Assembly: GCA_017302895.1 (NCBI GenBank)
Contig: JAFLBV010000001.1
Location: 186,001 to 250,000, forward strand
Source of the DNA: Ignavibacteria bacterium
GTDB taxonomy: Bacteria > Bacteroidota > Ignavibacteria > Ignavibacteriales > Ignavibacteriaceae
Direction of reading: 5' to 3'
DNA length: 64,000 nucleotides
Shown here: positions 1-64,000 of the stretch, in pieces
Layout: each line of letters opens with the position of its first letter
How positions within the stretch are numbered: the stretch's first letter is position 1
Notes under the pieces: model-generated
What the model saw: the letters and a program-made list of their open reading frames with translations, nothing else
Databases searched by the model: none
What the model was told of the DNA's origin: nothing
Made by a program: the position numbers and the translations under genes

Positions 1-40
1 CGTAAATTTCATTTTTGATTTCAATAAATAAATTTGTAAA

Positions 41-1636
41 ATGACAACACGAAGAGACTTTTTAAGAGCACTTGGCATAATCACAGCTGTAACAGCTACA
101 GGAGCGGGCAGCATTTCAATTCTTGGTTGTGGCAAGGGGAACGGACAGATTCCCAAAGCAGAGGACGACAAACCAAAACTTCCCCCCAACCCCTGGGTTG
201 ACGGTGATACAGAAGTGTTGATGTATACATTCCTTGGTAATGAGTGCAGACGGTTTTATGGCAAAGGTGATGTGAACAAGCTCAAGATAAAGTCAAAATT
301 CAGGCTTGGATGTTCCGAGTCAGTAGTCGGTAGCAGACGAAAATCATTTTGCGGAGCCGGCTGGACGGGCACACCTACAGTCTACATGGAGGCAGGAAAG
401 CTGATGCTTGTACTTGGCGGATATGACCAGTACTTAAGGAAGTTTGAAGCCGATGGCTTGAAGGAAGTCTGGAAGTACAAAAATAATGATATTATGAAAG
501 GAGCCGGTTCTGTCTATATCGATACGACTGCAGCCGAACCTGATCGTATAGTTCTTCTTCAAGGAAGTCGCCTGGGAAATGGAAATTCTGTCCAGGGCAG
601 TAAGGTCATTCCAAGTTTCAGGGCAATTTCCTACAGAACAGGGAAGGAAATATGGAAATTTAATGTCCCGAGAAGTGTCTGTTACAGTCGTGACAATGAC
701 AGTTCTCCACTTTATTTGGGTGACGGGATGATCTTCAATGCCGTTGAAAGTGGATTTGGATTCTTCCTCAGCAGTAAAATTAGTGATGCAGCCATGCTGG
801 ATGGAATCAATCAGCCCAAGGTTCTTGGGAAAGTAAAACTGTTTGAAGATTCTGATGCAGCCAAACACGGCAATAACATCGTGGTTGAAGCGAGTCCCGC
901 AAGAATGGGTGACAGGCTTTTCATAGCCTCCGGTGCAGGACATATTTATGGAATCGATATCAAGAAAATGGCTATTGATTACGATTACTACACAGGTTCG
1001 GATATCGATGGTTCGACGGTTGTAACAAAAGAGAACAAGATTATTGCCACCATCGAAAAACAGTATATCCCGGGGAAAGGTGGAGTGCTGAAACTTGATC
1101 CTTCCAAACCTGCTGAAGATTCTGTAGAATGGTTTTTCCCGACCAAAAACACAACTGTTGCTGAATGGCAGGGTGGCATTATCGGAACTGCCGCAATCAA
1201 CGATGAATACAATCCAAACAACGAATATCCTGACATCTGGATTACTTTAGCAATCGATGGCAATTTGTATGTTGGAAGCCAGCACGAACTTTCCGGTGAG
1301 ACGACTCTCGACACACTCAACAAAAAGAAATGTGCTGTTCCAAAACTTCTCGCAAAAATTTATGTAGGACCTTCAATTGGCAGCCCGATTCTCACAAGTG
1401 GAAACAAAATCGTTGCCCCGACCTACAACGGACTTCATCTCGTACAGATGGAATTTGTGAAAGGTAAAAAAGGCGATGGTGAAACAGCGAAGAATGCCGC
1501 AGGTGTTGAATATGGTGTCAAGTTGAAAAAACTCGAAACATTTCATTCTGATACATCTTTTGAAGCTACACCGGTAATCTGGAACGATACGGTTTACTGT
1601 TCAAGCAGAGACGGATATCTTTATGCTCTCGGATAA
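41..1636 (+). CDS. Tat-exported PQQ-like beta-propeller lipoprotein
   Basis: The protein (531 aa) starts with a twin-arginine signal (TRRDFLRAL, residues 3-11), a hydrophobic stretch and a lipobox-like LGC with Cys30, so it is probably folded before export and lipid-anchored. The rest has the look of a PQQ/WD-type propeller: repeated blades with a pattern of aspartate or glycine turns followed by G.xxY/V (for example IASGAGHIYGIDIKK, GLHLVQM, and the terminal CSSRDGYLYALG). No enzyme active site is recognised, so this may be a binding or assembly propeller rather than a dehydrogenase. It converges on the trans-sulfuration genes, whose last stop codon lies 12 bases away. A TAAATTTG at 29-36 resembles a -7 promoter box very close to the ATG, but the upstream region is cut off by the window edge. 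Confidence 0.75.
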   Translation: MTTRRDFLRALGIITAVTATGAGSISILGCGKGNGQIPKAEDDKPKLPPNPWVDGDTEVLMYTFLGNECRRFYGKGDVNKLKIKSKFRLGCSESVVGSRRKSFCGAGWTGTPTVYMEAGKLMLVLGGYDQYLRKFEADGLKEVWKYKNNDIMKGAGSVYIDTTAAEPDRIVLLQGSRLGNGNSVQGSKVIPSFRAISYRTGKEIWKFNVPRSVCYSRDNDSSPLYLGDGMIFNAVESGFGFFLSSKISDAAMLDGINQPKVLGKVKLFEDSDAAKHGNNIVVEASPARMGDRLFIASGAGHIYGIDIKKMAIDYDYYTGSDIDGSTVVTKENKIIATIEKQYIPGKGGVLKLDPSKPAEDSVEWFFPTKNTTVAEWQGGIIGTAAINDEYNPNNEYPDIWITLAIDGNLYVGSQHELSGETTLDTLNKKKCAVPKLLAKIYVGPSIGSPILTSGNKIVAPTYNGLHLVQMEFVKGKKGDGETAKNAAGVEYGVKLKKLETFHSDTSFEATPVIWNDTVYCSSRDGYLYALG

Positions 1637-1648
1637 TTAGGCCGGATA

Positions 1649-3145
1649 TCAGTCTGCCTTAAACAGATCCTCAAAAACAACAATCAGTTCTTCAAGAGGT
1701 TCTGTACCAACAGATATACGGATAAGTTCGGGATCAATACCGAGACCGCTGAGATATTTTCTTCCCTCAGTGGTTTTTAGAAGATCGTAATGTGCCATGT
1801 AAAAATATGGCATCCCGAGAGTGAATTCGGTGCCGAGACTAGGTCCCTGGGCAATTCTGAGCCTGTCATAGTAATTTTGCAGAGGTTTGTCGAAAACAAT
1901 TGAAATCATTCCTGCAACAGAGCCTTCCCCCATCATCAACTTTTTGTAGTTCTCGGAAGAATCTTCACCAAGTGCCCAGTATAATTTTTTAATTTTTGGG
2001 TTGCCACTCAGATAATCTGCGAGTCCGGCAGTATTTGCCGAAATTTTTCCCATTCTTTCACGATACCCCTTGATCTCAAACGCCAGTCTTTGCAGTTCCC
2101 TGATGTATGGGGGTTCCACCATTTCGCTGATTGACTTTGCTACAGATCCGGAGAATTCACTCTTCCGATTGAGTACGATCGCTCCCATCAATAAATCTGC
2201 ATTTCCGCAGGCATACTTTGTCAGACTTTCGATCACAATATCTGACCGGGTAAGTACCTCGACATTATACGGAGTCCCAACCGTACCGTCGACTATTAAA
2301 GGGACATCATACTGCTTTAGCAGACCGGAAATCTTAGGGAGATCAGGCGTTCTTACAAACGGATTGTTTGGTATCTCAAGGAAAAGTGCCGCCACTTCAT
2401 TGCCTCTTGCTCTCAGCAACGCTTCAAGTTCCTCAACAGTTGAGACATTTGTATAGTTTGTTCCGAAATTTTTCAGAATGGAAATGGTGTCGAGGTACAT
2501 CCATCCAAACTGAACAAATATTGTTCTTCCGGCTTTTGATTGTATCCCTCTGATCGATTCAAAAACAGAATAGACTGCGTTCATTCCACCGTTGGCAAGG
2601 ATAATATCGCCTGAGTTGCAGGAGTAGGCATCAGAGAGGGTCTCAAGAATTATTTCGAGAGCGCTTTCCCGGCTTTCAACTTCTTCCTCATAGGGTGATT
2701 TTAATTTCCCTTCCTCGATCAGGAAATCTTCGGCTTGTCTTGATGATGGAATTATTCCTGTGTTTTGCAGGAATGACTTTACACCGGGGAGTGCTGCTGA
2801 TGTTTTTTCAATTTTGATCAAAGGGAAGTGACCGTTATGATCAGTGGAAAATTCTTCTCCGAACTTATCCATCAGTAGCTTAACGGCAGAAAAGGAGGAG
2901 AGGGGCAGCACTTCATATTTGTCGTCAGTCCCTTTTCTTTCACGGTAAAGGATTACAGATTCAGTCAGAAAGTTGTTCATTCTGAATCTTGGATAACCTG
3001 CTCTCATTTTATTAATTATTTGTGGATCGCCTTCCTCATAACCGATCACATCGGAAAGAGCCGGCAGGCTTACCGAAACGGCATGTGGATTATTAAACGG
3101 GAGCGGTTCACCGCAATCAATTCTTTTAAGATACTCTGAAGCCAT
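1649..3145 (-). CDS. Cystathionine gamma-synthase, fungal Str2-like form (PLP-dependent)
   Basis: This 498-aa protein belongs to the Cys/Met-metabolism PLP enzyme family: the PLP lysine is in SLTKYACGNADLLMG and the C-terminal ISVGTEPLEEL motif is typical. Its N-terminus is not bacterial MetB-like. From my memory of that sequence, GEPLPFNNPHAVSVSLP followed by GYEEGDPQIINKM and GYPRF closely resembles the start of the yeast Str2 and filamentous-fungal cystathionine gamma-synthases, which carry about 130 extra residues before the PLP domain. Such enzymes join cysteine to an activated homoserine to make cystathionine. The start is 2 bases after the stop of the upstream trans-sulfuration gene, so the two are very likely co-transcribed. 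The family is confident; the exact substrate is inferred. Confidence 0.8.
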   Translation of the reverse strand: MASEYLKRIDCGEPLPFNNPHAVSVSLPALSDVIGYEEGDPQIINKMRAGYPRFRMNNFLTESVILYRERKGTDDKYEVLPLSSFSAVKLLMDKFGEEFSTDHNGHFPLIKIEKTSAALPGVKSFLQNTGIIPSSRQAEDFLIEEGKLKSPYEEEVESRESALEIILETLSDAYSCNSGDIILANGGMNAVYSVFESIRGIQSKAGRTIFVQFGWMYLDTISILKNFGTNYTNVSTVEELEALLRARGNEVAALFLEIPNNPFVRTPDLPKISGLLKQYDVPLIVDGTVGTPYNVEVLTRSDIVIESLTKYACGNADLLMGAIVLNRKSEFSGSVAKSISEMVEPPYIRELQRLAFEIKGYRERMGKISANTAGLADYLSGNPKIKKLYWALGEDSSENYKKLMMGEGSVAGMISIVFDKPLQNYYDRLRIAQGPSLGTEFTLGMPYFYMAHYDLLKTTEGRKYLSGLGIDPELIRISVGTEPLEELIVVFEDLFKAD

Positions 3146-3147
3146 AA

Positions 3148-4293
3148 TTACCTCAGTGCCTGTTCTATATCGTCGATGAGGTCATCAACGCTCTCAAGAC
3201 CCGCTGATATTCTCAGAGAGGCATTTGTAATGCCAATCCCAAGCAGATCCTCATCGGAATATGAAGCGTGACTTATTCTGGCAGGTTGTTCAACTCTGGA
3301 ATCCGCAGTGCCAAATGAAGCTTTCTCACCAAAGAGTTTTGTGTTCCTGACAAACTGCTCAGCCTTATGAACAGATTCCATCTGTATGGTCAACACTCCG
3401 GGACACACCTTCATCTGTTTTTTGGCCAGTTCAAACTGCGGGTGTGAAGGATGAAACGGGAATCTTACTTTTACTATGTCATTTCGTGTTGAGAAATATT
3501 CCGCAAGTTTCAGGGCACTTTGCTCCTGAATTTTCATCCGGTAGGGAAGTGTTGGCAGACCAAGGGTAATCAGAAAAGAATCAAGAGGACTTTGTGCCCT
3601 TCCTTCGGCGTTTGAAAAATATGCTATCTTTTCAGCCCATTCTCTATCCTTCGATACAACAGCCCCTGATATCACACTGCCGTGCCCTGAAATGTATTTC
3701 GTTCCGGAGAATACAGAAAAATCGGCACCCAGATCGAGCGGTTTCTGAGAAGCAAATGTTGCAAGACTGTTATCCACAGCAAAAAGGGTATCATGTTTTT
3801 TACACAATTCAGCAACTGCCTTGATATCTATAATTTTTAAGCCCGGATTTGTAGGAGACTCGCACAGCACCATCTTTACTTTTTTATTTTGCAAAATCTT
3901 TTCAACATTTGTCATATCAAGAAAATCGGTAGAGGTGACTTTCACACCGAACTTGCCACTGAATATTTTTAGAAGTCTGTAAGTGCCACCGTATGAGTCC
4001 ATTTCCACCAGAATTTCATCACCCGTCGAAAGCACAGTCTCAAAAAGAAGTGCAAGTGCGGAAAGACCTGTATTTGTACAAACGCAACCGCTTCCATTTT
4101 CAGCAATAGTGAAGATTCGCTCAAGAGCTCCTCGGGTCGGGTTATCAGTTCTTGAGTAATCATATATTTTTTCGCCAGATTGTTTCTTCAGGTCGAATGT
4201 AGCAGTCTGATAAATAGGAAGGTGTGTTGCCCCGTGAGGATCTTGTATGTTGCTAAAGTCCGGGATTCTTGCGAGAAGGGTTTCTAATTCCAT
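3148..4293 (-). CDS. Cys/Met metabolism PLP-dependent enzyme (cystathionine gamma-synthase/lyase type)
   Basis: A 381-aa protein of standard family length. Visible hallmarks are YDYSRTDNPTRGALER near residue 45, the substrate-loop CTNTGLSAL, ESPTNPGL, the cofactor aspartate region AVDNSLAT, and the PLP lysine in SGTKYISGHGSVISG. The C-terminal RISAGLES.DDLIDDIEQAL is typical of MetB/MetC/CGL enzymes. Sequence alone does not separate synthase from lyase. It is the first gene of a two-gene unit with the Str2-like enzyme 2 bases downstream, so the pair could run both arms of trans-sulfuration or two steps of methionine or cysteine synthesis. Its upstream region contains a long imperfect inverted repeat (4365-4429) and a possible 27-codon leader ORF. 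Confidence 0.85.
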   Translation of the reverse strand: MELETLLARIPDFSNIQDPHGATHLPIYQTATFDLKKQSGEKIYDYSRTDNPTRGALERIFTIAENGSGCVCTNTGLSALALLFETVLSTGDEILVEMDSYGGTYRLLKIFSGKFGVKVTSTDFLDMTNVEKILQNKKVKMVLCESPTNPGLKIIDIKAVAELCKKHDTLFAVDNSLATFASQKPLDLGADFSVFSGTKYISGHGSVISGAVVSKDREWAEKIAYFSNAEGRAQSPLDSFLITLGLPTLPYRMKIQEQSALKLAEYFSTRNDIVKVRFPFHPSHPQFELAKKQMKVCPGVLTIQMESVHKAEQFVRNTKLFGEKASFGTADSRVEQPARISHASYSDEDLLGIGITNASLRISAGLESVDDLIDDIEQALR

Positions 4294-4340
4294 GGGTTTA
4301 TATCTGTATATTTAGAATAATTAGTAATTATCGGTCTGAA

Positions 4341-4429
4341 GATCTGTTAGATCACTATATAAAGAAATTCCACAAGAAGAAAGGAAGTTAGAGAGTAATC
4401 TCATCGTTCCTGTTCTTCCTGTGGAATTT
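4341..4429 (-). other. Inverted repeats in the leader of the trans-sulfuration operon
   Basis: Two inverted repeats lie between the lipoprotein gene and the trans-sulfuration genes. A short one, GATCT-GTT-AGATC, spans 4341-4353. A long imperfect one pairs 4365-4386 with 4407-4429; the outer ten bases (AAATTCCACA and its complement) are perfect and the inner part has one mismatch and one bulge. No T-tract follows on the minus strand, so a simple terminator is not indicated. It does not match a SAM-I or SAM-II riboswitch that I can recognise. Confidence 0.5.
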
Positions 4430-4460
4430 GGGAAAATGTAAAGGGATTAAACCCCTGAAT

Positions 4461-5702
4461 CTACTTTTTGATACCTTTCATGATATTCGATTCGCTTTTT
4501 TTCCAGCGGTAGCAAATACCAAAAGGCATGTGTTTAATTTTGTCAGTTTCGCTGTAAATCTTTTTCATTCCTGCCTGATAAGCCCACGGGAAATCACCAA
4601 TTGGTCTGATGTATGTACCGTAGTAGGTCATGTCCCATTGTCCGTTCTCGAGGAATTTAACGGGAATACCTGTATCTGTTTGAACAAGGTATTTTGCGTT
4701 TTCGAGAATAAATGAACGAAGTGAAGCGAAATCCTCTCCGTGAAGAAGGTATGAAGCGGCTTTTGTGAAAAAGATAACAGGTGAATTATCGGTCACGAGT
4801 TTCTGGAGGTTTTTTCTGTTTGCCCATGATTTATTCTGGGTGTCTGTACTGAAGTAGTAAAGCTTCTTAACCTCTTTTTGCTCTTTGTCGGTAAAGTAGA
4901 TAACGCATCCCTTTGCCTCGCCTTTAAGCTGATCACCTGAGACGAGCTGGCTCTCCTCAAGATTAAAGTCGCCACTTTTTTCACTCGTTATATACTTAAC
5001 ATCCAGTACTGTAAGCTCTGATCTTGCCATGAAGAGGAAGAAAACAGGGATGACGCCTCTGAATACACCTTTTCTGAGATCGCTGCTCATCTGCTTTGTA
5101 ATGAAGTATCCACGGGTGGTAAGAATTCTAAGTGAACCCTGAAGGTCATCGAGGTAAGTTGCAAGACTTGGATCGTTTGCCTTTATTGATTCAGGAAGTT
5201 TGTTTACTGGTTCAAGTCCCTGCAAAATATAGGTGTTTGCGTTCGGGAAGAACTCGTGAGCGAAAAGGAAATCGGGTCCGCCAAAAGGATAGAAAACTGT
5301 TCTAGCTTTTGGATCGAAATCTGCGAGTTCTGTTTTCGCCCAGTATTCAACTGAATCAAGAATTTCCTTTTGAAGATTAGCCCATTTGGAAGTGAAGAAT
5401 TTCTGATGGTTCTTCCATGCTTTTTCTTCGGTAAGTTTGAAGAATTTTGAAGAAGCCGAGACCTCGAAACCGCCAAGAATTTTTGCCATGTCATTGTATT
5501 GCATGTCATATTTGGAGAGGTCAACACCGGCTTTGGGTTCTTCCTTAGCGGGTGTTTCGGTTTTCGCTTTTGTCGAGTCCTCTTTTACGGGAGTGGTTGA
5601 TGCTGTCTTGTTGCATCCCGAAAATAGAAATATGATAAGGGTAAGTGTCGCCAGATTAAGAGAGACAATCCTTTTTACTATCGATGAAATATTTGAGTTC
5701 AT
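4461..5702 (-). CDS. Lipoprotein of unknown function
   Basis: A 413-aa protein with an N-terminal hydrophobic segment ending in a lipobox FLFSGC (Cys30), then a Thr/Lys/Glu-rich linker of about 30 residues (residues 32-60). The mature part is soluble, mixed alpha/beta in look, with conserved-looking stretches such as FYPFGGPDFLFAHEFFPNANTY and YYGTYIRPIGDFPWAYQ. The first of these, with its pattern of aromatic residues and glycine-proline turns, suggests a defined enzyme-like or binding fold, but I do not recognise a family. The gene starts 15 bases after the stop of the APC permease on the same strand, so the two probably share a transcript. Confidence 0.7.
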   Translation of the reverse strand: MNSNISSIVKRIVSLNLATLTLIIFLFSGCNKTASTTPVKEDSTKAKTETPAKEEPKAGVDLSKYDMQYNDMAKILGGFEVSASSKFFKLTEEKAWKNHQKFFTSKWANLQKEILDSVEYWAKTELADFDPKARTVFYPFGGPDFLFAHEFFPNANTYILQGLEPVNKLPESIKANDPSLATYLDDLQGSLRILTTRGYFITKQMSSDLRKGVFRGVIPVFFLFMARSELTVLDVKYITSEKSGDFNLEESQLVSGDQLKGEAKGCVIYFTDKEQKEVKKLYYFSTDTQNKSWANRKNLQKLVTDNSPVIFFTKAASYLLHGEDFASLRSFILENAKYLVQTDTGIPVKFLENGQWDMTYYGTYIRPIGDFPWAYQAGMKKIYSETDKIKHMPFGICYRWKKSESNIMKGIKK

Positions 5703-5717
5703 CCTTTTTTTACCTGT

Positions 5718-7055
5718 TTATTGATTTTCGAATTTTGTGTTAAAATGTTTTGCAATATAGTAAACAACTATTCCTGACAGAACAGTTGCAAGACCAGCAA
5801 GTGATTCCTTTGGTTTGTCCATCAGAATGTGCGTAAGCATCCAGATTTCAAAAAGAATAAAAAGTATCGGAGTAAACGGGTACCCGAATGTCTTGTATGT
5901 CCTTGGTATATGTTTCAACTTTGTGCGAAGAATGAAAATTCCAAACACGGTAGCTGTCGTCGAGAGGCTAAGAGTAAAACCAATATAAACCAGAACCTGT
6001 TCAAAAGTGTAGGTAACTATCATAAAAACAGCAACAAGGCTCTGGAAGAGGATGGGGACAACCGGCACTTCCTTGCTGAGGAATTTAAATCTGTTGTAGA
6101 TGTTTGGAATTACATCCTTCATCATCGTTTGGGTGACTCTTGGTCCAATAAATGTCATACCCGAAACTGCTGACAAAAGGCACACGGAAATGAGGAGTCC
6201 CACTATTACAGCTCCGTAATCACCAAAAATATGTTTTGCTGCCAGGAGGCCTACATCAATCTGTCCCTGTAGCTGATCAACAGGAACCATGTAGAGAAAT
6301 GAAAAATTAAGGAGAACATACAATCCCATCACGATCATTGTGCCTATAAAAAGAGCAAGAGGCACATTCCGAGTGGGATTCTCAACCTCTTCAGTAATGT
6401 ATGCAGCACCGTTCCAGCCTGAATATGAATATGATACATAAATCAGTGAAACTGCAAATGGTGCACTCAGTAAAGATTTCAAGTCATAATCAAAACCAAG
6501 GAAAGGGAGTTGAGTAGGAGTTCCAAAAATAAACGCTGCCATAATCAGAGCAACTATAAGGAGTACCACAAGGGAGGTAATATACTTTTGGAAATTTCCA
6601 CTGATGCTCACCTTTATAATATGTATCACAGTCATTAACGCTACGGCCCCGACAGCAATCATCAATTTCACCGACTCAAAGTCAGGTGCAGTTTTATCAG
6701 CGATGACGCCCCCAAAATAAGTACCGAGTGCCATACCGGCGAGGGCAATGGGAGCTGCGAATGCGACGGTTGCCGAGACATAGCCCGAAAGGAAACCGAC
6801 TATTGGATGATACAATCTCGAGAGAAAGTTGTATTCGCCTCCCGATCTTGGAAAAGCCGAGGTCAACTCACCATATGTGAGAGCACCTGCAGTCGCAATT
6901 ATACCGCCGATAATCCACAATGCAAGAAGTGGGGGAACCGATTTAATATCAAAAACTTGAAAGCCAAGGCTTGTAAAAACACCCGTTCCAATCATGGTCG
7001 AGATGGTTACGGTTATGGCAGTTACAAGACTGTGTTTCTTTGGAGCAGAAGCCAT
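5718..7055 (-). CDS. APC-superfamily amino acid permease
   Basis: A multi-span membrane protein of about 445 aa. The first span carries the APC signature STMIGTGVFTSLGF, and the second segment TYGELTSAFPRSGGEYNFLSRLYHP is the classic helix II/III region of LAT/basic amino-acid/polyamine type permeases. ITEEVENPTRNVPLAL in the middle is the conserved loop after helix VI. I chose the ATG at 7055 (MASAPKKHSL) because the ten residues encoded from 7085 (MYLIIFSGKL) are not needed before the first helix; the longer start cannot be excluded. It would import or exchange amino acids across the inner membrane. An unknown lipoprotein follows 15 bases downstream. Confidence 0.85.
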   Translation of the reverse strand: MASAPKKHSLVTAITVTISTMIGTGVFTSLGFQVFDIKSVPPLLALWIIGGIIATAGALTYGELTSAFPRSGGEYNFLSRLYHPIVGFLSGYVSATVAFAAPIALAGMALGTYFGGVIADKTAPDFESVKLMIAVGAVALMTVIHIIKVSISGNFQKYITSLVVLLIVALIMAAFIFGTPTQLPFLGFDYDLKSLLSAPFAVSLIYVSYSYSGWNGAAYITEEVENPTRNVPLALFIGTMIVMGLYVLLNFSFLYMVPVDQLQGQIDVGLLAAKHIFGDYGAVIVGLLISVCLLSAVSGMTFIGPRVTQTMMKDVIPNIYNRFKFLSKEVPVVPILFQSLVAVFMIVTYTFEQVLVYIGFTLSLSTTATVFGIFILRTKLKHIPRTYKTFGYPFTPILFILFEIWMLTHILMDKPKESLAGLATVLSGIVVYYIAKHFNTKFENQ

Positions 7056-7206
7056 TAATTTTCCGGAAAATATTATTAAATACAAACCAAAATTTACTGA
7101 AAAAGAGCCAATAAATATAGTTGAATTTTCACTGAACGATTTCCATTTTCCGTGCTCTGTTGCACCATCAATACTGTAGTAAGAGAGGGAGGAACAGACT
7201 GAATAT

Positions 7207-7345
7207 CTCGGTCGGCTGCCCGAACGGGGAGGCTAAACACCTCATTGTGCCCTGCCCGATGCATTAAAACAGCTCGGTCGGCTGACCGAACGAGCTAAAA
7301 TCAGGGTAAAAATGTCTAAAAAATGCTCGGTCGGCTGCCCGAACG
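7207..7345. repeat. Three hairpin-forming 20-base repeats
   Basis: Copies at 7207-7226, 7273-7292 and 7326-7345 share the sequence CTCGGTCGGCTG(C/A)CCGAACG. Each folds on itself through TCGG and CCGA around a four-base loop; the middle copy has a further six-base outer stem (AGCTCG with CGAGCT) and the first copy can extend its stem with a wobble pair. The spacing is 66 and 53 bases and the sequence between copies is not conserved. They are much more GC-rich than the flanks. They look like REP-type palindromes. The third copy sits directly upstream of the promoter at 7357-7387. Confidence 0.8.
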
Positions 7346-7356
7346 GTCTTTTTTTC

Positions 7357-7387
7357 TTGCAAGAAGGCACAGGACCCCCTATATTTG
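7357..7387 (+). promoter_or_regulatory. Bacteroidota-type promoter of the CBM48 gene
   Basis: A TTG at 7357-7359, a 20-base spacer and TATATTTG at 7380-7387 match the Bacteroidota consensus of TTG and TAnnTTTG. Transcription would begin near 7394, about 44 bases before the ATG at 7438. Confidence 0.65.
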
Positions 7388-7437
7388 AATCAAAGATTTT
7401 GATAATTAATATTAGTCAACAAGTTTTCGAGGTATGA

Positions 7438-7755
7438 ATGTCTGTTAAAAAACAGTTTTTGAAGAGTGAACCGGTTTGCAAGGTCACATTTAGAATAGCT
7501 AAAGAGATCGGTAAACCATTTGAGTCAGCCAGTGTGGTAGGTGATTTCAACGGATGGAATCAGGAAGCACATCAAATGAGCAAACTCAAAAAAGATGGTT
7601 CATTTTCTTTAGTAGCTGAAATTCCGACAGGTTCAGTTTATCAGTTCAGATATGTACTCGATGGTAAAGAGTGGGTTAACGACAGCGAAGCTGATGGCTT
7701 TGTAAATTCACCTTACGGTGATTCCCAAAACGGCTTGCTCGACCTTACCAAATAA
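7438..7755 (+). CDS. Stand-alone CBM48 / glycogen-binding domain protein
   Basis: A 105-aa protein made almost entirely of one isoamylase-N/AMPK-type glycogen-binding domain. The motif SASVVGDFNGWNQEAHQM, the strand FSLVAEIPTGSVYQFRYVLDG and the terminal WVNDSEADGFVNSPYG are the standard signature, including tryptophans used for sugar stacking in the family. No catalytic domain or signal peptide is present. It probably binds alpha-glucan in the cytoplasm or acts as a small accessory to glycogen enzymes, but no glycogen gene is nearby. It is a single-gene unit with its own promoter and terminator. Confidence 0.85.
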   Translation: MSVKKQFLKSEPVCKVTFRIAKEIGKPFESASVVGDFNGWNQEAHQMSKLKKDGSFSLVAEIPTGSVYQFRYVLDGKEWVNDSEADGFVNSPYGDSQNGLLDLTK

Positions 7756-7780
7756 GAAATTGATCTCCCGTATGTATCCG

Positions 7781-7810
7781 GCCCTGGTTTATCCGGGGCT
7801 TTTTTATTTT
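7781..7810 (+). terminator. Intrinsic terminator after the CBM48 gene
   Basis: GCCCTGG (7781-7787) pairs with CCGGGGC (7793-7799) around the loop TTTAT and is followed by a T-rich tract. Confidence 0.85.
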
Positions 7811-7856
7811 AAAAATTCATATTTTTAAAAGTTCGATAATTTATACTTGTGGAAAA

Positions 7857-8819
7857 ATGGAAATAATAGAATACAGTCCCGAATGGAAAGAGCGCTGGGA
7901 CAGATTTGTTGACACTTCAAATAACGGAACGGTATTTCATAAACAGATATTTTTTGATTACCACACCCCCGGAAAATTCTCATATAATCATCTGATAATC
8001 CTCGAGAGAGGGAACATTAAAGGTGTTCTTCCGGGAAGAATAATGCCCGATGGCTATTTTGAGTCACCAATCGGAGCGAGTTACGGTTCCCTGGTAACAG
8101 GTGACATCCGGTTTGCTGAAGCACTTGACATGATTGATCTTTTAATTGCCTATGGAAAAGAAAAGGGATTCAAAGGTTATATCCTTACCTCCGCACCCGA
8201 TATCTATGAAAAAACCAGAAACCAGAGTCTCGATTTTGCAATGTTGTGGCGAGGATTCAAATACGATTTGCATTATATCTCAAGCTGCATAAAGCTCGAT
8301 CCCTCAGAGGATTTTTTGGAAAAATTTGCACCCACCACAAGAAGAAACATCAGAAAAACCTTTAAAGAGGGGTGGCTCGATGTTGAGGTAAACGAAAAGT
8401 TTGATGAATTTTATCCCATTTTGATTGAAAACAAAGCTCGACACAATGTTAAACCCACTCACTCCCTTGAAGACATTTACAGAATTAACGAACTGATGCC
8501 TGGGATGATGAAGCTTTTCATGGTTTACCACAAAAGTAATCCGATTGGCGGGAGTCTGATGTTCAACACCAACAAACAGGTGACTCTTTGTTTCTACAAT
8601 ATGCTCAAATACGAATATGATCACATGAAGCCGATTCAGCGGGTTATGTATGAAGTAGTGAAGTGGGCAACAGAAAGCGGCTATAAATATGTGGATATCG
8701 GTGTTTCGCAGGATACTAAAGCTGCAAATCCCATGACCCCGAGCATGAACCTGATCGAATTTAAAGAGAAGTTTGACGCAAGAACAGTAATGAGAAACAC
8801 CCTGAAAATTGATCTCTGA
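7857..8819 (+). CDS. FemAB/GNAT-fold acyltransferase-like protein
   Basis: A 320-aa protein in the FemAB/BioF2-like (Acetyltransf_6) group. It shows two GNAT-like halves: an N-terminal one with GNIKGVLPGRIMPDGYFESPIGASYGSLV, and a C-terminal one with TTRRNIRKTFKEG, then the acetyl-CoA-fold core MKLFMVYHKSNPIGGSLMFN. The YVDIGVS..TK..NPMTPSMNLIEFKEKFDAR end is typical of these proteins in exopolysaccharide or envelope clusters. It probably transfers an acyl or aminoacyl group to an envelope sugar or peptide; the substrate is not apparent. The next gene overlaps it by 11 bases and is a glycosyltransferase, which supports an envelope polysaccharide role. Confidence 0.7.
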   Translation: MEIIEYSPEWKERWDRFVDTSNNGTVFHKQIFFDYHTPGKFSYNHLIILERGNIKGVLPGRIMPDGYFESPIGASYGSLVTGDIRFAEALDMIDLLIAYGKEKGFKGYILTSAPDIYEKTRNQSLDFAMLWRGFKYDLHYISSCIKLDPSEDFLEKFAPTTRRNIRKTFKEGWLDVEVNEKFDEFYPILIENKARHNVKPTHSLEDIYRINELMPGMMKLFMVYHKSNPIGGSLMFNTNKQVTLCFYNMLKYEYDHMKPIQRVMYEVVKWATESGYKYVDIGVSQDTKAANPMTPSMNLIEFKEKFDARTVMRNTLKIDL

Positions 8820-9933
8820 TTCAGGAAAAAACCGCCGGATTTTAATTTCCTTTCTTGGAAACATCAATTACGATACGAGGGCGAGGAATCTTCGCGCCTC
8901 ACTGATTGAAAGAGGATTCGAGGTGGAGACTGTCAGTTTCGACTGGTTCGACCGTCCACAAGGGGGTGATATCCCCGTCGTGAAGCTGACAAAAGGAAAA
9001 TCCTCCGCCGGTTTCTACCTCAAATTTGCCTTTACCGTCATCCTTAAACTGCTCTTTAACAAGTACGATTTGTACATAGCAGCCGATATCTACAATCTGC
9101 CTTTCCTCTCCTTCTTTGCAAAATTTCGCAGTAAACCGCTTTTTTATGATTCCAGAGAACTTTTCCGCTATCTTGCTGGACTGACAGGCAAAAAAAGTGT
9201 TCAGACTCTTCTTTCATTTATTGAAGAATCATATATAAGGGATTGCGATAAAATAATCGTGACGGGTATGATGGATGCCGGAGTCTTAATCGAGGATTAC
9301 GGCTTGTCCCAAGACAAATTCATACTCCTCAGAAATTTACCCCGGAAATCTGCACGATCAGAAGCAAAAGATTTACGCAAAGAATTTAATCTTCCTCACG
9401 ATGCCGTAATCCTGATTTACCAGGGAGTTATAGTTAAAGGAAGGGGATTACGGAAAATAATTGAACTGTTGCCGGAGAATGGTTCTCTACACCTGATAAT
9501 TCTCGGAGAGGGGGAACTCAGAGTTGAACTTGAAAAATACGCACAGGGGCTGGGTGTCGCCTCCAGGGTTATATTTGCAGGCTCCGTAACACAGGATGAA
9601 CTTCTTTCATACACAGCAGGGGCTGATATCGGTTGTACCCTTATTGAGAACATAAGCAAAAGCTACTATTATGCGCTGCCAAACAAACTTTTCGAATATG
9701 TAGCAGCCGGGATTCCCGTCCTTGCCAGCAACCTTCCACAAATAAAACAGATTATAGATCTCTACGGGGTTGGAAGATATGTTAATCCCGAAAATGAAGA
9801 TGAAATTATTGAGGCTCTAAACCATCTTTGCGATCCTGAAATTCGCAGAGAGATAAAGCTCAATTCAATGAAGGCGGCAGAAGAATTAAACTGGGAGAGA
9901 GAGTTTTCAAACGAGAGCCACCATTTTGTTTAG
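8809..9933 (+). CDS. Glycosyltransferase family 4-like protein
   Basis: A 374-aa GT-B fold protein. The N-terminal half contains RARNLRASLIERGFEV and the acceptor-side region; the C-terminal half carries the nucleotide-sugar site, with IYQGVIVKGRGLRKIIELL, LHLIILGEGEL and the family signature YYALPNKLFEYVAAGIPVLASNLP, in which the glutamate after KLF is the usual catalytic or binding residue. The start is a TTG at 8809, inside the end of the preceding gene; no ATG occurs in a suitable place, so translational coupling is likely. It converges with the methyltransferase with a single base between stop codons. Confidence 0.8.
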   Translation: MISDSGKNRRILISFLGNINYDTRARNLRASLIERGFEVETVSFDWFDRPQGGDIPVVKLTKGKSSAGFYLKFAFTVILKLLFNKYDLYIAADIYNLPFLSFFAKFRSKPLFYDSRELFRYLAGLTGKKSVQTLLSFIEESYIRDCDKIIVTGMMDAGVLIEDYGLSQDKFILLRNLPRKSARSEAKDLRKEFNLPHDAVILIYQGVIVKGRGLRKIIELLPENGSLHLIILGEGELRVELEKYAQGLGVASRVIFAGSVTQDELLSYTAGADIGCTLIENISKSYYYALPNKLFEYVAAGIPVLASNLPQIKQIIDLYGVGRYVNPENEDEIIEALNHLCDPEIRREIKLNSMKAAEELNWEREFSNESHHFV

Positions 9934-9934
9934 A

Positions 9935-10660
9935 TCAGCGTGTGCATTTCACGATGATGTGTGCGGGCAGATTATAGAGAAAATTGGCGGCTTTATCCTT
10001 GAATTTCCAAAGCGGGAACGGGAAAATTTTCATTATTACATAGGTTCTGGCAAAAATGAGAATTTTATTGCCAAATGTTTCCCATTCAAGTTTATCATGC
10101 TCCACATCCTTAAATAAAGAAGCGAGAATCTTCTCATCAAAAGAATGAATATGGGCGTGCAGAGGGGTGGGTTTATTGCAATGGATGCAGAGTGAATACT
10201 GAAGTTTTTCTTTGTAGGGAGTGGTTATGATTAATTGTCCCCCCTTCTTTACAACCCGGGAAAGTTCCTTTACAAAACCTTCGGGATCGTGTACATGCTC
10301 AATCACTTCACTTGCAACAACAAGATCGAATGAGGAATCTTTGTACGGGAGAGAGAAAGCGTCGCTGCTGACACAGGAATGGTGCGGATGTGGTACTTTT
10401 TCCTTCGCCTTCTTCAGGTTGACTAGGGAAATATCCATTGAAACCACTTCAAACCCTTTTTTGATGTAATGCTCTGCAATCCATGCATTTCCGGCACCAA
10501 CATCTAGAATTTTCCCCTGTTTCACATCCACTTCCGACATGATATATTCATGAACCCGTCTTTCATCATGGGCAGTTGCCCCCGTTCTCTCTACAAAATA
10601 GTCGAATTCACGGGCGTCGGTTTTATAGTGATCGATGTAATTAAAGTCGGCTTTTCTCAT
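9935..10660 (-). CDS. Class I SAM-dependent methyltransferase
   Basis: A 241-aa protein with a full Rossmann methyltransferase core: motif I ILDVGAGNAWIAEHYIKKG (about residues 53-71), the acidic end of strand 2 VVSMDIS, the motif VSSDAFSLPYKDSSFDLVVASEVIEHVHDPEGFVKELSRVVKKGG, and ITTP. This is the Methyltransf_11/UbiE-like group. A small region with two Cys-x2-Cys-like residues (SLCIHCNKPTPLHAH) follows and is unusual for the group; it could hold a metal or be part of a substrate lid. The substrate is unknown; neighbouring sugar-transferase genes suggest an envelope glycan. Confidence 0.8.
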   Translation of the reverse strand: MRKADFNYIDHYKTDAREFDYFVERTGATAHDERRVHEYIMSEVDVKQGKILDVGAGNAWIAEHYIKKGFEVVSMDISLVNLKKAKEKVPHPHHSCVSSDAFSLPYKDSSFDLVVASEVIEHVHDPEGFVKELSRVVKKGGQLIITTPYKEKLQYSLCIHCNKPTPLHAHIHSFDEKILASLFKDVEHDKLEWETFGNKILIFARTYVIMKIFPFPLWKFKDKAANFLYNLPAHIIVKCTR

Positions 10661-10722
10661 TATTAGCTGATTTTTTCATAAATTTCAGAATTCAAAACGA
10701 AAGATAACGCAATTCCAGGAAA

Positions 10723-11736
10723 ATGAGCGACAAACGAAAATTTCTTATCGCAAGAATCGACAGAATCGGTGACACCGTTCTGGCAACTCCACTTCCGCGC
10801 GAGCTAAAAAAAAGTTTCCCCGGTTGTGAAGTGTCGGTACTGGTCAGAAGCTACACAAAGGATATTTTCCTTCACAATCCATTTGTCGATCATATTCTCG
10901 TTTGGGACGATTTTTCAAAGGGGATTTCAAAAATCCGGAGTCTTGCAAAATTTCTTAAACCCCACGGCTTCACCGATGGTTTTATGCTTCTTCCGAATGA
11001 AACACTGGCGTATTCATTTTTTCTGGCAGGGATAAAAAGAAGATATGGAACAAGCAGAAAACTCTACCATCTTCTGACCAATACCATCTCTTTGGATCGT
11101 AAAAAATATGCCGAAGAGAGAAGTGAAGCCGATTATTGTCTCGATTTTGTCAGATCAGCCGGCGGGGAAGTCACGGATTTCTCAACAAAAATTTATTTAA
11201 GCGAAGAAGAACAGTTCACCGCGGAGAAATTCAAGAAGGAAACAGCACCAAACGGTGAGAAGATAACCGGTGTGCATATAACCAGTGGCGGCTCTGCTCC
11301 AAACATGCCGGCGGGTGAGTATCTCAGGCTCATAAATCTTCTTTCATCAAATCCGGAAATCAAAGTGGTGGTTACGGATAACCGGCTACCTCATGACTTG
11401 ACACTTCCTGAAGGCATTCCGCTGATAAATGAAGGTAAATCCTTAAGAGAATCGATAATCAATTTTTCTGTCCTCGACCTTTTAATTTCCTCTTCAACAG
11501 GCACCATGCACATAGCTGCGGCATTGGGGGTTGATACCCTTTCCCTTTTTTGTCCTCTTCCTGCATGTAAACCATCTCTTTGGGGACCAGTCGGAAACAA
11601 AGCTGAATTTATTCTCCCTTCACAAAACTACTGTGCCACCCGCTGTCCCGGCGATCCTAAAAAGTGTGATTTCTCCGGTGAAGGGGGAATCGATGCCGGG
11701 ATAATTTATTCCAAAACGATGAAGAATTTGCGTTGA
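10723..11736 (+). CDS. Glycosyltransferase family 9 (heptosyltransferase-like)
   Basis: A 337-aa GT9 protein. The N-terminal IARIDRIGDTVLATPLPRELKKSFPGCEVSVLV is the family hallmark (ADP-heptose:LPS heptosyltransferase type), and the C-terminal half has the donor-site sequence LLISSSTGTMHIAAALGVDTLSLFCPLPACKPSLWGP. A cysteine-rich tail (YCATRCPGDPKKCDFSG) may bind a metal and is often seen in GT9 relatives. It most likely adds a heptose or related sugar to the lipopolysaccharide core at the cytoplasmic face. It is transcribed away from the methyltransferase and ends at a strong terminator. Confidence 0.85.
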   Translation: MSDKRKFLIARIDRIGDTVLATPLPRELKKSFPGCEVSVLVRSYTKDIFLHNPFVDHILVWDDFSKGISKIRSLAKFLKPHGFTDGFMLLPNETLAYSFFLAGIKRRYGTSRKLYHLLTNTISLDRKKYAEERSEADYCLDFVRSAGGEVTDFSTKIYLSEEEQFTAEKFKKETAPNGEKITGVHITSGGSAPNMPAGEYLRLINLLSSNPEIKVVVTDNRLPHDLTLPEGIPLINEGKSLRESIINFSVLDLLISSSTGTMHIAAALGVDTLSLFCPLPACKPSLWGPVGNKAEFILPSQNYCATRCPGDPKKCDFSGEGGIDAGIIYSKTMKNLR

Positions 11737-11773
11737 AATAGGGCTGAAGGATGAATTCCTGAAGATTGAATTC

Positions 11774-11806
11774 AAGGCTGTTTCCAATAAGGGGGCAGCC
11801 TTTTTT
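11774..11806 (+). terminator. Intrinsic terminator after the GT9 gene
   Basis: AAGGCTG (11774-11780) pairs with CAGCCTT (11796-11802), the stem can extend inward through G-T pairs, and six T residues follow. Confidence 0.8.
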
Positions 11807-11888
11807 GGTGAAATAAACTGATGCCTTCTACTACTCAAAGACCCCAAAATATATATCAGTCGGATTTGAATCTCAACTGGTCTCAAAA

Positions 11889-11919
11889 TTGCATAAAAGC
11901 TAAAAATTCCGTATATTTC
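11889..11919 (+). promoter_or_regulatory. Promoter of cmk, positioned for a leaderless transcript
   Basis: TTG at 11889-11891, a 20-base spacer and TATATTTC at 11912-11919 match the TTG/TAnnTTTG pattern except for the last base. The expected start site, about seven bases on, falls on the ATG at 11926. Confidence 0.55.
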
Positions 11920-11925
11920 CAAGCT

Positions 11926-12603
11926 ATGAAAAAAATGTTTACAGTGGCAATAGACGGACCCGCCGGATCGGGTAAGAGCAGTACTGCAAAGCTTGTTGCA
12001 AAGAGGCTTGGATATCTGTTTATAGATACCGGAGCGATGTACAGAGCGGTTACACTTCTCGCTATCAGAACGGGTAATCTTGATAATAAAGAGGCTCTTC
12101 TATCGCTGCTTCCGGAGTATAAAATAACGCTGAAACCGGGTGAGGACGGCAACATTGTCTTCCTGAATGATGAGGATGTTTCTGCAGCCATAAGAACTGA
12201 AGAGATCAATCAAAATGTGTCGAAAATAAGCAGCATTTCTGAAATAAGGACCGAACTTGTCAGGATGCAGCAGGAAATGGGGAAAGAGGGTGGAGTTGTA
12301 ATGGAGGGAAGGGATATCGGATCGGTTGTGTTCCCCGATGCGGATTTCAAGTTCTTTTTCACTGCAACGGTTGATGAAAGGGCGAAAAGACGCCTCTCCG
12401 AACTTCAGGCTCAGGGAGCAAAAATGTCGTTCGACGAAGTTCGGGCAAGCATCATCAGACGCGATAAATACGATTCGGGGAGAGAAGTTTCACCATTGAG
12501 CAAAACTGATGACGCAATAGAGATTGATACCACTTCCATGACACTTGAACAGCAGTGCGATCATATTGTAAAACTGGTGCGCGAAAAGGAACAGTTGGGC
12601 TGA
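11926..12603 (+). CDS. cmk: Cytidylate kinase
   Basis: About 225 aa, phosphorylating CMP and dCMP to the diphosphates. The P-loop IDGPAGSGKSSTAK sits at residues 9-22, followed by YLFIDTGAMYRAVTLL, the EGRDIGSVVFPDADFKFFFTA region and the lid-domain RAKRRLSELQ; the C-terminal IIRRDKYDSGREVSPL is also typical. The reading frame is open from 11821, but the 35 extra residues do not look like Cmk and the promoter at 11889-11919 points to the ATG at 11926. It is followed by ispH after 32 bases and by rpsA further on, an arrangement known from many bacteria. Confidence 0.95.
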   Translation: MKKMFTVAIDGPAGSGKSSTAKLVAKRLGYLFIDTGAMYRAVTLLAIRTGNLDNKEALLSLLPEYKITLKPGEDGNIVFLNDEDVSAAIRTEEINQNVSKISSISEIRTELVRMQQEMGKEGGVVMEGRDIGSVVFPDADFKFFFTATVDERAKRRLSELQAQGAKMSFDEVRASIIRRDKYDSGREVSPLSKTDDAIEIDTTSMTLEQQCDHIVKLVREKEQLG

Positions 12604-12635
12604 GATTTCGGTTTGATTAAGAAAAAGGTGAACAG

Positions 12636-13538
12636 ATGAAAGTTACGATTGATAAAAATGCCGGATTTTGCTGGGGAGTGGTTCGAACAATTGATATTGC
12701 CGAAGATTCGCTGAAAGATAAACCAAAGGTTTTTTGCCTTGGGGATGTAATTCACAACACTGTTGAAGTTCAGAGATTGAATAACCTTGGCCTTGAAACC
12801 ATCACCGTGGAAGATTTTCCAAAACTTCCAAAAGGAAGCCGGGTACTGATTCGTGCACACGGTGAACCGCCTGCAACATACAAACTTGCACTTGAGTTTG
12901 GGCTCGAACTTGTGGATGCCACATGTCCCATAGTGATCAAGGTTCAGGAACGGGTAAGAAAATTTGTTGACAAAGGTTTTCAGGTCGTGATATTTGGCAA
13001 AAAAAATCATGCCGAAGTTATCGGGATTAACGGAGTAACCGGAAACACTTCAATAGTGGTTTTGAACAAGGAAGAGGCACTGGAATCGGTTGATTTTACA
13101 AAACCGACAGTTCTTTTTTCGCAGACCACCATGGACAAGCAGGAGTTCAAGGAAGTGGCGGACGCTCTTCGCCAAAAACTGGATACTCTGGTTATCGGTT
13201 CGATAGAAGAGACAGCGGTTGAATACCATGCCAAAGACACAATTTGCGGGCAGGTTTCAGGGAGAGAAAAGAAACTTCAGTTGTTTGCCGCTGAGAATGA
13301 TATTATAATTTTTACTGCGGGAAGAAAATCGAGTAACGGAAAGGTGCTCTATCACATCTGTCACGATGTGAATGAGAGAACATACTTTGCCGAGACAAAA
13401 GAAGAGATTGACTGGAGCTGGTTTGAAGGTGCAAATTCCGTCGGAATTACAGGCGCCACTTCAACACCTCACTGGGTGATGAGGGATTTCAAACGGCTGA
13501 TTGAAGAGAAATTTGGAATAGAAGAAGAAGTTTTATAG
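12636..13538 (+). CDS. ispH: 4-hydroxy-3-methylbut-2-enyl diphosphate reductase (IspH)
   Basis: A 300-aa protein for the last step of the MEP pathway, making IPP and DMAPP. The three cysteines that hold the iron-sulfur cluster are visible: Cys12 in AGFCWGV, Cys97 in VDATCPIV and Cys204 in DTICGQVSGR. The substrate-binding histidines lie in GDVIHN and RAHGEPP, and the C-terminal VGITGATSTPHWV is characteristic. It sits between cmk and rpsA on the same strand. Confidence 0.95.
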   Translation: MKVTIDKNAGFCWGVVRTIDIAEDSLKDKPKVFCLGDVIHNTVEVQRLNNLGLETITVEDFPKLPKGSRVLIRAHGEPPATYKLALEFGLELVDATCPIVIKVQERVRKFVDKGFQVVIFGKKNHAEVIGINGVTGNTSIVVLNKEEALESVDFTKPTVLFSQTTMDKQEFKEVADALRQKLDTLVIGSIEETAVEYHAKDTICGQVSGREKKLQLFAAENDIIIFTAGRKSSNGKVLYHICHDVNERTYFAETKEEIDWSWFEGANSVGITGATSTPHWVMRDFKRLIEEKFGIEEEVL

Positions 13539-13646
13539 CACAACAAACTGCAGTTAGTCAGATATATGTTACACTAACCAATCAATAATGCTGCGCGCCC
13601 TTTGGCAGTTTTGAGCAGACAGCAATAACCGTACATTGGAGGATTA

Positions 13647-15461
13647 ATGTCCGAAGAAAAGAAGACCCCAACATTGGATCTTGAGGTCTTGTTTAACAAA
13701 TCAAAGAAATATTTCTTTGATGACGAATATACACAGGAAGAATTTTCAGAACTCGCATCCCTCTTTGGTGAATCGTTTAGAAATGTCAAAGAGAAAGAGA
13801 TGGTCAAGGGTAAAATTGTTCGTATTCAGCCCGACTATGTCATAGTAGATGTTGGTTTCAAATCAGAAGGTCAGATACCCATTTCAGAATTTGAAGGTAT
13901 GACCGACCTTAAGCTTGGAACCGAAGTCGAAGTGGTTCTCGAATCCGTTGAAGATCAGGAAGGTAACCTGGTACTCAGCAAGAAGAGAGCAGATTTCTTG
14001 AGAGTTTGGGAAAGAGTTCTTGCAGCACACGACAGCGGTGATGTTATTCAGGGAAGAATCACCCGCAGAATTAAAGGCGGCATGGTTGTGGATCTTATGG
14101 GTATGGATGCATTCCTTCCCGGTTCACAGATCGATGTGCGTCCTATAAGAGACTTTGACGCATTTGTCGGCAGAGAGATGGACTTTAAAGTTGTTAAAGT
14201 TAATATCCCTACCGAGAATGTTGTTGTATCACACAAAGTACTCGTTGAAGAAGAACTCGCTGATCAGAGACACGCAATTTTACACAGCCTTGACAAGGGT
14301 CAAATCCTCGAAGGTACTGTTAAAGCAATTACAGATTTTGGTGTGTTTGTGGATCTTGGCGGTGTAGATGGTCTTATCCATATCACCGACCTCAGCTGGG
14401 GCAGAATCAATCACCCTAACGAAGTGGTTAAACTTGATGAGAAAATCAAAGTTGTTGTTACCGACTTCGACGAAGAAAAGAGAAGAATTTCTCTCAGTCT
14501 GAAAAAACTTCTCCCGCACCCATGGGAAAACATTGCCGAGAAATATGAGATTGGCAAAAAAGTTTCAGGCAGAGTTGTTTCTCTTACCGAGTATGGTGCA
14601 TTTATCGAAATCGAAAAAGGCATCGAAGGTCTCATTCACAACAGTGAAATGAGCTGGACTCAGCATATCAAACATCCATCGCAGATGGTTTCAATGGGAC
14701 AGGTAATCGAGGCAGTAATCCTTAGCCTTGATGCTGAAGAGAAGAAAATTTCTCTCGGTATGAAACAGCTTGAACCCGATCCATGGCATGAATTGATGGC
14801 TAAATATCCTGTCGGCAGCAAACACACAGGTATAGTAAGAAATCTTACCACATTTGGTGTATTTGTTGAACTGGAACCGGGTATCGACGGACTCATCCAC
14901 ATCAGTGACCTTTCATGGACAAAGAAAATTCGCCATCCCGGGGAAGTTGTCAAAAAAGGTGAAAGAATTGATGTTGTAGTTCTTACTGTTGATACCGAAC
15001 AGAGAAAAATCTCATTGGGTCACAAACAGATTCAGGATAACCCCTGGGACAGATTTGAAACCCTTTACGGTACAGGAACTGAAACAAAAGGAAAAATTTC
15101 AAGATTGATCGAAAAAGGTGTAATTGTTGAACTGGAAGAAGGCGTTGACGCTTTTGTTCCTACTTCACAACTTTCACCCGGCAAGGTTAAAAATGTTGGA
15201 AACCATTTCCTTATCGATCAGGAAGTAAACCTTAAAGTAATTGATTTCGACAAAGAGAACAAGAAAATCGTTCTTAGCTCCGTTGCTTATCTTAAAGACA
15301 AGGACGAAGAGGAAATAAAAGAATACATGGCTACTCATAAACTTGAGAAAGTCAATGTTTCTGATTTCCAGAACGCAGAAACCTCCAAAGTTGAAAATCT
15401 CGATTTCCCTACATTTGAAGTTTCGCCGGCTGCCGGAAAACCTAAAAAAGAAGGAAATTAA
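13647..15461 (+). CDS. rpsA: 30S ribosomal protein S1
   Basis: A 604-aa protein with six S1/OB-fold RNA-binding domains, roughly at residues 50-115, 133-200, 218-286, 303-373, 390-460 and 477-545. Domains 3 to 5 repeat the core pattern G.V..(I/L)T.(F/Y)G.F(V/I)...[11 protein letters not shown]. The first two domains are the more diverged ribosome-binding type ([20 protein letters not shown]). The start is preceded by TGGAGG, a strong Shine-Dalgarno match, whereas most other genes here have weak or no match; the 108-base leader might carry autogenous control, but I see no defined structure. A terminator follows. Confidence 0.95.
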
Positions 15462-15485
15462 TGATCAGTAATTGATCATGTAATT

Positions 15486-15517
15486 AGAGGCTGCATTTAA
15501 AGTGCAGCCTCTTTTTT
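15486..15517 (+). terminator. Intrinsic terminator after rpsA
   Basis: GAGGCTGCA (15487-15495) pairs perfectly with TGCAGCCTC (15503-15511), seven-base loop, followed by TTTTTT. Confidence 0.9.
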
Positions 15518-15605
15518 ATTATCGCGGTCTGATTTCACATAAAGAACTGCCTTTTTTGGAATCCCGTTGTGAATTAAATTTGAGATTCAGTTTTATAGAT
15601 AGTTG

Positions 15606-16922
15606 ATGAAGAAAGTCGCTTTACACACATTAGGTTGTAAACTTAATTTTTCCGAAACCTCCTCGATCGGGAAGCAATTCCTGAAAAACGGATTTGAAGT
15701 GGTTGATTTCAACCATGAAGCTGATGTTTATGTAATAAATACATGCACAGTTACCGAGAATGCCGAGAAAGACTGTCGTCAGATAGTCAGAAAAGCACTT
15801 CGGTCAAATCCTGATGCCTATGTACTCGTCACAGGGTGTTATGCACAGTTGCGTCCTGAAGAGATTGCAGCGATTGACGGAGTTGACATGGTTCTCGGGA
15901 GCAAGGAAAAATTCGATGTTTTTTCATTTATAGACAATTTTGAGAAAAAAGAACTCGCCTGCATCTTCGTTTCTCCAACAGAAGACCTATCGAGTGAATT
16001 TGGTTTTGCATCATCAGGTGAATCTGACAACCGCACCAGAGCCTATTTCAAGATTCAGGACGGTTGCGACTACAAATGCACCTTCTGTACAATACCTTTG
16101 GCGAGAGGAAGCAGCAGAAGCATGGATCCCGGCAAGGCGGTAGAAAAATTTGCAGAACTCCTTGATGCGGGCTACAAAGAAATTATATTGACCGGTGTGA
16201 ATGTCGGGGATTACGGCAAGAATGTTGACATGTCGTTCTACAAACTTTTACGAAAACTTCTTGAAGTGCCGGGTGATTACAGAATCAGAATTTCCTCAAT
16301 CGAGCCGAATTTGTTGACGGACAGGATTCTGGAACTGACAGCGGGTTCGGAGAAAATGGCTAAACATTTTCATATACCACTTCAGAGCGGAAGTCCCTCT
16401 ATTTTGCGTTTGATGCAGAGGAGATATAACACCGCGGATTATGACAAACTGATTTATAAAGCGAACAGGATTATTCCGGGTTTGGGAATTGGTGTTGATG
16501 TGATAACGGGTTTCCCCGGAGAGGGTGAGAAGGAATTTACCGAGACTCACAATTTTCTTCTGAATCTTCCTGTCTCCTACCTGCATGTGTTTACATATTC
16601 AGAGAGGCCCAGAACGAAAGCAATCAACATGCCGGGCGTGGTCGATGTAGCAGAGAGAAGGCGTCGTACGAATGTTTTAAGGATTCTCAGCCAGAAGAAA
16701 AAGGCTGATTTTTACACCTCCGTTATCGGAAAAGAAGTTGATGTTTTGTTCGAAAACACAAATAATTCGGGTGAAATGAAGGGCTTTTCTTCAGAGTATG
16801 TAAGAATAAGTCATCCTTTTATGCCTGAATTCACAAACAAATTTTCAAAATTCAGAATTCTCTCGAGCGATGCAGAGCATTGTTATGGTGAGATACTTGA
16901 AACCGAATCGATTACCGTTTAA
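15606..16922 (+). CDS. mtaB: tRNA t6A37 methylthiotransferase MtaB
   Basis: A radical-SAM methylthiotransferase of about 438 aa that would convert t6A at position 37 of ANN-decoding tRNAs to ms2t6A. The N-terminal UPF0004 domain has the three cluster cysteines (TLGCKLNFSE, NTCTVTE, VTGCYAQ). The radical-SAM triad is in GCDYKCTFCTIPLARG, followed by ILTGVNVGDYG, the IRISSIEPN motif and HIPLQSGS. The C-terminal region from about residue 370 is the TRAM-type RNA-binding end. The ATG at 15606 directly follows a TTG; I use the ATG. A TAAATTTG at 15575-15582 may be its -7 promoter box. Confidence 0.9.
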   Translation: MKKVALHTLGCKLNFSETSSIGKQFLKNGFEVVDFNHEADVYVINTCTVTENAEKDCRQIVRKALRSNPDAYVLVTGCYAQLRPEEIAAIDGVDMVLGSKEKFDVFSFIDNFEKKELACIFVSPTEDLSSEFGFASSGESDNRTRAYFKIQDGCDYKCTFCTIPLARGSSRSMDPGKAVEKFAELLDAGYKEIILTGVNVGDYGKNVDMSFYKLLRKLLEVPGDYRIRISSIEPNLLTDRILELTAGSEKMAKHFHIPLQSGSPSILRLMQRRYNTADYDKLIYKANRIIPGLGIGVDVITGFPGEGEKEFTETHNFLLNLPVSYLHVFTYSERPRTKAINMPGVVDVAERRRRTNVLRILSQKKKADFYTSVIGKEVDVLFENTNNSGEMKGFSSEYVRISHPFMPEFTNKFSKFRILSSDAEHCYGEILETESITV

Positions 16923-16931
16923 GGTCTGTCA

Positions 16932-17663
16932 ATGAAAAGTTTAATTGTTATATTTTTGTTATCCTCATTTATTCTCTCTGCCCAGGAAAAGGGATCTTTG
17001 GCGGAGTTCAAATCATCCATGAAGTTGAAGGAAATGCCCGATAACGGCAGCACTTCCATGAAACTTTCTCTCCAGGCTCCCGGCAAGAAAAATGTCGGTC
17101 TTGCAATTCTGTACTCCGTTTTACTCCCCGGAATGGGTGAGTTATATGCCGAAGGGTATGCAAGCGGAAAGTATTTTACAATTGCAGAGGCGGGCTTGTG
17201 GCTGGCGTACGGAGGAATGAGATACTATTCCGACAGGCAAAAAGATAACTATTTCTCATACGCTGAATCGTATGGAGGAGTGAAAAACATGTCTGCAAAA
17301 AACGGCGATTATTACGCAGACATCGGGAACTATCTTAATATAAGTGATTTCAACGACGACATGGCAAAGCAGGGCAGATTCAACAAAATGTACAATACTG
17401 CCACCCATTCATGGAACTGGGCGACCAACACCGAGCGGAAAAGTTACCGTGAACTTTGGTCATCATCCGAGAGCTGGAACAACAATATCAGATTTGTAGT
17501 CGGCGGTATGATCCTTAACAGAATCGCCAGTGCAATTAATGCTGTGCGTCTTGTATCATCCTACAACAAGAGCATTGAAACGACCTGGAATTTTTATTTT
17601 GATTATAATATCTCCCAGGCTGCACCCGCCAACATTTCCCTCAATTTTGTAAAGAACTTTTAA
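16932..17663 (+). CDS. DUF5683-like exported or membrane-associated protein
   Basis: A 243-aa protein starting with a signal peptide (MKSLIVIFLLSSFILSAQ). Residues around 55-75 read ILYSVLLPGMGELYAEGYASGKYF, the glycine-rich hydrophobic pattern that opens DUF5683 proteins of Bacteroidota, followed by a second hydrophobic helix (EAGLWLAYGGMRYY). A later stretch FVVGGMILNRIASAINAVRLV completes the pattern. The function of this family is not known to me. It begins 9 bases after mtaB and shares its transcript. Confidence 0.6.
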   Translation: MKSLIVIFLLSSFILSAQEKGSLAEFKSSMKLKEMPDNGSTSMKLSLQAPGKKNVGLAILYSVLLPGMGELYAEGYASGKYFTIAEAGLWLAYGGMRYYSDRQKDNYFSYAESYGGVKNMSAKNGDYYADIGNYLNISDFNDDMAKQGRFNKMYNTATHSWNWATNTERKSYRELWSSSESWNNNIRFVVGGMILNRIASAINAVRLVSSYNKSIETTWNFYFDYNISQAAPANISLNFVKNF

Positions 17664-17670
17664 TATAGAT

Positions 17671-17702
17671 AAAGAGAAGAAATCAACCGGTTTCTTCTCT
17701 TT
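17671..17702 (+). terminator. Hairpin after the DUF5683-like gene, possible terminator
   Basis: AAAGAGAAGAAA (17671-17682) is perfectly complementary to TTTCTTCTCTTT (17691-17702) with an eight-base loop. The 3' arm itself supplies the short T-run, so termination may be weak. Confidence 0.6.
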
Positions 17703-17809
17703 ACTTCTATCAATCCACACTTTTTTTCCGTTTATCATATAAATAAGAAGCTTTTTGAAACTTTTAGTTAAATTTCAGAGGTTTTAGTTTAAACAATTGA
17801 AGGACTGCT

Positions 17810-19924
17810 GTGAAGTTTTTATTACTGCTTTTAATATTGCCGTTCACACTATTAGCCCAGACAAAAATATCGGGAACCATTCGTTCCACACAGGGAGAAC
17901 TGCTGACGGGAGCCAATGTTTTTATAAAGGGAAGTTATGATGGTGCCTCAAGTGATGCAAAAGGCAATTTCGAGTTTACAACCACTGAGACCGGTGAGCA
18001 GATATTGGTCTCGAGTTACATTGGTTATAAAACAAAAGAAACAAAGGTTGTACTTGACGGGAAATCGCTTACATTCGACTTGAAACTCGATCCCGATTCC
18101 AAGATTTTGAAACAGGTAACAATCTCTGCCGGTTCATTTGAAGCCTCAGATGAGCGGAAATCAGTTGTTCTTAAACCCCTCGATATTCTGACAACAGCCG
18201 GAGCAACAGGTGATCTTTCAAGTGCTTTGAACACACTTCCCGGTACCTCTCAGGTTGGTGAAACCGAAGGGCTTTTTGTCAGAGGAGGCTCATCCGCAGA
18301 GACAAAAACAATTATTGACGAAATGATTGTTCAAAATCCCTATTTTTCCAATGTTCCTGATGTTCCTCAAAGAGGCAGATTCTCAGCAATATTGTTTAAG
18401 GGTACGATCTTCAGTACAGGTGGATACTCAGCCCAGTATGGTCAGGCATTGTCATCCACATTAATCCTGAAGAGCATTGACCTTCCGCCCGATACGAGGA
18501 GCTCATTTGGTCTTCTGGCAGCGGGATTTAATGCGGTACACACACAACGATGGGAGAACACTGCAATCAGTGTCTCTGCTGACTATTTTAATCTCGCCCC
18601 GTATAACAATATAATTCCACAAAGAGTTGAGTGGGATGAAGCTCCGGTCGGCAAGGCAGGGACTTTTCTGTTTCGCCAAAAAACGGGTAAATCGGGTATG
18701 TACAAGTTTTATGGCACTTTCTCAAACAGTCAGTTGTCCCTTTACCAGCAGAGTCTGGATGATCCGACATTCAAGCCACGGTTCCAGTTGAACAACACCA
18801 ATTTTTATGTAAACACCAGTTATACTGATATAGGATTAAGTGATGTTGCCCTTTTTGCCGGTTATTCATACAGCAACAATAATGATGATCTTCAGTTAAA
18901 TACTTTCCCGGCTAACCGGGACGACCAACTGCATCAATTCAAGGTTAAGGGTACTAAAAATATAGCAGACTTTGCTTTCCTTACAGTGGGTGCTGAAACC
19001 TGGTTCTTGAAAGCGGATGATTCGTTTTCATCCTTAAAAGCAAGTCTGGAGGATAAGTATTATGCAGGCTTTGCTGAAACTGATTTTTTCCTTTCCGATT
19101 TTGCCGCATTCAGAATTGGAACAAGGTATGAATATTCAGATTATCTTAATAAAGCAAATATCGCTCCAAGAGTCTCGATGGCGATAAGAGTCCGCGATGA
19201 CGATCAGATAAATTTTGCCTACGGGCAGTTTTATCAAACGCCTGACAGACAATTTCTCTATCAGGGAAAAAACCTTGATTATGAAAGGGCTGATCATTAT
19301 ATCTTGAACTACCAGTATATTGGTGCAAAAACCACATTCAGGATTGAAGGGTATTACAAGGACTATAAGTCACTGATGAAACGAAATATCACCGGACCTG
19401 TTTTTGGAGTCCCCGAATATAAAAACAATGGTACCGGCTATGCAAAAGGAATTGATGTTTTTTGGCGTGACAGGGGTGCCACTTTCGAAAATATTGACTA
19501 TTGGATATCCTATTCCTGGCTTGATACTGAGAGGGACTACCGGGATTTCCCAACACTTGCGACTCCAACATTCGCATCAGAACACACCCTCACATTGGTT
19601 TACAAACAGGCTTTCCGAGCGCTTAACAGTTTTATAGGGTTCACTTACACATTTTCTTCGGGCAGACCCTATTTCAATCCCAACAATCCGATATTTAATG
19701 GTGACAGAACTCCCGTACAGCACAGCCTTAGCTTTAACGGGAGCTGGTTGACCACCGTTTTTGGTAATTTTGCAATCGTGTATGTTTCCATCACAAACCT
19801 GCCGGGTTACGAGAATATTTACGGGTACAGATTTTCGACTGATGGAGCCAGGAGGCAGGAAGTTATCGCACCCGCACTCAGGACATATTTTGTCGGAGTG
19901 TTTATCTCATTTGATTACAAATAA
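17810..19924 (+). CDS. TonB-dependent outer membrane receptor
   Basis: A 704-aa protein with a GTG start preceded by GAAGGA, and a signal peptide ending at LLAQ (about residue 17). A carboxypeptidase-regulatory-like beta-sandwich (KISGTIRSTQGELLTGANVFIKGS.DGASSDAKGNFEF, residues 19-100) is followed by a plug domain (SALNTLPGTSQVGETEGLFVRGGSSAETKTIIDEM) and a 22-strand-type barrel ending in an aromatic-rich strand (YFVGVFISFDYK), the usual BAM signal. No ligand can be read from the sequence and no SusD-like partner is adjacent, which argues against a SusCD glycan system. The next gene, a small exported protein, follows after 15 bases. Confidence 0.85.
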   Translation: MKFLLLLLILPFTLLAQTKISGTIRSTQGELLTGANVFIKGSYDGASSDAKGNFEFTTTETGEQILVSSYIGYKTKETKVVLDGKSLTFDLKLDPDSKILKQVTISAGSFEASDERKSVVLKPLDILTTAGATGDLSSALNTLPGTSQVGETEGLFVRGGSSAETKTIIDEMIVQNPYFSNVPDVPQRGRFSAILFKGTIFSTGGYSAQYGQALSSTLILKSIDLPPDTRSSFGLLAAGFNAVHTQRWENTAISVSADYFNLAPYNNIIPQRVEWDEAPVGKAGTFLFRQKTGKSGMYKFYGTFSNSQLSLYQQSLDDPTFKPRFQLNNTNFYVNTSYTDIGLSDVALFAGYSYSNNNDDLQLNTFPANRDDQLHQFKVKGTKNIADFAFLTVGAETWFLKADDSFSSLKASLEDKYYAGFAETDFFLSDFAAFRIGTRYEYSDYLNKANIAPRVSMAIRVRDDDQINFAYGQFYQTPDRQFLYQGKNLDYERADHYILNYQYIGAKTTFRIEGYYKDYKSLMKRNITGPVFGVPEYKNNGTGYAKGIDVFWRDRGATFENIDYWISYSWLDTERDYRDFPTLATPTFASEHTLTLVYKQAFRALNSFIGFTYTFSSGRPYFNPNNPIFNGDRTPVQHSLSFNGSWLTTVFGNFAIVYVSITNLPGYENIYGYRFSTDGARRQEVIAPALRTYFVGVFISFDYK

Positions 19925-19939
19925 AAATAAAGTTTAGCC

Positions 19940-20578
19940 ATGAAAAAATTACTCTTGATACTTGTTCTTGGAATGATCTCTCTTTTCTCTCAAAATGAGA
20001 AGATGATAAAAGCCCTCGAAAAAAATATTGCCATTCTTGATACCACAAAAAATGCGGAGACGGCAAAACTGCTAATTAATAATTTCGAGAGGATTGCAGA
20101 TGTTGAAACAGGTGAGTGGATAGCTCAGTATTATGCATCTGTAGCAAATTCCGCCTATTCGATGAGAGAGAAGGACAATGTTCTTAAGGAAAAAATAATC
20201 GACAAAGCTGAGTTTTATATTAACAGAGCTGATTCACTTAATCCGAACAACTCCGAGATTTATCTCATCAAATCAGTAATTGTTTACGCCAGAATCAGTA
20301 TAAGTCCCATGGAAAGATATATGACAATGCTGCCATTGGCAACCAAATATATGGCGACTGCCACTGAACTTGACCCTGAAAACCCTCGAACCTACCTGCA
20401 AAGCGGATTGATTCTCCTGTTTACACCGGAGATGATGGGTGGGGGCAAAGCAAAAGCAAAACCGCTGTTTCTTACAGCCAAGGAAAAATATGAAAAATTT
20501 GTTCCTGCATCCTCGATTCACCCAAACTGGGGGAGACCTCATCTTGCAGAACTTCTGGAATATGTGGACAAGCCGTAA
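19940..20578 (+). CDS. Exported tetratricopeptide-like protein, unknown function
   Basis: A 212-aa protein with a signal peptide (MKKLLLILVLGMISLFSQ). The mature part is helical, with TPR-like signatures in which a Tyr/Ala-rich helix pair is followed by the turn ADSLNPNNSEIYLIKS and again ATELDPENPRTYLQSG. The C-terminal MMGGGKAKAKPLFLTAKEKYEKF and SIHPNWGRPHLAELLEY resemble proteins that are encoded beside TonB receptors in Bacteroidota. Since it follows the receptor gene by 15 bases it may help that uptake system, for example as a periplasmic partner; this is inferred from position only. Confidence 0.65.
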   Translation: MKKLLLILVLGMISLFSQNEKMIKALEKNIAILDTTKNAETAKLLINNFERIADVETGEWIAQYYASVANSAYSMREKDNVLKEKIIDKAEFYINRADSLNPNNSEIYLIKSVIVYARISISPMERYMTMLPLATKYMATATELDPENPRTYLQSGLILLFTPEMMGGGKAKAKPLFLTAKEKYEKFVPASSIHPNWGRPHLAELLEYVDKP

Positions 20579-20583
20579 AAGGA

Positions 20584-21657
20584 TTATTTTGAATATTTGT
20601 GAAGAATTCGTCGGGTAGAAACTTCGGCTTTTACTCCGCTGATAACTGTAGTCATCATCTGCATGAAGTCGGTTTTCCCGTTTTGGGCTTCGCTGTTTTT
20701 CCAGGTTGCCCAAGCCGGTACATTCGGGAGGGGGATGTTAGTTCCTCTGGAAGTGACAAGCCTTCTGTTGTCCAGGGAAAGAAAACCGTTTTTATCGGTG
20801 CAATCAACCGGCAGCCAGCCGAGACCGGGCAGTTGAATTTCCGACCATACATGATAGCTTAGAGTATCGGGTGCCAGCATAAAACCGGAGACAAGTCTTG
20901 CGGGAATGTTTGAAGCACGACAAAACGCAATATAGAGGTAGGAGTACTGGCCACAGTCACCTTTGCAAGTTTTAAGTGCCTCACCGGCACCTCTCGCGAG
21001 GACGGGCCATTCATATTTCATGTTACCCCTCATCCAGTCATAAAAAAGTCTTGCCTTTTTTAGCGGATCATTTTCGCCCCCGGCGATAGACACAGACATT
21101 GCCTTAATGCTGTCTGTCAACTCAAGAAACTCCTCGGAAACAAGGTACCTTTCTGCATCGTCAAGCATGCCATCAGGTGCATTGGCTGTCTGGATATCCT
21201 GCGGAACAGTAAAATTAAATAAATCGTATCTGAATCGCCGTGTAATGACAAGTGAATCACCATCTTTCATTCTTTTTGCAATATCCCAGTAGAAAATTAC
21301 ATTTCCGTTCTCTGCATCAGTCCATCGCTCATCGGGTTCGGGAGAAACCCCGAGAAATTTAACATTCCTTTGGTTGATGTACTCGAACGGTTGTGAACTC
21401 CAGATTCTGAAAGTCGGAGGAGTATAGTCGGGGATATTCATCTCTCTGTTTGCCTTTACAAGTTCCTCACCATGCAGCACCTTAAAATTTTTAATGGTGA
21501 TTCGTAATTCGGTTTCGACATATCTGGGTTCACTCAACCAGCTCGCAAGCAATTTGTCATGGGCACGACCCGGTGATGCCTCATACAATGCACAAGAGTT
21601 TATGCCGGTGGCAAGGATGCCAAGACCAAGCAGCAGAATTAATTTGTATATTTTCAT
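20584..21657 (-). CDS. Transglutaminase-like domain lipoprotein
   Basis: A protein of about 357 aa beginning MKIYKLILLLGLGILATGINSC, a lipoprotein signal. The core is a transglutaminase/papain-like domain: the catalytic cysteine in CKGDCGQYSYLY, the histidine in YHVWSEIQLPGLGWLPVDCTDK and the aspartate in the same segment. The fold region before it is an uncharacterised beta-rich domain. Enzymes of this group cleave or link peptide or amide bonds in the envelope; the substrate is unknown. I use the ATG at 21657, not the TTG three codons upstream. The ATG is inside an 11-base inverted repeat arm (21655-21690), which might affect translation. Confidence 0.75.
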   Translation of the reverse strand: MKIYKLILLLGLGILATGINSCALYEASPGRAHDKLLASWLSEPRYVETELRITIKNFKVLHGEELVKANREMNIPDYTPPTFRIWSSQPFEYINQRNVKFLGVSPEPDERWTDAENGNVIFYWDIAKRMKDGDSLVITRRFRYDLFNFTVPQDIQTANAPDGMLDDAERYLVSEEFLELTDSIKAMSVSIAGGENDPLKKARLFYDWMRGNMKYEWPVLARGAGEALKTCKGDCGQYSYLYIAFCRASNIPARLVSGFMLAPDTLSYHVWSEIQLPGLGWLPVDCTDKNGFLSLDNRRLVTSRGTNIPLPNVPAWATWKNSEAQNGKTDFMQMMTTVISGVKAEVSTRRILHKYSK

Positions 21658-21690
21658 AAGTGGCAATTTACAAAAAATCTGCCACTTATG
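21655..21690 (-). promoter_or_regulatory. Perfect 11-base inverted repeat over the start codon of the transglutaminase gene
   Basis: CATAAGTGGCA at 21655-21665 is the exact reverse complement of TGCCACTTATG at 21680-21690, with a 14-base A/T-rich loop. On the coding (minus) strand the last three bases of the second arm are the ATG start codon, so an RNA hairpin would bury the start. Confidence 0.7.
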
Positions 21691-21717
21691 AATATAATTG
21701 AGGTTACTCCTGATTCA

Positions 21718-23469
21718 TTATTTCAGCACTGAGAGTTTCTTTACAATCCTGTTGCCATTTGATGCCAGTTCATAAAGGTAAATTCCCGAACTCATACCCT
21801 CTGCATTCAGAGTGACAGTGTGCTGACCGGCATGTCTGTATTCGTTGATCAGTTCTTTAACGATGTTTCCGAGGATATCGTAAACTTTAAGTGTTACGGT
21901 CCCTCCTTTTGCAGTGGTAAAAGAGATTCTGGTTTCGGGATTAAATGGATTCGGGTAGTTCTGCATCAGGTTAAAACCATGAATACCGGAATGATCTGTT
22001 TCAGGTTCCACATCCGTAAGGGTCGTGTCTTCCACAATCCGGTTGAATGAACCGGGGAGTAAACCGTTAACAAGCTGAACAATCCCCGAACTCCACATAA
22101 TGACAACGGAATCGATTGCGGTAGCTGTTCCAAGTCCAAAATGCAGTTGCATGTTCTGACTGCAATGCCCCGATTGTGCAGATACCCGTCTTGTCATCCA
22201 GCGCGGAGTCCCGTTTTCAGTCACTTTCAGTTTTACAACCGCACCGATTCCACTTCTGTTGCTTTTTCTTCCCTCAAGATCGATCATTATCCAGTTATTT
22301 GAGCCGCCCGAATTTCGATAGAGTGAATTATTCTGATTTGCACCAAAACAGTTTGCGGTAAAGAGATCGAGCCAGCCGTCCTTGTTATAGTCGGCTAAAG
22401 CTGCACCGTATGTCCAGCCTTTTTGATCTGACAGAGTCACAGTGTCGCGAACAAAATTTCCGTTTCCCTGATTGATGTAGAGATAATTTGTCATCGGCGT
22501 GTTGTCGGCATTGAAGGCATTTGAAACAAAAAGATCGAGGTCGCCGTCATTATCGATGTCCCCAAAAATGCTTGAGAATGAATTTGCGACATCGCTGTTG
22601 AAGGGTTCTGCCACTTTGGTGAAATTGTTCTTTCCGTCATTCAGGAACAACCAGTTTCTGCCACCTTCGGCATTGGTAATGAAAAAATCCATGTCACCGT
22701 CGTTGTCCACATCTTCATAATTTGAACTGATGGAACTTCCTCCGTTATTCAGAAGGGGAGCATTACCCGTTCTGCTGAACGAACCATTTCCGAGATTTGT
22801 ATAGAGGTTTTCATTCTGACTCCCTTCATTTACGACGAAAAGATCGGGGAGGAAATCTCCATTGTATTCGATGAAATCGGCATTTCTTGAAAAAAACTGG
22901 TCGGTCAGGAATCCCGTTTGAGGCTGTTTTGTGAACGAACCGTTTCCATTGTTTTTGTAGAGGAGGTTTCGAGTGTTGCCCGCACTGTTTGTTACATAGA
23001 GATCGAGCCAGCCGTCTTTGTTGTAGTCTCCCCATGTTCCCGTTTCGGAGTATGTCAGATCAGCCATCACCGCCGAAGATGATAGCTGTGTGTAAGTGCC
23101 GTCTCCGTTGTTTTTGTAAAGGTAGTTTATTTTGTTGTACCATGTGGAGACAAACAGATCGGGGAATCCGTCATTGTCGAAATCACCCCATGAGGCACCA
23201 ACAGAGGGGGAATTGTCTTTTGTTATCACTAAAGAATCAATTTTGGTAAAAGTACCATCGCCGTTGTTTTGGTAGAAAAAATTGTTTTGTCCGCCGTTCT
23301 TTCCGTTACTTACGAAGAGGTCGAGGTCTCCGTCCCTGTCATGATCAATCCAGTTGACGGAGCGGGAGTCACCCCCGTCGTTCACGATGGCACCTTCGGT
23401 GATTTTGATGAATCTTTGCGCATTTAACGCAAAAGAGAGGAAGATCAGGAAAATAATCGCATATCTCAT
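21718..23469 (-). CDS. FG-GAP/VCBS repeat protein with ASPIC/UnbV domain and T9SS sorting domain
   Basis: A secreted protein of about 583 aa with signal peptide MRYAIIFLIFLSFALNAQ. Six or more FG-GAP/VCBS repeats follow, each with a calcium-binding-like core such as DFDNDGFPDLFVS, DYNKDGWLDLYVT and DIDNDGDLDLFVS, which would fold as a beta propeller. The ASPIC/UnbV domain covers the NNWIMIDLEGRKSNRSGIGAVVKL region. The end (NLMQNYPNPFNPETRISF to KKLSVLK) is a T9SS sorting domain, so the protein is probably surface-attached or secreted. The ATG at 23469 has an AAGGAG just upstream and is preferred to the earlier in-frame start. Confidence 0.85.
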   Translation of the reverse strand: MRYAIIFLIFLSFALNAQRFIKITEGAIVNDGGDSRSVNWIDHDRDGDLDLFVSNGKNGGQNNFFYQNNGDGTFTKIDSLVITKDNSPSVGASWGDFDNDGFPDLFVSTWYNKINYLYKNNGDGTYTQLSSSAVMADLTYSETGTWGDYNKDGWLDLYVTNSAGNTRNLLYKNNGNGSFTKQPQTGFLTDQFFSRNADFIEYNGDFLPDLFVVNEGSQNENLYTNLGNGSFSRTGNAPLLNNGGSSISSNYEDVDNDGDMDFFITNAEGGRNWLFLNDGKNNFTKVAEPFNSDVANSFSSIFGDIDNDGDLDLFVSNAFNADNTPMTNYLYINQGNGNFVRDTVTLSDQKGWTYGAALADYNKDGWLDLFTANCFGANQNNSLYRNSGGSNNWIMIDLEGRKSNRSGIGAVVKLKVTENGTPRWMTRRVSAQSGHCSQNMQLHFGLGTATAIDSVVIMWSSGIVQLVNGLLPGSFNRIVEDTTLTDVEPETDHSGIHGFNLMQNYPNPFNPETRISFTTAKGGTVTLKVYDILGNIVKELINEYRHAGQHTVTLNAEGMSSGIYLYELASNGNRIVKKLSVLK

Positions 23470-23588
23470 TTGGCTGCTCCTTAAATAAAGTTTCAAATTC
23501 GAACGCAATTAAATAACGGTGATGAAGTAATTTTACGACGGGATGACGAATAGTTATATGGAAGTGGTGAACTGTTATGAAGTGATGA

Positions 23589-24305
23589 CTAAATTTTTAG
23601 AAGTGCCTGAATTGCAGCGGCATATTTTCTGCCTGTCCAGATTTTCTTTCCGTTTTTCAGTTTCAGTTGATATTCGTTGTTCGAGAGATTTTCAATTTCG
23701 ACAATTTTTTCCCTGTTAACGATTGCCGTTCGATGAACTCTGATAAATTGTGTGCTGCCGAGGAGTTTTTCCATTGAATCGAGTGTGGTCTGCATGGTAA
23801 AGAGGGAAGTGTCGGTATGAATCAGGATTGTGTTGCCGTTTGATTGGACATTATTTATTTCATTTGTGTCAAGCAGTACAAATTTCCCTTTGTCACCCTC
23901 TTTTTTTACGGGAATTTTGTTTGCAGGAGCCTTTACCGGGGAAGTCTCTTCGAGTTTTTCGAGAGCCTTCAACATAGTGGTTCGGAATCTTTGTCTGTCA
24001 AACGGTTTGAGAAGATAGCCGAGGGTGCGGAAATCGAATGCCTCGATTGCATAATTGTCGAAGGCCGTTGTAAAGATAACCCCGGGCGAATTTTTGGTTA
24101 TCGAGCGGATCAATTCCATACCGGAAATGCCGGGGAGTTGGATATCGAGAAAGATCAAGTCGGGGTTGTGTTTTTTTATCGCTTCGAGAGCTGAAACTGC
24201 ATCCCCGCACTCATCCAACACAGAGACATTGGGGAAGTCTTCAAGAAAAAACCGGAGTTTTTCGCGTGCAAGCACTTCATCTTCCACAATTATCGCTCTA
24301 ATCAT
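23589..24305 (-). CDS. LytTR-family response regulator
   Basis: A 238-aa protein with a receiver domain (residues 1-120; acidic pocket EDE at 8-10 and phospho-acceptor Asp54 in LIFLDIQLPG, switch Thr in FTTAF, Lys in LLKPF) followed by a LytTR DNA-binding domain (from about residue 150: IPVKKEGDKGKFVLLDTNEIN, then TQFIRVHRTAIVNREKIVEIE). It overlaps the kinase gene by four bases (ATGA), so the two are translationally coupled and form one two-component system. Possible direct repeats for a LytTR dimer occur just downstream (23546-23575). Confidence 0.9.
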   Translation of the reverse strand: MIRAIIVEDEVLAREKLRFFLEDFPNVSVLDECGDAVSALEAIKKHNPDLIFLDIQLPGISGMELIRSITKNSPGVIFTTAFDNYAIEAFDFRTLGYLLKPFDRQRFRTTMLKALEKLEETSPVKAPANKIPVKKEGDKGKFVLLDTNEINNVQSNGNTILIHTDTSLFTMQTTLDSMEKLLGSTQFIRVHRTAIVNREKIVEIENLSNNEYQLKLKNGKKIWTGRKYAAAIQALLKI

Positions 24306-25264
24306 TGCTTTGAGACGGGGACTTTTATTTCAACAGTGTATTCGGAGTCGGTTTCCTTTATCTCGAATTTAAAATTTTCTCCATAAAGGATTTCGAGTCG
24401 TGCTTTTATCTGTTTTAATCCTTCACCTGAAGGGAGGGGATCTTTTATTTTCCTGACGGGTCTGCTGTTTCTTACGACAATCGAAATTTCACTCTCTGAA
24501 ACCGTGACTTTCAAACCAATTTCAACTGATTCGGGTGAAATATCGACATTGTGTTTGATACAGTTTTCCAGAAGAGGCAGAAGAATGAATTTTGGTACCA
24601 TCACATCTCCACCCATACCGGGGAGTTCGACAGTCTCTACAATCCTTGCACCAAATCTTAGTTTTTGAATGGAAAGGTAATTTCTTCCGATCTCAATCTC
24701 TTTTTTCAGGGTAATAAACTGATCCTCGGAGTTCTGGAATGTGCTTCTCAGCAGGTCGCTAAGGGATGAAATCATCTTATCGGCGAGCATGGGGTCTTTG
24801 TAGATCATCATCGAGATGCCATGGAGGGCATTAAAGAGGAAATGGGGATGAAGATTGCCCGTCAGATTCTGCAATTGTGACTCAACAAGTCTTCTTTTAA
24901 TCTCTTCCTGCTTTACATTTTCCTGCTTGATAAACCGGGAGTATTCGATCACACCTGCCGTCAGACCGATGATCACGGTTAGCATAAAACTGTCTGCTGA
25001 AAGGGAAATCAGAGGTAAAATTATCTCTTTTGGATTGGAAAAAAGAGTTGAAAGAATCTCGCCAAGATTTTCCATTATCAGACCAATGGAAATAAACGCC
25101 AGGAGACGGTGCATTACCGAAATCAGAATTATCCACCCGGTCAGTTTGATAACCTTCTCTGTAACAGATCCGAAATGACTGAACTGTTTTGCAACCTTGG
25201 AGTGAATCAACGGGACAAACAAAGCCCACATGAAATAGCTCGGTAATCTTTGCGGCAGATACAC
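24302..25264 (-). CDS. LytS-type sensor histidine kinase
   Basis: A kinase of the His_kinase (LytS/YehU) class with several membrane helices (IILISVMHRLLAFISIGLIM; LISLSADSFMLTVIIGLTAGV) and the phospho-acceptor region QLQNLTGNLHPHFLFNALHGISMMIY. The catalytic domain has VPKFILLPLLENCIKHNV and GEGLKQIKARL. It pairs with the LytTR regulator that overlaps its 3' end. The only usual in-frame start is the GTG at 25264, which would remove an apparently coding 71-codon segment with a further helix (25265-25477). The true N-terminus therefore probably lies upstream; see that entry. Confidence 0.85.
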   Translation of the reverse strand: MYLPQRLPSYFMWALFVPLIHSKVAKQFSHFGSVTEKVIKLTGWIILISVMHRLLAFISIGLIMENLGEILSTLFSNPKEIILPLISLSADSFMLTVIIGLTAGVIEYSRFIKQENVKQEEIKRRLVESQLQNLTGNLHPHFLFNALHGISMMIYKDPMLADKMISSLSDLLRSTFQNSEDQFITLKKEIEIGRNYLSIQKLRFGARIVETVELPGMGGDVMVPKFILLPLLENCIKHNVDISPESVEIGLKVTVSESEISIVVRNSRPVRKIKDPLPSGEGLKQIKARLEILYGENFKFEIKETDSEYTVEIKVPVSKQ

Positions 25265-25477
25265 ATCCCAATGGAATTCCTGGTTGTTGCCTATGTAATA
25301 AAGGAATGAGGAAACCGTGGAAGAGAGTCCAAAAAAGAGGGCTACACCAAACAGGATCAGCCAGATTTTGTATTTGTTGTCAAAAAGACTTGTTTTTTGA
25401 AATAAAATAATCGCTCCGATAGACAGATTTTGTAAAACTAAAAATATTGATAACTGACTGTTTTGTTGATGTAAAAT
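25265..25477 (-). other. In-frame 5' extension of the kinase gene without a normal start codon
   Basis: Directly upstream of the GTG the frame stays open for 71 codons to a TAA at 25478-25480. It encodes hydrophobic segments (LVLQNLSIGAIILF; KIWLILFGVALFFGLSSTVSSFLYY) that join the WALFVPLIHSKVAKQF stretch at the point expected in this kinase family. No ATG, GTG or TTG is in frame in this interval; an ATT follows the stop. A one-base insertion in the run of five T near 25443 would join a GTG-started frame (MIKFYINKTVSYQYF...). Confidence 0.6.
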
Positions 25478-25501
25478 TTAATCACAATACGCTCGACAGA
25501 T

Positions 25502-27559
25502 CTACTTCCAATTGTCTGTCCTGAATGAGGATGCCGGAAGTCCCGCCCCGTTAAAGAGTGTAGCTTCGGAAGTGTCGCTCCAGCAATACCTTACTGCAAC
25601 GGGTGCTTTCACTTTGGGGGAAGATACAACGACAGTTGAACCGCTAATTTTCGCATCTGCTTCATGGAATACCTTGTCTGCTCCCGCTATTTGAAAGTTA
25701 AGACTGCCGTTTTTTGGAACCAGTTTTATTCCTTCGGCATGGCCAAATGTCAGGATAATTTTATCCTGCTCAGTGACAAATGATTTATAGACGGGTCCTG
25801 AGTACGCGATATTTCTGTTATAATCCTTCGCAAGTGCCCAAAGTGCTAGCCTCTCGCCAACATCCTTTTTGTTCCCGGGGTGGATATTAATGATATTTCC
25901 GATATCGAGAGTTACTGCCATGCCTGTTTTGGGTACCGACAATGATTGAAATTGTGCTTCCCTCAGGAGCTGGGAGTTGGTGCCTTCGCCATATCTGTAA
26001 GGGGCAATCTGGGTATAATAAAAAGGAAGCTCGTTACCCCAGAGGTTTCTCCAGTTTTCCACCATCGCGGGAAAAAGCTCTTTATACCGACCGGGATTGT
26101 AAGTATTCGATTCCCCCTGATACCAGATGGCTCCGCGGATTTTGAAGGGAGCTATCGGTGTGATCATGCCGTTGTGGAGGACAGTCGGGGAGTGAAAATT
26201 TATTTCCGAAGTTACCTTAGGTCTTGAAGCGTAATCGAAATTATTGCCCGAATAGAGATAAAATTTCGGATTCCTGAATTCAGCCACGGGAAGATATCTC
26301 CAGGCTCCAGCGATTGAAACAGATTCCTTTGTATCTTTCAAAGACAAACGAAAATTTTCAGTCCGTCCGTACATTCCACCCCCTTGCATATTGTCAAGAA
26401 CACGGACAGCAATAACGAGTCTCTTCGAATTGACAAGATTTGCAGGAATTGTGTAATTTCGTTCCGTCTGCCAGTGACCTTCAGTTTCGTATCCACCGAC
26501 TTTGACGCCATTTACGAATGTTGCATCCATATCATCGATTGGACCGAGGGAAAGAGTGAGCTCTTTATTTAACCAGTTAGCCGGGATATCAATTTTTGTT
26601 CTGAACCATATTACTCCGTCAAAATTGCCAAAGCCAAATTTCATCCAGTCTGCGGGCATGTCTGCAACGGGCCATTTTGAGTCATCGAAGGCGGTTGTGG
26701 AGAAGGCAGCATCCTTAAAATCAAGATTTTCCCATCTGTTGGCACCTGTTTTCTCACTCATGTCGATTTGCGGAAGCTTTTCGAGCCATGATTTTAGTTT
26801 TTCAGATTCTTCCTTGCTTTTTGCCATGCCGGCCAAAAATTCCCTGTATTCGGGAAATTTATCGAGCGATTTTGCCCCCATCCAGGCTTCAATTGGGGAT
26901 CCGCCCCAGCTTGAGTGAATCAATCCAATCGGGACATTGAGTTCATTCATCAATTTTTTTCCGAAGAAAAATGCAGTAGCACTGAAAGCGGATGCCGTTT
27001 GTGGTGTACAAATGCTCCAGGTACCTTTACAATCGAGTTCCGGCGTGACCGAGGTGGTTCTCTCAACAGTAAAAAACCGCAAATTGGGATAGTTCGCCTT
27101 TGGAATTTCGACTGCAGCAGTGAAGATTGTATCAAGAGGCGGCCATCCACCCAGAGGCATCTCCATATTCGATTGGCCGGAACATAGCCACACTTCCCCG
27201 ATCAATACATTTTTATATGAGATCGAATCAGAACCGCTGACAACAGTTAAATAATGCGGACCACCTGCATCGGGAGTTTTTAGCTTCAGGCTCCACTTTC
27301 CTTCTTTGGATACAACACTGCTCGCAGTTTGTCCCCAGTCCGTTTTTACATCGACAGTTTTCCCGGGGGTTCCATTTCCCCAAATCGTGATGTCACTGTT
27401 TCTCTGCAACACCATATTGTTGGAGAATATTGCCGGGAGGGACAGTTTGCCCGATTGAATCTGTGCATTCGAGCATGAAGAGAGAAGTAAAGCCACCAGC
27501 ATAAATGCAAGTGGCTTCAGGATATTTAATTTGTTACGGTTTTTAATTGACTGGTGCAT
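25502..27559 (-). CDS. Sialate O-acetylesterase family protein
   Basis: A 685-aa lipoprotein-type protein (signal ending LLLSSC, about Cys29). The SGNH-hydrolase family signature is clear: the nucleophile serine in LCSGQSNMEMPLGG, the next block IGLIHSSWGGSPIEAWMG, the GAIWYQGESNTYN block with an oxyanion Gly/Asn, and the catalytic Asp/His region LDIGNIINIHPGNKKDVG. A beta-sandwich domain of about 130 residues is inserted between (residues 260-410). The family removes O-acetyl groups from sialic acids or acetylated hemicelluloses. Near a GH9 enzyme and other secreted proteins a plant-polysaccharide role is reasonable but unproven. The kinase gene begins about 24 bases after its stop, so they may share a transcript. 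Confidence 0.85.
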   Translation of the reverse strand: MHQSIKNRNKLNILKPLAFMLVALLLSSCSNAQIQSGKLSLPAIFSNNMVLQRNSDITIWGNGTPGKTVDVKTDWGQTASSVVSKEGKWSLKLKTPDAGGPHYLTVVSGSDSISYKNVLIGEVWLCSGQSNMEMPLGGWPPLDTIFTAAVEIPKANYPNLRFFTVERTTSVTPELDCKGTWSICTPQTASAFSATAFFFGKKLMNELNVPIGLIHSSWGGSPIEAWMGAKSLDKFPEYREFLAGMAKSKEESEKLKSWLEKLPQIDMSEKTGANRWENLDFKDAAFSTTAFDDSKWPVADMPADWMKFGFGNFDGVIWFRTKIDIPANWLNKELTLSLGPIDDMDATFVNGVKVGGYETEGHWQTERNYTIPANLVNSKRLVIAVRVLDNMQGGGMYGRTENFRLSLKDTKESVSIAGAWRYLPVAEFRNPKFYLYSGNNFDYASRPKVTSEINFHSPTVLHNGMITPIAPFKIRGAIWYQGESNTYNPGRYKELFPAMVENWRNLWGNELPFYYTQIAPYRYGEGTNSQLLREAQFQSLSVPKTGMAVTLDIGNIINIHPGNKKDVGERLALWALAKDYNRNIAYSGPVYKSFVTEQDKIILTFGHAEGIKLVPKNGSLNFQIAGADKVFHEADAKISGSTVVVSSPKVKAPVAVRYCWSDTSEATLFNGAGLPASSFRTDNWK

Positions 27560-28057
27560 GTTAATATGGTTGTTTGGTTTTTGGGAATGCTACTCGTTTT
27601 TCAATAACAGATTCTTCACAGGATGAATTAGATGTCTTCAACTTTCAGCGGGAGCGAAGAACAAAAAATCAACAACGCTATTATAAAGATTTTTCACAAT
27701 CAAATCCCAAACAATATGGTCCTCCTGATAGAGGGGAGAAAAATAAATTATTTATTTTTTATGAAAATCATTTTTTTTGACTTTTGCCAGTTTTATTAAT
27801 CGTTTCAGTAACCCCTGAAAAATATTTTTGTGTCAGCTTACTAATTTAATTAGTAGATCTACTAATTATTGATAAGTTTGGGTATTATTAGATTTTGCAG
27901 TTAAAATAATTATTCGTAGTTTGTTCATCATTTTTTTAACAACCGATTCATCCACCTAGAGAATCGCTTTTTGAGATGATTTAACTTCAGTCCGTATTTA
28001 AAATTTTCTGAGGTTGATCAAGAGATTACTACAATATAACTTGACAAGGAATATTCG
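27560..28057. other. Gene-free divergent intergenic region
   Basis: A 498-base AT-rich stretch between the O-acetylesterase gene (leftward) and the first T9SS module gene (rightward). It holds a 22-base palindrome and a TAAGTTTG promoter-like box; no RNA gene or short conserved ORF is recognised. Confidence 0.7.
27840..27880 (+). promoter_or_regulatory. Palindromic operator candidate with -7 box
   Basis: A perfect 22-base palindrome at 27847-27868 (half-site TAATTAGTAGA and its complement) is joined on its left by a further ACTAATT at 27840-27846, giving three alternating ACTAATT half-sites. TAAGTTTG at 27873-27880 matches the -7 box, so a bound protein would cover the -33 region. No TTG stands 20 bases upstream of the box. 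Confidence 0.5.
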
Positions 28058-31000
28058 ATGAAACATATGTTACAGCTTTTTTTGGTTTTGAATGTGCTGA
28101 TTTATACGCAAAATAATTCAGCGGTTAAACTGACCCATACAACACAAGAGGTAACATTTTCAAATGTTATCCCATTAGAGACTTACACAATAGAATTATG
28201 GATCAAGTTTGATGGTGCAGTCACCTACGGCGGTACTGATGCAGGCGCCGGCTCCATATTCAATTTTTATGGTGGTGGCTACAATCGGGCAATACACATG
28301 CACAACGGCAAGTTGTGTCATTATACATATGATAACACCCAAAGGCATGTTACCGGGGCCAGTACAATTCAAGAGGGCGTATGGTATCATGTTGCAATCG
28401 TGGCTCAATCGCATGGTATGATGAGACTTTTTATCAACGGGACTGAGGAGGGGACTTCTATTCAGCTTGGTGCTCTACAACCTACAGACATGGCAAAAAT
28501 TGGATCTTATAATAATCCGTACGAGTATGGAGTGTCGAATGCGGTTATTGATGAGTTGCGTGTGTCAAATAGTATTCGATATACCGGCAATTTCACCCCT
28601 TCCTCGACAGAGTTCGTGACCGATGCGAACACGGTCTCACTATACCACTTTAATGAGGGTTCCGGGACACAAACAGCCAACTATGTTTCCAACAGTTGGA
28701 CTGCCGGTACTTTTTCCACTTCAAATATCCTCTGGGTCGAGGGGAAATTCAATAATACGCCCCAAACAGTTTCAATCCCGATGATCACAATCCAGGATGG
28801 AACATTTACTATGGGATGTACTGGGGAACAAAATAGTTGCGATGATGATGAATATCCTACTCACCAAGTATCCCTGTCAGCTTATGAAATAGGCAAATAC
28901 GAAATTACGCAACGAGAGTGGCGAACAGTTATGGGAACTAATCCTTCTTATTTTACCGGAGATAATAAACCTGTTGATAATCTGCAGTGGATAGATGCAA
29001 TTAATTTTTGCAATACACTAAGCATGAGGTCAGGTCTTACACCGGTATATAGTATAAATGGCTCAGTAGTTACTGCAGATTGGAATGCAAATGGATACAG
29101 ACTCCCCACCGAAGCTGAATGGGAATTTGCTGCCAGAGGTGGGTCCCAATCTACAAACACGATATACAGTGGCAGCAATGATATTAACTCAATTGCCTGG
29201 CAAGAGGGTAACGCCGGTAGTGAATCACATAATGTCGGGACACTCGCACCAAATCAAATAGGGATATATGACATGAGTGGAAATGTATACGAATGGTGCT
29301 GGGACTGGTATTCAGAGACTTACTATACAGCTGACTCTCAAAATAATCCTACAGGTCCGTTATCGGGTACTTATCATTCTTTAAGGGGAGGTAGTTGGTT
29401 ATACGGTCAAGCAAGTCAGTGTAGAGTTGTTAATCGCGGGAGCATAAATGGTCCTTCTCAACGAATAGATTATGGATTTCGCGTTGCAAGGACAATACAA
29501 TCTTCTGTTTCTAGCGGTGATGATTGGAAATTAATTGTAAATGGTTCAACTCAAAATTTGTTTGACCAACTCAATTATGCAGGCGTTGACTCCCTCGCCA
29601 CGGAAGGCTACGATCCTTCTCTCGATACTCCCAATCCGCCAACCCCTCCGGGGAATTACATCGATGCATACTTCTATCATCCCGAGTGGAATTCACCCTT
29701 GGGTTCCAAGTTCGCGAGTGATGTAAAACAGTCAACAGATCTCGCTGATACAGTAAAAAGATGGTTCTTTGAAGTTGAAACGAATGTACTCAACGACACA
29801 GTGAAACTTCAATTTACACAGGAGAATGTGCCCTCCAAGTTTGGTAAGTATCTGACAGATATGCAAACAGGCAAGAGGGTTGACCTTCGATACACAGATA
29901 CATATAGGTACTACAACACAAGCTCTTCCCCCCGCAAATTCCAGTTGATCATTGGAGACAGTACTTCACCTGTAATTTCCAATCTTATCCCCAAGGGAGA
30001 TGAAATCTGGAGGAGTAATAGCAATAAAACTGTTTCTTGGACAATGAGTGACGGAACAGGAATAGACTCTGTCTTCCTTTATTCAAGCAACAACAATGGA
30101 ACAAACTATACAAGGTTTGCATCCATAGGAAACATATCAAATTACAATTGGAGTATCCCACAGGAATATCTGAACAATGGTTACCGCGTAAAAACAGTTG
30201 TGAGAGATTCCCTCGGAAATCTGAAAGAAATCTTCAGTCCTCTGGCATTTACAGTCGTCGGGGATTCATTACTTACACAATCAACAGCAGGGTGGAACCT
30301 TACAGGTACTCCTCTCTCACCAAACGATACAACACTGACAGGAATACTGGGAGATGATATAACCACAAGTCCATACTTTGTTTGGGGATATACTCTCGCA
30401 ACAGGATACACCCTTCCTTTGGGAATGTCATTCGGAACAGGTTACTGGCTTGGACTTCTGAACAATCATACATGGGATGTAAGAGGAACAGCAGTCGAAT
30501 CAGATTCCATTGGACAATCCCTTAATCTTGGTTATAATCTAATAGGTACAAAGTATGTAAGAGAAGTATCAAAAGACAGAATGACATTCGTTAAGTCGGG
30601 AACAGCCTACAATTTTAATCAGGCGGTAACAGCAGGATTAATCTCTAATGCAATATTTGGATACAACGGAAGCGGATATACAGAAGAAGACACTTTGTCA
30701 TTATTTGGAGGCTACTGGCTTGGAGTACTTCAAGAGGGAGTGACACTGTATCAGAAACCTGTAAGTACACAACTCCCCTTAAGCAAAGGTAATCAGGAAC
30801 CTGAACTCTTTACAGAGAACAACTGGAAACTCAGACTTAATGCAGAGTCAGGGATACAAAGTGACAACATAACAGAGATTGGTGTAACAGAAACAGCAAC
30901 TGCAGGGTATGACACAGAATATGATGCAGCAAGACCACCGGTACCACCTGTAGATAAGTTCATAGAAATCTACTCGGAAGTAAGCGGCACGGGTTATCCT

Positions 31001-31564
31001 CAGTTCCTTGGTAACAAGTATGCAAGAGACTTCAAGAACACACCTAGCTGGACAATCAAGGTTAAGAAGGGAAACACCGGAAGCAATGAAGTAACGATTA
31101 ACTGGAACAGGAATGAAATTGGAAATCTTCCTGATGGAATGAGAATAATGATGACAGATCTTGTCACAGGTCAAGCGATAGACATGAGAAGAGACAGCAG
31201 TTATTCATTTACTTACAGTGAAGAGAGAACATTCCAAATAAACGGAACAGCGACAGGAATTGAAGATGCAGTAACAGCACCGACAGATTTCAGTTTAAGT
31301 CAGAACTATCCGAATCCATTTAATCCAAGTACGAAGATAAGATACAGCATTCCTGAAGAGAGCAGAGTAAAGATAACAGTTTACAACTCACTTGGAGAGA
31401 TGGTAAAAATCCTGACGAATGAAACAGCACAAAGAGGTTGGTATGAAACAACCTTTGAAGCGACACAAATACCGTCAGGAATATACTTTGCAAAAATTGA
31501 AGCACAGTCGATACAATCGAATAAACAGTTTATTCAAACAATCAAAATGTTATTAATAAAGTAG
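28058..31564 (+). CDS. T9SS protein: LamG + SUMF1-fold domain + shared C-terminal module
   Basis: A 1168-aa secreted protein. After a signal peptide (about residues 1-20) comes a LamG/concanavalin-like domain (about 20-225), then a formylglycine-generating-enzyme-fold domain (about 240-480; MITIQDGTFTMGC, YEITQREWRTVMGTNPSYF, GYRLPTEAEWEFAARGG, YDMSGNVYEWCWDWY, LRGGSW). The catalytic cysteine pair of true formylglycine-generating enzymes is absent near LRGGSW, so this is probably a binding domain. From residue 489 the shared module begins: domain A (489-633), an Ig-like segment (634-735), two B repeats (736-900), A' (about 920-1070) and the T9SS sorting domain (from about 1075, NYPNPFNPSTKIRY). 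It is first in a tandem array of four. Confidence 0.85.
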   Translation: MKHMLQLFLVLNVLIYTQNNSAVKLTHTTQEVTFSNVIPLETYTIELWIKFDGAVTYGGTDAGAGSIFNFYGGGYNRAIHMHNGKLCHYTYDNTQRHVTGASTIQEGVWYHVAIVAQSHGMMRLFINGTEEGTSIQLGALQPTDMAKIGSYNNPYEYGVSNAVIDELRVSNSIRYTGNFTPSSTEFVTDANTVSLYHFNEGSGTQTANYVSNSWTAGTFSTSNILWVEGKFNNTPQTVSIPMITIQDGTFTMGCTGEQNSCDDDEYPTHQVSLSAYEIGKYEITQREWRTVMGTNPSYFTGDNKPVDNLQWIDAINFCNTLSMRSGLTPVYSINGSVVTADWNANGYRLPTEAEWEFAARGGSQSTNTIYSGSNDINSIAWQEGNAGSESHNVGTLAPNQIGIYDMSGNVYEWCWDWYSETYYTADSQNNPTGPLSGTYHSLRGGSWLYGQASQCRVVNRGSINGPSQRIDYGFRVARTIQSSVSSGDDWKLIVNGSTQNLFDQLNYAGVDSLATEGYDPSLDTPNPPTPPGNYIDAYFYHPEWNSPLGSKFASDVKQSTDLADTVKRWFFEVETNVLNDTVKLQFTQENVPSKFGKYLTDMQTGKRVDLRYTDTYRYYNTSSSPRKFQLIIGDSTSPVISNLIPKGDEIWRSNSNKTVSWTMSDGTGIDSVFLYSSNNNGTNYTRFASIGNISNYNWSIPQEYLNNGYRVKTVVRDSLGNLKEIFSPLAFTVVGDSLLTQSTAGWNLTGTPLSPNDTTLTGILGDDITTSPYFVWGYTLATGYTLPLGMSFGTGYWLGLLNNHTWDVRGTAVESDSIGQSLNLGYNLIGTKYVREVSKDRMTFVKSGTAYNFNQAVTAGLISNAIFGYNGSGYTEEDTLSLFGGYWLGVLQEGVTLYQKPVSTQLPLSKGNQEPELFTENNWKLRLNAESGIQSDNITEIGVTETATAGYDTEYDAARPPVPPVDKFIEIYSEVSGTGYPQFLGNKYARDFKNTPSWTIKVKKGNTGSNEVTINWNRNEIGNLPDGMRIMMTDLVTGQAIDMRRDSSYSFTYSEERTFQINGTATGIEDAVTAPTDFSLSQNYPNPFNPSTKIRYSIPEESRVKITVYNSLGEMVKILTNETAQRGWYETTFEATQIPSGIYFAKIEAQSIQSNKQFIQTIKMLLIK
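29522..31564 (+). repeat. Shared C-terminal module, copy 1
   Basis: First of four direct repeats of about 2.04 kb. It runs from the DWKL codons to the gene's stop and includes the sorting domain. Long exact or near-exact DNA stretches are shared with copies 2 and 3. Confidence 0.85.
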
Positions 31565-31571
31565 GTGTAAA

Positions 31572-34500
31572 ATGAAGCTAAGATTACATTTAAATCCTCA
31601 AAATAGAAAATCCGATAAGGTTTTGAGATTAATAAATAGGTTAAATACATTTTGGTTGATGGTTGGATTCATTGTTTTTATTTTAAACTTTCTTATCCAA
31701 GCTCAGAGTAGGACAACATTATGGGAGAAGAGTGCAAAGCTTACTACCCTGCCACCGTGGTTTAGCAACACTAATACCGAGCGCGGATTGGCGTACGGGA
31801 ACGGCAAAATTTATGTTTCAACAACAAAGTATGGAACCAGAGTGCTTGTACTTGATGCCGCAACCGGAGATTCGGTTGGCGTTTTAAATATGACAGGAGT
31901 CTCGGGAGGTTCCGGAGCATCAATTGCCGATGTGGAAGTGGATGCAGACGGAGCAATCTATGCCTGTAATCTTGTTTTAACAGCCACAACCTCGGCATTC
32001 AAAATTTACAGATGGGCAAATGATTCAGCTGTGCCTGTTAACATCATTTCTTCATCCACACCGGCCGCAAGACTGGGAGACAAATTTACTGTTGTGGGTT
32101 CCTCAAACAATAATACTCTCACAATTTATGCAGCCACCTCCACCACCAACAAAGTTTATAAGTGGACAACAGCAGATAAAGGCAATACTTTTCTCCAGGA
32201 TTCAATAATTCTTTCCGGAGTTTCAGCCACTGCACCCGGTCCGTCTCCTGTCGTATATCCGCTTACGGCCGGATTGTCAGAATTCGTTTACAAATCAAAC
32301 GGTTCCCAGGGAAGAAGATTTAATGCTGATGGATCGATAATTGACTCAATCTCAACAACAATGCTGCCAACTTCAGGCAATGCTGTTAGATATTTTAGTC
32401 AAAACGGCATAAAATATCTTATAGGATATCAATATTCCAACACCCCTCAAAATGGAATTCGCCTGATAGATGCTACCAGGCAATACAGCACCCAACATTC
32501 AGTTCTTGATTACACACCGGGTTTGGGAACCACAGCGAATGCCAATGGTACAGGTGATATAGCAATGTTGCTCGGTACAGGAGAGGTAACTTTCTATGTT
32601 CTTGCGACAAATAACGGTATGGCTGCTTATAAATACTTTTTTGATACTTTACCAGAAACCAATACAATAACATCATTCCCATATTCTTATGATTTTTCAA
32701 ACGGCATGATTACAAATGGTGGATGGTCAGGTAACTTTATCGATAGAGGTACTGAATCAAAAACCAATTACTCGGCAAGATTTACTTATAATTACATCCC
32801 TGCGGCGCAATCAGGATTGACTTTCGGGTACTTGGTTTCTCCAAAAATTCACCTCCCTGCTAATCACAGAGTTAAATTCTGGTGGAAGGATGATGACATT
32901 ACTGCTGTGGTCGGTCAGGATACCACATTTTTTGAGGTATCAACTGATAATGGCACTACATGGGCTACTTTAGGATTTATGTCAAGAGCAAGTTCCATGG
33001 CAGCCTATGAAGAAGCTATTTTTGATTTAAGCGAATTCGCCGGAAACAACTTCAGAATGAGATGGAGAGACAAAACTAATGGATCTTTCTCTGCTTATGG
33101 TTTTGGTCTTGATGATATCCTCATTGAACCGGTTGCTCAGGCGGCTGTGATTGCATTAAATCCAACTTCTACAGCATTTGGAACGACTTATGTCGGCGGC
33201 TACATGCAGAAAACCGTGGTTGTAAGCAACAATGGCGGGGTGCCTTTGATGGCGACCCTCACTCTTCCCCCAAAGATAACTGCAAATACCACCTCTCTAA
33301 ACATCCCAAATGGGCAGTCATTTAACCTCATATTAACCTGGACTCCTACCAGTGCAGGGGCGTTCAGTGATTCCATAAGGTTTATTACGAATGACGCAAC
33401 GGCGAGTGATTTCTACTACAAACTCACAGGTACCGCAGAAACGCCTTTTGTGGTAAATGAGGTTGTTCAAAATTTTGATACCTCTACTGGTTCAATTCCT
33501 GCAAACTGGACAGGCAATTATACTGTTTTAGCTGGTGGAGGAGTTGGCTGGTCTAGGAGACTCACAAGGAATCTTTACGGAACTGCTACCAACATGACTG
33601 GTTTGTTCACAACTCCGTTTTTCTCTGCAACTGCCTCTTCAGTCCTGAAATTTAAGTACAGATTTGTGAATTACGCTGGATATGGAACAGGAACTGCAAC
33701 TGCCACACCTGCAACCGACTTCAAGTATTATATCTCTGTTTCAACAAACTATGGAAGCAGCTTCACAGTTGTTGATTCAATCGGTTCGCATAACCACATT
33801 GCGGATACAAATTATGTTGAGAAAATGTGGAATCTTGCAGCTTATGTCGGTCAAACCATTCAGGTTAAGATTGATGGCGAGAGACTTAATGTAGCCGATT
33901 TCTATTCCGATTTCGACGACTGGTTCATGGGTACTCCTCCTGCAGCAGCACCGGATGGACCGATTGCTTATTACCCATTTAATGGAAATGCAAACGATGA
34001 AAGTGGGTATGGAAATCATTTAACCCCTCGAAATGTCGTTTTATCACCCGATAGATTTGGTGTCAACAATTCTGCTTACAGCTTTAATGGTGTAAATGCT
34101 GATTTAACATCAAATTTAACGCAAATACCAACAGGTAATCCGGATATCTCCTATTCATTCTGGTTTAAGAATACCAGGGAAAACTTTGGTGCCCTCGGAG
34201 ATGTTTTGTTATCTCTGGGGACAACATCACAAAGTCAAAGAATTACCATTTCTTACTACCCGGGAGTGATAGTATTCATCGGAGAGAGAAATGATTATTA
34301 CTGCTACTCAAACATTATTCATTCTCAATGGAATCATATAACATTTGTAAAGCAAGTTAATCAATTAAAATTTTATCTTAATGGTAACTTGATTGGAACG
34401 GGTACTGTTGGGAATACTAATCTTACCAATACTAATTTTTTCATTGGAAGCAACGGAAATATTAATCACAATGGGGGTGAATATTTCCAAGGATTAATAG

Positions 34501-36638
34501 ATGAAGTCAGCATCTTTAACAGAGTAATATCTGATCAGGAAATAACGGCATTGTATAATGGTACAAATCCAGGTGTTATTACGAGCGGGTACAGTACTTG
34601 GAGAGTAAAAATGACCACTTCCACATCTAATCTTGCTGACAACCTAAACTACGCCGGCGTTGATTCCCTCGCCACGGAAGGTTACGACCCTTCCCTCGAT
34701 ACCCCCAACCCGCCAACTCCTCCGGGGAATTATATCGATGCCTACTTCTATCATCCCGAATGGAATTCACCGTTGGGTACCAAGTTCGCGAGCGATGTAA
34801 AAAAATCAACAGATCTGGCAGATACAGTAAAAAGATGGTTTTTTGAAGTTGAGACAAATGTACTTAACGACACAGTAAAACTTCAATTTACACAGGAGAA
34901 TGTTCCCTCCAAGTTCGGCAAATATCTCACAGATTTGCAAACCGGAAAGAGGGTTGACCTTCGTTATACAGATACATACAAATATTACAATACAAGCTCA
35001 TCACCCCGCAAATTCCAGTTGATCATCGGTGACAGTACTTCACCTGCAATTTCCAATCTCATCCCCAAGGGAGATGAAATCTGGAGGAGTAATAGCAATA
35101 AAACTGTTTCTTGGACAATGAGTGACGGAACAGGAATAGACTCTGTCTTCCTTTATTCAAGCAACAACAATGGTGCAAACTATACACGGTTTGCCTCAAT
35201 AGGAAACTTATCAAATTACAACTGGAGTATCCCACAGGAATATCTGAACAATGGTTACCGTGTAAAAACAGTTGTGAGAGATTCTCTCGGAAACCAGAAT
35301 GAAATCACAAGTCCTCTTGCATTTACAGTAGTCGGGGATTCATTGCTTACACAATCAACAGCAGGGTGGAACCTTACAGGTACTCCTCTCTCACCAAACG
35401 ATACAACAATGACAGGAATACTGGGAGATGATATAACCACAAGTCCATACTTTGTCTGGGGATATACTCTCGCAACAGGATACACCCTTCCTTTGGGAAT
35501 GTCATTCGGAACAGGTTACTGGCTTGGACTTCTGAACAATCATACATGGGATGTAAGAGGAACAGCAGTCGAATCAGATTCCATTGGACAATCTCTTAAT
35601 CTTGGATATAATCTAATAGGTACAAAGTATGTAAGAGAAGTATCAAAAGACAGAATGACATTTGTCAAGTCGGGAACACCATACAGTTTTAATAGTGCGG
35701 TAACAGCAGGACTGATTTCGAATGCGATATTCGCATACAACGGAAGCGGATATACAGAAGAAGACACTTTGTCATTATTTGGAGGCTACTGGCTTGGAGT
35801 ATTGCAGGAGGGAGTGACACTGTATCAGAAACCTGTAAGTACACAACTCCCCATAAGCAAAGGGAATCAGGAACCTGAACTCTTTACAGAGAACAACTGG
35901 AAACTCAGACTTAATGCAGAGTCCGGAATACAAAGTGACAACATCACAGAGATTGGTGTAACAGAAACAGCAACAGCAGGGTATGACACAGAATATGACG
36001 CAGCAAGACCACCCGTTCCACCTGTGGATAAGTTCATAGAGATCTACTCAGAAGTAAGCGGTACAGGTTATCCTCAGTTCCTTGGAAACAGGTATGCCAG
36101 AGACTTCAAGAACACACCTAACTGGACAATCAAGGTTAAGAAGGGAAACACCGGAAGTAATGAAGTAACGATTAACTGGAACAGGAATGAACTTGGGAAT
36201 CTACCTGACGGAATGAGAATAATGATGACAGATCTTGTCACAGGTCAAACGATAGACATGAGAAGAGACAGCAGTTATTCATTTACTTACAGTGAAGAGA
36301 GAACATTCCAAATAAACGGAACACCGACAGGAATCGAGGATGCAGCAACAGCACCTACGGATTTCAGTTTAAGTCAGAACTATCCGAATCCATTCAATCC
36401 AAGTACAAAGATCAGATACAGTCTCCCTGAAGAGAGCAGAGTAAAGATAACCGTTTACAACTCACTTGGAGAGATGGTAAAAATCCTGACAAATGAGACA
36501 GCACAAAGAGGTTGGTATGAAACAACCTTTGAGGCAACACAAATACCTTCCGGAATTTACTTTGCAAAGATTGAAGCACAATCGTTGCAATCGAGTAAAC
36601 AGTTTACTCAGACAATCAAAATGTTATTAATTAAATAA
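31572..36638 (+). CDS. Giant T9SS protein: propeller-like, cleaved-adhesin and LamG domains + shared module
   Basis: A 1688-aa protein, the largest in the window. It starts with an unusually long n-region before the hydrophobic segment (FWLMVGFIVFILNFLIQAQ, residues 30-50). Residues about 60-350 look like a beta-propeller (DAATGDSV..., ADVEVDADGAIYACN); then a choice-of-anchor J/cleaved-adhesin-like domain (about 365-525, YDFSNGMITNGGWSG), a HYDIN/ASH-like Ig domain (about 530-625, NPTSTAFGTTYVGGYMQKTVVVSNNGG), a second cleaved-adhesin-like domain (about 630-795) and a LamG domain (about 797-1005, IAYYPFNGNANDESGYGN). The shared C-terminal module starts at about residue 1009 and ends with the sorting domain. 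The ATG is 7 bases after the previous stop. Confidence 0.85.
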   Translation: MKLRLHLNPQNRKSDKVLRLINRLNTFWLMVGFIVFILNFLIQAQSRTTLWEKSAKLTTLPPWFSNTNTERGLAYGNGKIYVSTTKYGTRVLVLDAATGDSVGVLNMTGVSGGSGASIADVEVDADGAIYACNLVLTATTSAFKIYRWANDSAVPVNIISSSTPAARLGDKFTVVGSSNNNTLTIYAATSTTNKVYKWTTADKGNTFLQDSIILSGVSATAPGPSPVVYPLTAGLSEFVYKSNGSQGRRFNADGSIIDSISTTMLPTSGNAVRYFSQNGIKYLIGYQYSNTPQNGIRLIDATRQYSTQHSVLDYTPGLGTTANANGTGDIAMLLGTGEVTFYVLATNNGMAAYKYFFDTLPETNTITSFPYSYDFSNGMITNGGWSGNFIDRGTESKTNYSARFTYNYIPAAQSGLTFGYLVSPKIHLPANHRVKFWWKDDDITAVVGQDTTFFEVSTDNGTTWATLGFMSRASSMAAYEEAIFDLSEFAGNNFRMRWRDKTNGSFSAYGFGLDDILIEPVAQAAVIALNPTSTAFGTTYVGGYMQKTVVVSNNGGVPLMATLTLPPKITANTTSLNIPNGQSFNLILTWTPTSAGAFSDSIRFITNDATASDFYYKLTGTAETPFVVNEVVQNFDTSTGSIPANWTGNYTVLAGGGVGWSRRLTRNLYGTATNMTGLFTTPFFSATASSVLKFKYRFVNYAGYGTGTATATPATDFKYYISVSTNYGSSFTVVDSIGSHNHIADTNYVEKMWNLAAYVGQTIQVKIDGERLNVADFYSDFDDWFMGTPPAAAPDGPIAYYPFNGNANDESGYGNHLTPRNVVLSPDRFGVNNSAYSFNGVNADLTSNLTQIPTGNPDISYSFWFKNTRENFGALGDVLLSLGTTSQSQRITISYYPGVIVFIGERNDYYCYSNIIHSQWNHITFVKQVNQLKFYLNGNLIGTGTVGNTNLTNTNFFIGSNGNINHNGGEYFQGLIDEVSIFNRVISDQEITALYNGTNPGVITSGYSTWRVKMTTSTSNLADNLNYAGVDSLATEGYDPSLDTPNPPTPPGNYIDAYFYHPEWNSPLGTKFASDVKKSTDLADTVKRWFFEVETNVLNDTVKLQFTQENVPSKFGKYLTDLQTGKRVDLRYTDTYKYYNTSSSPRKFQLIIGDSTSPAISNLIPKGDEIWRSNSNKTVSWTMSDGTGIDSVFLYSSNNNGANYTRFASIGNLSNYNWSIPQEYLNNGYRVKTVVRDSLGNQNEITSPLAFTVVGDSLLTQSTAGWNLTGTPLSPNDTTMTGILGDDITTSPYFVWGYTLATGYTLPLGMSFGTGYWLGLLNNHTWDVRGTAVESDSIGQSLNLGYNLIGTKYVREVSKDRMTFVKSGTPYSFNSAVTAGLISNAIFAYNGSGYTEEDTLSLFGGYWLGVLQEGVTLYQKPVSTQLPISKGNQEPELFTENNWKLRLNAESGIQSDNITEIGVTETATAGYDTEYDAARPPVPPVDKFIEIYSEVSGTGYPQFLGNRYARDFKNTPNWTIKVKKGNTGSNEVTINWNRNELGNLPDGMRIMMTDLVTGQTIDMRRDSSYSFTYSEERTFQINGTPTGIEDAATAPTDFSLSQNYPNPFNPSTKIRYSLPEESRVKITVYNSLGEMVKILTNETAQRGWYETTFEATQIPSGIYFAKIEAQSLQSSKQFTQTIKMLLIK
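34597..36638 (+). repeat. Shared C-terminal module, copy 2
   Basis: Second copy, nearly the same as copy 1 throughout, including the type-1 version of domain A (DLADTVKRWFFEVETN). Confidence 0.85.
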
Positions 36639-36648
36639 GGAGCGTGAG

Positions 36649-39417
36649 ATGAAAAAGATACTCGCAATATTTCTGTTTGTATTCTGTATTGTGATACAGG
36701 CACAGAACATCCCCACGAATGGTCTGGTAGCGTATTATCCATTTAATGGGAATGCGAATGATGCATCTGGAAATGGACATAATGGTACCGTCAATGGAGC
36801 TCAGCTAACAACGGACCGTAATGGGACACCAAATTCAGCTTATGAGTTTGGGGGTAGCGGACAAAATATTAATGTACCCCATCATGAAGAGCTTAACCCG
36901 ACAGGAACAGGGTATTCCGTATCTGTTTGGGTCAATATTTATCCGGGCTTCAGTGTTGGAGACATTATGCGTAAGCTGAATGATTCCTTTACCGAAACAT
37001 TTGGAATTCGCTACCATGATCCCAATTCATATCCAAACTATGGGCTCACATTCACAACCCAACGGAACTTGGTGGATTATACCGCGAATATATTTCCAAC
37101 TCCACCCTTAAATCAATGGGAACACATCGTTGGGATTAATGATGGTTTAAAATTGAGAATCTTCAGGAATGGAGTTTTGGTTTCAACCAGTCCAAGTTTT
37201 GCTGTACCAAATCAACCATATAACAATACAGCTCCATTACAATTTGGATCCACAAATTATTCCTTTCGTGGAAAGATTGATGATATAGCAATTTACAATC
37301 GGGTATTGAGTACCTCAGAGGTCAGATATCTTTACGATGGTACGACTCCACCTGAGCCCACCACATCCGCAGACAGTTGGAAAATGCAGATAACAACAAC
37401 AATTCAAAGTCTGTTCGATCAGTTGAACCATGCTGGGGTGGACACAAATGCCACAGAAGGATATGATCCGGCGTTAGATACACCGAATCCCCCAACCCCT
37501 CCGGGGAATTATATTGATGCATACTTCTATCACCCTGAATGGAACTCACCATTAGGAAGTAAATTTGCATCAGACATCAAAAAAAGTACTAATTTATCCG
37601 ATACAGTAAAGAGGTGGTTCTTTGAAGTTGAATCGAATGTCACAAACCAGAATGTTACCCTGAATTTTACAGGTACCAACATTCCTGCGAAATTTGGCAG
37701 GTATCTTACGGATATGTTAACGGGCGAAAGAATAAATCTTAAGAATACCAATTCGTACACCTACTTAAACTCATCAACATCCCCCCGCAAATTCCAATTG
37801 ATCATTGGAGACAGCACTTCTCCTGCAGTTTCGAATATTATTCCCAAGGGAGATGAAATCTGGAGGAGTAATACCCAAAAGACAGTCTCCTGGACAATGA
37901 GTGACGGAACAGGAATAGATTCAGTCTTCCTGTATTCAAGCAACGACAATGGCACAAACTACACACGGTTTGCCTCAATAGGAAACTTATCAAATTACAA
38001 CTGGAGTATCCCACAGGAATATCTGAACAATGGTTACCGTGTAAAAACAATAGTCAAAGATTCCCTCGGAAACCAGAATGAAATCGCAAGTCCACTTGCA
38101 TTTACAGTTGTCGGGGATTCATTACTTACACAATCAATAGCAGGATGGAATCTTACGGGTACTCCTCTCTCACCAAACGATACAACCTTGACTGGAATAC
38201 TGGGAGATGATATAACTACAAGTCCATACTTTGTCTGGGGATATACTCTTGCAACAGGATACACCCTTCCTTTGGGAATGTCATTCGGAACAGGTTACTG
38301 GCTTGGACTTCTGAACAATCATACATGGGATGTAAGAGGAACGGCAGTCGAATCAGATTCCATTGGACAATCCCTTAATCTTGGATATAATCTTATAGGT
38401 ACCAAGTATGTAAGAGAAGTATCGAAAGACAGAATGACATTCGTTAAGTCGGGAACTTCTTACAATTTTTATCAGGCGGTAACAGCAGGATTAATCTCTA
38501 ATGCAATATTTGGATACAACGGAAGTGGCTATGTGGCAAAGGATACAATGTCATTATTCGGAGGCTACTGGCTCGGAGTATTACAGGAGGGAGTGACACT
38601 GTATCAGAAACCTGTAAGTACACAACTCCCCATAAGCAAAGGGAATCAGGAAACTGAACTCTTTACGGAGAACAACTGGAGACTCAGACTTAATGCAGAG
38701 TCCGGAACACAAAGTGACAACATAACAGAGATCGGTGTAACAGAAACAGCAACTGCAGGATATGACACAGAATATGATGCAGCAAGACCCCCGGTACCAC
38801 CTGTAGACAAGTTCATAGAAATCTACTCAGAAGTAAGCGGTACAGGTTATCCTCAGTTCCTTGGTAACAAGTATGCCAGAGACTTCAAGAACACACCTAA
38901 CTGGACAATCAAGGTTAAGAAGGGTAACACCGGAAGCAACGAAGTAACGATTAACTGGAACAGGAATGAACTTGGTAATCTACCTGACGGAATGAGAATA
39001 ACGATGACAGATCTCGCCACAGGTCAATCGATTGACATGAGGAGAGACAGCAGTTACTCATTTACTTACAGTGAAGAGAGAACATTCCAAATAAACGGGA
39101 CAGCGACGGGAATAGAAGATGCAGTAACAGCACCAACGGATTTCAGTTTAAGTCAGAACTATCCGAATCCATTCAACCCAAGTACGAAGATTCGTTACAG
39201 TCTCCCTGAAGAGAGCAGAGTAAAGATTACAGTTTACAACTCACTTGGAGAGATAGTAAAAGTCCTGACGAATGAAACAGCACAGAGAGGTTGGTACGAA
39301 ACAACCTTTGAAGCGACACAAATACCGTCAGGAATATACTTTGCAAAGATTGAAGCACAGTCGATACAATCGAATAAGCAGTTTATCCAAACAATCAAAA
39401 TGTTGTTAATTAAATAA
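36649..39417 (+). CDS. T9SS protein: LamG domain + shared C-terminal module
   Basis: A 922-aa secreted protein with signal peptide MKKILAIFLFVFCIVIQAQ and one LamG domain (about 22-230; LVAYYPFNGNANDASGNGHNGTV, INDGLKLRIFRNGVLVS, IDDIAIYNRVLS), which resembles the LamG just before the module in the preceding gene. The shared module begins at about residue 243 (DSWKMQITTTIQSLFDQLNH) and ends with the T9SS sorting domain. An AAGGAG lies before the ATG, 10 bases after the previous stop. LamG domains bind glycans or proteins, so a surface adhesin or substrate-binding role is likely. Confidence 0.85.
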   Translation: MKKILAIFLFVFCIVIQAQNIPTNGLVAYYPFNGNANDASGNGHNGTVNGAQLTTDRNGTPNSAYEFGGSGQNINVPHHEELNPTGTGYSVSVWVNIYPGFSVGDIMRKLNDSFTETFGIRYHDPNSYPNYGLTFTTQRNLVDYTANIFPTPPLNQWEHIVGINDGLKLRIFRNGVLVSTSPSFAVPNQPYNNTAPLQFGSTNYSFRGKIDDIAIYNRVLSTSEVRYLYDGTTPPEPTTSADSWKMQITTTIQSLFDQLNHAGVDTNATEGYDPALDTPNPPTPPGNYIDAYFYHPEWNSPLGSKFASDIKKSTNLSDTVKRWFFEVESNVTNQNVTLNFTGTNIPAKFGRYLTDMLTGERINLKNTNSYTYLNSSTSPRKFQLIIGDSTSPAVSNIIPKGDEIWRSNTQKTVSWTMSDGTGIDSVFLYSSNDNGTNYTRFASIGNLSNYNWSIPQEYLNNGYRVKTIVKDSLGNQNEIASPLAFTVVGDSLLTQSIAGWNLTGTPLSPNDTTLTGILGDDITTSPYFVWGYTLATGYTLPLGMSFGTGYWLGLLNNHTWDVRGTAVESDSIGQSLNLGYNLIGTKYVREVSKDRMTFVKSGTSYNFYQAVTAGLISNAIFGYNGSGYVAKDTMSLFGGYWLGVLQEGVTLYQKPVSTQLPISKGNQETELFTENNWRLRLNAESGTQSDNITEIGVTETATAGYDTEYDAARPPVPPVDKFIEIYSEVSGTGYPQFLGNKYARDFKNTPNWTIKVKKGNTGSNEVTINWNRNELGNLPDGMRITMTDLATGQSIDMRRDSSYSFTYSEERTFQINGTATGIEDAVTAPTDFSLSQNYPNPFNPSTKIRYSLPEESRVKITVYNSLGEIVKVLTNETAQRGWYETTFEATQIPSGIYFAKIEAQSIQSNKQFIQTIKMLLIK
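37375..39417 (+). repeat. Shared C-terminal module, copy 3
   Basis: Third copy. Domain A is the type-2 version (NLSDTVKRWFFEVESN), matching copy 4; from the Ig-like segment on it matches copies 1 and 2. Confidence 0.85.
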
Positions 39418-39427
39418 GGAGTGAGAG

Positions 39428-42055
39428 ATGAAAAATTTGCTAAAAACCATTTTATTGGTTTTTGTTCCGGCGCTGATTTTGGCCACAATCTCTGCCAAGG
39501 AAGGAACACAATGGAGGGCAAATAGTACGCAAAGTAATTCTGCGATTAAGATGAATTCAGTTGAAGACATCGATTGGATAAGTATATCTGAAAAAAATGG
39601 AACATTCCCGGTTAGTCCTGCTTCTCAGGGATTCGATACAATACTTGTCTATTCAGCGAGTCATGATTTCTTTTCGGCATGGCGTGAGGACTGGACAATC
39701 AATCCTGCGAAAACCTATCTATTGAAAGTTACGGGAATTTTCGGAGGTGCCGGTGGACAGCCTGAATTTGATGCAGCTTTTAGATTAGCCTCTCCAAATA
39801 TACCGATGAATGAATTTTGGAGTGCTTCATTTAGACCCAGAAGACCTGATAACGATGTCTATAATTTAGATCACACTTACTACTACACTTTGAATGCACC
39901 CGATGGTTTAATCTGGATTGCTTTCGCCGATCCTGTATACGGGGATAATTCAGGTACAATGAATCTAAGTTTATACGAATTGCGCGAAACCGGCAATACA
40001 GGAAGTTTTTCCAATTGGAAAATGCAGATCAATACTTCTGTTCAAAGCCTTTTTGATCAACTCAATTATGCTGGTGTGGATACTAATGCCACCGAAGGAT
40101 ATGATCCGGCACTGGACACTCCCAATCCACCAACCCCTCCGGGAAATTATATAGATGCATACTTCTATCATCCCGAGTGGAATTCACCTTTGGGTGCCAA
40201 GTTCGCGAGCGATGTAAAGAAATCAACCAATCTTTCTGATACAGTAAAGAGGTGGTTCTTTGAAGTTGAATCGAATGTCACAAACCAGAATGTTACCCTC
40301 AATTTTACAGGAACCAACATTCCTGCAAAGTTTGGCAAGTTTCTGACAGATATGCTTACGGGTGAAAGAATAAATCTTAAGAATATCGACTCGTATACTT
40401 ACTTAAACTCATCTACTGCACCCAGGAAATTTCAGTTGATAATTGGCGACAGCACTTCTCCTGCAATTTCGAATCTCATTCCAAAGGGAGATGAAATCTG
40501 GAGGAGCAATACCAATAAAACTGTTTCCTGGACAATGAGTGATGGAACAGGAATAGACTCTGTCTTCCTTTATTCAAGCAACAACAATGGAACAAACTAT
40601 ACAGAGTTTGCTTCAATCGGAAACATATCAAATTACAACTGGAGTATCCCACAAGAATACTTAAACAATGGTTACCGTGTAAAAACAGTTGTGAGAGATT
40701 CTCTCGGAAACCAGAATGAAATCGCAAGTCCTCTTGCATTTACAGTAGTCGGGGATTCCCTCGCTACCGGTTCTCCGATTGGATGGAGCCTTTTCTCAAC
40801 TCCTTTGGAGTCGTACAATTTAAGCAAATCTTCAATTTTTGATGATGACATAACCGGTAATCCTTATTTTGTGTGGGGCTACAAGTTATCTGAAGGTTAT
40901 AATTTTGCAACCGATATCAACTTCGGTACGGGGTATTGGTTGGGTCTCCTGGCTCATTCACCTTGGGATGTTAGAGGATTGGCAGTGGAGAATGACAGTA
41001 CTCTCCAAACATTACTTACCGGCTATAACATAATAGGCACTAAATATGTTCGTCCTGTTAAAAAGAATGATCTCAGGTTCATCAAAGCCGGACAAAATAA
41101 AAGTTTTGATGACGCGGCGACAGCAGGTTGGATCACAAATTCGATATATGAATATTCCGGTGGAGGGTATGTTGCTACAAATCAGCTTGGACTGTTTAAC
41201 GGTTATTGGCTGGCAGCACTTGTAGATGGGGTTGAGATGGTTCAAAAACCGACAACAACTCAAGTGACAGATTTAGCAGATTCCAATCCCGAAAAGCAGT
41301 TTACTGCAGATAATTGGAATATAAAAATCGCAGTTGAATCGGGAAACCTGGTTGATCGTTCCCTTTCGTTGGGAGTTAGCGAAAATGCAACGATCGGCTT
41401 TGATACTCAGTTCGATTCTCCCAGACCTCCGGTTCCTCCTGCAGGTAATTATGTAGAGATTTTTTCCGAAGTGACGGGAAGCAGTTACCCCCAATTCCTG
41501 GGTAATAAATATGCGATAGACTATAGACCTGTTGATGCAGCGGCATGGAATTTAAAAGTTAAGATGAATAATCAAGCTAACCAGACCGTCACTCTTAGAT
41601 GGAACAGATCTGCACTTGCCACACTTCCTGATAGTGTTTCAGTCAAACTGACTGATTTTATTACCGGATCACAAGTAGATATGAAAACGGACAGCGTTTA
41701 TTCATTCACATATACAGGTGAGCGTAATTTTGTTGTAAATACTACACTTACTGATATAAATGCAGACGCAAACATTCCATCAGAATTTGTGTTGCAACAA
41801 AACTATCCAAATCCGTTCAATCCAGGCACAATTGTGAGATTCAGTATTCCCCAGGAATCGAAGGTCACTATTACTGTGTACAATTCTCTTGGTGAGGCAG
41901 TAGGAATGATCAGGAATGAAATACTGAGCAGTGGATGGTATGAAAGTGAATTCAGAGCGGACAATCTGCCAAGCGGAATTTATTTCGCTAAACTCGAAGC
42001 AATTTCATCAAATGACAAGTTTGTCAGAACAATCAAAATGCTTCTGTTAAAATGA
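39428..42055 (+). CDS. T9SS protein: unknown N-terminal domain + diverged shared module
   Basis: An 875-aa secreted protein with signal peptide (about residues 1-24). The N-terminal domain (about 40-190; FPVSPASQGFDTILVYSASHDFFSAWREDW, GIFGGAGGQPEFDAAF) is not recognised; it looks all-beta. The module starts at about residue 195. Its first 250 residues are close to the third gene of the array, but after SPLAFTVVGDSL (nucleotide about 40757) the copy is much more diverged although domain order is unchanged, ending in NYPNPFNPGTIVRF. It is the last gene of the array and is followed by a strong terminator. Confidence 0.85.
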   Translation: MKNLLKTILLVFVPALILATISAKEGTQWRANSTQSNSAIKMNSVEDIDWISISEKNGTFPVSPASQGFDTILVYSASHDFFSAWREDWTINPAKTYLLKVTGIFGGAGGQPEFDAAFRLASPNIPMNEFWSASFRPRRPDNDVYNLDHTYYYTLNAPDGLIWIAFADPVYGDNSGTMNLSLYELRETGNTGSFSNWKMQINTSVQSLFDQLNYAGVDTNATEGYDPALDTPNPPTPPGNYIDAYFYHPEWNSPLGAKFASDVKKSTNLSDTVKRWFFEVESNVTNQNVTLNFTGTNIPAKFGKFLTDMLTGERINLKNIDSYTYLNSSTAPRKFQLIIGDSTSPAISNLIPKGDEIWRSNTNKTVSWTMSDGTGIDSVFLYSSNNNGTNYTEFASIGNISNYNWSIPQEYLNNGYRVKTVVRDSLGNQNEIASPLAFTVVGDSLATGSPIGWSLFSTPLESYNLSKSSIFDDDITGNPYFVWGYKLSEGYNFATDINFGTGYWLGLLAHSPWDVRGLAVENDSTLQTLLTGYNIIGTKYVRPVKKNDLRFIKAGQNKSFDDAATAGWITNSIYEYSGGGYVATNQLGLFNGYWLAALVDGVEMVQKPTTTQVTDLADSNPEKQFTADNWNIKIAVESGNLVDRSLSLGVSENATIGFDTQFDSPRPPVPPAGNYVEIFSEVTGSSYPQFLGNKYAIDYRPVDAAAWNLKVKMNNQANQTVTLRWNRSALATLPDSVSVKLTDFITGSQVDMKTDSVYSFTYTGERNFVVNTTLTDINADANIPSEFVLQQNYPNPFNPGTIVRFSIPQESKVTITVYNSLGEAVGMIRNEILSSGWYESEFRADNLPSGIYFAKLEAISSNDKFVRTIKMLLLK
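40012..42055 (+). repeat. Shared C-terminal module, copy 4 (mosaic)
   Basis: Fourth copy. The first part, to about 40757, is close to copy 3; the rest is homologous at the protein level only. Confidence 0.8.
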
Positions 42056-42091
42056 GTTAAAGTCTTAATCTCTATTGTTGTGGTGTAATGG

Positions 42092-42128
42092 AAAAGAGGC
42101 TGTCGATTTCCGGCAGCCTCTTTTTTTT
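42092..42128 (+). terminator. Strong intrinsic terminator at the end of the T9SS array
   Basis: AAAAGAGGCTG (42092-42102) pairs with CAGCCTCTTTT (42114-42124), followed by T to 42128. The four T on the other strand could also help stop the converging symporter gene. Confidence 0.9.
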
Positions 42129-42154
42129 AGCTAATTCTAACTAAAAGTTAATCA

Positions 42155-43489
42155 TCACTCCACCTCATGAATATATTTTTCCGTTTCCGATTTCAGAATC
42201 TTGGTCAGCATGATGAGGGAGATGATATTCGGGATTGCCATCAAGCCGTTGGCAAGATCGGCGAAATCCCAGACGAGATCGAGGGTTTGAACCGACCCTA
42301 CATAAACAAAAATTACCCACAGGATTCGATAGGGGAGGAGTACTTTTTCTCCAAAGAGGTATTCGGCAGCTTTTTCACCGTAGTATGACCAGCCGAGAAT
42401 GGTCGAAAAAACGAATGTCAGAAGTGAAAATGTGAGAAAAATCGGACCGATTATTCCTACATGCCCAAAGGCTTCGCTCGTGAGAGCCGAGCCGTTAAGT
42501 CCTTTTTCTGTCCAGAATCCGCTGTTTACCACCACAAGACCTGTGAGAGCACAAACAACAACTGTATCCCAAAATGTACCTGTGGAGGAGACAAGTGCCT
42601 GGCGAACAGGATTCCTCGTTTGGGCTGCAGCGGCTACAATAGGCGCACTTCCCAAACCGGATTCATTGCTGAAAAGTCCTCTTGAAATACCTGCCTTTAC
42701 CACTTCTTTCATTGCAGCGCCGGCAAATCCTCCAATGGCTGCATTTCCGGTAAATGCTGATTCAAAAATTTTGATGAAGGTATCACCGAGTGTCGAAAAA
42801 TTGACGATGAGCAAAACGACACATCCGATAATGTAGATGATCGCCATGAATGGGACGAGTGCTTCACAAACTTTCGCGATCGATTTGATTCCTCCGAGGA
42901 TAACGAGTGCAGTAAACAACGCCATCACAACACCTGCGATGTGGGGATTGATTCCAAGGGTGTCGCTGCTTAAATGGGCGATCGAGTTTGCCTGAACCAT
43001 GTTTCCGATACCAAATGCTGCGATAGCGGTAAGAGCTGCGAAAATTACTCCGAGCCACTTCATGTTCAAACCTCTCTCGAGAACATACATCGGTCCGCCT
43101 GCATATCCAGATTCGGTGTGAACACGGTACTTTACAGAAAGAAGTGCTTCTGAATACTTTGTTGCAATTCCAAAAATACCCGTCAGCCACATCCAAAGGA
43201 CAGCTCCGGGACCGCCTGCAACAATGGCAGTGGAAACGCCGACGATATTACCCGTTCCGATGGTGGCTGCAAGAGCCGTGGCCAGGGCACCGAACTGACT
43301 GACATCACCCGCCGCTCCTTCATCTTTCTGGAAGGAGATTTTGATCGCCTTAAAGATGTATTTTTGGATAAATCCCGTTCTTACGGTCAGATACAAGTGA
43401 GTGCCAAACAGCAAAATGATGAGGGGCCATCCCCAGACGAATCCGGCAGCTGCCTTTACAGAAGATTCAATAATGTTCAGGATTTCCAT
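42155..43489 (-). CDS. Sodium:alanine/glycine symporter (AGCS family)
   Basis: A 444-aa inner-membrane transporter of normal AGCS length. Family motifs include ALATALAATIGTGNIVGVSTAIVAGGPGAVLWMWLTG (helix with Na+ and substrate sites), ISRGLFSNESGLGSAPIVAAAAQTRNPVRQAL and FSTILGWSYYGEKAAEYLFG. It would take up alanine or glycine with sodium. It starts 38 bases after the stop codon of the GH9-deacetylase gene on the same strand, so the two may be co-transcribed. Confidence 0.9.
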   Translation of the reverse strand: MEILNIIESSVKAAAGFVWGWPLIILLFGTHLYLTVRTGFIQKYIFKAIKISFQKDEGAAGDVSQFGALATALAATIGTGNIVGVSTAIVAGGPGAVLWMWLTGIFGIATKYSEALLSVKYRVHTESGYAGGPMYVLERGLNMKWLGVIFAALTAIAAFGIGNMVQANSIAHLSSDTLGINPHIAGVVMALFTALVILGGIKSIAKVCEALVPFMAIIYIIGCVVLLIVNFSTLGDTFIKIFESAFTGNAAIGGFAGAAMKEVVKAGISRGLFSNESGLGSAPIVAAAAQTRNPVRQALVSSTGTFWDTVVVCALTGLVVVNSGFWTEKGLNGSALTSEAFGHVGIIGPIFLTFSLLTFVFSTILGWSYYGEKAAEYLFGEKVLLPYRILWVIFVYVGSVQTLDLVWDFADLANGLMAIPNIISLIMLTKILKSETEKYIHEVE

Positions 43490-43527
43490 AAAACTCCGCG
43501 ATAATAGAGGTATAAAGAAGTGATGAT

Positions 43528-46119
43528 TTACAATGCAACAAAATTATAACCTTTTTGTTTAAGGTACAATATTAATTCGTCTAATTTGAAATAAAACTTG
43601 TCTGTTCTTTCAGGATGGGTACCAAAATGCATCAAAAGCAGAAATCCATTAAGTCCGGAACGGGATTTACTCTCGAAATTAATAATCGAATTGTAAAGTG
43701 AATCGGAGGAATAATAGTAGGAACCGGATGGAATCGTCCAGTCCTGATTCGATTTGGTCCCTGGAGTGAAATTGATAAGTTTCAGTCCCATACCCTCTGT
43801 CCAAGCAGCTATCTCCCGATTATACCATTCAAAGGGAGGCAGAAAAAATGGAGCATCATCTTTTGATATGCCAAATTTTGCCATCTCTTTGTAATTGTCG
43901 ATCACATCTTTCTCGAATTGCAGCCGGGTAATGAGAGTGGAATCCCGCTTTTCCCATGAATTGTAAAGAAGATGTTTATCCGAGTGAGCACCGAGGTAGT
44001 GACCCGAGTTTTTTAAGTCCCTGATGATTTCAGAATAATCAGGATTTCTATAAAAATCTCCCGTAAAGAAGAAATTTCCTTTGATACCAAATTTATTTAA
44101 GGTCGAAGTTATGGTCTTATATCCATCTGCAAATTCATGTCCTGTGAACACCAAAGCGATATTCTTCCTTGCGCTGTCCATCCTGATAATGGCCCCATTA
44201 AAATAGGTCGAATGGAACACGAATGAGGCGGATTTTAGGGATTCAACGGATTTTTTCTTTGCGTCCTTTGCGCTCTCTGCGGTTTTATATAAAGACGACA
44301 AATAAATCGCAAGACCTGCCGTTCCGTCCATGGTAGGTTCATTGGTTGAATAATCGCCCCAGTCGTCATGATAGACAGCTCTGCCGGGTTGGAACCGTGC
44401 GTACTCATCGGGTTCGGCGAGGTGGATTCCGATCAGTTTACCAAAAATGGTTGAATAAATCGGACCATCGACAAGTCCGCCATCTACAGGATAATTGTAA
44501 ACATGAGTGAAAGCGGAATGAGGATCGACGGGGAAGTCGCCCCACTTCGGAAGTCCGACAATCATGCTTGTACCCCACGGATTGCACCCAAAAAGCCAGT
44601 CCCGAAGTGCTGCCTCCATTTCAAGATATTTTTGGTCTTTGGTGAGTTCGTGATACAGTTTTGCCTGAGTCATAGCCGCAGAAACGAGGTTGTTCGAGCA
44701 CCAGATGTATGGGACACCGATAAAGAACGGGTCTTTCACTCCACAGTTATACAGTTTTTCGAGTCCAAGACGATAAAACTTTGCAAACTGATCTGAAGAA
44801 TCCGTTTTATTGCCCGCAAGAAGCCAGTGCCCAAGATTGATAAAAGGAAACCACTGGTAATGCGATGCAGTGTCCGCCCCAATCCAAGGAGTAATCTCCT
44901 CCATTTTCCCGTACTTGATTGCGTCATCGAGATAGTTTTTAGATCCGGTCACCGAATAAAGCTGGGCTGCTGCCAGTTCCATGTCATCTACCCAGTTATC
45001 CTCCTCATAAAAATAAGGTGCCTTGCAAGGGGCTGTTTGGGAGACTCCGGGATATTTTTTTCCGAATTCATAAGCTTCGAGGGCTTTTTTATGAAGTACT
45101 GCTGCAAATTCAGGGTCATATTTTTGCAACAATTCAGAACCAAGTGCCATAGTCGATGCAAATTTTCCTGCAATTGAAGCAACACCCGTCGATCTGTTTT
45201 TGTACTTAAGCAATCCCTGTGGTTTACCCGTCACACGATAAACGGGTCTCTCGAGTCCTTTGCCGTAGTTCACCGAATCCTCAGTCGGGAGCCGGAACAT
45301 TTGGTGATCGCGGTCATCTGCGATTTGCTGATACATCTCCTCACCACCCGGGTACATTCTGTTCAGCCAGTCGAGTCCCCACTTCGCTTCATCAAGAACA
45401 TCAGGGAGTCCATTTGCTCCCGGGTCTCCGTTTTTATCAAACCAGTCACCAAACGCCTGCGGATTTCTTTTGTACGCCAGCAACAACTGATATGCTGCAG
45501 TAGCGGAAGTTGTGGCGTACTGAAGGTAGTCGGAAGCATCGTGCCAGCCACCGATAGCAGGTATTAGGTATGAGGTATTAGGTATTATTTCAGGTATTAG
45601 GTATGAGGTATCAGGTATTATTTTTGAAGATTCGGGATTGATAACTGAACTTGAAGAGGGGGCATCTTCGGAATAGACGGGAAAGCCATCATGAGTGTGG
45701 CAGGAATCTTTTAGATATGGATTGTAGCCGCATCTTTGCTGCCGCATGTAATAGAGGAGGTAATCGGCAGTTGAATTGTAAATGGTGTCGGAAATTCTGA
45801 AATTCGGGGATTTTGTATCACCCGAGATTATTTGGTATGTACCTTCTTTGGTCAGCTTTGAAAAATCGAGACGGGCAGTTTCCTTAAAATTTCCGAGGGA
45901 ACCTGTCGGTTTTATCACTTTTGATGAGAAAACGGTTTTCCCCGTGAAAATATCCTGTATGGTAAATTCATTGGGGACGAGTCCATCTGCAGACATCAAG
46001 ACCGCAACCTTTATTGCATCTGGCTGGTACCCAAGCTGGTTTATCCGGATGACGGATTGCGGGAAGAGGGGAATGGAGAGAGTAAAGAAAATGAGAAGCG
46101 ATAAATAGTTCAGGTGCAT
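43528..46119 (-). CDS. GH9 glycoside hydrolase fused to a polysaccharide deacetylase
   Basis: A protein of about 863 aa with signal peptide. The N-terminal Ig-like cellulase domain (IRINQLGYQPDAIKVAV, about 22-105) is followed by a GH9 catalytic domain (about 110-600) with the Asp pair in GGWHDASDYLQYA and the acid glutamate in STNEPTMDGTAG. The C-terminal NodB-type deacetylase domain (about 640-863) has IALVFTGHEFADG in place of TFDDG and the metal-binding GAHSDKHLLY. It would cleave beta-glucan and remove acetyl groups. An in-frame 33-base tandem repeat sits just before the GH9 catalytic Asp pair. I use the ATG at 46119 rather than the TTG four codons upstream. Confidence 0.85.
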   Translation of the reverse strand: MHLNYLSLLIFFTLSIPLFPQSVIRINQLGYQPDAIKVAVLMSADGLVPNEFTIQDIFTGKTVFSSKVIKPTGSLGNFKETARLDFSKLTKEGTYQIISGDTKSPNFRISDTIYNSTADYLLYYMRQQRCGYNPYLKDSCHTHDGFPVYSEDAPSSSSVINPESSKIIPDTSYLIPEIIPNTSYLIPAIGGWHDASDYLQYATTSATAAYQLLLAYKRNPQAFGDWFDKNGDPGANGLPDVLDEAKWGLDWLNRMYPGGEEMYQQIADDRDHQMFRLPTEDSVNYGKGLERPVYRVTGKPQGLLKYKNRSTGVASIAGKFASTMALGSELLQKYDPEFAAVLHKKALEAYEFGKKYPGVSQTAPCKAPYFYEEDNWVDDMELAAAQLYSVTGSKNYLDDAIKYGKMEEITPWIGADTASHYQWFPFINLGHWLLAGNKTDSSDQFAKFYRLGLEKLYNCGVKDPFFIGVPYIWCSNNLVSAAMTQAKLYHELTKDQKYLEMEAALRDWLFGCNPWGTSMIVGLPKWGDFPVDPHSAFTHVYNYPVDGGLVDGPIYSTIFGKLIGIHLAEPDEYARFQPGRAVYHDDWGDYSTNEPTMDGTAGLAIYLSSLYKTAESAKDAKKKSVESLKSASFVFHSTYFNGAIIRMDSARKNIALVFTGHEFADGYKTITSTLNKFGIKGNFFFTGDFYRNPDYSEIIRDLKNSGHYLGAHSDKHLLYNSWEKRDSTLITRLQFEKDVIDNYKEMAKFGISKDDAPFFLPPFEWYNREIAAWTEGMGLKLINFTPGTKSNQDWTIPSGSYYYSSDSLYNSIINFESKSRSGLNGFLLLMHFGTHPERTDKFYFKLDELILYLKQKGYNFVAL
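45558..45623 (-). repeat. Two 33-base tandem repeats within the GH9 catalytic domain
   Basis: Copies at 45558-45590 and 45591-45623 differ at one base. Each encodes eleven residues of the form IIP(D/N)TSYLIP plus one. The word AGGTATTAGGTATTATTT also occurs, inverted, in the intergenic repeat at 46248-46274. Confidence 0.85.
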
Positions 46120-46205
46120 TTCAAACCACAATTAAAGAATCAAAAATACCCCTCAAATATAAGATTTTTCGATGAGCAGGGCATAATTAAGGAACCTGTT
46201 CCCCC

Positions 46206-46239
46206 AAAAATAAAAAAGGCTGCCCGTCTCCGAACAGCC
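46206..46239 (-). terminator. Intrinsic terminator after dsbD
   Basis: Read on the minus strand, GGCTGTTCG and CGGGCAGCC form a nine-base stem around a GAGA loop, followed by a T-rich tract. Confidence 0.85.
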
Positions 46240-46247
46240 AAAAAAAA

Positions 46248-46274
46248 TAATACCTAATACCTAAAACCTATTAC
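46248..46274. repeat. TACCTAATAC-type intergenic repeat
   Basis: Degenerate 8-11-base units (AATACCT, AATACCT, AAAACCT, ATTAC) between the dsbD terminator and the dsbD stop codon. It shares 18 bases with the repeat inside the GH9 gene. Confidence 0.6.
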
Positions 46275-46279
46275 TTGAT

Positions 46280-48205
46280 TTACTCTGCTTTTTTCATCAG
46301 TTTGAGGAATTCTTCTCCGTTTACGAAGCCGGTGAGGCGATAGACCTCTTCACCTTTTTCGTTGAAGATGAGGATGGTAGGAACACCTTTGATGTTAAAA
46401 TCTTTGACGAGTTTCTTGACCTTATCGTCACCCGACTTGGTAAGGTCTGCTTTGAAGGAGACAAAACTCTTTCCTACTCCGACCACTTTGGGATCGACAA
46501 ATGTAATGGCATCGAGTTCCTTGCAGGGGATGCACCAGTCGGCATAGAAGTCGATAATAATTTTCTTCTGACCTTTGGCAGCGGTGAATGAGCTGTCGGT
46601 GTAGGTTTCAAATTTCAGTTTTGCACCTTCACTTCCCGATGCATTTGCAGGGAACCACCATACAGCGAGTCCTATGAAAACGACAGAGAGCGCATATTTG
46701 AAAATTCTGAATGCTTTCATTTTTTCGTCGAGAGGATCGAATATTGCAAGATATGGAACCGAGATGATGATGTAAACGGGCAAAAGGTATCCCGACCACT
46801 CTTTTGGAAGGAGAGGAAGTACAAAGTAAATTGCCATACCGATCATTATCACGCCGAATATATGTTTGATTCCTTCCATCCACATTCCGGCTCTCGGAAG
46901 ACTTTTAATTTTTCCTGAGAAGAGCGCGAGGATAAAGTAGGGAGTACCGAGACCCACAGCAAGGAAGAAGAAAAGGAGGAAGCCTGTCAGGACATTTCCG
47001 ATTTTTGCGACATAGGTTACGAGTCCGAGAACAAATGGTCCGATGCAGGGAGCGGCTACAATTCCAAGGGTAAGACCCATGAAGAATGCACCGAAAAGTC
47101 CCGATTTTGCTCCACCTGCCATATTCATGAGGGAATCGGGGAGTTTAAATTCGTAAAATCCAAACTGCGAGAGGGCAAGCCCAACAAAAATCAGAGAAAT
47201 TATTACCAGTACATACCATTCCTGCAGGAGCGAGCCGAGGATTCCACCTGTCAGGGCGGTAATCACGCCGATAATCGAGTATGTAATCGCAATTCCCATC
47301 ACATAAAGGAAACCCATTAGAGCGAGTCGGGAGGTTTTTCCTTCAGCCTGACCGCCGAAATATCCGATTGTTATCGGTATCAGAGGATATACGCAGGGAG
47401 TCAAATTTAGCGCAAGCCCTCCGAGAAACACAAAAAGGAGTGAAAAAAAGAGTCCGCTTTTCTCGAGAGTGGAGGAGACATCGTCATCTTTTGATTCGCT
47501 TACAGTTGCAGAATCTTTCGAGCTGTAGGAATCGAGAGCGACAGAATCTTTCTCTTCGAGAGCTTTCAGGCTGTCGATTTCTGCAAGTGAATCTCTTTCA
47601 GCCTCCGCTTTTTTAACTGAATCCTTTTTTGCGGCTTCCTCATCGGCTGATTTATCAATATATGCCAGTCCTGAAGCGGCAAAGGCTGCTGAGTTGGTTT
47701 CGGTTACAACAGATTCCTTTTTACCGACACGAATTGTTACCGTTGTGGCTGCTGAGTTCGGAGCAAGGCAAGAATGGTCGTTACAAGCCTGATATTCCAC
47801 ATTTAATGACAGTTTGTAGTTGCCGGGTTTCAGTTTTTCCGGAATTCTAACTTTTGCAAAGATGTAAAAATTGCCTTCGTAAACAGAAACAGGTTTATCG
47901 GAGAACTCAAAAGTATAATCTTTGGCTTTCGGGTAGACAGTGGCAGTGGTTTTTATTCCCTCGGCTGAAGTAACAGAAAGAACTGTAGCTATCAGATTCG
48001 GTTCTTTTGGCTTGTTTGAATTAACATGGTAGCCGGCATCGACCGAAGCGGGTACAGCAATCTTGATCTCGTCGCCCGGTCTTACGATGTCGCGTGAGAG
48101 AAGGGGAGTGCCAAGCGTGAGTTTGTCACCACCTCCGAATTGTGCTGAAGTTGTGAAAGACAATATGACTGATAAAAAGAGGACAATTGCCGTCAATTTT
48201 TTCAT
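46280..48205 (-). CDS. dsbD: Thiol:disulfide interchange protein DsbD
   Basis: A protein of about 641 aa that carries electrons from the cytoplasm to periplasmic thiols. It has a signal peptide, an N-terminal DsbD-alpha-like domain with CNDHSC (about residues 135-145), a long charged Asp/Ser/Lys/Glu linker, a membrane domain with eight or so helices and the redox cysteines in LTPCVYPLIP and APCIGPFVLG, and a C-terminal thioredoxin domain with FYADWCIPCKELD and the cis-proline GVPT. The ATG at 48205 overlaps the nadE stop by one base (TAATG) and has GGAG at the right distance, so I prefer it to the ATG at 48217. Confidence 0.9.
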   Translation of the reverse strand: MKKLTAIVLFLSVILSFTTSAQFGGGDKLTLGTPLLSRDIVRPGDEIKIAVPASVDAGYHVNSNKPKEPNLIATVLSVTSAEGIKTTATVYPKAKDYTFEFSDKPVSVYEGNFYIFAKVRIPEKLKPGNYKLSLNVEYQACNDHSCLAPNSAATTVTIRVGKKESVVTETNSAAFAASGLAYIDKSADEEAAKKDSVKKAEAERDSLAEIDSLKALEEKDSVALDSYSSKDSATVSESKDDDVSSTLEKSGLFFSLLFVFLGGLALNLTPCVYPLIPITIGYFGGQAEGKTSRLALMGFLYVMGIAITYSIIGVITALTGGILGSLLQEWYVLVIISLIFVGLALSQFGFYEFKLPDSLMNMAGGAKSGLFGAFFMGLTLGIVAAPCIGPFVLGLVTYVAKIGNVLTGFLLFFFLAVGLGTPYFILALFSGKIKSLPRAGMWMEGIKHIFGVIMIGMAIYFVLPLLPKEWSGYLLPVYIIISVPYLAIFDPLDEKMKAFRIFKYALSVVFIGLAVWWFPANASGSEGAKLKFETYTDSSFTAAKGQKKIIIDFYADWCIPCKELDAITFVDPKVVGVGKSFVSFKADLTKSGDDKVKKLVKDFNIKGVPTILIFNEKGEEVYRLTGFVNGEEFLKLMKKAE

Positions 48206-49845
48206 TATCTGCTCCATCTTTGAACTATTGGAAATCTTCTTCCGTAACCAAAAGCCTTGTTTGAGACACGGAGAACAGGTGCACCCTGTTTCCGTTTAAA
48301 TTCGTTTCTGTCGACGAGGTTCAGCATTTTTATAACCAGTGCCCTGTCACCTATGACGGGAGCGATCTCATCCACTTCCTTGTTTTCCTCGAGATACATG
48401 CTCAGAATTCTGTCGAGAACGGGATATGGAGGAAGTGAATCCTGATCAGTCTGGTTGGGCTTCAATTCAGCCGACGGCACCTTGTCGATTATTTCGCGGG
48501 GGATGATTTCCTTCTCGCGATTTATATACTCACATAATCTGTAAACATCAGTTTTATAAACATCACCGATGACAGCGAGTCCGCCACACATGTCGCCATA
48601 GAGAGTCGCATAACCCGTGGCGAGTTCCGATTTGTTACCAGTAGTAACAAGTAAATGGTTGAATTTGTTGCTGATTGCCATCATATAGAGTCCTCGGATA
48701 CGGGACTGCATATTTTCCTCGGTCACATCTTCGGCACGGTCACCAAAAACGGGATTCAACATCTCCTTTATTTTTTCAAATACAGGTTGAATTGGAACCG
48801 TATTGTGTGAGATGCCGAGATTATCGATCAGTTTCAAAGAATCGTCTATACTGCCTTTGCTCGAGAACTCGGAGGGCATCATTAAAACAAAGACATTTTC
48901 CGCTCCGAGAGCTTTCACCGCGAAGTATGCGACGATTGCCGAGTCGATTCCGCCGCTTAAACCGAGACAGATAGATTTGAAATTAAGCTTTCTGCAGTAA
49001 TCTTTCAGTCCAAAAATGAGTGAGTTGTGCACTTCCTCTTCAAAAGAAGATTCAACGGCTTTGATTTCATCATATTCGAGGGAAGTATCATAGATTAAAT
49101 AATCCTCTTCGAATGTTTTCCCGAGTTTTACGAGTTCGCCGCGGTTATTGAAACACATACTTGCGCCATCGAAGATCAGTTCAGTCTGAGCTGCGGCACA
49201 GCAGTTGTAAACGAGTTTGACCCTGTCCTTTTTGGCGATGGTTTGCAACATTTTGTAACGGGCTTTTCGTTTCCCGAAGGAGTAGGGACTTGCGGAAATA
49301 TTAATCAGAAGTGTAGCTCCCTTTTCAATCTGTTCCTTAACGGGATCAACGGGATATAATCTTTTTTTCCAGTAGTCCTCATCATTCCAGATATCTTCAC
49401 AGACAGAAAGACCGATGGTTTCACCCTTGAATTCAAAAACCTTCACTTCATCTGCTGCTTCAAAATATCGGACCTCGTCAAATACATCGTAATTCGGGAT
49501 CAGGGATTTGTTCTGAACTACCTTTATTTCACCATCGAAGCAGAAGAGGGCACTGTTTTCAATGTTCGTGCCGATGTTGTCTTCAAACTCGGTAATAGAT
49601 CCGAATACGAGAGCGGTTTCACTGTTGGTTGCAGATGCAATTTCGACGGCAGCAGCCGCAACTTTTTTACGAAATGCTTTTTTTTCGACGAAATCGAGCG
49701 GTGGATATCCCGTCAGTGCCAATTCGGGAAACACTGCAATATCAGCACCGTCAGTGACAGCCCTTTTGTATCCATCAATTATTTTCCCTTTGTTCCCGTC
49801 AATATCTCCAATTACCGGGTTTATCTGGCAAACAGCAATCTTCAT
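48205..49845 (-). CDS. nadE: Glutamine-dependent NAD+ synthetase
   Basis: A 546-aa two-domain enzyme making NAD+ from deamido-NAD. The N-terminal nitrilase domain has the catalytic Glu in FPELALTGYPP, Lys in VVQNKSLIPNYDVFDEVRYF and Cys in GLSVCEDIWND. The C-terminal synthetase domain has the PP-loop LGLSGGIDSAIVAYFA, then MMAISNK and TTGNKSELATGYATLYGDM. It begins a two-gene unit with dsbD. A TATATTTG -7 box on the minus strand lies 28 bases before the ATG. Confidence 0.95.
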   Translation of the reverse strand: MKIAVCQINPVIGDIDGNKGKIIDGYKRAVTDGADIAVFPELALTGYPPLDFVEKKAFRKKVAAAAVEIASATNSETALVFGSITEFEDNIGTNIENSALFCFDGEIKVVQNKSLIPNYDVFDEVRYFEAADEVKVFEFKGETIGLSVCEDIWNDEDYWKKRLYPVDPVKEQIEKGATLLINISASPYSFGKRKARYKMLQTIAKKDRVKLVYNCCAAAQTELIFDGASMCFNNRGELVKLGKTFEEDYLIYDTSLEYDEIKAVESSFEEEVHNSLIFGLKDYCRKLNFKSICLGLSGGIDSAIVAYFAVKALGAENVFVLMMPSEFSSKGSIDDSLKLIDNLGISHNTVPIQPVFEKIKEMLNPVFGDRAEDVTEENMQSRIRGLYMMAISNKFNHLLVTTGNKSELATGYATLYGDMCGGLAVIGDVYKTDVYRLCEYINREKEIIPREIIDKVPSAELKPNQTDQDSLPPYPVLDRILSMYLEENKEVDEIAPVIGDRALVIKMLNLVDRNEFKRKQGAPVLRVSNKAFGYGRRFPIVQRWSR

Positions 49846-49872
49846 TGTCTCAAATTTTAATTATTCAAACCC

Positions 49873-49880
49873 CAAATATA
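49873..49880 (-). promoter_or_regulatory. -7 promoter box of nadE
   Basis: On the minus strand these bases read TATATTTG, an exact TAnnTTTG match. The -33 part is weak. Confidence 0.5.
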
Positions 49881-49942
49881 CGGAATAGAGAGATAGAACA
49901 GAGAGGCACTTCGCCATGAGTACCGAGGACAAGCGTTCAGTA

Positions 49943-49980
49943 TTAACGATAGCTTAACCTTCGCTTAACATTACCTTAAC
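49943..49980 (+). promoter_or_regulatory. Four TTAAC motifs in 11-base phase, Pho-box-like
   Basis: TTAAC occurs at 49943, 49954, 49965 and 49976, each exactly 11 bases after the last. PhoB and PhoP of other bacteria bind tandem direct repeats with this spacing, and B. subtilis PhoP prefers TTAACA-like units. The array lies about 50 bases before the receptor's ATG. Confidence 0.55.
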
Positions 49981-50028
49981 ATTTGAACCCGTTATTTGGA
50001 GCGTCGAAGAAAAAAAATAGAGGAAAAA

Positions 50029-52803
50029 ATGATTCGCACAAAAAAGAACAGTTTAATGAAGTTTATAATTTTCTTGTTTTTATCAACAACGGCAATCTTT
50101 GCCCAAACAGGAAGCATCACCGGAAAAATAAAGGATAAATCTAACGGTGATCTTTTAACAGGTGCAAATGTTGTGGCGGAAGGAACCAAACTTGGCGCGA
50201 CTGCCGATCTGGATGGTAACTATACAATTGCCAAAGTCCCAGAGGGCGTTTACACCATTAAAGTTTCTTTCATCTCTTACAATGCAGTTAAAATTGAGAA
50301 AGTGGTTGTAAAACAGGGACAGACCACCAAAGTTGATGTTTCGCTCGAAGCTGCCACTGCAACAATGAAAGAAGTTGTTGTAACCGCAGACGCTCTTCAA
50401 AACACAGAAACATCGATGGTTAAAAATTCGAAAAATTCCCTTGTGATTGTCGAGGGCTTCTCCGGCGAAATGATTAGTAAAACGAGCAGTTCAGACGGTG
50501 CCGATGTCCTTAAGAAGATGACCGGTGTAACGATTACCGATGGAAAGTATGCATATATTCGCGGAGTTGGTGATAGATATAACAATACGATGCTGAATGG
50601 AGCAAACCTTCCGAGCACTGATCCTGAGAAAAAGTCATTTTCATACGATATTTTCCCGGCAAACCTTATTGAGAGTATCGTCACTTCAAAAACCTTTACT
50701 CCCGACAAACCGGCAGATTTTTCAGGCGGGCTTGTACACATCAAAACAATTGAATTCCCCGACAGATTTTTCGTAAATCTAAGTCTTTCCTCGAGCTACA
50801 ACACTTTCGGAACAGGAAAAGATGCACTGACCTATCAGGGTGGCAGAAGATGGCTTGGAAATGACGACGGTACGAGAGCACTTCCCTCAACAGTCCCCTC
50901 GGGCAGATTGAGCAGCGCAGACCCCGTCGCTTTGCAGACAATAGGCAGATCTTTCTCAAACAAGTGGGCTACTTCAAACACATCACTTCCGATGAATACC
51001 GGTTTTAACATCTCTCTCGGAAACAGATATTCATTTTTCGAAGATCATCTATTAGGAATTATTGCTTCAGTCACATATTCAAACTCGAATGAATCTGAAT
51101 CACTTGAAAGGAACAACTACACTTTCTCAGGTCCGAGATTTGAATACACCGGTAACAACTACAGAAATTCTGTAATGATGGGAGGATTGTTAAATCTCTC
51201 CTACAGAATCGGAGCAAACAACAAGGTAAGCTGGAAAAATGTTTTCAGTCAGAACTCTGATGACGAGGTGACAAAATACAAAGGTGACTATTACACAAAT
51301 CCCGATTACAGAGAGCAGACGACTCTAAGATATGTAACCAGAAATCTTCTTTCCACTCAGCTTCTTGGTGAGCACTACCTCGATGTTTTACAGGGATTGA
51401 GAGTAATGTGGAATGCAAATTATGCGATCTCGAAAAGGGATGAACCCGATGCAAGAAGATTTGTCTACTCCAGACTCCTTGATGAGACTGATCAGCCGTT
51501 AAGATTCCAGATGGATCAGTCGGTTGCAACCAGATATTTTGCCGGACTTACTGACATCAACCGTGGTGCAAATATTGATTTCAATCTTAAGCCGTTCGAA
51601 GACCCCAATCTGCCCTCGATAAAAGCAGGTTTCGCCTTTGACTTCAAAAACCGTGAATTTGGTGCAAGAAGTTTCGGATACAAAAATGTACCCGGCGGCA
51701 ATTTTGCTAAAGAGGACAGCATTCTTCAACTTTCAGTTGATCAGATTTTTAAGGATGAAAACATAGTTCCAAATTTCATCCAGATAACAGAGATGACGAA
51801 ACCGTCTGATTCATATCAGTCGAACCAGACAATTATGGCATCATACTTTGCACTCGATTTCTCCCTTTTTGAGAGAGTAAAACTGATCACCGGCTTCAGA
51901 TATGAAAAATCGGAGCTTGAACTCTCGTCAAAAACCCTCACAGGCGAAAATGTGAAGAGCAAACCTGAATATAACGACATTCTTCCGAGTGTGAATCTTA
52001 CCATTCAGCCAACCGAACAGATGAATGTTAGACTTGCTTATACCAAAACACTGGCAAGACCTGAATTCAGAGAGACTGCACCATTCAGCTATTTTGATTT
52101 TCTTGAAAATGAAATTGTACAGGGAAATCCCGATCTGAAACGAACACTCGTAACAAATTATGACCTCAGATTCGAGTATTATCCTGCAAGAGCTGCGGAC
52201 ATGTTTGCAGTCGGACTCTTCTATAAAAACTTCGCTGACCCGATCGAGCAGGTTTTCCTTCCATCCTCATCATTCGAACCGATCAGAGGATTCAAAAATG
52301 CGAAGAGCGCAAACAATTTTGGACTTGAACTCGAAGTGAGAAAATCACTCGATTTCATAAGTCCGACACTTTTTGGTGTGGCTTTTGTCGGAAATGCAAC
52401 TTGGATCAAGTCAGAGGTTGAATTTGAAACCGGCAATACACAGTCCACATATCAGGAAGCAACAAGACCTATGCAAGGTCAGGCTGAATATGTTCTGAAT
52501 GCCGGTCTGTACTATGACCATTTTGAAGGCGGGTTCTCTGCATCACTGGTTTACAACAAAGTTGGACAGAAAATTTTGAAAGTCGGCTTTGCCGGTCTTG
52601 GAGATATCGTTGAGCTTCCGAGAGATCAGGTTGACATTTCGGTTTCTCAAAGAATCCTGGAATCACTTACACTTAAGTTTACGGTAAAGAATCTGCTCGC
52701 ACAGGATTACATAGCAATGCAAAAATCACCATTGGGTGACAGAGCTTCGAGCAGAATAAAAAGAGGAAGCGACATGTCTCTGGGCGTTTCCTGGAAGTTT
52801 TGA
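50029..52803 (+). CDS. TonB-dependent outer membrane receptor with CarboxypepD_reg-like domain
   Basis: A protein of about 924 aa. After the signal peptide (ending AIFAQ) come a regulatory-like domain (GSITGKIKDKSNGDLLTGANVVAEGTKLGATADLDGNYTI, about 28-110), a plug (MVKNSKNSLVIVEGFSGEMISKTSSSDGADVLKKMTGVTI, YIRGVGDRYNNTMLNGANLPSTDPE) and a barrel ending in DMSLGVSWKF. The plug motif with RGVGDRYN...LPS is the type often seen in receptors of the FecA/iron-porphyrin or phosphate-linked group, but the ligand is not known. I chose the ATG at 50029 (GAGG upstream) over the TTG at 49996. A T9SS protein follows after 31 bases and a Pho-box-like array lies upstream. Confidence 0.85.
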   Translation: MIRTKKNSLMKFIIFLFLSTTAIFAQTGSITGKIKDKSNGDLLTGANVVAEGTKLGATADLDGNYTIAKVPEGVYTIKVSFISYNAVKIEKVVVKQGQTTKVDVSLEAATATMKEVVVTADALQNTETSMVKNSKNSLVIVEGFSGEMISKTSSSDGADVLKKMTGVTITDGKYAYIRGVGDRYNNTMLNGANLPSTDPEKKSFSYDIFPANLIESIVTSKTFTPDKPADFSGGLVHIKTIEFPDRFFVNLSLSSSYNTFGTGKDALTYQGGRRWLGNDDGTRALPSTVPSGRLSSADPVALQTIGRSFSNKWATSNTSLPMNTGFNISLGNRYSFFEDHLLGIIASVTYSNSNESESLERNNYTFSGPRFEYTGNNYRNSVMMGGLLNLSYRIGANNKVSWKNVFSQNSDDEVTKYKGDYYTNPDYREQTTLRYVTRNLLSTQLLGEHYLDVLQGLRVMWNANYAISKRDEPDARRFVYSRLLDETDQPLRFQMDQSVATRYFAGLTDINRGANIDFNLKPFEDPNLPSIKAGFAFDFKNREFGARSFGYKNVPGGNFAKEDSILQLSVDQIFKDENIVPNFIQITEMTKPSDSYQSNQTIMASYFALDFSLFERVKLITGFRYEKSELELSSKTLTGENVKSKPEYNDILPSVNLTIQPTEQMNVRLAYTKTLARPEFRETAPFSYFDFLENEIVQGNPDLKRTLVTNYDLRFEYYPARAADMFAVGLFYKNFADPIEQVFLPSSSFEPIRGFKNAKSANNFGLELEVRKSLDFISPTLFGVAFVGNATWIKSEVEFETGNTQSTYQEATRPMQGQAEYVLNAGLYYDHFEGGFSASLVYNKVGQKILKVGFAGLGDIVELPRDQVDISVSQRILESLTLKFTVKNLLAQDYIAMQKSPLGDRASSRIKRGSDMSLGVSWKF

Positions 52804-52834
52804 TAAACAATCATCAACAATATAATGAGGCAAC

Positions 52835-54427
52835 ATGTCTAAATCATTAACTTTCGTTTTCACACTTTTACTGGCGGTTTCAGCTTTCGCTCAAACGGTT
52901 TTGGAAGGTGATATCACAACCACAGTGAATCTGACTTCGAACAACACCTATCTTCTTAGAGGTTTTGTGAGAGTACAGTCGGGTGGTATCCTGAACATTC
53001 AACCGGGAACAAAGATCTTCGGTGAGAATTCAACTCAGGGCTCTTTGGTTGTGAAACCCGGCGGTAAAATATTTGCGGAAGGAACTGCCAGTCAGCCAAT
53101 CGTTTTCACCTCCGAGTTCACAAAGCCCGGCGCAAGCAGACCACCAACATACGGTGACTGGGGTGGAGTGATTATTCTCGGAAATGCACCGATAAATGTA
53201 CCCGGCGGCACAACTTCAATAGAAGGACCCGGAGATTCATACGGCGGCAACAATCCCGATGACAACAGTGGTGTTCTCAAATATGTAAGAATCGAATACC
53301 CCGGTATCGCATTCTCACTGAATAACGAAATTAATGGTCTCACCCTCGGCGGTGTAGGAAGAGGCACTTTGGTAGAGTATATTCAGGTATCCTACAGCGG
53401 TGACGACTCCTTCGAATTCTTCGGCGGAACTGTAAATGCAAAATATCTCATTGCATTTAGAGGATGGGATGACGATTTCGATACTGATTTTGGATATACC
53501 GGCAAGTTGCAGTTCCTTTTTGGATTGAGAGATCCTGAAATTGCCGATCAGTCAGGTTCAAACGGATTTGAATCAGACAACGACGGAACGGGCTCAACCA
53601 ATCAGCCACTTACTTCACCTGAATGGTGGAATGTAACCCTGATTGGCCCAATATCCACATCGGGACAGCAGATCAACAGTCTCTTCAGAAGAGGAATGCA
53701 CCTCCGCAGAAACTCACAGAACAGAATTGCCAACGCAGTGATAGTTGGATGGCCCACAGGCCTCCTTCTCGACAGCAAAGGTACTATCAACGGTGCTGCC
53801 AATTCAACCATGTATGTCAAGAATTCCGTAATTGCCCAGTGCAATAAACTTCTCGATACTGCAAGTTCAAACGGTACTTTTAATATTTCGACCTGGTTCA
53901 ACACAACAATGAGCGGAAGAACCTTCTCTGCAGCAGCCGACCTTCAGATGGTGAATCCTTTTAATCTTGCCTCACCAAACGCCACTCTTGTTTCCGGCTC
54001 ACCACTTCTTACAGGAGGTTTGACTCCTCCAACCGATGCCTTCTTTGATCCAACTGCCACTTTCGTTGGTGCTTTTGGAAGTACAGACTGGACAGCAGGC
54101 TGGGCAAACTTCAATCCTTCGGGTGCAACAAGTGTAAAGGAAGACCAACTTTCAAACACTCCTGCTGATTTTGAACTGTCGCAGAATTATCCAAATCCAT
54201 TCAATCCTTCGACTAAAATCAGATTTGCCCTTCCTGAAGCCGGCAATGTAAAACTTTCAGTTTACGATGTACTTGGCAGACAGGTAGCTGAACTGGTAAA
54301 TGAATTCAGAGCAGCCGGCACTTATGAAGTTGACTGGCAGGCAGACAATCTTTCCAGCGGTGTTTATGTTTACAGACTTGAGTCAGGAACAAAAAACATT
54401 AACCGCACAATGAACTTGTTGAAATAG
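52835..54427 (+). CDS. T9SS-sorted secreted protein, beta-helix-like, receptor partner
   Basis: A 530-aa secreted protein with signal peptide (to about residue 19, AFAQ). The N-terminal VLEGDITTTVNLTSNNTYLLRGFVRVQSGGILNIQPGTKI is typical of parallel beta-helix or stacked beta-roll proteins. Glycine- and aspartate-rich loops follow (GDWGGVIILGNAPINVPGG, YSGDDSFEFFGGTVNAKYL, GWDDDFDTDFGY), which look able to bind metal ions. It ends with a T9SS sorting domain (NYPNPFNPSTKIRFALPEAG). It lies 31 bases after the TonB receptor and probably works with it, perhaps capturing or presenting the ligand at the surface. Confidence 0.75.
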   Translation: MSKSLTFVFTLLLAVSAFAQTVLEGDITTTVNLTSNNTYLLRGFVRVQSGGILNIQPGTKIFGENSTQGSLVVKPGGKIFAEGTASQPIVFTSEFTKPGASRPPTYGDWGGVIILGNAPINVPGGTTSIEGPGDSYGGNNPDDNSGVLKYVRIEYPGIAFSLNNEINGLTLGGVGRGTLVEYIQVSYSGDDSFEFFGGTVNAKYLIAFRGWDDDFDTDFGYTGKLQFLFGLRDPEIADQSGSNGFESDNDGTGSTNQPLTSPEWWNVTLIGPISTSGQQINSLFRRGMHLRRNSQNRIANAVIVGWPTGLLLDSKGTINGAANSTMYVKNSVIAQCNKLLDTASSNGTFNISTWFNTTMSGRTFSAAADLQMVNPFNLASPNATLVSGSPLLTGGLTPPTDAFFDPTATFVGAFGSTDWTAGWANFNPSGATSVKEDQLSNTPADFELSQNYPNPFNPSTKIRFALPEAGNVKLSVYDVLGRQVAELVNEFRAAGTYEVDWQADNLSSGVYVYRLESGTKNINRTMNLLK

Positions 54428-54455
54428 TACCTCTACTCAACATACTTCGACACCG

Positions 54456-54487
54456 GGGCTCCTTCGCAAGAGGGAGTCTTTTTTTTA
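54456..54487 (+). terminator. Terminator after the receptor/T9SS pair
   Basis: GGGCTCC (54456-54462) pairs with GGAGTCT (54473-54479) through two G-T pairs, with a ten-base loop, followed by eight T. Confidence 0.6.
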
Positions 54488-54489
54488 AA

Positions 54490-54570
54490 TGCAGTAATGC
54501 AGTAATCCAATAATGCAGTAATGCAGTAATCCAATAATTCAATAATTCAATAATGCAGTAATCCAATAAT
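54490..54570. repeat. GCAGTAAT/CCAATAAT intergenic repeat
   Basis: Words GCAGTAAT, CCAATAAT and TCAATAAT alternate about ten times with an 8-base period. Twenty-four bases of it recur inverted at 63281-63317. Confidence 0.85.
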
Positions 54571-54578
54571 GGGCGGAA

Positions 54579-54656
54579 TTTCAGCCTTCAAACTTCAAAC
54601 TTCAGCCTTCGAAAATTCAGCCCTCAGAAATTCAGCCTTCTCGATTCATCCTTCAC
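54579..54656. repeat. TTCAGCCTTC/TTCAAAC intergenic repeat
   Basis: Degenerate 7-16-base units containing TTCAGCC, TTCAAAC and ATTCATCC adjoin the previous repeat and reach into the 3' end of the SnoaL-like gene. TGAAGGATGAAT (the complement) also occurs at 11745-11756. Confidence 0.7.
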
Positions 54657-55126
54657 TTTATTTTTGGTAATGATCCATGGAATTGAGTGATTAGCCAACG
54701 GGAGCCGTGCTTTTCGAGGACACCGGTGTAGCGGATGTTATTGTTTTCGAATACCCCGGCAGCGGTCTGATATTGCTGGTCGGCGATGATCGCAAACCAT
54801 GCGGTGGTTTTTGATTGGGACATCCTGATTTCTTTACATTTTATCGTAAAATGTGCTGACTGCATAATTTTGGCAGCCTGAACCAGGTGTTTCCTTGTTT
54901 CGTCCCAACCGAAAAATTCTGATTTGTCGTATAGTCCGAAGACCACCAGTTCGGGCGATTTGAACCAGAGTGAGTCGTGGGAGAGTGTATCTCTTGTTTC
55001 GAAGGCTTTGAAAAGTTTGTCGATGGTATTAAAGACATGGAAATTTTCCTGAGGTTGTTTGTTTTCTCTCACACAACCCGAGAGGAAAAGAGACAGAAGA
55101 GTAACAGCGAAAAAAATCTTTTTCAT
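54653..55126 (-). CDS. SnoaL/DUF4440-like lipoprotein
   Basis: About 157 aa: lipoprotein signal MKKIFFAVTLLSLFLSGC (Cys18), then an NTF2-like fold of about 120 residues. Typical features are IDKLFKAFETRDTLSHDSLWFKSPELVVFGLYDKSEFFGWDETRKHLVQAAK and the strands AWFAIIADQQYQTAAGVFENNNIRYTGVLEKHGSRWLITQFHGS. Proteins of this type bind small ligands or act as enzymes of unknown specificity. The frame is open to 55282, but the preceding residues do not resemble protein and the lipobox fits the ATG at 55126. Confidence 0.75.
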   Translation of the reverse strand: MKKIFFAVTLLSLFLSGCVRENKQPQENFHVFNTIDKLFKAFETRDTLSHDSLWFKSPELVVFGLYDKSEFFGWDETRKHLVQAAKIMQSAHFTIKCKEIRMSQSKTTAWFAIIADQQYQTAAGVFENNNIRYTGVLEKHGSRWLITQFHGSLPKIK

Positions 55127-55187
55127 AAGAACCGTATTTTTTTTAATATGCAATATAGATTTTTTAATAAAAGGAAGTGAGAAAAAG

Positions 55188-55868
55188 ATGACGCTTGATG
55201 AAATTAAGAAGTGGCTTGAGGAGAATAAAGAAGAACGAGGGATAAAATCGTGGGAAAAAGCAGGGTTAAAAGAAATGTCCACTTACGGCATCGGGCTGAC
55301 CAAACTGAAAACTTTTGCGAAAAAGATTAAAAAAGATCCCAGGCTTGCCGGTGAATTGTGGGAAGAGCCTGTTTATGATTGCAGGATTCTGTCGGTACTG
55401 GTTGACGATCCTAAACTTCTGACACGGGAGAGGGTTGAGGAACAGATAAAACATGCACATTTTTGGATGATGTCTTATGCTTATGTTTCGAATCTCTTGA
55501 AGGAAGCTCCATTCAAGAGGGACCTGGTGTTCGAGTGGATCAATGAAAAGGACAATCTGAAGAGAAGAATGGGATTTGCGATGCTGTCGGGTGTGATTAG
55601 TGCCGAAAAACCGGTGAATGTTGAGTTCGCCTCCGCAATAATCGACCGGATTGAGAAGGAAATAAATTCAGAGGAGAATTTTGTAAAAGATGCAATGAAC
55701 AATTGTCTTCTCAGTTTGGGACAAATCAACAGGGAACTCAATGAAAAAGCGGTTGCCGTAGCTAAAAGAATCGGTAAAGTGGTGGTTGATTACGGGGATA
55801 ACTCGTGTGAGGCACCTGACTGTGTGAAACACCTTACTTCACCGAGGTTGCAGGCAAAACTGGGTTAG
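55188..55868 (+). CDS. DNA alkylation repair (AlkD-like) HEAT-repeat protein
   Basis: About 226 aa of paired helices of the AlkD/HEAT-like type: GLKEMSTYGIGLTKLKTFAKKIKKDPRLAGELWEEPVYDCRILSVLVDDP is the conserved opening, followed by WMMSYAYVSNLL, EWINEKDNLKRRMGFAMLSGVIS and INSEENFVKDAMNNCLLSLGQI. The short C-terminal DCVKHLTSPRLQAKLG is common in related proteins. AlkD-type enzymes remove bulky alkylated bases without flipping them; activity here is not established. I chose the ATG at 55188 because it fits AAGGAAG and removes an uncharacteristic extension. Its stop overlaps that of recG (TTAG). Confidence 0.75.
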   Translation: MTLDEIKKWLEENKEERGIKSWEKAGLKEMSTYGIGLTKLKTFAKKIKKDPRLAGELWEEPVYDCRILSVLVDDPKLLTRERVEEQIKHAHFWMMSYAYVSNLLKEAPFKRDLVFEWINEKDNLKRRMGFAMLSGVISAEKPVNVEFASAIIDRIEKEINSEENFVKDAMNNCLLSLGQINRELNEKAVAVAKRIGKVVVDYGDNSCEAPDCVKHLTSPRLQAKLG

Positions 55869-58060
55869 CCGACTCCGTAAAAGTTCTCACCCGAAGCAAT
55901 CTGTGCTTCAAGTGTCTCTGCAATTATTTGATGTTCAACCTGTTTAAGGTCGGGGTCGTTCTGGATGATATTTTGGGCGAGGTCTTTCGCTTTTAGCATG
56001 ATTACTGAATCATTGGCGAGGTCGCAATACTTGAATTCGGGGATACCGCTCTGTTTTTTGCCGAAGATATCACCGGGACCCCTCATTTTCAGATCGATTT
56101 CCGAAAGCTTAAACCCGTCGCTGCTTTCTTCCATTGCCTTTAAGCGGGTGATAGACCTTAGTCTGTCCATAACAGCCTGGGGGAGGTATTCCGCTTTTTG
56201 TTTGATTCTTGCGGCAGAGGCTACAATTTCGTCTTTTGTTACCAGAATACAATAAGACTGTGAGGCGCCCCTTCCGATTCTTCCACGGAGTTGATGGAGC
56301 TGTGATAGACCAAACCTGTGGGCTTCATTAATCACCATCACTGTCGCATTTGGAATATCAACACCCACTTCAATGATTGTCGTGGAAACGAGAACATCAT
56401 ATTCACCGGCAGCGAACCTGTTCATTATCTCCTCTTTTTCGTTCCATTTCATTCTACCGTGCAGGAGAACGATTTTTAGATCCGGGAGCCAGTTGGTGCA
56501 GATTTCTGTGAATCCCTGCTCAGCGGCTTTTAAGTCCAGTTTTTCCGATTCCTCGACAAGGGGAAAGACTATAAACGCCTGACGACCTTCCCGTACTTGT
56601 GACCTGATAAAATCATATATTCCTGACAAAGCAGATTCTCCGCGGATAGCTGTTCTGACAGGAATTCGGTTTGCAGGCAGTTCATCGATAATTGAGACAT
56701 CCAGTTCGCCAAAGACTGTCAGAGACAGAGTTCTCGGAATGGGAGTGGCGGTCATAACGAGAACATCGGGAGTTGCTGATTTTCTCATCAGTCTTGCCCT
56801 TTGTTCCACACCGAATCTGTGTTGCTCATCTATTACAAGAAAACCAAGATTTTTGAATTCAATATTTTCCTCGAACAGGGCGTGCGTACCGACTATGATA
56901 TCAATTTCACCGCCGGCCAAAGCTTCGAGAATTCTCTTTTTCTCCTTGACCTTGGTGCTTCCCGTCAAAATTTCAATCACCGGGGAAGTGGCGCTTTTAG
57001 AGGATTCAATATTACTCAGAAGCTTTGAAATCGACTTAAAATGTTGTGATGCCAGCACTTCAGTAGGAACCATCAAAGCAGCCTGATACCCCGAATCGAC
57101 GGCAATCAACATTGAGATAAGGGAAACGACAGTCTTACCGCTTCCCACATCCCCCTGAAGTAGTCTCATCATAGGCTGAGGGGAGAGCATGTCAAGCTTA
57201 ATTTCGTGCAGTACTTTAAGCTGTGCCTTGGTTAAGGAAAAGGGGAGTGAGTTCAGGAAATCTTTGATAAGCGAGGTTTTTGGTTTAAATTCAATACCAT
57301 TCGATTCCTTTTTATAGCGCTCTTTTTTGGAAAAAGCATTCAACTGGTAGTAGAAGAACTCTTCAAATTTCAGACGATGATGAGCTTTTGAGATAATCTC
57401 CATCGATTCAGGCAAGTGCAGGGCTTTTATTGTTGCCTGCAACGGCAGTAACTCGAGTTTTTCGAGGATATATTTGGGAAGAGTTTCATGAACAACGGGG
57501 AGAAACCTGTTAAGCGCTCCCTCTATTATTTTTCTGATTCCCGTTTCACCTAGGTTAGCTTCTTTGAAAAACTGATTTACAGAATAGACAGGGATTATTT
57601 TTCCCGTATTGAAGAAGTTTTCACTCTCTTCGTTCGTTAGCTTGTCAAAGGCAGGATGCATAATCTGGAAATCGCCTCTTTTCGAGAGGGATGGTTTACC
57701 TGAAATGGCGAGAGTTTGTCCTGTTTGGAAAGTCTTTGCAAAATATTCAATTCCCTGAAACCAGATGCAATCAAGTTCTGCAGTGTTGTCAATTACCCTC
57801 ACAGCGAGCACTTTTTTATTGCCGAAGTGCATCACTTTTGATTCCTGCACCTTTCCAATCAGAGTGATTTCGCCTGTATAGCCTTTTTTTACATGTTCGT
57901 AAGCTTTCCCGATTGTCAGGATTGTGGTCCGGTCGATATGTCTGAAAGGGAAGTAGAACAGTATATCCCTTACCGTATTCAAGCCTGCACTCTTGAATGC
58001 CTTTGCTCTCGCAGGACCGATCAGAGGGAGAGTACTTACGGGTTGGGAGAGCCTGTCCAT
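55865..58060 (-). CDS. recG: ATP-dependent DNA helicase RecG
   Basis: A 731-aa superfamily-2 helicase that reverses stalled forks and processes recombination intermediates. The N-terminal wedge/OB domain (residues about 60-160) binds branched DNA. Helicase motifs are complete: Walker A LQGDVGSGKTVVSL, motif Ia PTEVLA, Walker B VIDEQHRFGVEQR, TATPIPRTL, the LLHGRMKWNEKEEIMNRFA block, TTIIEVGVDIPNATVMVI and QLRGRIGRG. It is the last gene of a five-gene minus-strand operon and starts 12 bases after the EcsC gene. Confidence 0.95.
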   Translation of the reverse strand: MDRLSQPVSTLPLIGPARAKAFKSAGLNTVRDILFYFPFRHIDRTTILTIGKAYEHVKKGYTGEITLIGKVQESKVMHFGNKKVLAVRVIDNTAELDCIWFQGIEYFAKTFQTGQTLAISGKPSLSKRGDFQIMHPAFDKLTNEESENFFNTGKIIPVYSVNQFFKEANLGETGIRKIIEGALNRFLPVVHETLPKYILEKLELLPLQATIKALHLPESMEIISKAHHRLKFEEFFYYQLNAFSKKERYKKESNGIEFKPKTSLIKDFLNSLPFSLTKAQLKVLHEIKLDMLSPQPMMRLLQGDVGSGKTVVSLISMLIAVDSGYQAALMVPTEVLASQHFKSISKLLSNIESSKSATSPVIEILTGSTKVKEKKRILEALAGGEIDIIVGTHALFEENIEFKNLGFLVIDEQHRFGVEQRARLMRKSATPDVLVMTATPIPRTLSLTVFGELDVSIIDELPANRIPVRTAIRGESALSGIYDFIRSQVREGRQAFIVFPLVEESEKLDLKAAEQGFTEICTNWLPDLKIVLLHGRMKWNEKEEIMNRFAAGEYDVLVSTTIIEVGVDIPNATVMVINEAHRFGLSQLHQLRGRIGRGASQSYCILVTKDEIVASAARIKQKAEYLPQAVMDRLRSITRLKAMEESSDGFKLSEIDLKMRGPGDIFGKKQSGIPEFKYCDLANDSVIMLKAKDLAQNIIQNDPDLKQVEHQIIAETLEAQIASGENFYGVG

Positions 58061-58072
58061 GTTAAGTTGATA

Positions 58073-58915
58073 TCAGTCTTCTTTTTTTGTTTTCAACCGG
58101 GCAGCGATTCTGTCGTACTCTGCCTCAATCAGTTCGGGTGTATATTTTCTCTCCAGTCTTCTGATTGAGAAATGTGCTGTGGCAATCTGCTGATAAAATT
58201 CGGTAAAGAGGTAGTTGATTGTCGCTCCGCCGGCAGCTCCGATAATGGGTGTCGCCTGTCCTACGAATTTGATCAGAACATTCTGACTGAATCTTTCTGT
58301 AATCTTGCCAAGAAATTTGCCGAGAATACCTGACGCCAGCTCACCAGCAAAATGTGCTTCCAGTCTGCCTGCCAGCGCTGCAATTTCCCGCGAAAGTAGA
58401 ATTCTGATTGCATAGTATGAGGAATTCATGGCATCATCAGCTTTGTTTTTTGAACCAAAAGCGAAAACCTGAACACAATTCAAACGGGTTTCGAGAGAAG
58501 ACATATCCTCTCCGTTCATTTTGGCAATTTCGGCTATTGAGCGAAGCATAACGGTCGTAGTGAGTGGAAGTTCGATGGCGAGAGCCGTAAAGCCGAATAG
58601 ACCGGCACCACCTCCGAGAACACTTGCAACTAGTTTGTGTATCTTTTTACTGTCGTGTTCGGTATTTGACTCGACATACTCGAGAGTCTTTACTGCAAGG
58701 TTGGTACCTTTCAGAAGGGCATCGTTGGTAATGTCTGTAATCTTGTTTCTGCTTCCCTCGGGAAGTTTTTCAACCAGTTTTTCAATTGGTGAGCCAATAA
58801 AGTTGGAAACCTTGATAAAAAACGAAGGTTTCTCGATTATTTCCACGCATTTTTCGAGTTCAAGAAAATCGTCATAACTCATTTCTGCCGAAAAAAGTTT
58901 TGGGTCGTTGCTCAT
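58073..58915 (-). CDS. EcsC-family protein
   Basis: A protein of about 280 aa. The EcsC region includes LVASVLGGGAGLFGFTALAIELPLTTTVMLRSIAEIA and VGQATPIIGAAGGATINYLFTEFYQQIATAHF, hydrophobic glycine-rich segments of a membrane-associated protein. Family members are linked to peptidase or transport functions by genetics, but the mechanism is unknown. I chose the ATG at 58915 because it overlaps the aminopeptidase stop by four bases (ATGA) rather than the open frame to 59032. Confidence 0.8.
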   Translation of the reverse strand: MSNDPKLFSAEMSYDDFLELEKCVEIIEKPSFFIKVSNFIGSPIEKLVEKLPEGSRNKITDITNDALLKGTNLAVKTLEYVESNTEHDSKKIHKLVASVLGGGAGLFGFTALAIELPLTTTVMLRSIAEIAKMNGEDMSSLETRLNCVQVFAFGSKNKADDAMNSSYYAIRILLSREIAALAGRLEAHFAGELASGILGKFLGKITERFSQNVLIKFVGQATPIIGAAGGATINYLFTEFYQQIATAHFSIRRLERKYTPELIEAEYDRIAARLKTKKED

Positions 58916-60384
58916 TTTATATCTCCAAGGAAACCGGTTAAAAGTCTTACACCAAAACCGGTCATCCATGTTTTGGAGTAACTGGTTGTGTTGTTGTGAA
59001 TTGCGGGTGCTGCGATATCGAGGTGTGCCCATGATATCTCTTCTTTGACAAACTTCTCAAGGAATTTTGCTGCAGTTATTGCTCCGCCATATCTTCCGCC
59101 TGTATTTTTTACATCTGCCACATCACTTTTGTTGTATCGGTTGTAGTGGTCCCACATTGGCAGTCTCCATACGAATTCAGAGGTTTCGAGACCCGATTTA
59201 TAGAGCTTGTCGGCAAGTTCATCATCTTTTGTAAATAGTCCCGCTGCCACTTCGGCGAGAGCCACGGCGCACGCACCCGTGAGAGTTGCAAGATCGATCA
59301 TGATTTCAGGTTTTTGTTCCGAGGCGTAAGTCAGGGCGTCTGCAAGAATTATCCTTCCTTCCGCATCGGTGTTGTCCACTTCGACAGTCTTACCCGAATA
59401 TGTGGTGACGATGTCGCCGGGTCTGTATGCCGAACCACTCAACATGTTTTCAGCAAGGGGAATAGCCGCAAAAACCCTGAGTGGCATTCCCATATTGATC
59501 ACATTAAGCATTGTTCCGGTAACCGCCGCAGCACCTCCCATGTCAGCTTTCATCCATCCCATGTTTTGAGCCGGCTTTATTGAGACGCCGCCTGAATCGA
59601 AGGTTACTCCTTTGCCAACCAGGGCTATGCTTTTTACTGCTTCAGGGTGTTCATATTTAATAATTGCCAGTCTTGGAGGAACAGCACTTCCGCCACCAAC
59701 TGCCAGAATTCCGCCCATGCCCATTGCTTCAAGTTTTTCGATGTCAAATATTTCGACGGTCGTATGTGGCAGATTGGAAAATATTTCAGCGATTTTAACG
59801 GAGAATGTCACGGGATTTATCACACTTGCGGGTTCATTTGCGAGCTCGCGTGCAAGAAAAACGCCTTCCATTACCTGATTTGCAGCTTTTGTAGTTCTTT
59901 CTCTCTCATCAAGAGTTCCGCCAATCAGGTTTATTTTAATTTCACCTTCATTTTTATCTGAAAGGTAACGGTCAAATTTATAGCAACCCAGCCACACACC
60001 TTCGATAAGTGACTGATAAAGATAGTCTGATGACTTAAAAATTTCGTCGTACTCAAGGTGACAGGGGAGAATTATGTTGACAACTTCAACAGCGGATGAG
60101 AGTGAAATAAAAAAATCAGCGGTTTTATCACGAAACATGTCGGCTGACAGGTCTTTCCGCTTCATCCTCAGGATTGAGAAGTTGGTAACATCGTTGTGGC
60201 AATTTAGTCGCGAACTTTTCCCGAGAAATGCTTCCCTGTTAAGAGGAGTCAATTTAATCGAATATTCCTCACAGAATTTATCAAGATTACCTTCAAGATT
60301 ATCATTGTCATTAATAAAAAAGAGGGTTAAACTTTTTGGAGATACTTCTATTGAATCTGTGAAATAAAAAACAGGTTTAAGCAT
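58912..60384 (-). CDS. M17 leucyl aminopeptidase family protein
   Basis: A 490-aa protein of usual length for cytosol aminopeptidase. The catalytic domain (about 165-490) has the metal and active-site motifs VGKGVTFDSGGVSIKPAQNMGWMKADMGGAAAV (binding Lys and Asp) and the NTDAEGRIILADAL signature. The N-terminal domain is variable as usual. It removes N-terminal residues from peptides in the cytoplasm. It starts within the end of the preceding DHH gene (8-base overlap) and ends overlapping EcsC, so translation of this operon is tightly coupled. Confidence 0.9.
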   Translation of the reverse strand: MLKPVFYFTDSIEVSPKSLTLFFINDNDNLEGNLDKFCEEYSIKLTPLNREAFLGKSSRLNCHNDVTNFSILRMKRKDLSADMFRDKTADFFISLSSAVEVVNIILPCHLEYDEIFKSSDYLYQSLIEGVWLGCYKFDRYLSDKNEGEIKINLIGGTLDERERTTKAANQVMEGVFLARELANEPASVINPVTFSVKIAEIFSNLPHTTVEIFDIEKLEAMGMGGILAVGGGSAVPPRLAIIKYEHPEAVKSIALVGKGVTFDSGGVSIKPAQNMGWMKADMGGAAAVTGTMLNVINMGMPLRVFAAIPLAENMLSGSAYRPGDIVTTYSGKTVEVDNTDAEGRIILADALTYASEQKPEIMIDLATLTGACAVALAEVAAGLFTKDDELADKLYKSGLETSEFVWRLPMWDHYNRYNKSDVADVKNTGGRYGGAITAAKFLEKFVKEEISWAHLDIAAPAIHNNTTSYSKTWMTGFGVRLLTGFLGDIK

Positions 60385-61381
60385 TCTGAGTGACCTCTGT
60401 AGTATTGTCTAAAATGTAATTGATTATTTCTTCCTGTTTCTCAAGAAGATGGTGATCTCTGATTCTTATTCCCGATGCCTGACGGTGTCCGCCGCCGCCG
60501 AAGTTTGCAGCAAGATCTCTGACATTATAATCTCTTTTACCTCTAAGAGAAACCTTAAAACCTTCTCTAAGTTCGATGAACATTGCACCGAGTTTTACAC
60601 CTTTGATGGTCATGCAATAATTAATGAAACCCTCGGTATCCGACTCAACTGCGCCTGTTTCAATGAAATCGGACTGGGTAAGTGTCATAACAGCGAATCT
60701 TTTATCTTCCCCGTAAATCTTCAAGGAATTTAACGCCTTGCCGAGGAGTGCAAATTTACAAAGATCATCCTGACCGTAGATCAGGTCGTTAATTTCAATT
60801 GGAATCACTCCTTTTTCGAGAAGTGTAGCTGCAATTCTGTGAAGTTCGGGGGTGGTTCTGTCATACTTGAAATTTCCTGTGTCAGTTGCAATACCCGAAT
60901 AGACGGGGACGGAAATTTCATAGTCGAGTTCTGTAATATCTGTTTTTGCTACCAAATCATAAATTATGTGACAGGTAGCTGCATAACCGGGATCATCGAA
61001 AATGTTATCAAAAATTTCTTCGGGCTCGAGGTGGTGATCGATACAAATTTTCAATTTCTCTCTTTGGTAGAAGAGGGGAGACATTTTTACTGTCCTGTCT
61101 GCTCGATTGAAGTCCAGAGCGACAACTACATCACAACTCAGGAAATACTCAGAGTGAATCGCAGGATCAAAATTCTCAATTACCCCATCATTGTCCAGAA
61201 ATTCGAGGAAGGGGGGCGTTTTACTGAAATTCACAACTTTAATCTTTTTCCCAAGTCTTTTGAGAATCGTATACACTGCCATTTCCGAACCGATTGCATC
61301 AGCATCCGGATTCACATGAGTTGTTATCAGGAACGAATTGTTTCCTTTAAGTATTTCTGCTATTTTGATAAAGTCGATCAT
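60377..61381 (-). CDS. DHH-family phosphoesterase, NrnA-like
   Basis: A 334-aa DHH/DHHA1 protein. The DHH domain contains FLITTHVNPDADAIGSEMAVYTILK (metal binding), VVALDFNRADR, and KICIDHHLEPEEIFDN (the DHH triplet); the DHHA1 domain has the RNA-binding GGGGHRQASGI. It matches the NrnA type, which degrades short RNA and often dephosphorylates pAp. pAp is a by-product of sulfate assimilation, so its position 26 bases after a SulP sulfate permease is suggestive. The next gene overlaps it by 8 bases. Confidence 0.85.
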   Translation of the reverse strand: MIDFIKIAEILKGNNSFLITTHVNPDADAIGSEMAVYTILKRLGKKIKVVNFSKTPPFLEFLDNDGVIENFDPAIHSEYFLSCDVVVALDFNRADRTVKMSPLFYQREKLKICIDHHLEPEEIFDNIFDDPGYAATCHIIYDLVAKTDITELDYEISVPVYSGIATDTGNFKYDRTTPELHRIAATLLEKGVIPIEINDLIYGQDDLCKFALLGKALNSLKIYGEDKRFAVMTLTQSDFIETGAVESDTEGFINYCMTIKGVKLGAMFIELREGFKVSLRGKRDYNVRDLAANFGGGGHRQASGIRIRDHHLLEKQEEIINYILDNTTEVTQNA

Positions 61382-61407
61382 TCAATATGTTTCAATAAGT
61401 TAAAAAA

Positions 61408-63093
61408 TCAGGTCATAACAGTTTTGTCGGTCAGGTATTTCAGAGTCTCATCAAGAGAGCCGAAAAGATTGTCCTCTCCTATTTTGTCTATGATCCCGCT
61501 TCTGGTCAGTTCGAAAAGAGGCTGTTTGTGAATGCCTGAAATAACGAGTGATGTGCCGTCTTTTTTCAAGACATCCACCAGGTCTTCAATGGCTTTAAGT
61601 CCTGAACCGTCAATTACAAGAAGTTTGCTTACTTCTAAAACAAGAACTTCCGGTTTTTTGTTCATCCCGCGGATAGTGTCTCTAAATTGATCGACAGCAC
61701 CGAAGAAAAGAGTACCATACACTTCGAAGATTTCGACACCTTTCGGAACGGGAAGTGAAGGTTTCGTCATCTTGTCCTCACCCTCATCAGGCAGGTACAA
61801 GCTTTGGGTGATGAGTTGAGTCTGAGTGACATCCGACATTTTTTTGATGAAAGTAAGTGCTGCGAGAACCAGTCCCACTTCAATTGCGACGGTTAAATCG
61901 ATAAAAAGTGTCAGAAGAAAAGTGTTCAACAAAATAAGTTTGTCGGCACCTGTACCCTTTAAGGTTCTGAAAAAAGCGTGCATTTCGCTCATGTTCCAGG
62001 CTACATAGATCAGGATGGCAGCAAGAACAGGAAGTGGAATCAGCGAAGCAAGATCAGCAAAAAGCAGCATCGTCACGAGAATTACGATACCATGAATTAC
62101 TCCGGCAACGGGAGTTTTTGCTCCACTTTTGATATTTGTTGCAGTTCTCGCAATGGCACCTGTAACAGGAATACCAAAGAATATCGGCGATATAATGTTA
62201 CCCACACCTTGAGATACCAGTTCCATGTTCGATCGGTGCCTTGAACCCATCATTCCATCGGCAACCACTGCAGAGAGAAGCGATTCAATTGCCGCCAGCA
62301 TCGCTATTGTAAATGCTGGCGAGAACATTTGAGTGAACACCTGCCAGGAAATCTGTGGCAATCTCGGTTCCGGAAGTGAGTTGGGAACAGCTCCAAACTT
62401 TGATCCGATGGTATCGACGGGCAGGTTAAAATAATAAACTGCGAGAGTTCCTACAATGATGGCGATCAGTGATCCGGGAATTTTGAAATTGTATCTTCCC
62501 CATACAAATATAAAGAGTAGAGAAATCGCTCCAATTCCCAAAGCGTAGTAATTTATTTTTTGAATATTTTCCGAGAAGACGATCCATTTATCTACAAAGT
62601 CAGCGGGTACCTTGGCAATTCCAAGTCCCAGAAAATCATTTATTTGACTGGTAAAGATGATAATTGCGATACCTGTGGTAAACCCGATGGTCAGAGAGTA
62701 GGGGATAAACCTGAGGAGTATGCCGAACTTCAACAGTCCAAGCACTACAAGAAAAATTCCCGCAAGAAGTGTAGCAACTGCGAGTCCGTCATATCCGTAC
62801 AGCTGCACGATTCCGTATATTATTACGATAAATGCCCCTGTGGGTCCCGAAACCTGCGATCTTGATCCGCTCAAAAGGGAAACAAACAACCCTGCAACTA
62901 TAGCAGCGTAGAGCCCTTGTTCCGGTTTTACACCTGATGCTATGGCAAATGCAATTGCGAGGGGAAGCGCGACAATTCCGACTATAACACCGGCGCTTAA
63001 ATCTGAGAAGAATGTTTCTTTTGAGTAGCCTTTTGCAAGGAGGGAATAAATTTTAGGAACGAACTCTTTAGGCCAGGAAAACTTGATTTTCAT
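61408..63093 (-). CDS. SulP-family anion permease with STAS domain
   Basis: A 561-aa inner-membrane transporter: about ten to fourteen helices (motifs DLSAGVIVGIVALPLAIAFAIASGV and SGPTGAFIVIIYGIV, the conserved anion-site region) and a cytoplasmic STAS domain (about residues 450-555, VLVLEVSKLLVIDGSGLKAIEDL). SulP proteins move sulfate, bicarbonate or other anions; the ion cannot be read from sequence. It heads the operon that includes the DHH phosphoesterase, which leans the prediction toward sulfate but does not prove it. Confidence 0.9.
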   Translation of the reverse strand: MKIKFSWPKEFVPKIYSLLAKGYSKETFFSDLSAGVIVGIVALPLAIAFAIASGVKPEQGLYAAIVAGLFVSLLSGSRSQVSGPTGAFIVIIYGIVQLYGYDGLAVATLLAGIFLVVLGLLKFGILLRFIPYSLTIGFTTGIAIIIFTSQINDFLGLGIAKVPADFVDKWIVFSENIQKINYYALGIGAISLLFIFVWGRYNFKIPGSLIAIIVGTLAVYYFNLPVDTIGSKFGAVPNSLPEPRLPQISWQVFTQMFSPAFTIAMLAAIESLLSAVVADGMMGSRHRSNMELVSQGVGNIISPIFFGIPVTGAIARTATNIKSGAKTPVAGVIHGIVILVTMLLFADLASLIPLPVLAAILIYVAWNMSEMHAFFRTLKGTGADKLILLNTFLLTLFIDLTVAIEVGLVLAALTFIKKMSDVTQTQLITQSLYLPDEGEDKMTKPSLPVPKGVEIFEVYGTLFFGAVDQFRDTIRGMNKKPEVLVLEVSKLLVIDGSGLKAIEDLVDVLKKDGTSLVISGIHKQPLFELTRSGIIDKIGEDNLFGSLDETLKYLTDKTVMT

Positions 63094-63230
63094 TGTTGTT
63101 CTTACAAAAATCTAAAAATTAAACCTTAAATATACCAATAAACGAGGGAAGAAAGGTTGCGGAGGAGCGATCTCATCACAATCTTGAAGTTGATTGTACC
63201 CCAACGATTCAACTGCCGAAAATTAAAAAA

Positions 63231-63267
63231 CAAAAAAAAGAGGCAGAAAATTAAATTCTGCCCCTTA
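63231..63267 (-). terminator. Terminator after the oxidoreductase beta-subunit gene
   Basis: On the minus strand GGCAGAA pairs with TTCTGCC around TTTAATT, with additional outer pairs, followed by a T-rich tract. Confidence 0.8.
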
Positions 63268-63280
63268 AAATCCATCCAAA

Positions 63281-63317
63281 TATTACTGCATTATTGGATT
63301 ACTGCATTATTGGATTT
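63281..63317. repeat. ATTACTGCATTATTGG intergenic repeat
   Basis: Two and a half copies of a 16-base unit end two bases before the stop codon of the oxidoreductase gene. It is the complement of the family seen at 54490-54570. Confidence 0.8.
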
Positions 63318-63319
63318 AC

Positions 63320-64000
63320 CTATTCCACCGTCCAGACATTGCCCTGGCCAATCAACTGCTCAAAGGAGGTGACTTTTTTCACTTCTTTCACATGATTGAT
63401 CTGCTCGACAACGAGGTCTTCATAGGTTGGTTTCTCGAATCTTCTGAAGCAACCAATCGGAACAGGGAGATCAGGGTTTTCGATAAATTCAGCCAGGATG
63501 AAGGCTCTTACCGGTGAAGGATCCACTTCCTTGTGTACCCAAACATCGTTAATCGAGTGAACACCATCATTCAGATCGATAACTATGGGGATATCACCGT
63601 CAAGTTTGATGCCTTTGTCGCGGTTTTTACCGAAAATCATCGGTTGACCATCTTCGAGAACGAGTACATGGTCAGCTTTGGTTTCTTTGTCGGTAAGATG
63701 AGCATAAGCACCATCGTTGAAGATGTTGCAATTCTGGTACACTTCTATCAGGGTGGTTCCGTGATGAGCTGCAGCCTTTTGCATCATCTCCTGCATGTGT
63801 TTCGGTTCGCGGTCGATGGTTCTTGCGTAGAAGCCGATTCCGGCACCGAGAGCAACCATTGCAGGTTTGAAAGGATAATCGACACTTCCGAATGGAGTTG
63901 ATTTTGTTTTCTTTCCCTGTTCGGAAGTCGGGGAATACTGACCCTTAGTCAAACCGTAGATACGGTTGTTGAAAAGGACCATTTTAATCCCGATGTTTCT
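63320..64000 (-). CDS. 2-oxoacid:ferredoxin oxidoreductase beta subunit, 3' part
   Basis: The open frame continues off the right end of the window, so only about 226 C-terminal residues are visible and the first in-frame ATG at 63982 is internal. The visible part is the TPP-binding beta subunit: VLFNNRIYGLTKGQYSPTS, the NNxxYGxTxGQ-type motif that lies after the TPP pyrophosphate site, and the mid-region LGAGIGFYARTIDREPKHMQEMMQKAAAHHGTTLIEVYQNCNIFNDGAY. The C-terminal NPDLPVPIGCFRRFEKPTYEDLV is typical of the 2-oxoglutarate or 2-oxoacid form. It would work with an alpha subunit encoded outside this window. Confidence 0.85.
   Translation of the reverse strand, partial: RNIGIKMVLFNNRIYGLTKGQYSPTSEQGKKTKSTPFGSVDYPFKPAMVALGAGIGFYARTIDREPKHMQEMMQKAAAHHGTTLIEVYQNCNIFNDGAYAHLTDKETKADHVLVLEDGQPMIFGKNRDKGIKLDGDIPIVIDLNDGVHSINDVWVHKEVDPSPVRAFILAEFIENPDLPVPIGCFRRFEKPTYEDLVVEQINHVKEVKKVTSFEQLIGQGNVWTVE

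Follow-up and report, generated by a model that had tools for sequence, protein, structure and literature searches.

Four adjacent genes of an Ignavibacteriaceae bacterium, named A to D in order, occupy positions 28058-42055 on the plus strand of the window, which is the whole stretch of 64,000 nucleotides analysed here. Each of them joins its own N-terminal head to a common C-terminal module. We consider it probable that they form a cluster that is read in one direction, probably as one transcript, and encodes four T9SS type A cargo proteins, in which four surface heads are carried by a shared, old multi-domain chassis, and that this cluster arose by duplication, head capture and gene conversion or crossing-over. 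The array's own genome is referred to as G000, and that of the sister species as G003.

Architecture of the four genes

The genes, their parts and the terminator are as follows (the gene A module was delimited with the alignment of the modules, domain HMMs cut from this alignment, and PF18962).

28058-31564, plus strand: gene A
28058..29521, plus strand: head of A; hydrophobic N-terminus, LamG (PF13385, residues 30-172), FGE-sulfatase/SUMF1-fold domain (PF03781, residues 242-478)
29522..31564, plus strand: module of A
29522-29959, plus strand: WKL1 of A
29960-30262, plus strand: Ig-like domain of A
~30281-30763, plus strand: GWN pair of A
~30821-31243, plus strand: WKL2 of A
~31271-31561, plus strand: Por_Secre_tail of A
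31572-36638, plus strand: gene B
31572..34595, plus strand: head of B; propeller-like, MAM-like and ASH regions, then LamG (residues 850-991), by Pfam except for the propeller-like region
34596..36638, plus strand: module of B
36649-39417, plus strand: gene C
36649..37374, plus strand: head of C; hydrophobic N-terminus and LamG (PF13385, residues 69-225)
37375..39417, plus strand: module of C; mosaic, with D-like WKL1 and A/B-like second half
39428-42055, plus strand: gene D
39428..40012, plus strand: head of D; ~195 residues, no relatives found
40013..42055, plus strand: module of D; first ~248 codons A-C-like, the rest a divergent copy, break near 40758
42090..42130, plus strand: intrinsic terminator, end of the putative operon; hairpin and T run, -25.1 kcal/mol, z = -5.9

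The intergenic gaps are 7, 10 and 10 bp. These short gaps, the common strand and the strong terminator after gene D support co-transcription, and the four genes are probably co-expressed. All four proteins have hydrophobic N-termini, as read directly from the sequences, which are candidate Sec signal peptides, and all carry the type A sorting domain of T9SS cargo: PF18962 gave 32.8-41.9 bits (curated cut-off, 27) and TIGR04183 gave 32.0-37.8 bits (curated cut-off, 23). At least 150 sorting domains were found in G000 (3.98 Mb), which suggests that the T9SS machinery is present in this genome. The operon would most probably make four surface proteins together, each head being placed on the common chassis. 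The T9SS would export them, and anchoring would take place as for other type A cargo, which in Bacteroidota is attached via linkage to anionic LPS (PMC9143113).

The sequence-only reading had described four adjacent genes with a common C-terminal module and differing heads, and this was confirmed (blastp E = 0.0). The module has 680 residues and begins just before a W residue in each of the four proteins. Its protein identity is 95% between A and B, 89-90% between A and C, and 63% between A and D; the corresponding DNA values are 93% for A/B and 87% for A/C. In DNA, the D module can be matched to A-C (82-85%) in its first ~700 bp only, and its second half is only ~52% identical to A-C; in other words, the module is not uniform. 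Simple tandem duplication of a whole gene was rejected, because the heads are unrelated or 35% identical while the modules of A-C are 88-96% identical.

The module consists of WKL1 (residues ~1-146), an Ig-like domain (~147-247), the GWN pair (~254-414) and WKL2 (~434-576), followed by the CTD; the names WKL1, GWN and WKL2 were coined in this analysis. The sorting domain is confined to the last ~95 residues and is an ordinary type A CTD (PF18962 at residues 1084-1158 of A). The PorU-processed cargo CTDs of Porphyromonas gingivalis have 67-88 residues (PMC11285876). The remaining ~590 residues of the module are separate domains upstream of the CTD. Since the CTD is ordinary and the upstream parts are distinct domains, the 680 residues are a string of domains rather than a long signal. 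The proposal of an unusually long sorting domain was therefore abandoned, the CTD being of normal size by both PF18962 and TIGR04183.

No Pfam or NCBIfam model matched the WKL, Ig-like or GWN parts. WKL1 and WKL2 show 27% identity within one protein and the HMM of one finds the other, which indicates that they are homologous. The AF2 model of the WKL domain (20 sequences) has an all-beta fold with a pLDDT of 94.5, and a Foldseek search of this model against the PDB returned no match at E ≤ 0.001. For the module as a whole, AF2 produced a poor model (pLDDT of 54.5). The WKL, Ig-like and GWN parts might serve as a stalk.

The earlier assignments of the heads were mostly borne out by Pfam for A, B and C; the propeller-like region of B had no Pfam match, and the D head had no match in Pfam, in the PDB sequences or in 146 related genomes. 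The LamG domains of B and C both directly precede the module, yet they are only 35% identical. The presence of LamG and/or FGE/C-type-lectin-like folds in three heads means that A-C probably bind glycans or glycoproteins, as judged from the fold families. Together with a neighbouring GH9 gene, these folds suggest glycan-related roles.

Exchange among the modules and the head of gene B

The codon-aligned modules of A-D show three histories along their length. In codons 1-150, A pairs with B, and C pairs with D (tree support for C+D, 94). Codons 151-240 are similar in all four genes. From codon 241, the DNA identity of 30-codon blocks among A, B and C is mostly 86-100%, and that of D is about 40-70%. 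The tree of codons 241-679 groups A+B+C with a support of 100 and places D at outgroup distance; this last segment of D is 52% identical to A-C, nearly as distant as other genera (44-45%). Breaks were detected by MaxChi near codons ~134 and ~248, both near domain borders, and none of 2000 codon permutations (0/2000) reached the observed values. The conflicting segment trees and the MaxChi breaks exclude a uniform module history. The Ka/Ks values among A, B and C in codons 241-681 are about 0.08-0.09. The conflicting trees, in combination with these low values, mean that the modules exchanged segments and are under purifying selection. Gene conversion and crossing-over cannot be told apart from one genome; either process between the copies, together with purifying selection, would keep the modules alike.

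A second tandem array, of six or seven T9SS cargo genes, is located at G000:C1:585000-600500 (L068). Homogenisation there concerns mainly the CTD (last ~95 residues; about 70-84% in several pairs), and the rest is mostly at ~25-55%. This is the same process as in A-D with a shorter shared part.

Most of the head of gene B has a counterpart in another cargo gene.

31653..33956, plus strand: residues 28-795 of the B head, a homologue of the N-terminal region of a T9SS cargo of G000 with 1932 residues (C1, L120); 82-83% amino acid and 77% nucleotide identity

This cargo, at G000:C1:348k, is conserved genus-wide, with orthologues in G003 (95% identical to the G000 copy), G002 and G005. It has a CTD without WKL or GWN. 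The match of B stops at residue 795, just before the LamG and the module. Because the homology ends where the LamG and the module begin, B is a chimera, and its head is found with different C-terminal parts. The B head is 83% identical to the G000 copy and 81% identical to the G003 copy. Since these values are nearly equal, the split of the B head predates the G000-G003 pair or came from outside it. The heads of the array would differ because their N-terminal parts came from other cargo genes, as was shown for B. The sequence-only reading had proposed that heads could be exchanged by recombination between the modules; recombination as such is supported by both the exchanged segments and the head that B has in common with another T9SS gene.

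Distribution of the chassis and the array site

Within G000, the full module is confined to A-D, besides a ~30% identical gene (L023:1758-4817) with the order WKL-ASH-GWN-WKL, which is single-copy and kept through much of Ignavibacteriaceae. Like A-D, this gene has the outer order WKL1 ... GWN pair - WKL2 - CTD; unlike them, it has ASH-type repeats in place of the Ig-like domain, and one copy per genome. In ten other genomes the full module occurs in single genes (one each as far as scored: G034, G035, G149, G140, G370, G261, G364, G220, G317, G454). An eleventh, G449, has it in three genes that are dispersed and have the heads subtilase, LTD and none. The heads found over the module elsewhere include subtilase + FN3, three LamG + FG-GAP + Fib_succ_major, LTD, beta-helix, LamG + BNR, and LamG. 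The full modules closest to those of the array belong to other genera (47-51%). Relatives of WKL are present in MAGs with the labels Cloacimonadota, Neomarinimicrobiota, KSB1, Bacteroidetes and Deltaproteobacteria. The class and phylum searches were samples with at most three candidates scored per genome, and rescoring covered the full-module positives of the class sample but not G449 or G454. Scans of this extent, made at the levels of family, class and phylum, revealed no tandem array of full modules besides A-D.

The module is thus not unique to the array, being also present in single and dispersed genes of other genomes. As the same domain order occurs elsewhere under unrelated heads, the constant part is an old reusable chassis and not an invention of the array. 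The WKL1 - Ig-like - GWN pair - WKL2 - sorting domain string is an old phylum-wide composite that many single genes use, and this lineage has four tandem copies of it; the array would have grown by duplication, head capture and gene conversion. The sequence-only reading had held that a constant part is reused to present different heads. Its idea of reuse stands, here and phylum-wide. Its idea that the array itself is the system is not supported, the module having the same order in unrelated single or dispersed genes of many genomes and no second array of full modules having been found in these scans; this is largely the outcome that the reading itself had named as speaking against it.

In family f20 (L101, L102, L103), a conserved cargo cluster begins with a large gene in which a beta-helix head precedes the full module; two smaller WKL-domain genes and then a further CTD gene follow. 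Three adjacent genes of this cluster carry WKL domains, and the full module is in only one of them. In G449, the gene at L141:3247-5322 is a nearly headless full module, which starts at residue ~20 of 692, unless its start or frame was missed.

The array lies in a stretch that is absent from the sister species.

27576..42156, no strand: stretch without counterpart in G003; the alignment of the flanks (88.6-88.8%) ends at 27575 and resumes at 42157

At this site G003 has an unrelated 2.06 kb with an AAA-ATPase_like/PDDEXK_9 ORF (L074:9195-10904), which suggests that the site, flanked by the genes for the alanine symporter and the esterase, is a variable locus. The array is also absent from G001. 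The difference between the two sister species could stem equally from an insertion into G000 or from a loss in G003. The GC content of the array (40-42%) is slightly lower than that of its surroundings (42-45%), and gives no clear signal of strongly foreign DNA. The neighbours include the GH9 enzyme and an FG-GAP cargo, both assigned by Pfam, and a protein that resembles a sialate O-acetylesterase, as judged by reading its sequence. An FG-GAP/ASPIC protein at 21718-23508 of the window and an unassigned 530-residue protein at 52835-54427 are each T9SS cargo with an ordinary CTD.

Upstream of the array there are short inverted repeats only, and a phase-variable promoter was rejected on this basis. 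No reverse transcriptase or recombinase was found among the neighbouring window ORFs annotated with Pfam (up to ~60.4 kb); a reverse transcriptase would be expected near the FGE/C-type-lectin-like head of A if this were a target of a diversity-generating retroelement. Adjacent genes on the same strand, the terminator after D, the short inverted repeats and the lack of these enzymes make a switching system at the array unlikely.

The congener G001 has tandem arrays of another kind (L135 on C28 and L136 on C29), whose proteins have a C-terminal FGE-sulfatase fold. Several are fused to a Ser/Thr kinase-like N-terminus, and the ends look variable (RGGSW..CRVANR..GFRLAR).

Origin, related systems and meaning of the chassis

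Three other readings of the locus were weighed. The cluster could have come from another lineage in one horizontal transfer, and not have been built in place. We regard this as possible but the less probable course. It agrees with the absence of the array in the three congeners examined, with the unrelated sequence that G003 has at this site, with the closest full modules being those of other genera, and with the distance of the B head from the resident orthologues, which is about that of G002. However, the GC content is near that of the surroundings, the B head is closest to this genus in its grouping, neither an integrase nor border repeats were identified, and loss in the congeners is an alternative. 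Horizontal acquisition would not conflict with the main explanation, because only the origin is at issue.

The idea of an active head-exchange (diversity-generating) array, in which recombination of modules keeps swapping heads between strains to give a variable surface repertoire, seems improbable. The mosaic modules with breaks near domain borders, the head common to B and another cargo, and the presence of the array in G000 but not in the sister species would all be expected from it. Yet the mosaicism is also explained by gene conversion alone, the scans revealed no second full-module array, the region upstream offers only short inverted repeats, and the B head, equally far from the resident gene and the sister orthologue, was not captured recently. 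It is likewise doubtful that A-D assemble into a single surface complex, in which the common module would mediate interactions instead of being a neutral stalk. The operon-like arrangement, the adjoining GH9 enzyme, and the occurrence of WKL twice per module and in separate neighbouring genes of the f20 cluster would fit such a complex, but the module is also found in single genes that stand alone, without a partner in their vicinity. A cluster of four cargo proteins on an old shared chassis remains the preferred reading.

In their general plan A-D resemble T9SS type A cargo (PF18962/TIGR04183, e.g. of P. gingivalis), with a hydrophobic N-terminus as a putative signal, a variable head and a C-terminal sorting domain of ~90 residues. 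They differ from typical cargo of this type in having a further ~590 constant residues upstream of the CTD, under unrelated heads. In P. gingivalis, Kgp and other adhesin-domain surface proteins undergo domain rearrangement and allelic exchange, as shown across 21 strains (PMC5266723). The array is similar in that T9SS surface proteins were diversified by recombination and domain rearrangement, and, as would be expected of such a recombining family, its shared region has conflicting segment phylogenies and the B head occurs with different C-terminal parts. Whereas the P. gingivalis case is known from 21 strains, the array is a tandem cluster known from one genome, and its shared part is C-terminal. 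That T9SS cargo is modular and that T9SS surface proteins recombine is already known (PMC5266723). In the literature searched, no description was found of the composite chassis, its two unmodelled domains or its phylum-wide reuse, and no papers on T9SS plus domain shuffling were found. We put forward only tentatively that WKL-Ig-GWN-WKL-CTD is an undescribed general T9SS presentation chassis used phylum-wide, whose tandem copies act as a recombination platform where lineages put together new surface proteins with heads captured from other cargo genes.

The chassis is a more useful result than the array. The WKL and GWN domains have no Pfam or NCBIfam model, and the fold of WKL, though predicted with confidence, has no significant match in the PDB; they are therefore concrete targets for domain definition. 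The locus displays how T9SS surface proteins get built, with an old C-terminal chassis, heads common to other cargo and homogenised neighbours. Should the chassis aid secretion or display, it would offer a natural scaffold on which to present other heads.
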